Source: Nitrobacter vulgaris (GTDB lineage: Bacteria > Pseudomonadota > Alphaproteobacteria > Rhizobiales > Xanthobacteraceae). From it: DNA of 47,696 nucleotides. The notes beneath the pieces are model-generated. The model ran no database searches. It was not told the DNA's origin and saw only the letters and a list, made by a program, of their open reading frames with translations. Numbering within the stretch: the stretch's first letter is position 1; each line of letters starts with the position of its first letter. This document shows positions 1 through 47,696 of this stretch, one piece after another. The translations under genes were made by a program, and so were the position numbers. The stretch lies in assembly GCF_002028545.1 (NCBI RefSeq), contig NZ_MWPQ01000002.1:1-47696 (forward strand). The letters are read 5' to 3'.

Positions 1-214
1 TTAGCCAAAAGCAATCGCGACTCATCAAAGGCCTCCTGTCCGAGACCGTGAATCACAAACTCAGCGCCGAAGGAATCACTTTTATGGGTCCCGACCCTAA
101 AAAGGCGGACAGAACGAGCCATTCGGTCGCCCCTTTTGGATCATCCGGTTTTTTGATTTGTTCGAGTCCCGTATCACCAGACTCATCAATGTACACAACG
201 AAAGATACCGGCAT
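1..214 (-). pseudogene. DUF3800-family protein, 5' part, apparently frameshifted and cut by the window edge
   Basis: Reading leftward from the ATG at 212-214, the product starts MPVSFVVYIDESGDTG and continues to ATEWLVLSA. This is the typical N-terminus of DUF3800 proteins (acidic YxDESGD motif, then a W-x-V-L-S segment). That frame ends at a TGA at 53-55. A second minus-strand frame, open from about 122 to the window edge, continues plausibly after a run of five A at 99-103 (T on the coding strand). One base gained or lost in that run would join the two frames. The frame-2 ATG at 120-122 also has an AGGGG sequence about nine bases upstream, so a separate short gene is a weaker alternative. 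DUF3800 genes are common on islands and plasmids; their biochemical role is unsettled (RNase H-like fold is predicted). The DUF3800 start looks sound; the frameshift is inferred. Confidence 0.5.
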
Positions 215-346
215 GCAGGCTAGACACCTTCAAGGAAGCCGCGCGCTCCTGCAAAAAAATCGAAGACCGCGCTATTATTGACGGCCGCGCTACGACTACA
301 GTTAGAGCAACCGTTGGGATGTGCGTTAACGATTAATACCGAGCAG

Positions 347-607
347 CTATCGCCGCAACGATTGCAGGGCGTAAGCGATTTGATTCACCGCATTTTCAAT
401 GTGACTAATCTTCTGGCCCAAATCAGCAATCGCCTTCTCTTGCTTCTTCAGAAGAGAACCGTTGTCGAAATATTCAGTAACGCCAATTGGCGTCTGGCAA
501 CTCGTGCATTGGATTGCGTACATCCTGTATGCGGCACCGTTCACGTTCACTTCCTGCAATTTGAACGCAGCGCCTTCACACTTTCCGCATTTGGTAGAAC
601 CGAACAT
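347..607 (-). CDS. Small zinc-ribbon protein with C-terminal coiled coil
   Basis: An 86-residue protein. It starts MFGSTKCGKCEG and has two CxxC pairs, CGKC at residues 7-10 and CTSC at about 34-37, which form a probable zinc ribbon. It ends in a heptad-rich helix (about residues 52-83) that looks like a coiled coil. A purine-rich AAGGAAAG lies just ahead of the ATG. Very similar short proteins occur on plasmids and genomic islands of Rhizobiales without an assigned function. A role as an adaptor or nucleic-acid-binding protein is only a guess. It is on the same strand as the DUF3800 remnant downstream. The local base composition is AT-richer than the core genes that begin at 856, so it belongs to the accessory scrap at the left edge. 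Confidence 0.7.
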   Translation of the reverse strand: MFGSTKCGKCEGAAFKLQEVNVNGAAYRMYAIQCTSCQTPIGVTEYFDNGSLLKKQEKAIADLGQKISHIENAVNQIAYALQSLRR

Positions 608-855
608 TGAACTTTCCTTGGTCGTGATTGGAAGAATTACAACCTAAGCGAGTCGCAAGCGGACTCGGGAGTCCAAATGGAGGATGGGTGTGGAAAGCAC
701 ACAGTCCCCATGAAGGCATCAGAACAGAGTGCGAAAACACGCTCTCCCGCCGATGGTTAATCGCGTCTTAACCTCGCCGTACCTATGGTACTCAACTGTC
801 TTTCGTCCGGCTATTGGGTGCGGCCGAACGTCTTGAAAGTGTTGACGCTTAACCG
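608..855. other. Non-coding stretch between accessory scrap and core genes
   Basis: 248 bases with no credible gene. It holds a perfect 14-base palindrome at 661-674 (GGACTC GG GAGTCC) and the CtrA-type site at 757-771. The change from accessory to core DNA must lie somewhere here, but I see no tRNA remnant or clear attachment repeat. Confidence 0.4.
757..771. promoter_or_regulatory. Predicted CtrA binding site (TTAA-N7-TTAA)
   Basis: TTAA TCGCGTC TTAA, followed by C, matches the full two-half-site CtrA motif of alphaproteobacteria exactly. It lies 85 bases before the aminotransferase start. A further TTAACC half-site is at 849-854, next to the start codon. CtrA couples transcription to the cell cycle in this class, and the downstream pair includes ftsK. 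The motif is seen; binding is inferred. Confidence 0.5.
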
Positions 856-2106
856 ATGGCAACCACCGCTTCATCGTGCGCGGCGCCAGACGCCGTCAGT
901 CCGGCCGAGTCCGCCGCCAGCAGAGCTGCGTCCACGACGCCGGCCGAGCGGTCCCCGTTCGCGCGGACGGCGGAGCTGCTTGCGCCCTACGAGCCGGGAC
1001 AACCTCTGATCACGTTGTCGCTGGGCGAGCCGCAGCACCCGCCGCCCGACTTCGTCGCTCCGATATTGTCTCAATATATCAACGAGTTCCGACGTTATCC
1101 GATGGCGCGGGGGATCGAGCCGTTCCGCCGCACGGCCGCGAACTGGCTGTCGAGGCGCTTCGCCCTGCCCCGTGCCGTCGATCCCGAGACCGAGATTCTG
1201 GTGCTGAACGGCAGCCGTGAGGGGCTGTTTTTCGCCGCGATCGCCGCCGCCCGCTACGTCGCGCCCCGCATGGGCACGCCGGCCATCCTGATGCCGAACC
1301 CGTTTTACCCGGCCTATGGCGCGGGCGCACGCGCTGCCCATTGCGAAACCATCTTCCTGCCGACCACGCGCGCCAACGGTTTCCTGCCCGACCTCGATTC
1401 CATCGATGAGAGCACGCTGGCGCGGACGGTCGCGATCTATCTCGCCTCCCCCGCCAACCCGCAAGGAACGACGGCTTCGCGCGATTACCTCTCGCGCCTG
1501 ATCGCGCTGGCGCGCCGTCACGGCTTCCTCGTGTTCTCGGACGAATGCTACTCGGAAATCTACACGCGGGACGCGCCCGGCAGCGCGCTGGAATGCGCGG
1601 GGCCGGATTTCGCCAACGTCGTCGCGTTCCAGTCGCTGTCGAAACGCTCGAACCTGCCGGGGCTACGGGTCGGCTTCGCGGCCGGCGATGGCAAATTCCT
1701 TTCCGCGTTTCATGAATTGCGCAACGTCGCGTCGCCTCAGGTGCCGGTGCCGCTGCAGCATGTCGCGGTGGCGGCCTATGGCGACGAAGCGCATGTCGAG
1801 GAGAACCGCCGGCTCTACCGGCTCAAATTCGACCTCGCCGACCAGATCCTCGGCCATCGCTTCGGCTACAGCCGCCCGGCCGGCGGCTTCTGCATCTGGC
1901 TGGATGTCTCCGCTTATGGCGGCGACGAGGCCGTGGCCGTCAGGCTCTACAAGGAAGCCGGCATTCGCGTCGTGCCCGGAAGCTATCTGGCGCGTCCGCA
2001 AGCCGACGGCTTAAATCCCGGCGCGGGCTATATCCGTCTGGCGCTCGTAGCGGACACTGAAACAACGGCCGAGGCATTGCATCGGCTGGTGAAAACTCTC
2101 GACTAA
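856..2106 (+). CDS. PLP-dependent aminotransferase, class I/II (DapC-like)
   Basis: A 416-residue fold-type I aminotransferase. Visible signatures are NGSREGLFF near residue 118, the SPANPQG loop at 198-204 (its Asn contacts the PLP ring), SDECYSE with the pyridine-N aspartate at 229, and the Schiff-base lysine K263 in SLSKRSN followed by GLRVG. Proteins of this type preceding ftsK in Rhizobiales are usually annotated as N-succinyldiaminopimelate aminotransferase (lysine and meso-DAP biosynthesis), but the exact substrate cannot be read from sequence. The first 35 residues are a low-complexity Ala/Ser leader, so translation may begin slightly further in. It is followed 12 bases later by ftsK on the same strand and probably cotranscribed with it, behind the CtrA-type site at 757. 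Confidence 0.85.
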   Translation: MATTASSCAAPDAVSPAESAASRAASTTPAERSPFARTAELLAPYEPGQPLITLSLGEPQHPPPDFVAPILSQYINEFRRYPMARGIEPFRRTAANWLSRRFALPRAVDPETEILVLNGSREGLFFAAIAAARYVAPRMGTPAILMPNPFYPAYGAGARAAHCETIFLPTTRANGFLPDLDSIDESTLARTVAIYLASPANPQGTTASRDYLSRLIALARRHGFLVFSDECYSEIYTRDAPGSALECAGPDFANVVAFQSLSKRSNLPGLRVGFAAGDGKFLSAFHELRNVASPQVPVPLQHVAVAAYGDEAHVEENRRLYRLKFDLADQILGHRFGYSRPAGGFCIWLDVSAYGGDEAVAVRLYKEAGIRVVPGSYLARPQADGLNPGAGYIRLALVADTETTAEALHRLVKTLD

Positions 2107-2118
2107 TCGCGGGATCCC

Positions 2119-4608
2119 ATGAGCATGGCAGCGATCGAACGCCTTTTTCCCATCGTCGATCATATACCGCCGTCGATCCGCGAGCCGCTCGGCCGGCGCT
2201 TGCGCGAACTCACCGGGCTCGGCATGATCGCCTTGTCCGGCGCTGCTGCGGCCGCGCTGATGACGTGGTCGGTACAGGACCCGAGCCTCAGCCACGCCAC
2301 CTCGCGCGCGATCCACAACGTCCTCGGCTATCCCGGCGCGATCGGCGCAGATCTTCTGATGCAGATTCTCGGTCTCGGCGCGATCATGCTGATCCTGCCG
2401 GTGGCGATCTGGGGATGGCGGATGCTGACTCATCGCCCGTTCGATCGCGAGGCCACGCGTCTCGGCTGCTGGATTCTTTGCACCATAACCGCCGCCGGCT
2501 TCGCCAGTTGCTGGCCTCACAACGGCGCATGGCCGCTGCCCACCGGTCTCGGTGGCGTGGTCGGCGACGCGCTGGTGCGGGCGCCCGCGATTCTGTTCGG
2601 CCCGGCGAGCGTGGTGCAGAGCATCGTGCTCGGCGCGATCTTCCTGCCGGTCATGGCCGCGACATTCCTTTGGGCCAGCGGAATCAGATCGCAGCCCGCC
2701 GACGAGTCGCGCGAAATCGAGGACGACCTGCCGTTTGATGAGAGCGGCGACCACGCCTCGGTCTCGCTGGGCTGGGCGGTTCACGCGATGATGAGCGCGA
2801 AGGCGCGATTCAAGCGCCTCAGGCTCGGGGCACTGCTCGCGCTGGCCTATAAGTCGCTGGTGTCGAGCGCGCCGCAGAAGTCGGGGGCGCTGGCGTTCGA
2901 GCGTCAGGAACCGAACCTCGGCGGCGGACATATCGCTCCCTCCCTGGCGCCGACCCGGAGCGACCTTGACGATGACCTTGATGACGATGACGAGGACGAA
3001 GCGGACGACGAGGAGGAGAGCGATGATGCGCCGGTTGTCAGCGCGCCGCGCCGGAAGGCCGCTCCCCGTCAGCCAGCGAAGAAACCCGGCAAGTTCGAAT
3101 TGCCTTCGGTCAACGTTCTGAGCGCGCCGCGCGCCTCCGACCGCCAGCCGCTCAGCAAGTCCGAACTGGAAACCAATTCGCGGGCGCTGGAAGGCGTGCT
3201 TGGCGACTTTGGCGTGCGCGGCGAAATCGTGAAAGCCAATCCCGGACCGGTGGTGACGCTGTATGAACTCGAGCCCGCGCCCGGCATCAAGTCGTCACGC
3301 GTCATCGGCCTTGCCGACGATATCGCGCGTTCCATGAGCGCGCTGTCGGCGCGCGTCGCGGTGGTCGCCGGCCGCAACGCCATCGGCATCGAACTGCCGA
3401 ACGCGCACCGCGAAAAAGTTTACTTGCGCGAATTGCTCACCGCGAGGGAGGCGACCGACTCGGTCGCCAAGCTGCCGCTCTGCCTCGGCAAGACGATCGG
3501 CGGCGACCCGGTCATCATCGATCTCGCGCGCACCCCGCATATGCTGATCGCCGGCACCACCGGCTCCGGCAAATCGGTCGCAATCAACACCATGATTCTC
3601 AGCCTGCTGTACCGGCTGCGGCCCGATCAGTGCCGTCTCATCATGGTCGATCCAAAGATGCTCGAACTCTCGGTCTATGACGGCATCCCGCATCTGCTGA
3701 CACCGGTGGTGACCGATCCGAAGAAGGCGGTCGTCGCGCTGAAATGGGCCGTGCGCGAGATGGAAGAGCGCTACAAGAAGATGGCCAAACTCGGCGTGCG
3801 CAATATCGACGGCTACAATACCCGCCTCCTCGAGGCGAAGGCCAAGGGCGAGGATCTGACGCGCACGGTGCATACCGGCTTCGACAAGGAAACCGGCAAG
3901 GCGATCTACGAGCAAGAGAAGCTCGAGTTCGAGCCGCTGCCCTTCATCGTCATTATCGTGGATGAAATGGCCGACCTGATGATGGTCGCGGGCAAGGATA
4001 TCGAAGGCGCGGTCCAGCGTCTTGCGCAGATGGCGCGCGCCGCCGGCCTCCACGTCATCCTCGCAACGCAGCGTCCGTCGGTCGATGTCATTACCGGCAC
4101 CATCAAGGCCAACTTCCCGACCCGCATCGCCTTCCAGGTGACGTCCAAGATCGACAGCCGCACCATTCTCGGCGAGATGGGCGCCGAGCAACTACTCGGC
4201 CAGGGCGACATGCTCTACATGGCCGGCGGCGGCCGCATCTCGCGCGTGCACGGGCCGTTCGCATCCGACGAAGAAGTCGAGAAGGTGGTTCGCCATCTCA
4301 AAACGCAAGGTGCTCCCGAATATCTCGAGGCGGTCACGGCCGAAGAGCCCGCTGAGGGCGAGGACGGCGCGGTGTTCGACGGCACGAGCATGGGCAGCGA
4401 CGGCGGCGGCGATCTGTTCGCGCAGGCTGTTGCGATCGTGAAGCGCGACCGTAAGGCTTCGACCAGCTATATCCAGCGCCGTCTTCAGATCGGGTACAAC
4501 CGCGCCGCTTCGCTGATGGAGCGCATGGAACTCGAAGGCATCGTCGGGCAGGCCAATCACGCAGGAAAGCGCGAAATCCTGATCGAGGAAGAAGAAGGCC
4601 ACTTCTGA
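2119..4608 (+). CDS. ftsK: DNA translocase FtsK
   Basis: An 829-residue FtsK/SpoIIIE translocase that pumps the terminus region through the division septum and activates XerCD at dif. The N-terminal 200 residues carry several hydrophobic membrane segments. A linker includes a striking acidic run (about residues 280-300, nearly all Asp/Glu). The motor follows, with Walker A GTTGSGKS near residue 479 and Walker [10 protein letters not shown] near 612. The last 65 residues form the winged-helix gamma domain that reads KOPS sequences ([19 protein letters not shown]). The linker is short compared with E. coli FtsK, as is usual in alphaproteobacteria. It starts 12 bases after the aminotransferase. 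Confidence 0.97.
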
Positions 4609-4670
4609 TCCATGACGGTATGACGATGATCGAGTTTCCGGAGCCGCGAAATCGCCACAGCACCAAACTA

Positions 4671-4718
4671 GATCACGATGATTCTGGATCGAATCGATCC
4701 AAAATCATCAACGTGATC
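4671..4718. repeat. Long inverted repeat (first half of a composite dispersed repeat)
   Basis: The arms GATCACGATGATTCTGGATCG (4671-4691) and CGATCCAAAATCATCAACGTGATC (4695-4718) pair over about 21 positions with small bulges, around a 3-base loop. It is directly followed by a second palindrome at 4732-4784. I recall this paired arrangement as a multi-copy intergenic element in Bradyrhizobiaceae genomes; only one copy is in this window. Confidence 0.75.
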
Positions 4719-4731
4719 GATTCCGATTATG

Positions 4732-4784
4732 AGAAGCGGAATGCGGGCGGAAAACCGCACGACACTTTTCCTCATTCCGCTTCT
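4732..4784. repeat. Inverted repeat with nested hairpin (second half of composite repeat)
   Basis: The perfect 11-base arms AGAAGCGGAAT (4732-4742) and ATTCCGCTTCT (4774-4784) enclose a smaller hairpin, GCGG AAAA CCGC (4747-4758). The nested palindromes would fold into a branched stem in RNA. There is no T-run, so it is not a standard terminator. Confidence 0.75.
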
Positions 4785-4830
4785 AGGGGCCCGGTTCAAA
4801 CTTGCATATCGTTGCAGCCACCTTCCGCTT

Positions 4831-4880
4831 GAGCATGATTTTTGAAAACTGGAAGCAGATTTTCAGACGAGATCACGCTC
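4831..4880. repeat. Dispersed repeat, GAGCATGATC family, degenerate copy
   Basis: Arms GAGCATGAT and ATCACGCTC bracket an A/T-rich core related to the better copy at 39260-39309 (GAGCATGATC, CCGAAAGCCGG, CCACTTTTCGG, GATCATGCTC). Confidence 0.55.
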
Positions 4881-5031
4881 GATCAGAGAGATGCGATGGT
4901 ATCGGGTTCAGCGCAGTTGAGGCGAACTCCCGCGCGGCGGCCATCCCTCGGATCCGGTCGGGGAAAAAAGCGATATCCGCAACGCCGCGAAGCACTGTAG
5001 AAGGAACGCCTCCGGCGGACAGGACGAAACA

Positions 5032-5871
5032 TTGAGTAGAGACGTGACACATTCATCCGCGGCCAGTCGTCCGATCCGCGCGCGCCTCGGCGTGGTCCGG
5101 CTCGCGGCGGCGCTGACCATGGGTCTTCTTGTTCTTGTTACGCCTGCCCTCGCCGAGGCCGTTCCGCTCCCGCAACCGGCCCCTAAGGCCCGCAACGGAG
5201 CACCCGCGGCGATGGTGGTGCAGACGGCCCAGCCGGAGGTGACCGGAACCACGCGACCGCCGGACCCGATCATTCCCGATCCGCGCCGCAACGTACCGGC
5301 CAATATTTTTGCAACTTTCAGCGCGGATCAGAAAGCGGCGGCGGCACGAGTCAGTGCCTATCTATCGTCGCTGCGGACGCTTGCCGGAAATTTCGTACAG
5401 GTCGGCCCTGATGGCAGCCGATCAACCGGCGAATTTTACATCCAGAAGCCGGGCAAAGTACGGTTCGAATACGACCCTCCGTCACCGATCGCGATGATTT
5501 CCGACGGCTCGTCGCTCGTTGTTCGTGACACCAAGCTCGCGACCCAGGATGTGTACCCGCTGGCGCAAACGCCGCTGCGCTATCTGTTGTCGGACCGCAT
5601 CGACCTGATGAGGGATACCAACGTCGTCGCCGTGACGTCGGACGATCTCTACATCAGCGTCACCATCGAAGAGAAGCAGGCGCTGGTCGGCACCTCCCGC
5701 CTCATGCTGATGGTCGGCGTCAAGGACGGCAAGCTCAAGCAGTGGACCATAACCGATCCGCAGGGCTACGACACCACGGTGGCGATCTACAATCTCAATG
5801 CCACGGCGAAGCTCGATCCCGCTCTGTTCAAGATCGATTATACCAATTATCCGACCTCGACGAATAACTGA
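5032..5871 (+). CDS. lolA: Outer-membrane lipoprotein carrier protein LolA
   Basis: A 279-residue periplasmic chaperone that accepts lipoproteins released by LolCDE and hands them to the outer membrane. Residues about 17-42 form a signal peptide: basic start, hydrophobic ALTMGLLVLVT, cleavage around ALA-EA. A Pro/Ala-rich spacer follows, then the LolA domain from about residue 95, with the family-typical NFVQVGPDG and GEFYIQKPGKVRFEY segment and a D-x-G-Y-D-T strand near the end. The listed start is TTG at 5032; a GTG at 5044 is an alternative. It follows ftsK after 423 bases of repeat DNA, an order common in Rhizobiales. A perfect hairpin lies 32 bases after the stop. Confidence 0.88.
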   Translation: MSRDVTHSSAASRPIRARLGVVRLAAALTMGLLVLVTPALAEAVPLPQPAPKARNGAPAAMVVQTAQPEVTGTTRPPDPIIPDPRRNVPANIFATFSADQKAAAARVSAYLSSLRTLAGNFVQVGPDGSRSTGEFYIQKPGKVRFEYDPPSPIAMISDGSSLVVRDTKLATQDVYPLAQTPLRYLLSDRIDLMRDTNVVAVTSDDLYISVTIEEKQALVGTSRLMLMVGVKDGKLKQWTITDPQGYDTTVAIYNLNATAKLDPALFKIDYTNYPTSTNN

Positions 5872-5903
5872 GGCGCTACAACGCGCAGATCGATTATTGA
5901 TGG

Positions 5904-5926
5904 ATACGCGGGTCAGGCCCGCGTAT
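5904..5926. repeat. Perfect 9-bp hairpin after lolA, dispersed-repeat type
   Basis: ATACGCGGG TCAGG CCCGCGTAT, followed by GACG. A perfect 9-base stem with a 5-base loop lies between lolA and xthA. It may end lolA transcription, but it lacks a T-run. I recall similar GGATGCGCGGGTCA hairpins recurring in Bradyrhizobiaceae intergenic DNA. Confidence 0.6.
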
Positions 5927-5964
5927 GACGGCACATAGACCTGTCGACGTCTTCACCGGAATTC

Positions 5965-6780
5965 ATGCATCTCACCTTCACCACCTGGAATATCAATTCG
6001 GTGCGGCTGCGCATCGATCTGGTCGCCAAGTTTCTGAAAGCGCAACGGCCGGACGTGTTGTGCCTGCAGGAGACCAAATGCCCCGATGACGCCTTTCCGC
6101 TGAAACGCTTCCGCCGACTCGGCTATGAGCACGTCGCGCTCAACGGGCAGAAGGGATATCACGGGGTGGCGGTGGTCTCGAAGCTGCCATTTGACGCCAG
6201 CAACATCCGCACGTTCTGCGACAAGATCGACTCCCGCCACGTCAGTGTGATCTTCGGCGGAAGAGCGGGTCTCGCCGCGCCGCTGGTGCTCCATAACTTC
6301 TATGTGCCCGCGGGTGGCGACATTCCCGATCCCGTGCTCAATCCGAAGTTTGCCCACAAGCTGCAATTTCTCGACGAGATGAAAGCCTGTGCGCCGCTGC
6401 ATCCGGGCAACGGCGACCGGCATGTGCTGGTCGGCGATCTCAATGTCGCGCCACATGAGAACGACGTCTGGTCGCACAGGCAACTCCTGAAAATCGTCTC
6501 GCATACGCCCATCGAATGCGAGAAGCTGCTCGGCGTGCAGAATCACGGCAACTGGATCGACATCGCTCGCGCGCGGATTCCGATGTCGGAGAAAGTCTAT
6601 ACGTGGTGGAGCTATCGCGCCGCTGACTGGGTTGCCGCCAACCGCGGCCGCAGACTTGACCATATCTGGGTCTCCGAAGCGCTGCGCGGCGGAATCCGGG
6701 ACTTCCGCATCACCCGCGACGCCCGAGGCTGGCAGCGTCCATCCGATCATGTGCCGGTGACGGCGGTGATCGAGGTGTGA
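5965..6780 (+). CDS. xthA: Exodeoxyribonuclease III (AP endonuclease)
   Basis: A 271-residue member of the exonuclease-endonuclease-phosphatase superfamily, which cleaves DNA 5' of abasic sites and removes 3' blocking groups in base excision repair. It starts MHLTFTTWNINSVR; the N-terminal asparagine is a metal/substrate ligand. It carries CLQETKC with the metal-binding Glu at about residue 34, VGDLNVAP with the Asp/Asn pair near 155-160, RLDHIWVS, and the catalytic C-terminal SDHVPV near 260. Length and motifs are normal for XthA. It stands alone between lolA and a minus-strand gene. Confidence 0.95.
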   Translation: MHLTFTTWNINSVRLRIDLVAKFLKAQRPDVLCLQETKCPDDAFPLKRFRRLGYEHVALNGQKGYHGVAVVSKLPFDASNIRTFCDKIDSRHVSVIFGGRAGLAAPLVLHNFYVPAGGDIPDPVLNPKFAHKLQFLDEMKACAPLHPGNGDRHVLVGDLNVAPHENDVWSHRQLLKIVSHTPIECEKLLGVQNHGNWIDIARARIPMSEKVYTWWSYRAADWVAANRGRRLDHIWVSEALRGGIRDFRITRDARGWQRPSDHVPVTAVIEV

Positions 6781-6796
6781 GTGCCGACGCCACGGC

Positions 6797-6835
6797 GGAT
6801 CTTATCCGAAAGCCGGTTTCCACTTTGCGATGGCA
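6797..6835. repeat. Dispersed repeat fragment (TCCGAAAGCCGGTTTCCACTT core)
   Basis: This shares the core TCCGAAAGCCGGTTTCCACT with the complete copy at 39260-39309. The flanking GATCATGCTC arms are decayed here. Confidence 0.6.
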
Positions 6836-6870
6836 CAGCCCGTCGGGTCGGGATCAAAGACTTTGTGTTT

Positions 6871-6929
6871 TTGATTTGACGCGTTTTCTTCACGCGAACC
6901 GGTATCCACTTCGCTCGAAAACGCTTTAA
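6871..6929. repeat. Dispersed repeat, GCGTTTTC...GAAAACGC family, copy 1
   Basis: The arms GCGTTTTC (6881-6888) and GAAAACGC (6917-6924) flank CACGCGAACCGGTATCCACT. Five further copies lie at 7442, 23716, 28376, 33012 and 42858. Its right edge reaches into the stop codon of the neighbouring minus-strand gene (TAA at 6926-6928). Confidence 0.75.
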
Positions 6930-7375
6930 CTACTCAGTTTCGCCGATGCCATCAGGATGTCGCTGGTCGTTTGCCGGGTGCGGTTGGCGAGTTCGTCGCG
7001 AAGGCGGTGGGCGGCGGCGGGATAGCTGTCAAGCACGCGCAGAAACAGGGTGCGTGAAACGCGGATCACCATCGAATATTCCCGCGCAATCGCGGTGGCC
7101 TGCCGCGATATCGGGACGATCAAAGCGAGTTCCCCGATCAGCGTGCCGCACTCGGCGACGACTTCCCGATCGTGGCCGTCCGGGACGTGGATACGAAAGC
7201 TGCCCTCCTGAACGACGTACCCCCCATCCGCCTCGTCACCCGCGCGAAACAGGATCGAGCCGCTGGCGAACTGCTGCTGTTCTGCGCCGATGGCAAGCAC
7301 GCGCAAAGCCTCGGCGCCCAGCAAGCGCAGGGTCGGGACGCGCTCAAGCAGGACAACGTCATCGTCGATCGACAT
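6926..7375 (-). CDS. Cyclic nucleotide-binding domain protein
   Basis: A 149-residue protein made almost entirely of one cNMP-binding beta-barrel of the CRP/CAP type. It shows GSILFRAGDEADGGYVVQEG (about residues 39-58), the phosphate-binding-cassette region GTLIGELALI with an Arg-Gln pair further on, and a C-terminal helix. There is no DNA-binding helix-turn-helix, so it is not itself a classical transcription factor. It could sense a nucleotide or act through a partner. It lies on the minus strand next to an OmpR-type response regulator, with a 154-base repeat-bearing gap between them. Its stop codon overlaps a dispersed repeat, so the C-terminus may have been set by that insertion. Confidence 0.8.
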   Translation of the reverse strand: MSIDDDVVLLERVPTLRLLGAEALRVLAIGAEQQQFASGSILFRAGDEADGGYVVQEGSFRIHVPDGHDREVVAECGTLIGELALIVPISRQATAIAREYSMVIRVSRTLFLRVLDSYPAAAHRLRDELANRTRQTTSDILMASAKLSS

Positions 7376-7441
7376 GCAAAACCGGTCGGCTCCGGATCAC
7401 CCAAAGGCTGTTTTGACGGGAGCTGATACGAGTCGTCAACC

Positions 7442-7533
7442 TATAGCGTTTTTGGACGAAGTGGATACCGGCTCGCGGAAAGAAACGCCTCGAAACTACC
7501 ATAGAGTCTCGCTTCTGACTCCATCCGAATCAG
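7442..7533. repeat. Dispersed repeat, GCGTTTTC family, copy 2 (inverted, decayed)
   Basis: TATAGCGTTTTTGGACGAAG, then GTGGATACCGGCTCGCGGAAAGAAACGC, is the reverse orientation of copy 1. It is followed by AGTCTCGCTTCTGACTCCAT, a tail shared with copies 3 and 4. Confidence 0.65.
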
Positions 7534-8216
7534 GGCACCAGCTTGTAGCCACCCGCTTCGGTCACCAGAATCTCCGGATTGGCAGCGTCATTCTCGATCT
7601 TCTGGCGCAACCGGTAAATGTGAGTTTCCAGGGTATGCGTGGTGACTCCGGAGTTGTATCCCCAGACCTCCTGCAACAGGGTCTCGCGTGACACCGGAAT
7701 CTGCCCGGCCCGGTAGAGGAAGCGCAAAATCGCCGTTTCCTTCTCGGTCAGCCGCACCTTCTTGGCATTGGCGGTCGTCAGCATTTTGGCGCCGGGCCGG
7801 AAACTATAGGGTCCGACCGAAAATACCGCGTCCTCGCTGGCCTCATGCTGACGCAACTGCGCGCGGATGCGTGCCAGCAGCACCGCAAAGCGGAACGGTT
7901 TGGCGATATAGTCATTGGCGCCGGACTCAAGGCCCAGAATCGTATCCGAATCGGTGTCGTGACCGGTCAGCATGATGATCGGCGCCTTGAAGCCGCCCTT
8001 GCGCAAACTGCGCACCACTTCGCGACCATCCGTGTCGGGCAGGCCGACGTCCATCAGCACGAGATCGGGCGAATGGGCTTTGGCCGCGCTGGCGCCCTTT
8101 GCGCCGGTATCAACGGCGGACGCCTCGAATTCCTCATGCAGCGACAGTTGCTCGACCAGCGTATCGCGCAGATCGTTATCGTCGTCCACGATCAGGATTT
8201 TGCGGGCGTTGGCCAT
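7530..8216 (-). CDS. OmpR/PhoB-type response regulator
   Basis: A 228-residue two-component response regulator. The receiver domain has the acidic pair near residues 11-13, the phosphoacceptor D56 in LVLMDVGLPD, the Thr of MLTGHD, and K106 in IAKPF. The C-terminal winged helix (about 128-228) shows LTEKETAILRFL and TLETHIYRLRQKI, typical of the transactivation loop and recognition helix. The start ATG has a perfect AGGAGG six bases upstream. No histidine kinase lies beside it, so it is an orphan here; the hybrid kinase at 40349 is remote. The L,D-transpeptidase is divergently placed at 8452, so an envelope-related role is possible but unproven. Confidence 0.93.
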   Translation of the reverse strand: MANARKILIVDDDNDLRDTLVEQLSLHEEFEASAVDTGAKGASAAKAHSPDLVLMDVGLPDTDGREVVRSLRKGGFKAPIIMLTGHDTDSDTILGLESGANDYIAKPFRFAVLLARIRAQLRQHEASEDAVFSVGPYSFRPGAKMLTTANAKKVRLTEKETAILRFLYRAGQIPVSRETLLQEVWGYNSGVTTHTLETHIYRLRQKIENDAANPEILVTEAGGYKLVP

Positions 8217-8451
8217 TTATGCAATCCTCCTGGCGGCTGAAACACCCGGCGGGCGCGCCAGCTACCTTCATCAGGTATTTAAGTCCCGATTCGTCGGGCG
8301 CATGAATTTGCAGCGATTCATCGTCCAAACAGAGTACTCCAGAACTGGGGAGAATTTGGATGAATGTTCCCTGTCATGACATACAGGATCGACGTCTCGG
8401 CTGAGAGAATGCGCGGGGCTTCCTCATTCCACACAAAGCTAAGACTTTTCA

Positions 8452-9000
8452 ATGCCTTGCACGACACATTCCTGTGATCGACCGCTCGCGGCGATCCACG
8501 TTCGGGCCGCCGCCGGACGACCGCAGCGAGGTTGGTTGATCGCGGAAGGGCGGACAATTGCGGTGGCGCTCGGCCGCGGCGGTATCCGGGCCAACAAACG
8601 CGAGGGCGATGGCGGCACCCCAAAGGGGATTTTTCGGCCCATACGGCTGTGGTGGCGGCCCGATCGGCATCCACGGCCAAGGACGTTTCTGCCGGTTCGC
8701 GCGATCACACCTACTGATGCCTGGTGTGAGGATCCGGCCGACCGGCGCTACAATCGACCGATTCGGCTGACGCAGAGCGCAACCGGCGACCGGTTGACGC
8801 GCGAGGATCATCTCTACGACTTCATCATCGAAATCGATCACAACACCCGCCCGCGTATCGCAGGGCGCGGCAGCGCTGTGTTCCTGCATCTGGCGCGCGA
8901 CAACTTTGGCCCGACCGCTGGATGCGTGGCGATGACGCAACCCGCCATGCTGCGGCTGTTGCGGCGGATCGGTCCACGCACGAAAATCATGATCGGGTGA
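8452..9000 (+). CDS. L,D-transpeptidase (YkuD/ErfK family)
   Basis: A 182-residue L,D-transpeptidase catalytic domain, which makes 3-3 peptidoglycan cross-links or attaches proteins to peptidoglycan. It has the family's GGIRANKREGDGGTPKG segment (about residues 43-59), the histidine in FLHLARD (H146) and the catalytic cysteine C158 in GPTAGCVAM, 12 residues later. There is no obvious signal peptide at the listed ATG. Many Rhizobiales homologues have this short, leaderless form, so export is uncertain. The 235-base gap to the divergent response regulator holds both promoters. Confidence 0.85.
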   Translation: MPCTTHSCDRPLAAIHVRAAAGRPQRGWLIAEGRTIAVALGRGGIRANKREGDGGTPKGIFRPIRLWWRPDRHPRPRTFLPVRAITPTDAWCEDPADRRYNRPIRLTQSATGDRLTREDHLYDFIIEIDHNTRPRIAGRGSAVFLHLARDNFGPTAGCVAMTQPAMLRLLRRIGPRTKIMIG

Positions 9001-9042
9001 AGCTGAAGGGCTTTCCTTCTCCCTTGCGGAAGATAGGAAGAA

Positions 9043-9717
9043 TTACCGCGTCCCGAAAATCGCCGAGCCGATCCGCACATGCGTCGCGCCGAGCGCAATC
9101 GCTATGGCGAAGTCCGCGCTCATCCCCATCGACAGCTGCGTGAGCCCGTTGCGCTTGGCGATCTTGGCGGCAAGCGCGAAATGCGGCGCAGGCGCATCAT
9201 CCATCGGTGGAATGCACATCAAGCCTGAGATCGTGAGGCCATAAGTATCGCGACAGCGTACGATGAAGTCGTCGGCATCCGCAGGTGCGACGCCGGCCTT
9301 CTGCGGCTCCTCGCCAGTGTTGATCTGCACGAACAGATCCGGCCGCCGGTTCTGATTCTTGATCTCTTTTCCCAACGCCTCGCAAAGGCTCGGGCGGTCG
9401 ACCGAATGGATGGCATCGAACAGGGCGACGGCGTCCTTCGCCTTGTTGGACTGCAGCGGGCCGATCAGATGCAGCGCGAGACCGGGATGCGCCGCGATCA
9501 ATGCAGGCCACTTCCCCTTGGCTTCCTGCACGCGGTTCTCCCCGAACACGCGCTGGCCGGCTGCGATCACCGGCATAATCGCGCCGACATCGAAGGTTTT
9601 GGACACCGCCACCAGCGTCACCGAGGAGCGTTCGCGTTGTGCGTCCCGGCACGCGCGAACAATCCCGGCTTCCACGGAAGCAAAGCCATCGATCGGCGCC
9701 GCCTCACCAGTGGTCAT
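9043..9717 (-). CDS. yggS: YggS-family PLP homeostasis protein
   Basis: A 224-residue member of the YggS/PROSC family (alanine-racemase-like TIM barrel without racemase activity) that binds PLP and buffers free PLP and amino-acid pools. Signatures are LVAVSKTF with the PLP lysine near residue 40, the FGENRVQEA box, HLIGPLQSNKAK, SMGMSADFAIAIALGATHVR and a final GSAIFG. The start is ATG at 9715-9717. Its first bases overlap the TGA of the upstream glutathione-transferase gene as ATGA, so the two are translationally coupled. A longer frame extends upstream but only through the neighbouring gene. Confidence 0.92.
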   Translation of the reverse strand: MTTGEAAPIDGFASVEAGIVRACRDAQRERSSVTLVAVSKTFDVGAIMPVIAAGQRVFGENRVQEAKGKWPALIAAHPGLALHLIGPLQSNKAKDAVALFDAIHSVDRPSLCEALGKEIKNQNRRPDLFVQINTGEEPQKAGVAPADADDFIVRCRDTYGLTISGLMCIPPMDDAPAPHFALAAKIAKRNGLTQLSMGMSADFAIAIALGATHVRIGSAIFGTR

Positions 9718-10418
9718 TGTCGCGCCGGAATCGCGAGACCGCGCTGCACCGCCGGCCGCGCCAGGCCTCGCTGCAGCCAGCCGCCGACATGACGGAAACG
9801 ATCGAACCCGACGATATCGCGCGCATCGTAAAACCCGATCAGGTTGCGCACCCAGCCAAGCATCGAGATATCCGCGATGGTGTAGTCGTCGCCTGCAAAC
9901 CACCGATGCGTCGTCAGATGCGCGTCCATCACGCCAAGCAGCCGCTTCGATTCCGTCACATAGCGGTCGCGTGGCCGCTTATCCTGGAAATCCTTGCCGG
10001 CGAACTTATGGAAGAATCCCACCTGCCCGAACATCGGCCCGACGCCGCCCATCTGGAAGTGCAGCCACTGGAGGGTCTGCCAGCGCAGCGCCGGATCGGC
10101 TGGCAGAAACTGTCCGGTCTTCTCGGCGAGGTATTGCAGGATGGCGCCCGACTCGAACAAAGCGAGCGGCTTGCCGCCGGGCCCATCGGGATCGAGGATC
10201 GCGGGAATCTTGCCGTTGGGATTGAGTGAGAGAAATTCACGACTCCTCTGTTCATCCCTGCCGAAATCGACGAAATGCGGCTCATAGGGCAATCCGGTTT
10301 CTTCCAGCATGATCGAGACCTTCACCCCGTTGGGCGTCGGCACCGAATAGAGCTGCAGACGTTCCGGGTGGGCCGCCGGCCAGCGGCGGGTGATCGAAAA
10401 AGCGGAAAGGTCGGCCAT
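9714..10418 (-). CDS. Glutathione S-transferase family protein (YghU/YfcG-like)
   Basis: A 234-residue two-domain GST. The N-terminal thioredoxin fold begins near residue 20 with [17 protein letters not shown] and includes [10 protein letters not shown] (cis-proline) and [12 protein letters not shown] (glutathione gamma-Glu contact). The C-terminal helical domain has [13 protein letters not shown] and [11 protein letters not shown]. The PNG-type N-terminus without a Tyr/Ser at the usual place is that of the nucleophile-lacking YghU/Ure2-like class, which reduces disulfides and peroxides. The start is ATG at 10416-10418 with GGAG upstream. It overlaps yggS by four bases. Confidence 0.88.
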
Positions 10419-10560
10419 CGTCACTCCGGAAGGCGGGAAACGTTCCCTGCTTACACCGCAAAACCACACCGCTTGCAAACCGCCCGTCCGACCCGTTGAC
10501 CCCCGGTCCGCTTCATGGCCTAGTCGAGCGACTGCAAATCACGAAAAACATTGCAATTCC

Positions 10561-13197
10561 ATGACCTCAGAACGTTACAACGCCCGTGACGCCGAACCGC
10601 GCTGGCAAGCCGAGTGGGACAGGCAGGCGATCTTCGCCACCAAAAACGATGACTCGCGCGAAAAATACTACGTGCTGGAGATGTTCCCGTACCCGTCCGG
10701 GCGCATCCACATCGGCCATGTCCGTAACTACACCCTTGGCGATGTGATCGCGCGCTACATGCGCGCCAAGGGCTACAACGTGCTGCATCCGATGGGCTGG
10801 GACGCCTTCGGCCTGCCGGCCGAGAACGCTGCGATCGAGCGCAAGATCGCGCCGAGGGCGTGGACTTACGACAACATCAAGGCCATGAAGAAGCAGCTCC
10901 GCTCGATCGGGCTGTCGCTCGACTGGGCCAGGGAGTTCGCGACCTGCGATCCCTCCTATTACAAACACCAGCAGAAGATGTTTCTGGACTTCCTGCGCGC
11001 CGGTCTCGCCGAGCGCGAGAAGCGCAAGATCAACTGGGATCCGGTCGACATGACCGTGCTCGCCAACGAGCAGGTGATCGACGGACGCGGCTGGCGCTCC
11101 GGCGCCGTGGTCGAGCAGCGCGAGATGAACCAGTGGGTCTTCAAGATCACGACGTATTCGCAGGAGCTGCTCGACGCGCTCGGCACGCTCGATCGCTGGC
11201 CCGACAAGGTGCGGCTGATGCAGCGCAACTGGATCGGCCGCAGCGAGGGCCTTTTGATCCGCTTCGCACTCGACCCGGCGACCACGCCAAACGGTGAGAA
11301 CGAGCTGAAAATATTCACCACGCGGCCGGACACCCTGTTCGGCGCGAAGTTCATGGCGATCGCGCCGGATCATCCGCTCGCGCAAGCGGCAGCGAAGAAT
11401 AACTCCGCGCTCGCCGACTTTATCGCCGAGTGTAAGCGGCGCGGCACCGCGCAAGCCGAGATCGACACCGCGGAGAAAATGGGGTTCGACACCGGCATCA
11501 AGGCCGTGCACCCGTTCGATGCGACCTGGAAGCTGCCGGTCTACGTCGCCAACTTCATCCTGATGGAATATGGCACCGGCGCCATCTTCGGCTGTCCGGC
11601 GCACGACCAGCGCGACCTCGACTTCGTCAACAAATATGGACTTGGCAACACGCCGGTGGTCTGCCCCGAGGGACAGGAACCGTCGAGCTTCGTCATCACT
11701 GACACCGCTTACGACGGTGATGGCCGCATGATCAATTCGCGTTTTCTCGACGGCATGACCGCTGATGCGGCGAAGGAAGAAGTCGCCAAGCGCTTGGAAG
11801 GCGAAACGCGCGGCAAAGCCCCGGTCGCCGAGCGCAAGGTGAACTTCCGTCTGCGCGACTGGGGCATTTCACGCCAGCGCTACTGGGGTTGTCCGATCCC
11901 GGTGATCCATTGCCCGGCCTGCGACGTCGTTCCGGTGCCGGACGAGAATTTGCCGGTGACGCTGCCGGAGGATGTCACCTTCGACAAGCCCGGCAACGCG
12001 CTCGATCATCACCCGACCTGGAAGCACGTCAGTTGTCCACGATGCGGGGCGAAGGCCACCCGCGAAACCGACACCATGGACACCTTCGTCGATTCGTCGT
12101 GGTACTTCGCGCGCTTCACCGATCCGTGGAACGACAACGCACCGACCACGCGCGCAGTCGTCGACCGGATGCTGCCGGTGGACCAGTATATCGGCGGCGT
12201 CGAGCACGCGATCCTGCATCTGCTCTATTCGCGCTTCTTCACCCGCGCGATGAAGGCCACCGGCCATGTCAGCATGGACGAACCGTTCAAGGGCATGTTC
12301 ACGCAGGGCATGGTGGTGCACGAGACTTACCGCAAGCCTGACGGCGGCTGGGCCTCGCCCGAGGAGGTGCGGATCGAGGTCGACGGCAACAACCGCCGCG
12401 CCACGTTGATCGCAACCGGCGAGCCGGTCGAGATCGGCGCGGTCGAGAAGATGTCGAAATCGAAGCGCAACACCGTCGATCCCGACGATATCATCGGCAG
12501 CTATGGCGCCGATACCGCACGCTGGTTCATGCTGTCGGATTCGCCGCCGGATCGCGACGTGATCTGGAGCGAGGAAGGCGTACAGGGTGCGGCGCGCTTC
12601 ATGCAGCGGCTATGGCGACTGGTCAATGAATCCGCCGAAGCCGGCAAGACCGCGCCGCAAGAGAGACCAGCGGCATTTGGCACCGATGCTTTGGCGCTAC
12701 GCAAGGCGGCCCATGGCGCGCTCGACAAGGTCTCTACGGGAATAGAGCGGCTGCACTTCAACGTCTGCCTCGCCAATATCCGCGAGTTCGCCAACGAACT
12801 GGCCGACGCCCTTGCCCGCTCCCGCAGCAACAAGTCCGCCCCCGCACCGGATCTGAGCTGGAGCCTGCGCGAGGCAGCCATCATTCTGGTGCAGGTGTTC
12901 AGCCCGATGATGCCGCACCTCGCCGAGGAATGCTGGCAGGCGCTCGGCCAGGCTGGCCTGGTCTCGGAAGCCCGTTGGCCACAAATCGAGCCCGATTTGC
13001 TGGTTGAAGACGCCCTCACGCTGCCCGTGCAGGTAAACGGCAAAAAGCGGGGCGAGGTGACCGTGGCGAGCGGCGCGGGAAATCCGGAAATTGAGGCTGC
13101 CGTTTTGGCGCTCGATGCGGTAAAGCAGGCCTTGGGCGGCAAGCAGGCTCGAAAGATCATTATCGTTCCGCAGAGGATCGTGAATGTGGTGGGGTAG
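10561..13197 (+). CDS. leuS: Leucyl-tRNA synthetase
   Basis: An 878-residue class Ia synthetase that charges tRNA-Leu. It shows the HIGH signature (HIGHVRNYT, residues 50-58), the CP1 editing domain with [10 protein letters not shown] near 252 and [16 protein letters not shown] near 335, a zinc-type insert with two CP-x-C pairs near 450-500, KMSKSKRN near 629, and the anticodon-binding helical domain. It ends with the C-terminal [13 protein letters not shown] module. I chose the ATG at 10561 because the upstream in-frame extension is out of keeping with the family. The last 14 bases overlap lptE. Confidence 0.97.
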
Positions 13198-13768
13198 TTT
13201 GTCGGGTCGCCGGGCTGGAAAATGGGCCAATCCGCGCATCGCAGCCCGGCTAAGCATCATTGCAGTGCTGGCCGCGCTGACGGCCGGCTGCTTCCGTCCG
13301 ATGTATGCCGAACACGCCGACGGCAGCCCGGCGCTTCGCGACAGGCTGATGGGCGTCGAACTCCTGCCGATCGATAAACCCAATGGGTCTCCGGATGCGC
13401 GGATCGGTGTCACCCTTCGCAACGCGCTTGCATTCAAACTTTACGGCGGCGCCACCGGAGCGCCCCCGACACACCAGCTTCAGATCCGCTTCACCACTAA
13501 CCGTTCGTCGCTGATGCTCGACCCAAACACCGCGCTGCCCTCCAACGAGCAATACGGTATCAATGCGAGCTACCAGCTGATCGAGGTTGCCACCGGCAAG
13601 ACCGTCCTGAACGCGTCCACCTTCTCCCGCACCTCCTATGACATTCCCGGCCAGCTCCAGCGTTTCGCCCGCGCGCGTGCCTATCGCGATGCGGAAGACC
13701 GCGCCGCGCAGCAAATCGCCGAGAATATCAATACCCGGCTGGCGGCGTTCTTTTACGCCGGCACCTGA
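13184..13768 (+). CDS. lptE: LPS assembly lipoprotein LptE
   Basis: A 194-residue outer-membrane lipoprotein that plugs LptD and delivers LPS to the cell surface. The N-terminus is basic and hydrophobic ([18 protein letters not shown]). It ends in a lipobox whose lipidated cysteine is C36, followed by FRPMY, a segment typical of alphaproteobacterial LptE. The remainder has the alternating beta-strand pattern of the family. Sequence conservation is low, so the call leans on the lipobox and on the conserved order leuS-lptE-holA. The start overlaps leuS by 14 bases. Confidence 0.88.
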
Positions 13769-13778
13769 TCGCCGGCGA

Positions 13779-14807
13779 ATGGTCGCGCTGCGTGGAAAGG
13801 ACATCGACAGCTTTCTCGCCCGGCCCGATCCGGCCCGCCCGATCATCCTGCTCTACGGTCCCGACGCTGGTCTGGTGCGTGAGCGCGCTGACGCGTTGAT
13901 GGCGTCGGCCGTGGAAGATCCCAACGATCCGTTTTCGGTGGTTCGGCTCGACGGCGACGATCTCGCAACTGAGCCGTCGCGTCTCGTCGATGAGGCGATG
14001 ACGGTGCCGCTGTTCGGCGGCCGCCGCGCGATCCGGATCAAGGCGGGGTCACGCAGCTTTGCCAGCGGCGTCGATGTGCTGGCGAACTCCACGATCCAGG
14101 ATTGCCGGATCGTGATCGAAGCCGGCGAGCTGAGGCCGGAATCACCGCTGCGCAAGGCTTGCGAGCGTGCGAAGAACGCGGTGGCAATTGCCTGCTATCC
14201 CGACACCGAACGCGATCTGACGCGGTTGATTGACGAGGAGTTGCGCCTCTCGAGCCTGAAGATCGCGCCCGATGCCCGCGCGGCGCTGATGTCCCTGCTC
14301 GGCGGTGATCGTCAGGCTTCGCGCAATGAGCTGCGCAAGATTGCGCTCTATGCTCATGGGCAACGCGAGATCACGCTCATCGACGTCATGGCCGTGGTCT
14401 CTGACGCATCCGACTTCAAACTCGATCCCGTCATCGACGCCGCATTCGCCGGACAGCCGGCGGTGGTCGAAACCGAATTCGCCAAGGCCATGGTCGCTGG
14501 CACCTATCCGGGCCTCGTCATTTTGGCCGCGCAGCGTCAGGTCGCCGCCCTGCACAAGGCTGCGCTTTTGATGGAAGGCGGCGCGTCCGCCTCATCGGCC
14601 GCCGATAGCGGATTTCCGCGATTGCATTTTTCGCGCAAGACGACCGTGGAAACGGCGTTGAGCAATTTCAGCGCCGCGCGGCTGATTCAGGTGATGGATC
14701 AGCTTGCCGGCGCCGCATTGGAAACCCGCAAGCAAGCGGCGCTGGCCTCCGCGATCGCGCAACGCGCTCTGATGTCGATCGCGGTGAATGCACGGCGGAG
14801 AGGATGA
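13779..14807 (+). CDS. holA: DNA polymerase III subunit delta
   Basis: A 342-residue clamp-loader delta subunit, which opens the beta clamp. It starts MVALRGKDIDSFLARPDP, a family-typical opening, followed by ILLYGPDAGLVRERADAL. The middle carries the AAA+-like lid, and the C-terminal collar domain ends LASAIAQRALMSIAVNARR. The ATG at 13779 is 10 bases past the lptE stop and is chosen over an upstream in-frame start inside lptE. The last gene of the leuS-lptE-holA operon. Four bases after its stop begins a repeat that borders the GIY-YIG gene. Confidence 0.93.
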   Translation: MVALRGKDIDSFLARPDPARPIILLYGPDAGLVRERADALMASAVEDPNDPFSVVRLDGDDLATEPSRLVDEAMTVPLFGGRRAIRIKAGSRSFASGVDVLANSTIQDCRIVIEAGELRPESPLRKACERAKNAVAIACYPDTERDLTRLIDEELRLSSLKIAPDARAALMSLLGGDRQASRNELRKIALYAHGQREITLIDVMAVVSDASDFKLDPVIDAAFAGQPAVVETEFAKAMVAGTYPGLVILAAQRQVAALHKAALLMEGGASASSAADSGFPRLHFSRKTTVETALSNFSAARLIQVMDQLAGAALETRKQAALASAIAQRALMSIAVNARRRG

Positions 14808-14811
14808 CAGG

Positions 14812-14850
14812 TCGTCATTGCGAGGAGGCAAGGCCGACGAAGCAATCCAG
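14812..14850 (+). repeat. CGTCATTGCGAG...AAGCAATCCAG repeat, left border of GIY-YIG gene
   Basis: TCGTCATTGCGAGGAGGCAA then GGCCGACGAAGCAATCCAG. It starts just after the holA stop and ends 3 bases before the stop codon of the GIY-YIG gene. An inverted, shorter copy borders the other side of that gene at 15149-15174, and two more copies follow at 15209 and 15257. Confidence 0.8.
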
Positions 14851-14853
14851 CTC

Positions 14854-15141
14854 TTAGAAAAGCGATTCAAACAGATCGGTCCAAGCCGGGTTGAGGCCTT
14901 CAATCAATACGAGTTTCTTTACACGGCTGCCGGCTTTTATCTGCTTTTCGCGTGTAATTGCGTTTGTCATGGTCTCGTGCAATTCGTACCAAACTAAGCT
15001 CTTGCATCCATATTTCTTCGAAAATCCTGCAATCAGGCCTTCTCGATGCTCAAAGATACGACGCGGTAAATCTGCCGTTACACCGGTGTAAAGGGTCCCG
15101 TTCCGACCGCTTGTTATAATATAGACGCAGGGCTGTTTCAT
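14854..15141 (-). CDS. GIY-YIG nuclease superfamily protein
   Basis: A 95-residue single-domain GIY-YIG protein. MKQPCVYIIT then TLYTGVT give the VYI...LYTG pair that stands for GIY...YIG. An arginine lies in the following helix (LPRRIFEHR, about residues 26-33), then YGCKSLVWYELHET, and the catalytic-type glutamate in ITREKQIK near residue 66. This is the short UPF0213/YhbQ-like group, common in several copies in Rhizobiales. The true activity is unknown. The frame is open upstream to 15246, but the MKQP start at 15141 fits the family. The gene is enclosed by inverted copies of a dispersed palindrome and lies between convergent holA and parB, so it looks like an insertion. Confidence 0.88.
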   Translation of the reverse strand: MKQPCVYIITSGRNGTLYTGVTADLPRRIFEHREGLIAGFSKKYGCKSLVWYELHETMTNAITREKQIKAGSRVKKLVLIEGLNPAWTDLFESLF

Positions 15142-15148
15142 GCCGCTG

Positions 15149-15174
15149 TCTGGATTGCTTCGCTCACAACGACG
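15149..15174 (-). repeat. Inverted copy of the CGTCATTGCGAG repeat, right border of GIY-YIG gene
   Basis: CTGGATTGCTTCGCTCACAA CGACG is the reverse complement of the left-border copy in shortened form. It lies 8 bases upstream of the GIY-YIG start codon. Confidence 0.75.
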
Positions 15175-15208
15175 CGAGATCGTGACGATTGAGGCCAGCT
15201 CGGCTTCC

Positions 15209-15294
15209 CCGTCATTGCGAGCGGAGCGAAGCAATCCAGGAGCCACTCCGAAAGACTGGATTGCTTCGTCGCTTGCGCTCCTCGCAATGACGAT
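15209..15294. repeat. Pair of inverted CGTCATTGCGAG repeats forming a large palindrome
   Basis: CGTCATTGCGAGCGGAGCGA AGCAATCCAG (15210-15239) and its inverse CTGGATTGCTTCG...CTCGCAATGACG (15258-15293) face each other across an 18-base centre. It lies between the GIY-YIG gene and the parB stop and would form a long hairpin. It may act as a bidirectional transcription barrier, but there is no T-run. Confidence 0.8.
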
Positions 15295-15331
15295 GATTCA
15301 AACTCATTTCATCTCGCTCTAAAAGAGCCCG

Positions 15332-16213
15332 TTACCCCTTCGAATCCAGCCTTTTCAAAATCTCGTCAAGCTGTTCGAGGTCGCGATAGCGTATCTGCAC
15401 GACGCCGCCGGGATTTTTGTGATCGACCGTCACCGCAAGGCCGAGCGCGTCGCTAACGCGCTTTTCCAGCGCCAACGTATCGGAGTCCTTCTGCGCTTTG
15501 TCAGCGCGGGCCTTCTGCGGCTTGCGCTCGACAACGCCCTCCTCATGCGCAAGCGCCTCAGCCTGCCGCACATTGAGACCTTCCGTGACGATGCGCCTCG
15601 CCGCCGCGGAAGGATCGGGCATGCCGATCAGCGCGCGCGCATGGCCTGCCGATAACTCGCCGGAGGTGATCAGCGCCTGCACATCGTCCGGCAGTTTTGT
15701 CAGCCGCATCATATTGGCGACATGGCTGCGGCTCTTGCCGACGATCTTCGCAATGTCATCCTGAGTGTGTTTGAATTCATTGGCGAGCGCGTGATAGCCC
15801 TGCGCTTCTTCCATCGCATTGAGATCTTCGCGCTGCACGTTCTCGACGATCGCGATTTCGAGCGCGACATGATCGCTGACCTCGACCGGAACGATTGGAA
15901 CCTCGTGCAGCCCCGCGGACTGCGCCGCGCGCCAGCGGCGCTCGCCTGCGATGATCTCAAAGCGATCCTGCGTCCCCTTCACGGCCCGCACCACGATTGG
16001 CTGGATGACGCCGTGCTGTTTGATGGAGTCGGACAACTCGCCGAGTTCGACATCGGAAAACGCGCGGCGTGGATTGCGCGGATTCGGTTTCAAAAACTCG
16101 ATCGGCACCTTGCGCTGCACGCGCGGACGCTCGGCATGGGCGGCCTCGCCACCGACGTCGCCGATCAAACTTGCAAGACCGCGTCCCAGTCGAGAACGCG
16201 CTTCGTCGGCCAT
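15332..16213 (-). CDS. parB: Chromosome-partitioning protein ParB
   Basis: A 293-residue parS-binding CTP switch protein. It starts MADEARSRLGRGLASLIGD. The CTP-binding region has GERRWRAAQ (residues 90-98) and ENVQREDLNAMEEAQGY (124-140). The helix-turn-helix is at about 151-171 (TQDDIAKIVGKSRSHVANMM). The C-terminal dimerisation domain ends in a glutamate-rich leucine pattern. The start is ATG at 16211-16213 with GGGAGC upstream, preferred over the GTG seven codons earlier. It follows parA with a 148-base gap. Its targets, three parS sites, lie 2-4 kb upstream. Confidence 0.96.
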   Translation of the reverse strand: MADEARSRLGRGLASLIGDVGGEAAHAERPRVQRKVPIEFLKPNPRNPRRAFSDVELGELSDSIKQHGVIQPIVVRAVKGTQDRFEIIAGERRWRAAQSAGLHEVPIVPVEVSDHVALEIAIVENVQREDLNAMEEAQGYHALANEFKHTQDDIAKIVGKSRSHVANMMRLTKLPDDVQALITSGELSAGHARALIGMPDPSAAARRIVTEGLNVRQAEALAHEEGVVERKPQKARADKAQKDSDTLALEKRVSDALGLAVTVDHKNPGGVVQIRYRDLEQLDEILKRLDSKG

Positions 16214-16361
16214 CGCCAGCTCCCTTGGATTCACGCGCTGTACTCCAGACTTGAAGGAAACGTAAGGTCACTCTTCTCTCCCCTTGTGGAAGAGAGCAGG
16301 TTGCGCATCGTGGCAGCACTCATCGAGTTACTCACGCGCCCCACGACCCGATTTCCGATTC

Positions 16362-17219
16362 TCAATGCGCCGTGCGCAACTCGCGCTCGCGCTGAATCAC
16401 CTCGGTCGCAAGTTTCAGATAGGCTTCGCTGCCGCTGCATTTGAGATCATAGACCAGCACCGGCTTGCCATAGGACGGCGCTTCTGAAATCCGCACGTTG
16501 CGTGGGATCATGGTGTCGTAGACTTTTGAGCCCATGAACTGGCGCACGTCGGCGACCACCTGGTTCGACAGGTTGTTGCGCGAGTCGAACATGGTGAGCA
16601 CGATGCCGTGGATCGACAGATTCGGATTGAGCGTGGAACGCACCTGCTCGACAGTCTGCAACAGCTGCGACAGACCTTCGAGGGCGAAGAACTCGCATTG
16701 CAGCGGCACAAGGATCGCATCCGACGCCGCCATCGCGTTGACAGTGAGAAGATTGAGCGACGGCGGACAGTCGATCAGCACATAGGTGTAATCGGCAGCA
16801 TCGGCGGCATTGCCGTTGAGCGCGGTGATCGCGTCCCGCAGACGGAAGGCACGGTCCTTTGTGGTTCCGAGCTCAAGTTCCAGACCGGAGAGGTCCATGG
16901 TCGAGGCCGCGATGTGCAGGCGCGGCACCGCGGTCGGCACGACCGCGTCACGCAGCGGTGCTTCGCCGATCAACACATCATAAGTGGAGACGTTGCGATC
17001 GCGCCGGTCGATGCCAAGACCCGTGGAGGCGTTGCCTTGCGGATCGAGATCGACGATCAGGACGCGCTCCCCGATCGCGGCCAGTGCAGTGCCAAGATTG
17101 ATCGCGGTCGTGGTTTTGCCGACACCACCCTTCTGATTGGCGAGCGAAATGATGCGGGGATGGCGGACGTGAGATTCGCCTCCGTCTTCGTGTCGGGAGA
17201 CTTCATCAATTACCGTCAT
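16362..17219 (-). CDS. parA: Chromosome-partitioning ATPase ParA
   Basis: A 285-residue Walker-type ParA ATPase that forms the gradient along which ParB-parS complexes segregate. A 22-residue N-terminal extension precedes PRIISLANQKGGVGKTTTAI (deviant Walker A, KGGVGKTT at residues 30-37). DLDPQGNAS, LIDCPPSLNLLT (Walker B) and MIPRNVRISEAPSYGKP follow. Its ATG overlaps the TGA of rsmG as ATGA, so the two genes are translationally coupled. mnmG-rsmG-parA-parB is the standard alphaproteobacterial order close to the replication origin. Confidence 0.96.
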   Translation of the reverse strand: MTVIDEVSRHEDGGESHVRHPRIISLANQKGGVGKTTTAINLGTALAAIGERVLIVDLDPQGNASTGLGIDRRDRNVSTYDVLIGEAPLRDAVVPTAVPRLHIAASTMDLSGLELELGTTKDRAFRLRDAITALNGNAADAADYTYVLIDCPPSLNLLTVNAMAASDAILVPLQCEFFALEGLSQLLQTVEQVRSTLNPNLSIHGIVLTMFDSRNNLSNQVVADVRQFMGSKVYDTMIPRNVRISEAPSYGKPVLVYDLKCSGSEAYLKLATEVIQRERELRTAH

Positions 17220-17926
17220 GCACCACGCCATGCCTGTTTTGCCTGAGGACGATCACGCCGCTCGATATGATCGAGTTCCACGATCCAGCCTTGTCCGCCG
17301 GTGCAACTAGAATGAATCCGAGGCTTAATATTCCAATATTTAGTAGCTTCCGTCAATTCAGCTTCTACATCTTGGCCCTTGAGAAAAAGCGCGGTGGCGC
17401 CCTTTGTTACGAAGGGTTCTGCGAAGCCGAGCAGCACTTGTAGAGGCGCCAGCGCACGCGCGGTCACGCAATCGATCCGATCCTCCACTCTGTCCACATA
17501 ATCCCCGATATCCATCAGGTGAATAACGCCCGGTGACGCAGTGACCCGCACGGCCTCGCGCAGAAATGCCGCTTTTTTAGCGTTGCGCTCGATTAGATCG
17601 ACGCGCGCGTCCTCAACGCCCGCAAGCGCGCAAGCAAGCACGACACCGGGAAAGCCGCCGCCGCTGCCGAAATCAGCCCAGCGTTTTGCATTCGGAGCCA
17701 GCGTCAGAAGCTGAAGGGAATCCGCGATGTGGCGGGTCCAGAGCTGCGGCATCGTCGACGACGCGACGAGATTGGTTTTTGTCTGCCATTGGACCAGCAG
17801 ATCGACATAGGCGTCCAGCCGCGCTTCGATTTGACGTGAAATGGGGGTAAGCGCCAGCGCGGCTATCTTGTCGGTAGCCGAGATTGGGGAGCTCTCTCGT
17901 TCGGGCGTGGGCATCATGGCCAACAT
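17216..17926 (-). CDS. rsmG: 16S rRNA (guanine527-N7)-methyltransferase RsmG
   Basis: A 236-residue Rossmann-fold methyltransferase that modifies G527 in the 530 loop of 16S rRNA. Motifs are TNLVASST near residue 60, the SAM-binding DFGSGGGFPGVVLA near 106-119, DLIERNAKKAAFLREA, and VTARALAPL followed by LFLKGQ. I chose the ATG at 17924-17926 because GAGGG lies six bases upstream. Codons 4 and 5 are also ATG and are alternative starts. Loss of this enzyme gives low-level streptomycin resistance in other bacteria. The 250 bases upstream hold two parS sites. Confidence 0.93.
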   Translation of the reverse strand: MLAMMPTPERESSPISATDKIAALALTPISRQIEARLDAYVDLLVQWQTKTNLVASSTMPQLWTRHIADSLQLLTLAPNAKRWADFGSGGGFPGVVLACALAGVEDARVDLIERNAKKAAFLREAVRVTASPGVIHLMDIGDYVDRVEDRIDCVTARALAPLQVLLGFAEPFVTKGATALFLKGQDVEAELTEATKYWNIKPRIHSSCTGGQGWIVELDHIERRDRPQAKQAWRGA

Positions 17927-18073
17927 AGACGGCCCTCTGATTCCTGGCCAGACGTTTGGTGGATCCCGGTTTGGGATTGGTCGGCCATTGGCCGACAGCA
18001 GTCGACGAATCGGGAGATACCGCCCGATCATCCTCCGCTAGCTCGTGCGCCGAGTGCGGATCCGGTTAGAAAT

Positions 18074-18089
18074 TGTTTCACGTGAAACA
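18074..18089. promoter_or_regulatory. parS site 1 (ParB binding)
   Basis: TGTTTCACGTGAAACA is a perfect 16-base palindrome identical to the bacterial parS consensus. It extends to 18 bases (18073-18090). It lies in the mnmG-rsmG gap. Confidence 0.95.
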
Positions 18090-18140
18090 AGTCGTCGGCT
18101 CGGAATCATTTTCGTCGAAATGCAGGACTCGTTTGTCCGA

Positions 18141-18156
18141 TGTTTCACGTGAAACA
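18141..18156. promoter_or_regulatory. parS site 2 (ParB binding)
   Basis: A second perfect TGTTTCACGTGAAACA, 67 bases from site 1 and 19 bases after the mnmG stop. It extends to 18 bases with flanking A/T. Confidence 0.95.
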
Positions 18157-18175
18157 TTTCAATCGGTGAACCGGA

Positions 18176-20050
18176 TCATCGCGCGGAAGCAGCCGCTCTC
18201 TTCCGCGTTTCCCGACGGAGATAGGCCGCGAGAATCCCCAGAGCGGCCGGCGTGAGTCCGTCGAGACGGCCTGCCTGCCCCACAGTGCGCGGCTGAGCGT
18301 TTTCCAGCCGGTTTCGGGCTTCATTGGAGAGGCCGGGAACCGCACTGTAGTCGATCCCGGTGAGAATCAGCCCCTCGTCGCGACGAAACGCCTCGACATC
18401 GGCGGTCTGGCGCTTCAGATAGACGTCGTATTTGGCATCGATCTCGAGATGCACAGCGATTCCCGAATCCACGGCCGACAGCTCCGGCCAGATCGCGGCC
18501 ACGTCATGCCAGCCGATCTCCGGATAAGACAACAACTCGAACGCAGACCGCCGATGGCCGTCGCGATTCAGCGAGAGTCCGTAGCGGGCAGCCTCGTTCG
18601 GCGTCACCGACAGCGACATCGCCAACGCCTTTGCCGCGCGCAAGGCCGCCATCTTGCCCCGATGATGAGCCGCGCGCCCTGCCCCGACGCATCCGATGGC
18701 AATGCCCTTGTCCGTCAGCCGCTGGTCAGCATTGTCGGCGCGGAGCGTCAGCCGATACTCGGCTCGGGAGGTGAACATCCGATAGGGCTCGGCGATTCCG
18801 CGCGTCACAAGATCATCGATCATCACACCGAGATAACCGTCAGCGCGGTCGAACACGACCAAATCGCCGTCGCCCGCGGCCAATGCTGCATTCAGCCCCG
18901 CAACAAGCCCCTGTGCCGCCGCCTCCTCGTAACCTGTCGTGCCGTTGATCTGGCCAGCCAAAAACAGCCCGGGCATTCGCCTGGTCTGCAAGGTCGGTTC
19001 AAGTTCGCGAGGATCGACATGGTCATATTCGATGGCATAACCCGGACGGGTCATCCTGACCTTCTCCAGGCCGGGAATGGTCGCAAGTATCGCGAGCTGC
19101 ACGTTTTCCGGCAGCGAGGTCGAAATCCCGTTGGGATAAACCGTGCTGTCGTTGAGGCCTTCCGGCTCGAGAAAGATCTGATGTCCGTCACGATCGCCGA
19201 AGCGGACCACCTTGTCCTCGATCGAAGGACAATAGCGCGGACCCGAGCTCGTAATCTGGCCGGAATAGATCGGCGAACGATGCACGTTGGCGCGGATCAC
19301 CTCGTGCGTCGCCGGCGTGGTGCGCGTGATGCCGCACTGGATCTGGGGCGTTGTGATCCGCTCGGTCATGACCGAGAACGGCTCCGGCGGATCGTCCCCA
19401 GGCTGCATCTCGACCGCAGCCCAGTCGATGGTCGCGCCATCGAGCCGCGGCGGGGTTCCGGTCTTGAGTCGGCCAAGGGCGAAGCCGATCCGCTCGAACG
19501 ACGTGGATAGGCCAAGTGCAGGTGCTTCATCGACCCGCCCTGCCGGCCAACTCTTTTCGCCAAGATGGATTAAACCGCGCAGAAAGGTGCCGGTGGTGAC
19601 CACGACGGCGGCGGAGGTGAAGTGCCGGCCATCGATCAGTCGAATGCCGGCGATCCTGCTACCGGAAACAATCAGGTCATCCGCCTCGCCTTCGATCACC
19701 TCAAGATTCGCGGTTTCGCGAATCGCAGCCTGCATGGCCGCGGCGTAAAGCTTGCGATCCTGCTGGGCTCGCGGACCGCGGACGGCTGGGCCCTTGCGAC
19801 GATTGAGCATTCGGAACTGAATGCCGGCAGCATCGGCCATACGTCCCATCAGACCGTCGAGGGCATCGACCTCGCGGACCAGATGGCCCTTGCCGAGTCC
19901 ACCGATCGCTGGATTGCAGGACATCGCGCCCACGGTGCTAAACCGATGGGTGACCAGCGCGGTTCGCGCGCCGGTACGCGCGGACGCAGACGCGGCCTCG
20001 CAGCCAGCGTGGCCACCCCCGATCACGATCACATCGAATGCTGATGCCAT
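18176..20050 (-). CDS. mnmG: tRNA uridine-5-carboxymethylaminomethyl modification enzyme MnmG
   Basis: A 624-residue FAD enzyme that, with MnmE, installs the cmnm5 group on wobble U34 of several tRNAs. It starts [20 protein letters not shown] with the dinucleotide-binding GGGHAG at residues 12-17. [15 protein letters not shown] near 44-58, the second FAD segment [19 protein letters not shown] and [11 protein letters not shown] follow. The C-terminal helical domain binds MnmE and tRNA. It lies between mnmE (164 bases upstream, with parS site 3 in the gap) and rsmG. Confidence 0.97.
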
Positions 20051-20139
20051 AAGCTTCTCGGCTTCTCGCCAATACCCGGTGCGACTTCTATCTCAGGCTC
20101 GCAGAATCCGAAAGTTCGGACTCGGGATACAAGGCTCGG

Positions 20140-20155
20140 TGTTTCACGTGAAACA
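20140..20155. promoter_or_regulatory. parS site 3 (ParB binding)
   Basis: A third TGTTTCACGTGAAACA. Here the symmetry extends to 22 bases (20137-20158, CGG...CCG flanks). It lies in the mnmE-mnmG gap, about 2 kb from sites 1 and 2. Confidence 0.95.
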
Positions 20156-20214
20156 CCGCATCCCCAAACCTCCCGGCACACTTGATCTTGCACTAAGAAA
20201 TGAAATATTATTCA

Positions 20215-21585
20215 CTATTTACCGACGCAGAATTCTAAAAAGAGTGAATCAAGAATATCGTCTATATCGACACGACCAAGCAGCCGCCCGATAAAATGAA
20301 CTGCAATTCGCACCTCCTCGGCGACAAGTTCGTCGCCCCGACCGGCCAGCGCCTCTGCCTTTACAAGCGATGCTGCAGCATCCCGCAATATGCTGCGATG
20401 CCGCAATCGCGTGATTGCGCCCGTCTCACCCCGTCCAAGCCAGATGCCCGCGAAAGCCGTGAGCGCGGCCACCAGTTCATCGACGCCATCACCCCGCGCC
20501 GCCGAAATGCGAAATTGCCGCGTCGGGGCGCGTTGCTCCATTTTGGTTTCGACCTGCCCCAGGTTCGCCCCACCGTTCTCCGGGTTAGAAAGGTCGATCT
20601 TGTTTCGTATCAGCCAGAGTGAAACGTCTCCGTTGACAATTGATCCATCCGGCTCGGCGCTGTGATCGGCCGAAAGCCACAGCACCAGATCGGCCGACGC
20701 CGCCCGGTCGCGGGCCCGCCGCACGCCCTCCTGCTCGACGGGATCGTCCGTCTCGCGAATGCCGGCCGTGTCGATGAGCGTCACCGGATAGCCATCGAGA
20801 TCGAGATAGACTTCGATGATGTCACGCGTCGTTCCCGCGTGCGGCGACACGATCGCCGCTTCGCGACGGGCAAGACGATTGAGCAGCGTCGACTTGCCGG
20901 CATTCGGCGGACCGGCGATCGCGACCGTCAGACCGTCGCGCAGGCGTTCACTCTGTACTGATGTCGCAAGGGTTTGTTCGATCTCGCGACGGAGCTGCGC
21001 GATCTTCTCCAGCGCCGGTTTCAGCAGGTCTTCCGGTACATCGCCTTCATCGACGAAATCGATTCCGGCTTCGATCAGGGCCGAGGCATCGATCAGCTCC
21101 TTGCGCCAACCTCGCGCGCGATCGCCAAGCAGGCCCTGCAACTGACGCAAGGCCTGACGGCGCTGCCGGTCGGTGTCGGCATGAACCAGATCATCGAGAC
21201 CTTCGGCTTCAGTGAGATCAATCTTGCCATTCTCGAAGGAGCGCCGGGTAAACTCTCCCGGTTCCGCAGTTCTCGTATTGTCGATCGACGACAACGCCGC
21301 GAACAAGGCATTCAGCACGGCTCGGCCACCGTGAATGTGAAACTCCGCAACGTCTTCACCGGTTGCGCTCGCAGGCGAGGGGAACCACAAGATAATAGCA
21401 TCATCAATTGCTTCACCGGCCCGGTCGCGCAGCAATACGCGCGTCGCCATACGCGCAACGGGAACTGCACCTGCGATGTCTCGAAGTGCGGTGCCAGCCT
21501 CTGGGCCGGACACACGCACAACAGCGATCGCCGACGTCGGCCGGCCCGACGACAGCGCAAAGATCGTTTGTTCTCGCGGATGCAT
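20215..21585 (-). CDS. mnmE: tRNA modification GTPase MnmE
   Basis: A 456-residue potassium-activated GTPase, partner of MnmG. The N-terminal folate-binding domain has [20 protein letters not shown] near 110-129. The G domain has G1 GPPNAGKS (225-232), G2 TTRD, G3 DTAGIR (272-277) and NKID-type G4. The protein ends with the catalytic FCVGK box (the family is FCIGK) at 452-456. It is the first gene of the mnmE-mnmG-rsmG-parA-parB run, divergent from the thioredoxin-domain gene at 21690. Confidence 0.97.
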
Positions 21586-21689
21586 GACTTATGTCTTGGA
21601 CTACTTCGATGATCTGAACTTCAAAGCAATTGCAACGAACCCCGCCGTACGTTTTCCGCTATCGCAGATTCGCAGAAGGGCACTCCGAT

Positions 21690-23720
21690 ATGAATCACGT
21701 CGCTACGGGGTCAGACCGCCCAGAGAACCGTCTGGCCGCGGAAACCAGTCCCTACCTGCTGCAGCACAAGCACAATCCCGTCGATTGGTGGCCCTGGGGA
21801 CCCGAGGCGCTCACTGAGGCGCAGCGCAGCAACCGTCCGATCCTGCTCTCAATCGGTTACGCAGCCTGTCACTGGTGCCATGTCATGGCGCACGAAAGCT
21901 TCGAAGACGACGAGGTCGCCGCAGTGATGAACGAACTGTTCGTCTGCATCAAGGTCGATCGCGAGGAGCGGCCTGATATCGATCAGATCTACATGAGCGC
22001 GCTGCACCATCTCGGCGAGCAGGGCGGCTGGCCGCTGACGATGTTCCTGTTGCCCGATGGATCGCCGTTTTGGGGCGGCACCTATTTTCCGAAGCTACCG
22101 GACTTCGGCCGCCCGGCATTCACCGACGTTCTACAATCGGTGGCGCAGGTCTTTCGCGATCAGCCTGATAAAATCTCGCGCAACCGCGACGCGCTGATCG
22201 CACGGCTTTCCGAACGCGCCAAGTCGAAAAACCCGGCCAATCTCGGCGTTGCCGAACTCAATAACGCAGCCGTCGCCATCACACGTTCAACCGACCCGGT
22301 GCACGGCGGCCTGCAGGGCGCACCAAAATTCCCGCAGTGTTCGGTGCTGGAATTTCTCTGGCGCGCCGGTGCGCGCACCCACGACGACCGCTTCTTCTCG
22401 GCCACAACGCTGACCCTGACCCGAATGAGCCAGGGCGGTATCTACGATCACCTTGGCGGCGGCTATGCACGCTATTCGGTCGACAACAGATGGCTGGTGC
22501 CGCACTTCGAGAAGATGCTTTACGACAACGCACAGATCCTTGATCTGCTCGCGCTCGACTATGCACGTAGCAATAATCAGTTGTACCGCGAACGCGCGAT
22601 CGAGACGGTCGATTGGCTGCGCCGGGAAATGCTGGCGGCCGAGGGCGGTTTTGCCTCTTCACTCGATGCGGACACCGAAGGCGAGGAGGGCAAGTTCTAC
22701 GTTTGGTCTCTGAAAGAGGTCAATGAGGTGCTCGGCCCTGCCGACGCCGCCGATTTTGCCGCGCGCTATGACATCACCGCAAACGGCAATTTCGAAGGTC
22801 ACAATATTCCCAACCGCCTCAGAAGCATCGATGTGGCCAGCGACGACATCGCTCACATGCGGGCGCTGCGCGAAAAGCTACTGGCGCACCGGGAAAGCCG
22901 GGTTCGTCCGGGACTCGATGATAAAGTTCTCGCCGACTGGAACGGCTTGATGATCGCCGCTCTCGTTCACGCCGCTTGCGTCTTCGACAAGCCTGACTGG
23001 CTGCAAACCGCGCGAACGGCGTTCGAGTTCGTTCGGACCAACATGACCCGCAACGGGCGGCTTGGACATTCCTGGCGCGAGGGAAGGCTTTTGATTCCGG
23101 CGCTCGCGTCCGACTATGCCGCGATGGGACGCGCCGCGCTCGCTCTGTTCGAAGCGACCGGCGACAACGCATATCTTGCGCAGGCGTTACGCTGGCAATC
23201 CACGTTGGACACGCACTACGCCGATGTCGACCATGGCGGCTATTACCTAACGGCCGACGACGCCGAAGGGCTGATCGTGCGGCCGCATTCGACGGCCGAT
23301 GACGCCATCCCCAACCACGACGGACTAATCGCGCAAAACCTGGTACGGCTCGCCGCGCTGACCGGCGCCACAAAATGGCGCGACTGCATCGATAACCTCT
23401 TCGCTGCCTTGCTGCCGAGCGCGACCGAGAACGGCTTTGGCCAGCTGTCGCTCATGAATGCGCTTGATCTTCGCCTCAGCGGCGCGGAGATCGTCGTGGT
23501 CGGCGAGGGCGCACAAGCCGACGCGTTGCTCAGCGCCGCACGAAAACTGCCGCACGCGACAAGCATCGTGCTGCACGCGCCGCATGCCGATGCGCTGCCG
23601 CAGGATCATTCGGCGCGAGCAAAGATTACGGCGGTGACGCAAAGCGCCGCTTTCATCTGCCGCGGTCAGTCCTGCTCGCTGCCGTTGACCCATCCCGAGG
23701 CCCTTAGCGGGATTTTATAG
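21690..23720 (+). CDS. Thioredoxin-domain protein, YyaL/SPATA20 family
   Basis: A 676-residue protein of the DUF255 family. The N-terminal thioredoxin-like domain opens [20 protein letters not shown] and carries CHWC (residues 60-63) in [17 protein letters not shown] long alpha/alpha-barrel region resembling glycosidase or epimerase barrels follows ([28 protein letters not shown]). Members are widespread, and the physiological substrate is not established. The ATG at 21690 is preferred to one 20 codons earlier because it starts close to the conserved domain. It is a single gene, followed by a dispersed repeat. Confidence 0.9.
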
Positions 23721-23807
23721 CGTTTCGAGCGAAGTGGTGACCGGTTCGCGTGAAGGAACCACGTCAAAACGATAATCCAGAGCTTCGCTTCTGATTCAAT
23801 CAGAAGC
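23716..23807. repeat. Dispersed repeat, GCGTTTTC family, copy 3
   Basis: TATAGCGTTTCGAGCGAAG, GTGGTGACCGGTTCGCGTGA and ACGTCAAAACG, then CTTCGCTTCTGATTCAATCAGAAGC, which forms its own short hairpin (CTTCTGATT/AATCAGAAG). It begins inside the stop codon of the thioredoxin-domain gene. Confidence 0.75.
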
Positions 23808-23891
23808 AATAATGCTCTAGGAGACTCGAAAGCGGGTTGAGAAGCCAAACACTTTCGCTTGCGCGAGAGCCGCGCACCCAAGCCCGAATGA

Positions 23892-25157
23892 TCAAGTATT
23901 CATCGACTCAAAGAACTCACCGTTGTTCTTAGTGTTGCGCAGCTTGTCGAGCAGGAACTCGATCGCATCCATGGTACCCATCGGGTTGAGGATGCGCCGC
24001 AGCACATACATCTTCTTGAGCAGTTGCGGATCGGTGATCAGCTCTTCCTTGCGCGTCCCGGAGCGGGCGATGTCGATCGCCGGGAAGGTTCGCTTGTCGG
24101 CGACCTTGCGGTCGAGGATCAGCTCCGAATTGCCGGTACCCTTGAACTCTTCGAAGATCACTTCGTCCATACGGCTTCCGGTATCGACCAGCGCGGTAGC
24201 GATGATGGTCAGTGAGCCGCCTTCCTCGATGTTGCGCGCTGCGCCGAAGAACCGCTTTGGCCGCTGCAAGGCGTTAGCATCGACGCCGCCTGTCAACACC
24301 TTGCCGGAGGAGGGCACCACGGTGTTGTAGGCGCGGCCCAGACGCGTGATCGAATCGAGCAGGATAACGACGTCGCGACCGTGTTCGACCAGACGCTTGG
24401 CCTTTTCGATCACCATCTCGGCAACCTGGACATGGCGCACCGCCGGTTCGTCGAAAGTGGAAGACACGACTTCGCCTTTCACCGAGCGTTGCATGTCGGT
24501 GACTTCCTCGGGACGTTCATCGATCAGAAGAACGATCAGATAGCATTCGGGATGATTGGCGGTGATGGAGTGCGCGATGTTCTGCATCAGCACGGTCTTG
24601 CCGGTCCGTGGCGGCGCCACGATCAGGGCGCGCTGACCCTTGCCGATCGGAGCGACGATATCGATAACCCGCGCCGACAGATCCTTACGAGTGGGATCTT
24701 CCAGCTCGAGCCGGAACCGCTGATCGGGGAACAAAGGCGTCAGGTTGTCAAAGTTGACCTTGTGCTTGGACTTCTCGGGATCCTCGAAATTGAGCGTGTT
24801 GACTTTCAACAACGCAAAGTAGCGCTCGCCCTCCTTGGGGCTACGAATGTGCCCTTCAATGGTATCTCCGGTTCGCAGACCGAAGCGGCGAATCTGCGAT
24901 GGCGAAACATAGATATCGTCCGGACCAGGCAGATAGTTAGCGTCCGGCGAGCGCAGGAAGCCGAAGCCGTCCGAGAGCACCTCAACGACACCCTCGCCGA
25001 TGATATCGGTTTCCTGGATGGCAAGCTGCTTCAGAATCGCGAACATCAGCTCCTGCTTGCGCATGGTGCTGGCATTTTCAACCCCAAGCTCTTCCGCAAA
25101 CGAGACGAGTTCAGCTGGAGTCTTGGCTTTGAGGTCTTGAAGTTTCATTTCCCGCAT
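23892..25157 (-). CDS. rho: Transcription termination factor Rho
   Basis: A 421-residue hexameric RNA helicase. It has the N-terminal Rho-N helix bundle ([20 protein letters not shown]), a cold-shock-like RNA-binding domain (GDGFGFLR region, residues 60-110), Walker [11 protein letters not shown] (181-190), the [14 protein letters not shown] Walker B/Q-loop region, and a C-terminal [17 protein letters not shown]. The start MREMKLQ gives the normal family length. MKLQ, three codons later, is an alternative. A 279-base leader separates it from hemJ, as is common for rho genes that autoregulate. Confidence 0.96.
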
Positions 25158-25436
25158 TGGGAGAAGTCCTGTGGAATGCTTGAGGAGGATTGCCAGGCGG
25201 TTTCGTGAAGATGCGGACGACGACCGAAAGAAAAGTCCGCAGTCCTGCCCGTACCGGGAAAAACCTCGAGCGAGGAAGGGCACCGAAAGGCTTCAAACCT
25301 GACGTGGCGACCGGTTCGATTTAGAAACCGGGACGCGACCACATCCGCCTGCGTAGGGTGGGATGCGCACAATATAGAAAATTGATTGCCTCCGCGCAAG
25401 GAGGTGCTGACAGACTCTTGCCGGTCGTTTTCCGGC
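25158..25436. other. Long rho leader
   Basis: 279 bases between the hemJ stop and the rho start. The perfect hairpin CCGGTT CGATTTAGA AACCGG lies at 25311-25331, with no T-run behind it in the rho direction. rho leaders of other bacteria take part in autogenous termination; that role here is inference. Confidence 0.35.
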
Positions 25437-25859
25437 CTAAGATGGCTTGACGATGACCAGAATAACGATGCCTATCATGAGGGCTGTTACAACCTCATTG
25501 ATAATACGATAGAATTTCTGACTCATCACATTGCGGTCGGCCGCGAAATCGCGCACGCGGCGGGCGAAATAGCCGTGAACGGCGGACATCAGGATGACGA
25601 GCGCCAATTTACCCTGAAACCAGCCGACCGAATACCACTGACGCTCCCACATCATATAAAGACCGAGTCCCCAAGCCACCATCATCGCCGGATTGATGAT
25701 GGCCTTGAAGAGCCTGCGCTCCATGATCTTGAACGTCTCGGATTGCTTCGAGCCGATCTCCGCATCGCAGTGATAGATAAACAGCCGCGGCAGATAAAGC
25801 ATTCCCGCCATCCAGGAAATGATCGCAATGACATGAAAGGCTTTGATCCATTCGTACAT
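25437..25859 (-). CDS. hemJ: Protoporphyrinogen IX oxidase HemJ
   Basis: A 140-residue inner-membrane protein with four predicted transmembrane helices. It has the invariant histidine H9 in KAFHVIAIISWMAGMLYLPR and the invariant Lys/Arg pattern in KLALVILMSAVHGY. HemJ oxidises protoporphyrinogen IX to protoporphyrin IX in haem synthesis in most alphaproteobacteria. It sits upstream of rho. hemE, which often lies on its other side next to ppsR in this class, is not found in the 426-base gap at 25860-26285. Confidence 0.93.
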   Translation of the reverse strand: MYEWIKAFHVIAIISWMAGMLYLPRLFIYHCDAEIGSKQSETFKIMERRLFKAIINPAMMVAWGLGLYMMWERQWYSVGWFQGKLALVILMSAVHGYFARRVRDFAADRNVMSQKFYRIINEVVTALMIGIVILVIVKPS

Positions 25860-26285
25860 CGATCGTCTCGTTCAGGTCTCGGTCTTACGATCTGCCGCGC
25901 GTCCAGTACCTGCCAGAATCGGAGCGATATCCGCAAGCGACTCTTTCTAAAGAAAATCTTAAGATTCTTCAGTTTGAGTTTAAGTGACGGTGAATTGGGC
26001 GAACACAATGTCGTCCCCGTCTTTTCCGTACCTTGCCCACATAGGCACGAGATTCCGAGGCATTCACGATCAATCAAAAGATCATCGTGGAGCCAGGTAC
26101 TTACCCCGCATTCGTACGTGATTATCAAGAGACAAGTCCACACAGCCCTACTATCTTCCGAGACGGCGGACAGAGTTTTGCCTTCAGGAGACCTGTGAAG
26201 AAAAATCAAGGTTATCCCGTAGCTGTCGCAGAATAAGCGAAATTGCGGCTAGGTCTCCACAACGATACACAGGGTATGCAGGTCC
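25860..26285. other. Candidate chromosomal replication origin region (hemJ-ppsR gap)
   Basis: 426 bases without a gene, between divergent hemJ and ppsR. ppsR (DUF299) is the RP001 homologue that borders oriC in Caulobacter and Rickettsia. The stretch has an A/T-rich core (25941-25987) centred on the perfect palindrome AATCTTAAGATT (25955-25966). Four CcrM-type GANTC sites lie at 25916, 25939, 25963 and 26051. There are only imperfect DnaA-box-like sequences: TTGCCCACA at 26033, GTCTCCACA at 26253 and TTATCCCGT at 26212. Three parS sites lie 6-8 kb away. No perfect DnaA box is present, so this is a candidate only; it also holds the two divergent promoters. Confidence 0.4.
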
Positions 26286-27128
26286 ATGGCACCCGTGACC
26301 GGCCGCGATTTTCATCTTCATCTTGTCTCCGATTCGACTGGCGAGACGCTGATCACCGTTTCACGCGCGGTGGCCGCCCAATATGCCGATGTCACGCCTA
26401 TCGAACACGTCTACCCTATGGTTCGCAGCCAGAAGCAGCTCGATCGCATTCTTGCGGAAATCGAGGAAGCGCCGGGAATCGTTCTGTTCACACTGCTGGA
26501 AAAGGATCTGGTGGCGCGCCTCGAGGCCAAGTGCCAGGCGATTAACAGTCCAAGCCTTTCGATTATCGGCCCGGTCATGCAGCTGTTTCAGGCCTACCTT
26601 GGCGCTGATACGACCGGCCGCGTTGGTGCCCAACACACGCTGAACGCGGACTATTTCAAGCGTATCGACGCCTTGAACTACACGATGATGCATGACGATG
26701 GGCAGCACGTCGAAGGTCTGGAGGAGGCGGACGTTGTTTTGGTCGGTGTGTCGCGCACCTCGAAGACACCAACGTCGGTCTACCTTGCCAACCGCGGCAT
26801 CCGCACTGCGAACGTTCCGCTAGTGCCGGGCATCGCGATTCCACGTCAACTCGAATCGTTGAAGAACCCCTTGGTTGTCAGTCTTCATGCAACACCCGAG
26901 CGCCTGATTCAGGTCCGGCAGAACCGGTTGTTGAGCATCGGGGCAGGACCAGGCAATGAGGCCTATATCGATCGCCAATCTGTTACGGACGAAGTGATCC
27001 ACGCCCGCCGCCTGAGTATGAAACACGACTGGGCTCAACTGGATGTCACTCGCCGGTCGATCGAGGAGACGGCCGCGGCGATCATGAAGCTGTTTGCCGA
27101 CAGGCGCCGGCAGCGTGGTCCGGGGTAG
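26286..27128 (+). CDS. ppsR: Pyruvate, phosphate dikinase/PEP synthase regulatory protein (DUF299)
   Basis: A 280-residue bifunctional ADP-dependent kinase and pyrophosphorylase that switches PEP synthase or pyruvate phosphate dikinase off and on by threonine phosphorylation. It starts with the typical [14 protein letters not shown], has the P-loop-like [11 protein letters not shown] (residues 153-163), and [15 protein letters not shown]-type sequence after it. Length and motifs match the family. It leads the tightly packed run ppsR-maf-coaE-dnaQ. Confidence 0.94.
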
Positions 27129-27135
27129 GCCGGAA

Positions 27136-27744
27136 ATGGCGATATGGCGCGAATCAAAACCCCTGATACTGGCGTCGCAAAGCCGGGTGCGACAACTATT
27201 GCTCGCCAATGCAGGTCTGTCATTCGAGACAGTCCCGGCTGCGATCGACGAGCGAACCGTCCAGCAAAGTTCCGGCCTCACGACCGCCGGTGAGATCGCG
27301 GCCCGTTTGGCCTGTGAAAAAGCACGTGACGTTTCGTTGCGCTCGCCCGGCCGCTACGTCATCGGGGCGGATCAGACGCTCGAATGCGATGGCTGTCTGT
27401 TCAACAAGCCGGTCGGGCGCGCGGGGGCGGCCGCACATCTGCGTGCGCTTTCTGGGCGGACTCATCTTTTGCACGCCGGCGTCTCGGTCGTGCGCGATGG
27501 TAAGCCGCTGTTTGAAAATGTCTCAGTCGCGCGGATGACGATGCGGGAACTGAGCGAGGACACGATCAGAGTGTATCTGGACGCGGCTGGCGATGCGGCT
27601 TCCTCCAGTGTCGGCGCCTATCAGCTCGAAAGCCTCGGCATCCATCTATTTAGCCTGATCGAAGGAGATCATTTCACCATTCTAGGCTTGCCGCTGTTGC
27701 CGCTGCTTGCTTTTCTGCGCTCTCAAGAGTTGCTATCGCTGTAA
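27136..27744 (+). CDS. maf: Maf-like nucleoside triphosphate pyrophosphatase
   Basis: A 202-residue Maf protein (house-cleaning pyrophosphatase acting on non-canonical or pyrimidine NTPs). It shows [18 protein letters not shown] (residues 8-25), [19 protein letters not shown] and [13 protein letters not shown], the usual positions of the Maf catalytic and binding residues. The ATG at 27136 lies 7 bases after the ppsR stop; a longer frame begins inside ppsR. It is 16 bases ahead of coaE. Confidence 0.92.
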
Positions 27745-27760
27745 CAGCGGATGTTCGGAT

Positions 27761-28360
27761 ATGCTGGTGCTTGGGCTGACCGGCTCGATCGGAATGGGGA
27801 AATCGACCACCGCCCGACTTTTTTCAGAAGCGGGGATTCCGGTTTACGATGCGGACGCGGCCGTTCACGCCATCTATGAAGGAGAGGCGGCCCCGGTGAT
27901 TGAGGCCACGTTTCCCGGCACGACCGTCGACGGCAAAGTCGACCGTGAGAAATTGTCGGCAAAGGTCGTGCACGATACCGCAGCCATGAAGCGGCTTGAG
28001 GAGATCGTGCACCCCATGCTGCATGTCTACCGTCGCGCGTTTCTCGAGCAGGCTGAGCGGTCAGGTGCAGCGGTAGCGGTGGTTGATGTGCCGTTGCTGT
28101 TTGAAACCGGCGGCGAGCAGGATGTCGACGCGGTCGTTGTCGTCACGACAACGCCTGACATTCAGCGCAAGCGCATCATGGCTCGCAACAACATGACGAG
28201 CGAAAAGCTGGAAGCAATCCTTGCCCGGCAGTTGCCGGATGCCGAAAAGCGCACGCGGGCGGATTTCGTAGTGGATACCTCGCACGGTCTTGATCACGTG
28301 CGCGCGCAAATCCGGGAAATCTTGGCAGCAGCTGCTAAGATGCCGCGGCGGCGGCTCTGA
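27761..28360 (+). CDS. coaE: Dephospho-CoA kinase
   Basis: A 199-residue P-loop kinase catalysing the last step of CoA synthesis. It starts [20 protein letters not shown] with the P-loop at residues 8-16. It has VYDADAAVH (substrate-binding aspartates), [11 protein letters not shown] near 107 and the lid [21 protein letters not shown] took the ATG at 27761, because the frame upstream runs through maf. A pantothenate kinase gene (coaA) occurs about 11 kb downstream. Confidence 0.95.
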
Positions 28361-28375
28361 TTCTCCTGAGCCGGT

Positions 28376-28471
28376 CCGCTTCTGAGGGAATCAGAAGCGA
28401 GCACTATGATTTTGATTTGACGCGTTTTCTTCACGCGAACTGACATTCACTTCGCTGGAAAACGCTCTAAT
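28376..28471. repeat. Dispersed repeat, GCGTTTTC family, copy 4
   Basis: CTTCTGAGGGAATCAGAAG hairpin, then TTGATTTGACGCGTTTTCTT, CACGCGAACTGACATTCACT and TCGCTGGAAAACGCT. It has the same module order as copy 3, in the opposite orientation. It lies between coaE and dnaQ and ends 14 bases before the dnaQ start. Confidence 0.75.
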
Positions 28472-28484
28472 ATCACGAAAGCGC

Positions 28485-29219
28485 ATGCGCGAAATCGTTC
28501 TCGATACCGAAACCACCGGCCTGGATCCGCTGCGAGGCGATCGTCTGGTTGAGCTCGGTTGCGTTGAGATATTCAACCGCATGCCGACGGGGCAAACGTT
28601 CCACCGTTACATCAATCCGGAACGCGATATGCCACAAGAGGCGTTCGCGGTACATGGCCTGTCGAGCGAATTCCTTGCCGACAAACCGCTGTTTGCGCAC
28701 GTCGTTGATGAGTTTCTGGAATTTATTGGTGATGCGCCTCTGATCATTCACAACGCATCGTTCGATATCAGCTTCATCAATGCCGAGCTTGATCGCCTCA
28801 AAAGGCAGGCGATCGGCCGCGAGCGGTTGGTAGACACGCTATTGATGGCGCGTCGAAAACATCCCGGCGTCTCGAACCGGCTGGACGACCTGTGCTCGCG
28901 CTATGCCATCGACAATAGCCGCCGAACCAAACACGGCGCATTGCTGGACGCCGAGCTGCTTGCGGAAGTCTATATTGATCTCATTGGCGCGCGCCAGTCG
29001 CAATTAATCCTGGCTGAAGCCACGCCCCGTCAATCCGGCGGAACTTTGGAACTGCCAAGACGTCAGCGAACGGTGCCGCTGTCCTCGCGCGTGACCGAGG
29101 CCGACCGCATTGCGCATCGGAATTTCGTCGCTACGCTCGGCGAGAAGGCGATCTGGACAGAATTCCTGGCCCAGGAATCCGAAAAGCTGAATCCAGTCCT
29201 GGAACGGGATGGCGTCTGA
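28485..29219 (+). CDS. dnaQ: DNA polymerase III epsilon subunit (3'-5' proofreading exonuclease)
   Basis: A 244-residue DEDDh exonuclease. ExoI is VLDTETTGLD (catalytic D7 and E9), ExoII is IIHNASFDISFINAEL near residue 86-101, and ExoIII is KHGALLDAELLAEVY with the catalytic His and Asp. The C-terminal tail after about residue 190 would bind the polymerase alpha subunit. The start sits immediately after a dispersed repeat, which must therefore carry or lie within its 5' leader. Confidence 0.95.
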   Translation: MREIVLDTETTGLDPLRGDRLVELGCVEIFNRMPTGQTFHRYINPERDMPQEAFAVHGLSSEFLADKPLFAHVVDEFLEFIGDAPLIIHNASFDISFINAELDRLKRQAIGRERLVDTLLMARRKHPGVSNRLDDLCSRYAIDNSRRTKHGALLDAELLAEVYIDLIGARQSQLILAEATPRQSGGTLELPRRQRTVPLSSRVTEADRIAHRNFVATLGEKAIWTEFLAQESEKLNPVLERDGV

Positions 29220-29224
29220 TTCAC

Positions 29225-29268
29225 GTATATGAATCGCCTTTAAGGGCGACGGCCTCGCTCGCCGTGGA
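29225..29268. terminator. Possible bidirectional terminator between convergent dnaQ and secB
   Basis: The 49-base gap between convergent genes contains CGCC TTTAA GGGCG and ACGGC CTCGCTC GCCGT stems. There is no long T-run on either side. Suggested mainly by position. Confidence 0.3.
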
Positions 29269-29754
29269 TTAGCTTGGCTTTTGTTGCGCCGCGGCGGCGG
29301 CCTGACGCTCCATGTTTTGTCGATACAGGCTTACAAAATCAATTGGGTCGAGCATCAGTGGCGGAAATCCGCCGCCACGAACGGTTGTGGCGACAATTTC
29401 GCGAGCGAATGGGAACAGCAGCCGTGGGCATTCGATCATGACCAGGGGGTGAAGATTTTCCTGGGGGACGTTGACGATTCGGAACACGCCCGCATAGGCG
29501 AGCTCGAAACTGAACATCAGCTTGCCGGTATGTTCAGCCTTGCCTTCGACTTTAAGCACCACCTCATAGTCGTTCTCCGCCACGTTGCTGGCGCCCACAT
29601 TGATCTGAACGCTGATCGACGGAGGCTGTTGCTGAGGCGCGAGGGAGGCGGGCGCGTTGGGATTCTCGAAAGAGAAATCTTTGGTGTACTGGGCCAGCAC
29701 GTTCAATTGGGGTGAAGGGGCTGCCTCGGGAGGCGTGCCGTTGCCGTTGGTCAT
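29269..29754 (-). CDS. secB: Protein-export chaperone SecB
   Basis: A 161-residue cytosolic chaperone that keeps secretory preproteins unfolded and passes them to SecA. It has the conserved [18 protein letters not shown] opening (about residues 19-36), VSxQINVGAS, and [19 protein letters not shown] followed by [13 protein letters not shown], which together are diagnostic of SecB. The flexible N-terminus is Pro-rich. It is transcribed away from the Tim44-domain gene. Confidence 0.96.
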
Positions 29755-30178
29755 GGATCTCTCTCTCCTAAAACTTCAAGCCGACTTGTCAGACGATGCG
29801 CCTGCTTGAAGAGCGAAGTGCCGCGTCGGGGCGAGTGGCTAACATAAGCCTGCCGCTGTCCACAAGGACGGCGGACGCGCCAGTGAACCCGGGGGCGTCC
29901 CTCGGCCGCACCACAGGCCTTTCGCCCGTGCCCTCAAACTGTTGAGGGAATGCGCTTTCTGCCTGCAATCGGACTTTCCCCTTTGATCGGAAACGCGCTA
30001 TGTTTGGTCAACTTGGCAAAGGAGGCACCCTCCCTGGTCCGCTCGTTATGCTAAAATCCGCCCTTGGCCGGACTATGTTTCGTACTTAAATAAATCCGGC
30101 CGTCCGATGCGAACCTGGCCCACGGCTGGACGTTTGTTCGCAGGCCGTGATCCTAGCCGATCAGAAAGTGAAGACGAC
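29755..30178. other. 424-base divergent gap secB / Tim44 gene
   Basis: No established gene. It holds a GC-rich inverted segment (GGACGCGCC...GGGGGCGTCC, about 29871-29910) and a 29-codon reading frame at 30000-30089 listed separately. It also carries both divergent promoters. Confidence 0.5.
30000..30089 (+). CDS. Possible 29-residue small protein
   Basis: ATG at 30000-30002 to TAA at 30087-30089. The predicted peptide starts MFGQLGKGGTLPGPLVM, is basic and weakly amphipathic, and ends GRTMFRT. A GGAAA lies about nine bases upstream of the ATG. It is not recognised, and such a short frame can occur by chance. The composition looks more protein-like than its surroundings. It could be a leader peptide for the Tim44-mltA-smr run. 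Confidence 0.25.
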   Translation: MFGQLGKGGTLPGPLVMLKSALGRTMFRT

Positions 30179-30880
30179 GTGGATATTTACACCATCATTT
30201 TCCTGGCGCTGGCGGTCTTTATTTTCCTGCGTCTGCGCAGTGTTCTCGGGCAGCGGACAGGAAGTGAGCGTCCGCCTTACGATGCTACGCGGGAAGTCCT
30301 GCGTGGTACCCAGGACAACAACGTCGTTCCGGTGCCGGGAACCGTGATCAATCAGTCATCCGCGACGCCCACCGCCGATGTGGGGCCAAATTCCGATCGC
30401 TGGAAGAATTTGGCTGAACCGGGCACGACACTCGCTTTAGGGCTCGATGCTATTGCAGCCCAGGATTCCTCCTTCGATCCCGGGCATTTCCTGAGCGGCG
30501 CACGCAGTGCCTATGAGATGATCGTACTGGCATTCGCCAACGGGGATCGCCGGACTTTGAAGGACCTGCTGTCGTCGGATGTCTATGAAAGCTTTGATGC
30601 GGCTATCAAGGATAGAGAGAGACTCGAGCAGAAGACCGAAACGCGATTTGTATCAATTGATAAAGCCGAGTTGATCGGTGCGGAATTGCGAGACGGCGCC
30701 GAGCAACTGACGGTCCGCTTCATTTCGCAGATGATTTCTGTCACCCGCGACAGGACCGGAGTGATCGTCGACGGAAACCCTGAGAAGATTTCCGATATTA
30801 CCGATGTTTGGACGTTTGCCCGCGATATCTCGTCGCGCGATCCGAACTGGAAACTGGTTGGCACCGGAAGCGTCAGCTGA
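30179..30880 (+). CDS. Tim44/TimA-like domain protein
   Basis: A 233-residue membrane-anchored protein. It has an N-terminal transmembrane segment (IYTIIFLALAVFIFLRLRSV, residues 3-22), a Pro/polar linker, and a C-terminal Tim44-like domain (about 90-230) with AYEMIVLAFANGDRRTLKDLL and a final DPNWKLVGTGS. The alphaproteobacterial homologue (TimA) is the proposed ancestor of mitochondrial Tim44; its bacterial job is uncertain. The start is taken as GTG at 30179, directly before the DIYTII segment; an ATG at 30107 would add 24 residues. It overlaps the probable mltA start. Confidence 0.85.
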   Translation: MDIYTIIFLALAVFIFLRLRSVLGQRTGSERPPYDATREVLRGTQDNNVVPVPGTVINQSSATPTADVGPNSDRWKNLAEPGTTLALGLDAIAAQDSSFDPGHFLSGARSAYEMIVLAFANGDRRTLKDLLSSDVYESFDAAIKDRERLEQKTETRFVSIDKAELIGAELRDGAEQLTVRFISQMISVTRDRTGVIVDGNPEKISDITDVWTFARDISSRDPNWKLVGTGSVS

Positions 30881-32366
30881 CTTCTATCGGTTAAGAAGGT
30901 GCGCGGTCGGATTATGCGTCGCCGCCGCGATTGCGCCTGTCGCCGCCCAAGCTCACGATAGCCATCATCGTTCGGCCGGGCCGCTCGAGATCGTTGATGG
31001 TAAATACTCGCCGGTTTCCTGGGCTGGCATCGCTGGCTGGAACAACGACAATCATCTTGACGCGTTCAAGGCTTTTCGCGCCAGCTGCCGCGCCGTCACT
31101 GTGCGGCGTATAACGGCCGTCAGTCAGAAGGCGCTCGGCGCAACCTTGTGGGAGCCGTGCCGAGCGGCGAAGACGGCCAACATCTCAGACGACGCCAAAG
31201 CGAAAGCCTTCTTCGAAAACCATTTCCGGGCCGTGCGCATTTCACGTCTCGGCGAAACGGACGGTTTCGTTACCGGCTATTACGAGCCAATCATCGACGG
31301 GTCGCGCGCCAGAACGGATGTCTACACCGTCCCGGTTTACCGGCGCCCCTCGAACCTTTTTGTCCGGGGATTCACGCAAAGCGCGCCGAGCCTGCCCAAC
31401 AGCGGGCCGGTGTATCGCAAGATTGGCCGCCGAAAGCTGGTCCCCTACTACGATCGCGCCGAAATCGAGGATGGCGCGATCGAAGGCCGCGGCCTCGAAA
31501 TCTGCTGGCTCAAGAGCCAGACCGATCTGCTCTTCACGCAAATCCAGGGCTCAGCGCGCGTTCGGCTCGAGGACGGCTCCACCTTACGCATCAACTATGA
31601 TTCCTATAACGGATATCCATATACCGCAGTCGGTCGTATTCTGATCGAACGCAGCATCGTCCCGAAGGATCAGATGTCGATGCAACGCATCCGGCAGTGG
31701 ATGAATGAAAACCCGGATGGCGCCAAGGAATTGCGCCGTCAGAACCGCTCCTACGTGTTCTTTCACGAGGTGAAGCTCTCGGACAACGACGAGGCGATCG
31801 GAGCACAGGGTCTGCCTTTGACGCCGGGCAGGTCGATTGCGGTCGACAAATCGCTGCATGTCTATGGCACGCCTTTCTTCATCGAAGGCGAGTTGCCGAT
31901 CGAATCCGAACAGGCGAAAACGCCTTTTCATCGACTGATGATTGCGCAAGATACAGGCTCTGCCATTGTTGGTCCGGCCCGCGCGGACCTTTACTTCGGC
32001 GCCGGTTCGGAAGCGGGGCGGGTGTCGGGCCGTCTGCGACACCATATGCACTTCGTCATGCTCGTCCCGAACAGCCTTGATCCGGTCGCTCGCGCCAGAA
32101 CCATGCCGCTTCCGCAAACACGACCCTCGGCAAGAATAGCAAAGCTTTTTCCGCCCAAGGATCAGAAGCCGGCCAACACCCCGCATACCTCCGCGCCCTC
32201 TTCTTTTCCCGCGGGTGAACAAGCCGGGGCTGCTCCGACGCCAGCGGCGAAAGCCGCACCATCGAACGCCACCCCGCTGCCCTCGGCGCGGCCTGAGGTC
32301 AGATCCATGCACAACCGGCGGCATCGCACCCATTACCGCCGCCGCTGGCATCGCTGGGCGCGATGA
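30858..32366 (+). CDS. mltA: Membrane-bound lytic murein transglycosylase A
   Basis: A lytic transglycosylase of about 502 residues that cleaves the glycan backbone of peptidoglycan. After a signal-peptide-like stretch (RRCAVGLCVAAAIAPVAAQA) comes the MltA barrel with GYYEPIIDGS, LCW-type ICWLKSQTDLLFTQIQGS and the late 3D-like domain, LMIAQDTGSAIVGPARADLY, which carries the catalytic aspartate. The tail from about residue 420 is Pro/Ala-rich and ends in a basic His/Arg cluster. The start is uncertain. TTG at 30858 (with GGAAA upstream, overlapping the Tim44 gene by 23 bases) places a normal signal peptide at the front; ATG at 30804 is the alternative. Confidence 0.88.
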   Translation: MAPEASADFYRLRRCAVGLCVAAAIAPVAAQAHDSHHRSAGPLEIVDGKYSPVSWAGIAGWNNDNHLDAFKAFRASCRAVTVRRITAVSQKALGATLWEPCRAAKTANISDDAKAKAFFENHFRAVRISRLGETDGFVTGYYEPIIDGSRARTDVYTVPVYRRPSNLFVRGFTQSAPSLPNSGPVYRKIGRRKLVPYYDRAEIEDGAIEGRGLEICWLKSQTDLLFTQIQGSARVRLEDGSTLRINYDSYNGYPYTAVGRILIERSIVPKDQMSMQRIRQWMNENPDGAKELRRQNRSYVFFHEVKLSDNDEAIGAQGLPLTPGRSIAVDKSLHVYGTPFFIEGELPIESEQAKTPFHRLMIAQDTGSAIVGPARADLYFGAGSEAGRVSGRLRHHMHFVMLVPNSLDPVARARTMPLPQTRPSARIAKLFPPKDQKPANTPHTSAPSSFPAGEQAGAAPTPAAKAAPSNATPLPSARPEVRSMHNRRHRTHYRRRWHRWAR

Positions 32367-32941
32367 AACGCTTGTCGCCCGACGCATCCGCGCGGCCAAA
32401 CCGCCAGCGCGTACTTACGGAGGAAGAGCGCCGTTTGTGGGAAGGCGTTGCGGGGCAAGCCAAGCCATTGCGCAAACGGCCTCGGCCAGATCCATTGCAA
32501 CTCCGGCTTGAAGTGAAGTCCGCCAGGATTGCGAACCCCGCGACGTGGTCCGAATCAAGCTCAATCAAAAAAACGGCCAGATTCAATAGCCCGCAGCCAG
32601 CGCCGCTCACCCGCCGCGAGCGATCGCAATTGTCACGAGGGCGGAAAGACATCGATGCCCGGATCGACCTGCATGGCATGACGCAAACGCGGGCATATCG
32701 AGCCCTTCTGCAATTTTTACAAAACGCGTCGGGCGATGGCCTCACCTTCGTGCTTGTCATTACCGGCAAGGGCCGCGCGAGGGGGCTGGACTCCGAGCGG
32801 GGCGTACTGCGCCGGCAGGTCCCGCAATGGCTTGCTCTCCCCGAGTTTCGCTCGCTGGTCGTGGGTTTCGACGAGGCCCACTCCGGCCATGGCGGCGAGG
32901 GCGCGCTTTACGTGCGGTTGCGACGCCGAGTCAGAGCATAA
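32363..32941 (+). CDS. Smr-domain protein
   Basis: A 192-residue protein with a basic, poorly conserved first half and a C-terminal Smr (MutS2-related) domain from about residue 95. The domain shows DARIDLHGMTQ, FVLVITGKGRARG and the closing GEGALYVRLRR. Smr domains are predicted or proven nucleases on branched DNA or RNA. In this stand-alone (YdaL-like) form the role is unknown. The ATG overlaps the mltA stop as ATGA, so translation is coupled. A strong hairpin follows the stop. Confidence 0.9.
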   Translation: MKRLSPDASARPNRQRVLTEEERRLWEGVAGQAKPLRKRPRPDPLQLRLEVKSARIANPATWSESSSIKKTARFNSPQPAPLTRRERSQLSRGRKDIDARIDLHGMTQTRAYRALLQFLQNASGDGLTFVLVITGKGRARGLDSERGVLRRQVPQWLALPEFRSLVVGFDEAHSGHGGEGALYVRLRRRVRA

Positions 32942-32980
32942 TCCCGAAAACGAACCGGTTTTCGGGATTGGATCATCCGC
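32937..32980. repeat. Hairpin/dispersed repeat at the smr stop codon
   Basis: The perfect 10-base stem ATCCCGAAAA (32941-32950) pairs with TTTTCGGGAT (32959-32968) around CGAACCGG. AGCATA and GGATCATC on the flanks mark it as a variant of the GAGCATGATC repeat family. It lies directly on the stop codon and may end transcription of Tim44-mltA-smr. Confidence 0.65.
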
Positions 32981-33011
32981 GATCAAAAGGTGCGATCAAA
33001 AGCCAGCGCTC

Positions 33012-33126
33012 GAGTCTGATGTCGGAATCAGTCTCCATAGCGTTTTCGAGCGAAGCACGTCCTTGGGCTTGACCCAAAAATGGAATCCGGTTCGCGGGAA
33101 AAAACGCGTCAAAAAAATAGAATCTT
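33012..33126. repeat. Dispersed repeat, GCGTTTTC family, copy 5 (with internal insert)
   Basis: ATAGCGTTTTCGAGCGAAGC, then an extra ACGTCCTTGGGCTTGACCCA segment, then TGGAATCCGGTTCGCGGGAA and AAACGCGTC. The insert resembles the one in copy 6 at 42858. It lies between convergent smr and hslU. Confidence 0.7.
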
Positions 33127-33155
33127 TCAGCGTTTCCGTGACGCGGTGACAGACT

Positions 33156-34457
33156 CTAGAGGATGAACCTGCTCAAATCGGCATTCTTGGCCAGATCCCC
33201 GATATGCTTCTGGACATATCCGGAGTCGATGCGGACCGTCTCGCCTTTGCGGTCAGGAGCCGTGAACGAGATGTCGTCGAGCACCCGCTCCATGACGGTC
33301 TGCAACCGTCTCGCACCGATGTTCTCCACGGTTGAATTCACCGCAACCGCGATATCCGCGAGTGCGTCGACGGCATCATCGGTGATGTCGAGCGTGACCT
33401 CTTCGGTCTGCATCAACGCGACGTATTGTTTGATGAGCGAGGCCTCTGGCTCGGTCAGGATGCGCCGCAAGTCATTGCGTGTCAGGGCCTCCAGTTCGAC
33501 GCGGATCGGCAGCCGGCCCTGCAATTCGGGGAGCAAATCGGAAGGCTTGGCAATATGAAACGCGCCTGACGCGATGAACAGGATATGGTCGGTCTTCACC
33601 GCGCCATGCTTGGTCGAGACCGTCGTTCCTTCGATCAGCGGCAGCAGGTCGCGCTGCACGCCTTCGCGCGAGACGTCGCCGCCGCTGCGCCCGTCACGCA
33701 CGCAGATCTTGTCGATCTCGTCGAGAAACACGATGCCGTTATTTTCGACCGCAGCGATCGCTTCCAGCGTGAGCTGATCGCTATCGAGCAGCTTGTCAGA
33801 TTCCTCGTTGATCAGGATTTCATGAGAGTCAGAAACGGTCAGCCTTCGGGTCTTGGTTCGTCCGCCCATCTTGCCGAAAATATCACCGATCGAGATCGCA
33901 CCGACCTGTGCTCCCGGCATGCCGGGAATCTCGAACATCGGTGCTCCGCCGGATGATTGCGTCTCGATCTCGATTTCCTTGTCATTCAGTTCACCTGCCC
34001 GCAGTTTCTTGCGAAAGGAATCACGCGTTGCGGCGCTCGAATTGGCGCCGACCAAGGCGTCCAGAACGCGCTCCTCGGCGGCAAGCTGTGCGCGTGCTTG
34101 AACATCCTTGCGCTTGCGCTCGCGGGTCTGGCCGATCGCGACTTCCACGAGATCACGGACGATCTGTTCGACGTCGCGTCCGACGTATCCCACTTCGGTG
34201 AATTTCGTGGCCTCCACCTTGAGGAAGGGGGCGTTTGCAAGCTTCGCCAGCCGTCGCGCGATCTCCGTCTTGCCGACGCCGGTCGGGCCGATCATCAAAA
34301 TGTTCTTCGGCAACACCTCCTCGCGCAGTGGTCCGGTCAATTGCTGGCGCCGCCAGCGATTGCGCAACGCGATGGAGACGGCGCGTTTGGCGTCGGTCTG
34401 GCCAACTATGAAACGGTCGAGTTCGGAGACGATTTCGCGAGGAGAGAAGTTCATCAT
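33156..34457 (-). CDS. hslU: ATP-dependent protease ATPase subunit HslU
   Basis: A 433-residue AAA+ unfoldase of the HslUV protease. It has the Walker A GPTGVGKT (residues 57-64), the pore-loop region [18 protein letters not shown], the I-domain insertion (about 110-240), Walker [12 protein letters not shown], sensor [12 protein letters not shown], and the C-terminal tail DLSRFIL that docks into HslV. The first two codons are both ATG. It is transcribed with hslV, 147 bases upstream. Confidence 0.97.
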
Positions 34458-34604
34458 GTTCTCGAAGATATGTTGGATCGTTGGGGGAACAAGCGGTCAA
34501 ATGATGGGCGGCCCGGCCTGCCAGTGACGCCGAGCTGGATAGATTGGCACGACGACGGTTGTCACGAATACTCCGACAAGAGCCTCCTGCAGGAGCCGTC
34601 GTGC

Positions 34605-35159
34605 TCAATCCGTGGACAGCATCTCGACCGTCAAGTTTCGATTGGTATAAACGCAGATATCGGCGGCGATATCGAGAGAACGGCGGACAATGGTCTCGGC
34701 GTCGTTGTCGGAGTCGACCAGGGCCCTCGCGGCGGCAAGCGCGTAATTCCCGCCAGAGCCGATCGCCATCACGCCGGATTCGGGCTCCAGCACGTCTCCG
34801 GTCCCGGTCAGCACCAGCGAGACGTCTTTGTCGGCAACGAGCATCATGGCTTCCAGCCGCCGCAGATAGCGATCGGTTCGCCAGTCCTTGGCGAGTTCGA
34901 CGGCGGCGCGGGTGAGTTGGCCGGGATACTGTTCGAGCTTGCTTTCCAGCCGCTCGAACAGGGTGAAGGCATCGGCGGTGGCGCCGGCGAAGCCGCCGAT
35001 GACGTCGCCTTTTCCGAGCTTCCTGACCTTCTTCGCGTTGGATTTGATGACGGTCTGTCCGATCGACACCTGACCGTCTCCGCCAATGACCACTTTGCCG
35101 CCCTTGCGGACGGTCAGGATCGTGGTGCCGTGCCACACCTCCGGCTGTGATGCTTGCAT
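34605..35159 (-). CDS. hslV: ATP-dependent protease subunit HslV
   Basis: A 184-residue proteasome-like peptidase. After a short propeptide ([11 protein letters not shown]) the mature protein starts at the catalytic threonine of [30 protein letters not shown] (Lys contributes to catalysis) and [14 protein letters not shown] follow. The start at 35157-35159 gives the correct 11-residue propeptide. The frame continues upstream to 35291 without family-like sequence. hslV-hslU is usually heat-shock controlled; I could not fix a sigma-32 promoter. Confidence 0.96.
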
Positions 35160-35521
35160 ATGAACCCCTTGATGACCCGCCAGATTTAGGCATTGCCGCG
35201 CCGCGTTGCAATCGGCGTTGGATTCCGTTCCAGTGGTCCGATTCCAACATTCGCATCTCGGTGCCCGCGGCAAATGGGTGGCGAATGTCAAATCCCTCCA
35301 CTAGTCACCATGCTCGAAGAACACTAGCAAAATGCATCATCCCGCAGTAGCGAAGGGGACCTGAGCCTGTTAAAAGAGCCGCGTTCTATCAGAGCGCGGT
35401 CAGCAGGAGTGGATATCGATTTGTGTCCGACGCGCTCAGATCGTTAGATGGCGCGTGATCTTGTTGCCCAACCGCTTACACTCTGGCGGAGGCGGATCAT
35501 GCGCGAGGCAGAGAGCTTTTC
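35160..35521. other. 362-base divergent gap hslV / hisB
   Basis: No gene seen. It should contain the hslV promoter and the his-operon promoter. A small hairpin-like GAGCCGCGTTCTATCAGAGCGCGGT segment is at 35374-35400. I find no his attenuator with a histidine-rich leader peptide. Confidence 0.4.
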
Positions 35522-36115
35522 ATGCGCACGGCGAGCATCAAGCGCAAGACCAAGGAAACGGACATCGAGGTCGCGGTCAACCTCGATGGCTCCGGTGTGT
35601 CGAAGGTTGCAACCGGCATCGGCTTTTTTGACCACATGCTGGATCTGCTCGCCCGCCATTCGCGGATCGACATCACGGTCAAAGCCGTCGGCGATCTCCA
35701 CGTCGATTACCACCACACGACGGAGGATGTCGGCATCGCGCTGGGCCAGGCTGTGAAGCAGGCGCTCGGCTCGATGGTTGGCATCAGCCGGTATGCCAGC
35801 GTCTATATGCCAATGGACGAAACGTTGTCCCGGATCGTGATCGATATCTCCGGCCGGCCGGTGCTCGTGTTCAAGGTCGATTTCCCCCGCGACAAGATCG
35901 GTGAGTTCGACACCGAACTGGTGCGCGAATGGTTCAATGCCTTTGCCGTCAATGCGGGAGTGACTTTGCACGTGGAGACGCTATATGGCGAGAACAGCCA
36001 TCATATCGCCGAATCCTGCTTCAAGGGTCTGGCGCGAGCGCTTCGTGCAGCGGTAGCGATCGATCCGCGCGCTGCGGACGAAGTGCCATCAACAAAGGGT
36101 CAGCTCGGCGGCTGA
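35522..36115 (+). CDS. hisB: Imidazoleglycerol-phosphate dehydratase
   Basis: A 197-residue manganese enzyme of histidine synthesis (IGP to imidazole-acetol phosphate). It has the two metal-binding repeats: [14 protein letters not shown] and [14 protein letters not shown] in the first half, and [19 protein letters not shown] in the second. It is monofunctional, without the HisN-type phosphatase domain of enterobacterial HisB. It leads the operon hisB-DUF2628 gene-hisH-hisA-hisF-hisE. Confidence 0.97.
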
Positions 36116-36141
36116 CCGTTCCGTTGTCAGCGGAGAGTGCA

Positions 36142-36666
36142 ATGTCGGTCTATACAGTCCATGCGCCACCGGTCGACGGGCCAGACGTGCGCGGCACCAC
36201 GGACAATTTCGTGTTCGTTCGCGATGGCTTTTCGTTTGGGGCTTTTGTGTTCGGTCCATTGTGGCTGCTTTACCAACGACTTTGGTTGGCGCTCGGTGGG
36301 TATTTGGTTCTGTCGATCGCGGTGGAAGCCACGATGACGCTGCTGCGCGTCAGCGGGGGAACACGCATTGCGGTGATGGCCGTGATCGCCGTGCTGATGG
36401 GATTGGAAGCGGCGAGTTTGCGGCGCTGGACGTTGTCGCGGCAAAAGTGGCGTCCGCTCGACGTCGTTGTCGCAGACGACGAGGAAGCCGCTGAGCGGCG
36501 TTTTTTCGATCGCTGGCGAGCGATGCCGGGCGCGGATTTCGATCCCTTGGCGATCGATCGCGGCGCGCCGCCTCCGACCCGAGGCGCTTCGGACCACTCC
36601 CATCCGCCGTCGACGCTGCGCGGCGACATCGTCGGCCTGTTTCCTCAACCCGGGTTCAGGCGGTGA
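36142..36666 (+). CDS. DUF2628 membrane protein within the his operon
   Basis: A 174-residue protein. A short N-terminal stretch ([13 protein letters not shown]) and [20 protein letters not shown], the hallmark of DUF2628, lead into two to three hydrophobic helices (about residues 38-95, with [15 protein letters not shown] and [16 protein letters not shown]). A charged cytosolic tail follows. A GGAGAG ribosome binding site is visible. Its TGA overlaps the GTG start of hisH (GTGA), so it is translationally coupled to histidine genes, yet it has no known role in the pathway. The same insertion is, as I recall, common in Rhizobiales his clusters. Confidence 0.85.
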
Positions 36667-37313
36667 CGGCCGCGATTATCGACTATGGCTCCGGTAATCT
36701 TCATTCGGCCGCCAAGGCATTTGAGTGCGCGGCGCGCAACATGGAAGGTTCGGAAAAGATCATCGTGACGCGCGATCCGGATGTGGTGTTCCGGGCCGAT
36801 CGCGTGGTACTGCCCGGCGTCGGCGCGTTCGCCGATTGCCGCAAGGGCCTTGATGCGCTCGACGGCATGGTGGAGGCCATGACGGAGGCGGTGCGCGATA
36901 AAGCGCGTCCGTTTTTGGGCATTTGCGTCGGGATGCAGCTGATGGCGACACGGGGCAGGGAGCACGTGACAACGGACGGGCTAGGCTGGATCGCCGGTGA
37001 CGTCGAGAAAATTTCGCCGCGTGACGAGAGACTGAAGATTCCCCACATGGGCTGGAATACGCTTGATCCGGTGCGGGAGCATCCGGTGCTCGAGCGTCTG
37101 CCATTGGGACCGAAGGGCCGTCACGCCTATTTCGTGCACTCCTACCACCTGAACGCCGCCAACGAGACCGACGTGCTCGCGCGCGCTGATTATGGTGGTC
37201 CGGTGACGGCGATCGTCGGCAAGGACACCGCGGTCGGCACTCAGTTTCATCCCGAAAAGAGCCAGCGATTCGGGCTGGCTCTAATCGCCAATTTCCTGAG
37301 ATGGAAACCGTGA
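36663..37313 (+). CDS. hisH: Imidazole glycerol phosphate synthase, glutamine amidotransferase subunit
   Basis: A 216-residue class I glutamine amidotransferase that feeds ammonia to HisF. It starts at GTG 36663 ([20 protein letters not shown]). It has the nucleophile cysteine in [11 protein letters not shown] (near residue 84), [18 protein letters not shown] and the catalytic His-Glu pair in [10 protein letters not shown] near the end. It overlaps both neighbours by a few bases. Confidence 0.97.
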
Positions 37314-38050
37314 TCCTCTTCCCCGCCATCGATCTCAAGAACGGTCAGTGCGTTCGCCTCGAGCAGGGCGATATGGCGCGCGCGACCGTTTTCAATCTTG
37401 ATCCCGCGGAGCAGGCGCGCTCATTCGCCGCACAAGGCTTCGAGTATCTGCATGTGGTCGATCTCGACGGCGCGTTCGCCGGTAAGCCCGTGAATGCGGA
37501 TGCGGTTGAGCGGGTCTTGAAAACCGTTGCCCTGCCGGTTCAGCTCGGCGGCGGCATTCGGAATCTGAAAACGGTCGAAGCCTGGCTCGGCAAGGGTGTT
37601 GCGCGCGTCATCATCGGCACGGCCGCGGTACGCGATCCTGTTCTGGTCAAGGAAGCCGCCAGGGCGTTTCCGGGACGCGTTGCGGTCGGTCTCGACGCGC
37701 GTGATGGCAAAGTCGCGGTGGACGGCTGGGCCGAGACGTCGGAAGTGTCGGCACTCGACATCGCGCGACGGTTCGAGGACGCTGGAATCGCGGCGATCAT
37801 CTTCACTGACATTGCCAGGGACGGCTTGCTGAAGGGCCTGAACCTCGATGCCACGATTGCGCTTGCCGACAGCATTTCAATTCCGGTGATTGCGTCGGGT
37901 GGCTTCGCCTCCATCGTGGATGTAAAGGCGCTGCTCGCGCCGCGTGCGAAGAAGCTCGCGGGCGCCATTGCTGGACGGGCGCTCTACGATGGCCGGCTCG
38001 ATCCGGTTGAAGCGCTGAAGCTGATTCACGCCGCGCGTGCGGCGGCTTGA
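37310..38050 (+). CDS. hisA: ProFAR isomerase (HisA)
   Basis: A (beta/alpha)8 isomerase converting ProFAR to PRFAR. It starts [20 protein letters not shown] with the catalytic base aspartate in PAIDLKNG. It has [22 protein letters not shown], the second catalytic aspartate in [12 protein letters not shown], and IASGGFAS for phosphate binding. GTG at 37310 overlaps the hisH stop as GTGA and yields the family-typical MILFPAID start; an ATG at 37301 would add three residues. Confidence 0.96.
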
Positions 38051-38065
38051 GAGTATCGGGCGACG

Positions 38066-38842
38066 ATGTTCAAGGTCCGTGTCATACCATGTCTTGACGT
38101 AAAGGATGGCCGGGTCGTCAAGGGTGTCAACTTCGTGGACCTGCGGGATGCAGGCGACCCCGTGGAAGCGGCGGTCGCATACGATGCCGCCGGCGCCGAC
38201 GAACTCACCTTTCTCGACATCACCGCAACGCACGAAAATCGCGGCATCATGTTGGATGTGGTTCGGCGTACCGCGGAAGCCTGCTTCATGCCGGTGACCG
38301 TGGGCGGCGGCGTTCGCACCATCGAGGATATCCGTACCTTGCTGCGCTCCGGAGCGGACAAGGTCTCGATCAACAGCGCAGCGGTGAGCCGGCGTGAGTT
38401 CGTCAAAGAGGCCGCGGAAAAGTTTGGCGACCAGTGCATCGTGGTCGCCATCGATGCCAAACGGGTGTCGAGGGCCGGTGGCGCGGACCGTTGGGAAATC
38501 TTCACTCATGGTGGGCGCAAATCCACCGGCATCGATGCGATCGAATATGCGCAGGAAGTGGTGTCGCTCGGCGCGGGCGAGATCCTGCTGACGTCGATGG
38601 ATCGCGACGGCACCCGCCAGGGCTTCGATCTGCCGCTGACCCGGCGCGTGGCCGATGGCGTTTCCGTGCCCGTGATCGCGTCCGGCGGCGTCGGCAATCT
38701 CGATCACCTGGTCGATGGAATTCGCGAAGGCCATGCCACGGCGGTCCTTGCGGCATCGATCTTTCACTTCGGGGAATTTACCATTCGCGAAGCCAAGGAG
38801 CATATGGTTCGTGCCGGGTTGGCCATGCGGCTCGATCCCTAA
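38066..38842 (+). CDS. hisF: Imidazole glycerol phosphate synthase cyclase subunit
   Basis: A 258-residue (beta/alpha)8 barrel that closes the imidazole ring. It has the catalytic Asp in [18 protein letters not shown] (residue 11), the second in [12 protein letters not shown], and the phosphate-binding [14 protein letters not shown] and [12 protein letters not shown]. It follows hisA by 15 bases. Confidence 0.97.
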
Positions 38843-38920
38843 CGACTTTGGATCGCATAAGTGCTAGGTATTCAACAGTTGCCGTGTGCCTAAAAGTGCG
38901 ACCGGACGAGTAGACGGATT

Positions 38921-39244
38921 ATGCCGCGTTTCACGATCCATGATCTTGCTGCCATCATTGACGCCCGGGCTGCATCCGGGGGCGATGCGTCCTACACGCG
39001 AAAGCTGCTCGACAAGGGCCCCGTACATTGCGCCAGGAAGCTCGGCGAGGAAGTTGTTGAGACGGTCATCGCGGCAGTCGAGAATGATCGGCATCATTTG
39101 ATCGCCGAAGGTGCGGATCTCCTGTTTCATTTCCTTGTGCTGTTGAAGGCCAGGGATGTGACGCTGGAAGATGTCGAAGCTGTTTTGGCGCAACGCACGA
39201 CGAGATCGGGACTTGAAGAGAAAGCCGCACGCAATCGCGACTAG
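38921..39244 (+). CDS. hisE: Phosphoribosyl-ATP pyrophosphohydrolase
   Basis: A 107-residue all-alpha MazG-like hydrolase, the second step of histidine synthesis. It has SYTRKLLDKGPVHCARKLGE and EEVVETVIAA (metal-binding glutamates), and a DLLFHFLVLL helix. Stand-alone hisE (not fused to hisI) is typical here. It lies 78 bases after hisF. Confidence 0.94.
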   Translation: MPRFTIHDLAAIIDARAASGGDASYTRKLLDKGPVHCARKLGEEVVETVIAAVENDRHHLIAEGADLLFHFLVLLKARDVTLEDVEAVLAQRTTRSGLEEKAARNRD

Positions 39245-39259
39245 CGTCCGATTCAACTT

Positions 39260-39309
39260 GAGCATGATCTTTTCCGAAAGCCGGTTTCCACTTTTCGGGA
39301 TCATGCTCC
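39260..39309. repeat. Dispersed repeat, GAGCATGATC family, complete copy
   Basis: GAGCATGATCTTTTCCGAAA, GCCGGTTTCCACTTTTCGGG and ATCATGCTCC form a long imperfect stem, with outer arms GAGCATGAT/ATCATGCTC and inner arms CCGAAA/TTTTCGG. It lies between hisE and coaA, ending 19 bases before the coaA start. Confidence 0.8.
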
Positions 39310-39327
39310 AGCCCCGAGGCAAGCTTC

Positions 39328-40284
39328 ATGGATTCGCGGGCAGAACAGCAGCAATATAATCCGTATCGGGTTTTCCCCCGTGCCGAATGGGCAAAACTCC
39401 GCCACGATATGCCGATGACGCTGGCGGCGAATGAAATCGCCGCGTTACGGTCGATGCATGATCGGTTAGATCTCGTGGAGGTCGAGGAAATTTATCTGCC
39501 TTTGTCCAGACTGCTGTCGATCTATGTGGCCTCGATGCAGCGTCTCTTTGTTGCTCAGCGTCAGTTTCTCGGCATTCATGATCGCAAGGTGCCGTATATC
39601 ATCGGTGTTGCCGGGTCGGTTGCGGTTGGAAAATCAACGACGGCGCGCGTGTTGCAGGCGCTGCTCGCACGATGGTCGCCGCGCCCCAAAGTCGAACTCG
39701 TCACGACTGACGGATTTTTGTTTCCGAACGCGGTGCTCGAGCGACGCGGCTTGATGCAGAAAAAAGGTTTCCCGGAGAGTTACGACTTGCCGGTTCTGCT
39801 GTCGTTTCTCAGTGACATCAAGGCCGGCCGTGCGCCGGTGCGCGCACCGGTTTACTCGCATCTGACTTACGACATCGTCCCTCATAAGTGGATCGAGATC
39901 AGTCAGCCCGATATTCTGATCGTCGAAGGCGTCAATGTTCTGCAGACCGGTCCGCTCCCGCGCGACGGCAGGGCCGTTCCGGTCGTCTCCGATTTCTTCG
40001 ACTTCTCTGTCTATCTCGATGCCGAAGAGCCGGTGCTGCGCGACTGGTACGTGACCCGCTTCCTTGCCCTGCGGGATTCGGCCTTTCAGGACCCACGGTC
40101 CTATTTTAATCGGTACGCGCTGCTGTCGGACGATGAAGCGATCGCAACGGCGATTGCAATCTGGGAGCGCACCAACCGTGCCAATTTGGAGGACAACATT
40201 CTGCCGACGCGGCCCCGTGCGAACCTGATCCTCAAGAAGGGGGCCGATCATGTCGTCGAGCAGGTCGCGCTAAGGCGGCTTTAG
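39328..40284 (+). CDS. coaA: Pantothenate kinase, type I
   Basis: A 318-residue P-loop kinase, the first step of CoA synthesis and usually feedback-inhibited by CoA. It opens with [16 protein letters not shown]. It has the P-loop [17 protein letters not shown] near residue 94-104, [38 protein letters not shown] and IEGVNVLQ-type ([10 protein letters not shown]) segments, which are all diagnostic. The ATG at 39328 follows a dispersed repeat. It probably has its own promoter or reads through from hisE. Confidence 0.96.
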
Positions 40285-40348
40285 AGATTTCTCGTGCGCA
40301 AAGGTAGGTCTCATTGGCAACGAGACGTGCGCACTGGTGCATGTTACC

Positions 40349-42607
40349 TCAGGCGGGGACGTGACGAGCGGCCGTCAATCCCGCAAGCGCTTCGGCCAGC
40401 CTGTCGCGATCGAGCGGCTTGACGAGAAAGCCATCCATGCCGGCCTCGAAGCAGGCATAACGATCGTCAGTCAGCGTGTTGGCGGTCAACGCCAAGATGG
40501 TCGTGCGGCGGCCGAACTGGGCGGCTTCTCGTTCGCGAATTTTCCTGGTGGCCTCAATGCCGTCGAGGGTCGGCATCTGGACGTCCATCAGGACGAGATC
40601 GTAGGGCTTACCCGCGGCTAGGGCGGCGTCCCACGATTCCAGCGCTTTCTCTCCGTTTGCGGTGACGATGACGGCATGCCCGAGGTGGGTCAGGAGTGAT
40701 CGCGTCAAGAGCGCATTGATCTCATTGTCCTCCGCGACGAGAATTGAAAGGCTTGGTGCGGACGTCGTGGTCGATGTCTCGGATCGTTCAGGCCTGTCGC
40801 AATCAGGTTGGCCGTTGGTGGTGCGAAGGAAGGTCGAGTCCTCGATCGGCGCAGACAATCGCGCTGCGATCGACGCAGCTCGCAAAGGCTTGACAAGATA
40901 GCCCGTAAACGCCGCGGCGCCGGTGGCCTGAAGGTCCTGCCTTGTGGATGGCGTGACCATGACGATCCGGCGCGCCGAATGTTGGCGGGCAACCTGACCG
41001 AGCCGCCAGATCTCATCTCTGCCCATCGCATGATCGACAAGCACGGCGTGCCACGCTCGCTCCGGAAGCAGCGCGTGAGCAACTGCGAGGTCCGATGTCG
41101 TGCAAGTCTCGGCCCCCCATCGCTCCAGGCGCCGGGCGAGCAGCGATGTCTCGATGGTCTGAGGCGCCACGAGCATGACTGGATGTCCCGCCAGATCCGG
41201 CGTGACAAAGCGCTTTCGTTCTGGTGCGCTCTCGTGAGCAGGAAGAGGGATTGAGACCTCGAATGTCGAACCGGCACCCGGCTTGCTCTGCAGCGTGATG
41301 CGCCCGCCCATCCGTTTAGCGATGCGATTGCTGATACTTAACCCCAGTCCCGATCCGCCGTAATTGCGCGCAATTTGGTCGTCGGCCTGCTCGAAATCAC
41401 GGAAAATCCGAGCCTGCGCATCCGGCGCAATGCCAATTCCAGTGTCACGGACCATGAAGCGAATATCGTCGTGCCCGACGCCGGGGGCGACGGTCAGCGC
41501 AACGCCGCCGGACGCCGTAAATTTGATTGCGTTGCCTGCAAGATTGAGCAGCACCTGGCGCAAGCGCGCGGCGTCTCCGATCACTTCGGTTGGCAGGGTC
41601 TCATCGATATAGGCGGCGATTTCAAGCTGCCTGGCCTGCGCACGCGGCGCCAGCAGTTCGGTGATGTCCTCGATCAGATCGCACAGGATGAAAGGGCGGC
41701 GTTCCAGGTCGATCTTCCCGGCCTCGATCTTGGAATAGTCGAGCAACTCCTCGATCAGCGATAACAATGCATCTCCGGATGCCTTCACTGCCTTGACATA
41801 TGTCGTCTGTTCGGGCGTGAGCGAGGTTTCCAACAGCAATCCGCTCATGCCGATGATGCCGTTAAGTGGTGTGCGAAACTCGTGCGACGTCATCGCCAGG
41901 AAGCGCGATTTCGCCTGGTTGGCCGCGTTCGCGTGATCCCGCGCTTCACCGAGCACGCGCTCGGTCTCGGTACGATCGGTGACGTCGCGGCCGACGCATT
42001 GTAGTTCTGCCGGATGGTTGGCGTCGATCCGCATCAGGGCTTCGCGCCATGCAATCCAACGGGGGCCTCGTGCGGTTTCGACGCGCTGATCGCAAATTCG
42101 CGTGCCGTTCGATTCAATCATGCTCTCGCTTTGCTCGAGAACGGGGAGCGCGAACCGGGTTCCAAGCAGCTCCGCCCGTGATCGCTGAGCCAGGATGCAA
42201 TAGGCATCATTGACCGAGGTGATGGCGCCGGTCCCATCGCGCAAAACGATCAGATCGCCCTGCGACTCGAAAAGGCAGCGCGCGCGCTCCTCCGCTTCCT
42301 TCAGCTCCCAATTGCGATCAGCGAGCGCTTCATTGTGGAGAGCAACTTTGCGAATTTTCTTGCGCATCCTGCGCAAGCGTATGCTCTGGATCGCCAGCGC
42401 GACACAAGCGAGCGCGAACAGAAAGCTGATGCCGATTGCGAAGGCGTGAGGGTCGTAATCGGCGCTTCGGCTTCCGGAAATGAAACCGTAGGCACCTCCG
42501 AACGCGATTGAAAAGGTCATGAAGGCTCGAAAAGCAACATTCAGCCGGGGATGTTGCCGGATCAGCCCACGCAGGCGTGCCCTCATCCAGAATAATCGCG
42601 CTGCCAT
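40349..42607 (-). CDS. Hybrid sensor histidine kinase with PAS and receiver domains
   Basis: A 752-residue membrane kinase. Two transmembrane helices (about 27-44 and 55-75) flank a short periplasmic loop. A PAS domain follows (about 105-215), then HisKA with the phospho-histidine H242 in TSHEFRTPLNG, HATPase with NLAGNAIKF, DTGIGIAP and GGSGLGLSI, a divergent receiver-like domain (about 480-590), and a C-terminal receiver with D675 in LVLMDVQMP and the KP pair near 727. The ATG at 42605-42607, with GGAAGG upstream, is preferred to the longer frame. No partner regulator is adjacent. The architecture resembles BarA/CckA-like multistep phosphorelay kinases, but the signal is unknown. Confidence 0.92.
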   Translation of the reverse strand: MAARLFWMRARLRGLIRQHPRLNVAFRAFMTFSIAFGGAYGFISGSRSADYDPHAFAIGISFLFALACVALAIQSIRLRRMRKKIRKVALHNEALADRNWELKEAEERARCLFESQGDLIVLRDGTGAITSVNDAYCILAQRSRAELLGTRFALPVLEQSESMIESNGTRICDQRVETARGPRWIAWREALMRIDANHPAELQCVGRDVTDRTETERVLGEARDHANAANQAKSRFLAMTSHEFRTPLNGIIGMSGLLLETSLTPEQTTYVKAVKASGDALLSLIEELLDYSKIEAGKIDLERRPFILCDLIEDITELLAPRAQARQLEIAAYIDETLPTEVIGDAARLRQVLLNLAGNAIKFTASGGVALTVAPGVGHDDIRFMVRDTGIGIAPDAQARIFRDFEQADDQIARNYGGSGLGLSISNRIAKRMGGRITLQSKPGAGSTFEVSIPLPAHESAPERKRFVTPDLAGHPVMLVAPQTIETSLLARRLERWGAETCTTSDLAVAHALLPERAWHAVLVDHAMGRDEIWRLGQVARQHSARRIVMVTPSTRQDLQATGAAAFTGYLVKPLRAASIAARLSAPIEDSTFLRTTNGQPDCDRPERSETSTTTSAPSLSILVAEDNEINALLTRSLLTHLGHAVIVTANGEKALESWDAALAAGKPYDLVLMDVQMPTLDGIEATRKIREREAAQFGRRTTILALTANTLTDDRYACFEAGMDGFLVKPLDRDRLAEALAGLTAARHVPA

Positions 42608-42940
42608 CGACCTTCCCGAATTTCCTGCAGCGTTCGTCGGAGGCGGTTGCCGCCAACGAAAGTACGCGCAGCGTGTGTGTGTCCCTGTCAGCATGAAAGC
42701 ATGACATTGCGGAAGTCCTCGAGGGCCACACCGGAAACGGTTCGGATGCGAACAAGGTTAACGAGGTCTTATCGAGACATCACAGGACCGGTGTCGCGAG
42801 GCAGATCGGGGCGGCAACTTGCGGATCCGTCGCGGACGGAGGCGAACTGTATTGTTATTTTGAAGCGTTTTCTTCACGCGAGCAGGTCACCATCCTCGGG
42901 TCAAGTCCGAGGACATGCTTCGCTCGAAAACGCTATAATG
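42608..42940. other. 333-base gap between comM remnant and hybrid kinase
   Basis: No gene seen. The last 80 bases are copy 6 of the GCGTTTTC repeat. The remainder should contain the kinase promoter. Confidence 0.45.
42858..42939. repeat. Dispersed repeat, GCGTTTTC family, copy 6 (with internal insert)
   Basis: TTTTGAAGCGTTTTCTTCAC, GCGAGCAGGTCACC, then an insert containing CCTCGGGTCAAGTCCGAGG (itself a hairpin), then ATGCTTCGCTCGAAAACGCT. It abuts the stop codon of the comM remnant. Confidence 0.75.
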
Positions 42941-43849
42941 TCAGGCCGCGCGTTTGATGTCGTCGGCGAGCGCGCGATAGGACAGAGCTTCGGCAAGGTG
43001 CAGCCGGCCGATCTTGTCAGCGGCATCGAGGTCCGCGAGCGTGCGGGCGACGCGTAGTACCCGGTGATAGCCTCGCGCCGACAAACGCATGCTTTCCGCG
43101 GCGTCGCGGAGCAGCTTCAGCCCTTGTGCATCCGGTTGCGCGATGTCTTCCAGCGCGGCCGCCGGGGCTTCGGCGTTGGTCCGGACATTCGTAAGGCCGA
43201 GCGCAGCATAGCGCGCTGCCTGAATGTCCCGTGCCGTGGCAACACGAGCGCCGACTTCGGCTGAACCTTCCGACGAAGGCGGCAGAATGAGATCGGAGGC
43301 GGTCACAGCCGGCACTTCGATGCGCAGATCGATGCGGTCCAGGAGAGGTCCCGAGATGCGCATTTGATAGTCAGCGGTGCAGCGATCGATGCGGCCGCGC
43401 TTGCAGGCATAGCCAGGCTCAAAGGCATGGCCGCAGCGGCATGGATTCATCGCCGCCACCAGCATGAAACGCGCAGGATAGGTCACGCGATGATTGGCGC
43501 GGGACACCGCGATCTCGCCGTTCTCGAGCGGCTGCCGGAGCGAATCCAGCACGCGCGGATCGAACTCCGGCAACTCGTCGAGAAACAGGACGCCGTTATG
43601 CGCGAGCGAGATTTCACCAGGTTTGGCGCGCGTGCCGCCCCCCGTCAGCGCGGCCATGCTGGCGGAATGATGCGGGGCGCGAAACGGCCGGTGCGAGGTG
43701 AGCGCACCGCCGTCGATTGCGCCGGCAACCGACGCGATCATCGACACTTCCAGCAGCTCGGCCGGCGACAGCGGTGGGAGAATCGAAGGCAGGCGTGCCG
43801 CGAGCATTGATTTGCCGCTGCCGGGAGAGCCGACCATCAGGATATTATG
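42941..43849 (-). pseudogene. comM: ComM/YifB Mg-chelatase-like AAA+ protein, C-terminal part, disrupted by insertion
   Basis: The remaining frame gives the last ~300 of an expected ~510 residues. Recognisable sequence begins HNILMVGSPGSGKS (Walker A) and runs through LPSILPPLSPAELLEVS, HRPFRAPHHSASMAALTGGG, LFLDELPEF (Walker B), AMNPCRCGH (zinc-type), GPLLDRIDLRIEVP and the Mg-chelatase C-terminal domain to a normal end. Homology stops at the codon before HN, near 43849-43850. The frame continues only through unrelated sequence to a stop at 43934. The ATG at 43835-43837 has no ribosome binding site, so the fragment is probably not expressed. ComM is the hexameric helicase that drives branch migration during natural transformation. 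The 5' ~200 codons must lie beyond the inserted element. Confidence 0.88.
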
Positions 43850-43854
43850 AACAA

Positions 43855-43934
43855 TTAACCCGAGCCATTTTGGGGTAATGGGACCAATAGATCGAGGGAG
43901 GATACTTAACCTAAAATATCGGGGTACTGGCCCC
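43855..43934. repeat. Two imperfect direct repeats at the element end
   Basis: Copy A (43855-43885) is TTAACC, 11 bases, GGGGTAATGGGACC. Copy B (43906-43934) is TTAACC, 9 bases, GGGGTACTGGCCCC. Their starts are 51 bases apart, and copy B runs into the stop codon of the primase-helicase gene. Repeated short sites at an element end are what a transposase or recombinase would bind. Confidence 0.55.
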
Positions 43935-46882
43935 TATGCTGCCGCCACGATTTCAGCCTTGATGTCCTTGTTGCAGCGATACGCCGACGCCAATCGCGCC
44001 ATGAGTTCGAGTTTTGCCGGATCCAACGCGTAGTACCGGGTGGCCCGTTTCGCTCGCTTTTCTCGGGCGACGGGATTCACCTTAAGGCCCAGGGTCTTGA
44101 GGAGCCCATTCAGCTGCCGGACAGGATTGGAGCGCACGTCCCGACGAATGGGAACCCCAGTACGCTCGTGAATGAAATTACGATTCCGTTCACAGAGATC
44201 AGCGAACGCTGACAGCTGTTGAACGGTGATTCGGACGTCAGATCGAAATCCCGATTCGTCAGCGATGCCTGCTGCAACCGCGAGCACAGCCATGAGAATC
44301 GTCTTATCCCCGGAGAGGCGAGAAAGCTCATCGTCCAGGCTCACGAGAATCATCCGGACGGTTTTCAGAAGATCTTTCCAGCGGTTCTGAAGCTTAGACA
44401 ACGCTTCAACGCGCTCCAGCAGCCTGTTGTCGTGATTCAAGACCAAAATGTCGTAGGTCAGGTCGACCGAAAGAGCCCGCTGAAGAAAATTGCGCTCGTA
44501 GCGGAGGCGCTCCGCGGGAGACAACGTCTGATTTTCATGGAGAATGCAAAGATCCAAATATTCGTCGTCATCCACATCGTCAGCCTCAAGTAGCCCGCGA
44601 ACGTGATCGCTCCAAAGTCGCTTCTCGGCCTCAGACCGGTCCTTGTTGGGTAGTGACTGTTCGTCGTTCTTTTCGATCTCCCAACCTTGGGATCGTCTAA
44701 GATCGCAGAACAATTCAATGAGATTATTCTTTGATGCGCGCTGTGCTGCCACCACGTGCGTATAAATCAACAGCAGCGGGTCGGTGGGATTATATTTTGT
44801 CAAACCATCCGGGGCGTAGCCGGTGACCGCGCGAGGGACGACCCTTGCGCGCGCCAGATCGTCGCGAATCACGTCAAAATTGGACGCGTACTGAAACCGG
44901 GTGGGGCTGATCCATACTTTGACTTGCCCGGGATTTCGGACGCGCCACAACTGCTGGTCCATATCGGTGTGGGTGTTGACCTTGGGGTAAAAGAAACCAA
45001 ACACACGGTCGACCTTGCATAGACCGCTCTCCTCAAGGCCCTGTGGATCGGGAAACGTGATGTCAATACCGGTTCCGAGAGACGGGGAGCACATTAAGAC
45101 CTGAATCTTGAGAATCTCCTCACAGACATTTTGTACAAAATCGATTTCTGCAGGGTCCTGTGAATTGTCCGAGGTGATGACTTTCATCTTGAGGGATGAA
45201 CCACATTTTTCTCGCAGTATTTCCGCGAGCACTTTGATCTGCTTTTTTGAGTTTGAGGTCACAAAGCATCGCTCTCCACTCTGAATGCTGGAGATAAGCT
45301 CCTCCCTGAGCACCTTCTCACTGGCATAGAGTTGCAGCTTCCGTTCTGATTTCTGAGTAAGTGGCTTGTTCAAAATGATGCTGGTGTTGTCACGCCAGTC
45401 TTGTGGTCGAAGATACCCCAGCACGTGGGAGGTGAGCATACCTAAGTCGGCATCGAGCGCGACGACGGACTTTGCCCCTTGGATCTCGAAAGCCAGCGCG
45501 TCGTAGCATCGCTCCAAGCCACCTTTGGTTTTTGTGATCGTATCGCCCACCAAATGCGAAAACAGCTGCTCCGATTCGTCGATGATCACGAGTTCAAATG
45601 GCGGGTCTGTCCGAAAGAATGGTCGCTTACCCTGACATCGATAGACGTAGCTCTCGGTGAAATTCGGAAGGCTGTCGATGCAGACGGCCAGCCTGCTGGG
45701 GTTCTTCATGACATGTCCCAGATCAAGATAGTAAGCCAGGCCCAGACGACTTGCCGCTTCTCTGAGCAGCGCGCGTCGATGGCCGACTAATAGGATGGAT
45801 TTTGGAAAGCCATTCTTTCCAGCGTTCTTCTCGATTTCATGGATAAGCTGTTTCAGGGCAGTTGTTTTGCCGCTGCCCTTTGGGCTCTTAACCAGGGTTA
45901 TGCCCGGTTCAAATTTGAGGGCCGGCAGGAATCTCTCCTGAATCACGGTGCAGTGGGAATCTGGCGGGAAGAATTCCTCAAACAGGGTCTTGGGTTCCGA
46001 CGTGCGTTCCGGATTTTCAAGCCGCCGCTGAACCATCCGCTCGAATGCTCCAAAATCATACTGATCGGGCTCAAGCTCCCAGTAGGTCAGCCCGCATGCA
46101 CGGCAGTGAATTCCCAAGCCGCCCCGAGTCCACGAAGGGACGACGAAAGCGCTTGCATGGCGATCATCGTGATGCGGACAATGGACGCTCGTCCCGGGCT
46201 CAAGGTCACCGAGAAATGCCGTATCGCCGCTGGCAAGCATGAGCGGCGTTTCGCTCTTGACTCTCTTGGACGAGTTGATCGCCAGCTTGCTTTTTTGGAC
46301 GCTTCGGAGCTCCCTGCCGTTCTCGATGAGATCATCGAGAACCTCACGAGGCATCACGTTGTCATAGCTCCACGTTGACGCTTTGCTGGAGCCGAAGAAG
46401 CATCGCGCCTTATCGCTGATCGACAGGTCTGCACCTAGTCGAAATGCGAGGGCTAGATTGGCATCGGCCCAATCCTGTGCTGCTAAGATGGATCGTTCCA
46501 ACGCAAAGACAACCCGCAGGCGATGCTCCGCGTCGGTGTGCGACGCTGTTGTGTAGATGAACGCCGCATTTCCGTTTATGAACGCATTATCTCGGGCTTC
46601 ATTGATCCTCAAAGTCCCGTCTAAATCCGCGGCGAGAAAGCCAGCGGCGAGAAACTTTTTTCCCTTTCGCTGCCCATCTTTGAATTGCGGTGCAAATGCG
46701 TGGCCGTCGGTGACATGCTGGATAAGTTCGGCGACATTGAGCTCCTTTGAATCCCAGCCACTTGCGCTGTGCGCTTTCATGACGCCTTGATCAGGCTTAT
46801 CGATCAGCGCGGTATTGATGCTGAGGCTCATCCGTGGAATGACGGGCGTGGTTTTAGCCTTGATATCTTTTCGTTGTGACAT
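43934..46882 (-). CDS. Replicative primase-helicase-like protein (CyRepA1/herpes origin-binding-type)
   Basis: A 982-residue multidomain protein. Residues 78-165 look like an archaeo-eukaryotic primase core: FLAADLDG (metal-binding D-x-D, 84-89), TTASH (111-115), HRLRVVF (120-126) and SDKARCFFG (156-164). A CHC2-like zinc motif follows: C235-P-H-H, then C260-x-x-C263. The helicase part has Walker A SPKGSGKTT (333-341), LLVGHRRALLREAASRL, Walker B VIIDESE (432-438), SPSLGTGIDI and an arginine-finger-type QQLWRVRNPGQ. This order matches large replication proteins of plasmids and integrated elements. I infer it initiates or primes replication of the element. The C-terminal 300 residues are unassigned. 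The start has GAGGGA seven bases upstream, next to a strong hairpin. Confidence 0.72.
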   Translation of the reverse strand: MSQRKDIKAKTTPVIPRMSLSINTALIDKPDQGVMKAHSASGWDSKELNVAELIQHVTDGHAFAPQFKDGQRKGKKFLAAGFLAADLDGTLRINEARDNAFINGNAAFIYTTASHTDAEHRLRVVFALERSILAAQDWADANLALAFRLGADLSISDKARCFFGSSKASTWSYDNVMPREVLDDLIENGRELRSVQKSKLAINSSKRVKSETPLMLASGDTAFLGDLEPGTSVHCPHHDDRHASAFVVPSWTRGGLGIHCRACGLTYWELEPDQYDFGAFERMVQRRLENPERTSEPKTLFEEFFPPDSHCTVIQERFLPALKFEPGITLVKSPKGSGKTTALKQLIHEIEKNAGKNGFPKSILLVGHRRALLREAASRLGLAYYLDLGHVMKNPSRLAVCIDSLPNFTESYVYRCQGKRPFFRTDPPFELVIIDESEQLFSHLVGDTITKTKGGLERCYDALAFEIQGAKSVVALDADLGMLTSHVLGYLRPQDWRDNTSIILNKPLTQKSERKLQLYASEKVLREELISSIQSGERCFVTSNSKKQIKVLAEILREKCGSSLKMKVITSDNSQDPAEIDFVQNVCEEILKIQVLMCSPSLGTGIDITFPDPQGLEESGLCKVDRVFGFFYPKVNTHTDMDQQLWRVRNPGQVKVWISPTRFQYASNFDVIRDDLARARVVPRAVTGYAPDGLTKYNPTDPLLLIYTHVVAAQRASKNNLIELFCDLRRSQGWEIEKNDEQSLPNKDRSEAEKRLWSDHVRGLLEADDVDDDEYLDLCILHENQTLSPAERLRYERNFLQRALSVDLTYDILVLNHDNRLLERVEALSKLQNRWKDLLKTVRMILVSLDDELSRLSGDKTILMAVLAVAAGIADESGFRSDVRITVQQLSAFADLCERNRNFIHERTGVPIRRDVRSNPVRQLNGLLKTLGLKVNPVAREKRAKRATRYYALDPAKLELMARLASAYRCNKDIKAEIVAAA

Positions 46883-46894
46883 GACACATCCCTC

Positions 46895-46922
46895 TGTCCG
46901 GACGCGGAAAAGCGTCCGGACA
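46895..46922. promoter_or_regulatory. Perfect hairpin with paired GTCCGGAC palindromes before the primase-helicase gene
   Basis: TGTCCGGACGC (46895-46905), 6-base loop, GCGTCCGGACA (46912-46922) forms a perfect 11-base stem. Each arm also contains the 8-base palindrome GTCCGGAC, so the site reads as two operator half-repeats. On the coding strand it ends directly before the GAGGGA ribosome binding site of the 982-residue protein. It could be an operator for a dimeric repressor or an RNA hairpin controlling translation. Confidence 0.6.
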
Positions 46923-46948
46923 GTTTCGTAGAGAGGTTGTGGTTGGAT

Positions 46949-47575
46949 TTAGGGTTGCAGCCGAGTGGAGCTACAGGGGTTCTTTGCCATTCGCCAACCG
47001 GTCTTGTCTCCAAACGGCTGATGAAACTCGCCTGGCTGAACGATCGACTTGAAGTGTGGCAAAGTGTGCACGAATGTCGCTAACGCGAGGGCAATCATAT
47101 CCCAGTCTGCTGGTCCGGGGCAGCTGTTCACGGCTGCTGTGATCGCGCAATAGAACGCCTTTTCAATATCGGAATCTGCTTCCGTGAGGTGGAGGCAATG
47201 CTGGACTAACGCTGATTCGATTTCAAAACCCGCGCTTTCAACGATCGCGCGGCCTGCGTGAATGAAATCAAGACCCGGCGGTCGCAGTTCATAAAGTCTA
47301 TCACGCATGTATTCGCGATTGACTCGAACGAACTCTGAGTAATCTTCCTTTGTGCGTTCGAGATTGATGGCTTCGAGCCAATTGCATCGACGATTATAAT
47401 CTTCAGGATCAATGGATCGCATCATCCGGACGACTACCACACCCGTGTCCTGTTCTGACTCTTGCTCTTGAGAACCATCCCCCCAGCTGGCTTGAGCCCT
47501 GAACGCGTCGGTTAGGTCGAACCGCTTCGGAGGCTCTCCCTTTGGAATCGTTCGTCTAATGCCGTTTTGTGTCAT
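46949..47575 (-). CDS. Unrecognised protein, 5' end occupied by an IS21-family element
   Basis: I do not recognise this protein. From the ATG at 47573-47575 it has 208 residues. The sequence starts MTQNGIRRTIPKGEPPKRFD, continues with an acidic Glu/Gln-rich patch (about 42-50), and has helical segments such as YNRRCNWLEAINLERTKEDY and ALALATFVHTLPHF. No transmembrane segment or known motif is visible. The frame is also open further up to 47665, but that part is read from insertion-sequence DNA. The ATG itself lies inside the IS end, so the original start may be lost and the protein may be truncated or altered at its N-terminus. It is 66 bases ahead of the primase-helicase gene on the same strand and probably cotranscribed. 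Confidence 0.5.
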   Translation of the reverse strand: MTQNGIRRTIPKGEPPKRFDLTDAFRAQASWGDGSQEQESEQDTGVVVVRMMRSIDPEDYNRRCNWLEAINLERTKEDYSEFVRVNREYMRDRLYELRPPGLDFIHAGRAIVESAGFEIESALVQHCLHLTEADSDIEKAFYCAITAAVNSCPGPADWDMIALALATFVHTLPHFKSIVQPGEFHQPFGDKTGWRMAKNPCSSTRLQP

Positions 47576-47696
47576 TCGGCATGCAAAATTGACCCCGTAA
47601 GCCGGGGGATCGGCGTCCAAAATTGACCCCCTACAGGTTGGCTGTTGCGCTGCCTGCTTTGTCATGAAGCAGGTGGTCGGGGATGCTGATCGTGGA
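47570..47696 (+). mobile_element. IS21-family insertion sequence, left end (cut by window edge)
   Basis: It begins TGTCATTCGGCATGCAAAAT, the TG-type terminus of IS21 elements. Two copies of CAAAATTGACCCC (47583-47595 and about 47619-47631) match the repeated terminal transposase-binding sites of the family. About 110 bases after the end comes the istA start. It is inserted at the 5' end of the unrecognised minus-strand gene. Confidence 0.75.
47683..47696 (+). CDS. istA: IS21-family transposase IstA, first codons only
   Basis: ATG CTG ATC GTG GA gives MLIV-, the usual start of IstA in this family (M-L-I-V-E). GGTGG and CGGGG lie directly upstream. The window ends here. The call rests on the peptide start plus the preceding IS21-type repeats. 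Confidence 0.6.

Follow-up and report, generated by a model that had tools for sequence, protein, structure and literature searches.

The interruption of comM in Nitrobacter vulgaris raises the question of what broke the gene, and why it was broken at one particular codon. The window analysed is the entire contig C19 (47,696 bases), from a source genome of 95 contigs, and its minus strand was found to carry the comM 3' part, which runs from codon L224 to the stop (42941-43840) and includes the Walker A motif and the Mg_chelatase (PF01078, 3.2e-82) and Mg_chelatase_C (PF13335, 6.5e-29) domains, at 90-96% amino acid identity to the comM of eight congeners. The 5' part had been expected past the right edge of the window; it does exist, but on contig C3 (core at C3:10846-10847), C19 itself ending in a repeated insertion sequence (IS). 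This 5' piece carries PF13541 and adjoins the gene for a 581-aa large serine recombinase (LSR), and across both pieces all target domains of the ComM family (ChlI, Mg_chelatase and Mg_chelatase_C) are present. A 5' half was thus found elsewhere in the genome, and truncated relatives lacking an element were not seen, comM being uninterrupted in a 516-523-codon frame in all eight congeners searched. Removal of the insert in silico gave a stop-free, in-frame comM of 512 aa, and this rejoined gene had dN/dS values of 0.015-0.076 against seven congeners (0.021-0.069 for one congener, L006, against six others). comM is genuinely split by inserted DNA. That the split is instead a misassembly or a simple deletion might be suggested by the 95 contigs and by a window contig that terminates in a repeat, and is extremely improbable, as the junctions are internal to C19 and C3, attachment arms lie on both sides, and the same arrangement occurs in single-contig genomes (G059, G240, G215, G418, G326, G336 and G259).

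Alignment with the intact comM of congeners placed the break to the base, at codon L224 directly before Walker A, genuine comM sequence starting at a CT dinucleotide (43840/43839). The preliminary description had correctly seen a comM truncated upstream of Walker A by foreign DNA, but the exact break lies three codons further in than it supposed, and its reading of normal comM from H-N-I onwards has to be abandoned: the H-N-I codons ahead of LMVGSPGSGKS (43849-43841) belong to the attachment arm of the element and their likeness to comM is fortuitous, the closest congener having GGA-CAT-CAT-CTG-CTG-ATG at this position.

Comparison of the junctions for an att core, as had been proposed, revealed that CT (comM strand; 43839-43840, minus strand) is common to attL, attR and the empty site, and is the predicted crossover dinucleotide. 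Beside it in attR lies the half of attP contributed by the element (43841-43860, minus strand), with the sequence GGTTAATTGTTCATAATATC when read along the comM strand; 17 of its 20 positions form a palindrome with the element's arm at the C3 junction, attL. The deduced attP is a 42-bp near-palindrome centred on the CT core, and the comM attB is GGACATCATCTG-CT-GATGGTCGGC. Element arms matched on average at 13.2 of 20 positions, compared with 8.3 of 20 when arms of different elements were paired (306 mismatched pairings; 0 of 20,000 permutations did as well as the real pairings), and the core was the best palindrome centre among 13 offsets in all 18 elements for which both junctions were read, the end cores differing by one base (CT versus TT) in two of them. 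In 35 more junctions at this site (site 1) with one end read, the core was CT or TT in 32, AT in two and TG in one. Short attB and attP sites with crossover at a central dinucleotide, as characterise LSRs, are therefore what the in silico analysis returned.

The same codon is broken elsewhere in the host's order. Searching 397 genomes of the order for a related LSR gave 21 carriers, N. vulgaris included, and comM is broken at L224 in 18 of these 21, again with N. vulgaris included. In all, the L224 break was found in 18 other genomes (both junctions read in 17, one in G275), which excludes a chance break. Breaks in five further genomes were not accepted as L224 insertions: matches overlap or break elsewhere in G028 and G032, a gap spans residues 153-218 in G009, the pieces in G360 cover residues 10-121 and 60-521, and the contig of G023 starts at residue 223 and offers one end only.

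The preliminary description had compared the locus to the AbaR hotspot of Acinetobacter, and rightly so for the gene, as AbaR/AbGRI islands also target comM (PMC11472951). On this analogy the insertion would be a Tn7-like transposition, with CTGAT, the 5 bp common to both N. vulgaris junctions, as a target-site duplication. We consider this very improbable. Junctions of other elements share different or shorter stretches, only the position of CT or TT being constant; the attP palindrome is centred on CT; and the element ends, flanking an unassembled middle, carry genes for an LSR and a replication protein and no tni transposition genes. The two mechanisms thus differ, the islands being Tn7-like and the N. 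vulgaris element relying on a serine integrase and its 2-bp core.

The 581-aa protein has Resolvase (PF00239, 8.8e-16), Recombinase (PF07508, 7.5e-13) and Zn_ribbon (PF13408, 1.8e-9) domains and matches the PHROG 95 integrase (2.3e-72). The conserved serine of serine recombinases is the catalytic nucleophile, and S12, like R10, did not vary across the 18 LSRs that were aligned; by its domain order and catalytic serine the protein is an LSR. At the opposite end of the element, a 982-aa helicase/primase-like protein (43934-46882, minus strand) matches PHROG 4913 'replication' (2.8e-45); its relatives among plasmid matches are annotated as CyRepA1-family plasmid replication proteins, and a homologue in the comM element of G240 is 43.5% identical over 974 aligned residues. 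An ORF annotated without function (46949-47665, minus strand) matched neither Pfam (E 1) nor PHROG (E 0.01), and its upstream end runs into the end of a multi-copy IS (47590-47696, plus strand) at which the contig breaks, and of which copies of 127-128 bp lie on six further contigs. C3 also terminates in IS sequence, and the similar end motifs, together with a possible 3-bp duplication, AAT, common to the C19 IS end and the C3 start, would fit joining through a single IS; against this, the two types of end occur in different sets of contigs (the C19 type on seven contigs, the full C3 type on C3, C14 and C33, with partial likenesses elsewhere). C19 and C3 are probably the two ends of one element whose middle is unassembled. 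Its G+C content is 0.535 and 0.559, against 0.606 for the host part of the window. Among the scanned ORFs of the assembled ends no head, tail, packaging or relaxase genes were detected; the comM element of G259 carries MobA/MobL, and the top-ranked phage record for the LSR was 33.7% identical.

Taken together, we favour, with a probability of roughly 0.9, an insertion in which a serine-integrase element recombined into comM at CT and left two flanking comM fragments. An element of approximately 14.5 kb plus an IS, encoding the 581-aa LSR, would in circular form have recombined once, its 42-bp palindromic attP with attB inside comM; the common CT would mark the crossover, and the product would be two comM fragments flanking the element. 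Evidence for this comes from both junctions, an integrase gene beside attL, an attP centred on the core, whole comM in congeners, in-frame restoration and the presence of this integrase family at codon L224 in the 18 other genomes, and the adjacent integrase is the probable catalyst. The idea that an element encoding a replication-type protein had inserted site-specifically was thereby borne out, in both junctions and the 982-aa protein. The split would leave ComM inactive and lower natural transformation in N. vulgaris.

Skin elements and comK prophages are known cases in which excision restores a gene, and in N. vulgaris neither half of comM shows decay, the two together giving a complete frame. 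The element could accordingly be imagined to excise under some condition and restore comM, and it may still be capable of excision. Such regulated gene integrity is nevertheless unlikely here, as a recent insertion accounts equally well for the undecayed halves, no excision factor was identified for the element, and an IS, which may have damaged its mobility, lies within it.

LSR insertion into comM is already published, and insertion of the N. vulgaris element is a further example. According to the consulted sections of Durrant et al. 2022 (PMC10083194), of the LSRs predicted to be site-specific 12.4% target 'magnesium chelatase/ATP-dependent protease', which we take as a comM/YifB family gene invaded by comparable LSR-carrying elements, and DNA competence genes are enriched among LSR targets; those sections do not describe two comM sites, switching on a tree, or comEC and comF by name. 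Wolbachia phage WO (sr1WO; PMC9203015) is likewise an alphaproteobacterial LSR element (a prophage) splitting a magnesium chelatase gene, but has phage structural genes, and the comparison made here is at the level of the target gene. Pneumococcal prophage integrases are similarly aimed at competence genes (comYC, ssbB and others), which is argued to counter chromosomal curing, and the tree in the consulted part of PMC12637031 has the integrase of each competence site evolving independently, with later spread to other sites. The comM LSRs instead form a single lineage switching among competence-gene sites, though also leaving them. Site switching inside comM with reach to comEC and comF by one LSR lineage was not found in print.

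To describe this lineage, 102 LSRs were assembled from the top 80 among 471 relatives, the 21 order-level loci and L097; leaving out duplicates (L051, L142, L163, L181) and short or doubtful sequences (L064, L196) gave 96. Targets were comM site 1 in 52, comM site 2 in 21, comEC in 10 (for L148 the label rests on comEC being split in its genome) and comF in one, a total of 84 of 96 in a set gathered by likeness to comM-targeting LSRs and so biased towards comM. Two others lay in a portal gene and a glycosyltransferase gene, and ten had no assigned target: L066, L136, L165 and L202 carry no target label, and comM and comEC are both whole in L065, L145, L156, L191, L197 and L199. L203 is flanked by its two comM pieces on a single contig. 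For L127, a site-2 LSR, the second comM piece located in the genome starts at residue 294 and not 42. Of 211 relatives on viral contigs 80 were kept, and one (L303) lay no more than 3 kb from a comM piece that stops at residue 224; comEC and comF queries gave no match beside these 80.

Switches between the two comM sites numbered 8-11 on a quick tree (5-8 forced), with a recount that left out weak labels (L129, L164, L169, L194, L203) and long-branched L061 and L062. L137 and L139, 87% identical, occupy different sites, and a domain swap was rejected as the cause of this switch, the differences being spread along the whole protein. Host-driven site choice does not explain the pattern either, as both sites occur within single families: in Nitrobacteraceae, site 1 is occupied in Afipia and a Rhodoplanes and site 2 in a second Rhodoplanes and two Bradyrhizobium, and Brucellaceae have both sites occupied.

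As many integrase relatives sit in DNA-uptake genes, such elements may gain from a block on DNA uptake, and comM was likely chosen as a conserved yet dispensable gene whose loss would protect the element from replacement by transformation. Tentatively, and just short of an even chance, what the lineage tracks is the DNA-uptake pathway and not any one fixed address in the DNA, the lineage having moved back and forth between two comM sites and onward to comEC and comF while its elements keep disabling transformation. Selection against transformation as the driver of target choice fits the data and is unproven. Separately, comEC of N. vulgaris is also split, by an element with an unrelated tyrosine integrase, an observation that fits a pursuit of competence genes.

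The main rival, to which we give not quite even odds, is that comM, comEC and comF are a safe harbour, occupied only as conserved, dispensable genes with a similar half-site (AT-N4-GGC-Y). All three are indeed widely conserved and dispensable. When comM was scanned with the site-1 motif, site 2 came first among approximately 3070 positions in 16 of the 31 species and second in six (worst rank 49), the similarity lying in the right half-site, and the comEC att region has a like pattern, as judged by eye. The lineage does also leave competence genes, since six relatives keep comM and comEC whole; counting these six as non-competence raises the gene changes on the tree from 5 to 10 (competence versus non-competence changes, 7), which weakens the pathway reading and strengthens the safe harbour. 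Against the latter, 31 and 81 of 2,042,125 non-comM positions matched the site-1 motif no worse than site 2, from which approximately 120-310 such positions are expected per 3.9-Mb genome, and despite these many equal matches the lineage moved repeatedly between the two comM sites; moreover, 84 of the 86 relatives with an assigned target lie in comM, comEC or comF.

Whether competence-gene disruption benefits the element, or merely marks a convenient site, is an open question for which repeated address changes by one integrase lineage, mostly within three competence genes, provide a natural experiment, with site and gene uncoupled. If the lineage does follow the uptake pathway, loss of competence would itself be a target of selection, with retargeting running via the common half-site. 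The matched attB/attP pairs at two addresses in one gene, together with 87%-identical integrases at different sites, would be useful material for learning how LSR specificity evolves.

The source genome spans 3.9 Mb in 95 contigs, of which the window is one entire contig (C19; 47,696 bases), and the interruption of comM by foreign DNA proposed in the preliminary description was borne out: the 3' part of the gene (42941-43840; PF01078 and PF13335) lies in the window, the 5' part (PF13541) passes directly into foreign DNA on contig C3, and comM is a single open frame of 516-523 codons in all 8 congeners searched. By alignment to the closest congener, the break falls at the second leucine codon of GGHHL-L-MVGSPGSGKS, residue 224 of a 522-codon frame; the H-N-I codons previously taken for comM residues proved at the junction alignment to be element sequence. 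Joining the flanks in silico gave a 512-aa comM with no stops, with a dN/dS of 0.015-0.076 against seven congeners, similar to that of one congener against the others, so the insertion is either young or reversible.

Next to the junction on C3, the first gene of the inserted DNA encodes a 581-aa large serine recombinase (LSR; Resolvase, Recombinase and Zn ribbon domains). The junctions read GGCGGACATCATCTG-CT-GATAATGTGTACAATTAACC (attL) and GGTTAATTGTTCATAATATC-CT-GATGGTCGGC (attR), and the arms of the attP deduced from them agree at 17 of 20 palindromic positions around CT. A near-palindromic attP centred on the core is the expected shape of a serine-integrase site and, because its two arms are so alike, orientation of insertion should be dictated by the core, as is established for serine integrases. 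Both junctions were read in 18 elements. Their core was CT/CT in 14, TT/TT in 2 and CT/TT in 2, arm palindromy averaged 13.2/20 (against 8.3 for mismatched pairs of arms), and of 13 offsets tried as palindrome centre the core scored best in every case. comM is genuinely split, by a mechanism whose main features are clear.

The assembled element pieces (window 43841 to ~47589; C3 ~111 to 10845) total ~14.5 kb, with IS sequence at the contig ends of both. Besides the LSR, the C3 piece encodes an XRE regulator, a DUF6641 protein and an SNase-like protein, and the window piece a 982-aa replication protein whose plasmid relatives are annotated CyRepA1; among the ORFs scanned in these pieces, from which the middle of the element is missing, no head, tail or relaxase genes were seen. 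A ~50-base stretch seems, by eye, to be present in two copies towards the element's left end (L035:6478-6530 and 8357-8410). The replication protein (43.5%), XRE and DUF6641 genes have counterparts in the comM element of genome G240 (same family), which lies in the opposite orientation within comM, and an Afipia locus (L124) shares XRE and DUF6641.

A related LSR (E <= 1e-30) was carried by 21 of 397 genomes drawn from the order, accompanied in 18 of them, the source genome included, by a comM split at the residue-224 codon; comM is whole in G043 and G233, and G360 is unexplained. A nineteenth genome with this split (G014) came from the relatives search. Where one contig holds both comM pieces, the element measures ~3.6-34.4 kb. 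Cargo was scanned against Pfam (19 larger proteins from eight other elements) and with PADLOC (nine cargo proteins and the window's replication protein), giving Thoeris ThsA (G336), an AIPR/AbiU protein (G059), a UvrD helicase with a nuclease domain (G418), proteases and HipA (G240) and a MobA/MobL relaxase (G259), with no match for several of the proteins scanned. The G240 element also holds a second serine recombinase, with an HNH repeat domain (L108:9173-10900).

A second competence gene of the source genome, comEC, is interrupted as well: its pieces lie on contigs C34 and C1, the break falls in the SISG-YHMA motif, and the inserted element (C34:13978-14889 and C1 ~314526-315923; L234, L235) encodes a 411-aa tyrosine integrase and an AAA_25 protein. 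Its junctions carry a 21-bp near-repeat (ATTTCCGGCTA-n-CATAT-n-GCC) with two differences, the integrase lying beside one of them, and across that stretch comEC is continuous in every one of the 29 other genomes in the comparison, among them 8 congeners and 18 with comM split. In this one strain, then, two transformation-pathway genes have been disrupted, each by its own integrase, and the two integrases are unrelated. The SNase-like proteins of the two elements are 84% identical (L234:2833-3585, L035:1864-2631), which suggests gene exchange between them.

A scan through named genomes gave 471 LSR relatives, of which the 80 best were retained; among these many adjoin a comM broken at residue 224 (site 1) and others a comM broken at residue 42, GLPAF-S-IVGLPD (site 2). 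Where comM is whole, the LSR neighbour is comEC, broken in the HLMSISGLH region, in L171, L179, L180, L186, L189, L190, L192 and L151, and comF in L173. The scanned stretch gave no family match for L151, and DUF4131 was the sole match for L192; for both, the comEC label draws in addition on a split or cut comEC at this position in their genomes. The LSR lies between both comEC pieces on one contig in L150, and comEC is split elsewhere in the genome in L148. Other targets are a glycosyltransferase gene (L198) and a phage portal gene (L056, in G043; HK97-type). Over the 96 LSR rows kept for counting, 84 lie in comM, comEC or comF, 2 in other identified genes and 10 have no identified target; in six of these ten comM and comEC are both whole, so their targets are probably outside these two genes. 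In Ferirhizobium litorale (L152) and G459 the LSR at site 2 directly adjoins an N-terminal piece of comM, and further pieces (residues 143-230 and 221-516) lie on separate contigs, so that a single genome may have both comM sites occupied. Contig C36 of a Verrucomicrobia genome (G442) holds three additional comM-like fragments from the C-terminal part (residues ~344-515), spaced ~28-57 kb apart.

Sites 1 and 2 are interleaved on the quick tree of the 96 rows, with 11 changes, 8 of them forced by well-supported branches (8 and 5 with weak labels removed), and a careful tree of 36 rows gave 7 changes (bootstrap range 6-7), at least 5 forced; site labels were nonetheless more clustered than in shuffles. 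The target gene changed 5 times, or 10 if the six rows with both genes whole are counted as non-competence. The closest different-site pair, L137 (site 1) and L139 (site 2), is 87% identical. The likeness of site 2 to site 1 is concentrated in the right half-site, and in 16 of 31 species site 2 ranks first among the other positions of comM as a match to site 1; this offers a possible route for switching. Likeness alone fails to explain the keeping of comM, because each genome is expected to hold ~120-310 other positions that match no worse than site 2; retention of comM needs either selection for competence loss or a filter for safe harbours, the rival reading of competence-gene targeting.

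LSR insertion in comM ("magnesium chelatase") is in print, at 12.4% of predicted site-specific LSRs, with competence genes enriched among LSR targets (Durrant 2022, PMC10083194), as is LSR insertion in the same gene by phage WO (PMC9203015); for Acinetobacter, published work describes how mobile elements abolish comM and how this affects transformation (PMC11472951), and in pneumococcus the curing argument has been made and competence-site integrases spread outward to other sites (PMC12637031). An LSR in comM is therefore of an already known kind, to which this locus adds another case. We found no description of two-site switching in comM in the open-licence literature, judged from search listings. 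The interesting part of the finding is the pattern at the level of the family, which merits a controlled test.
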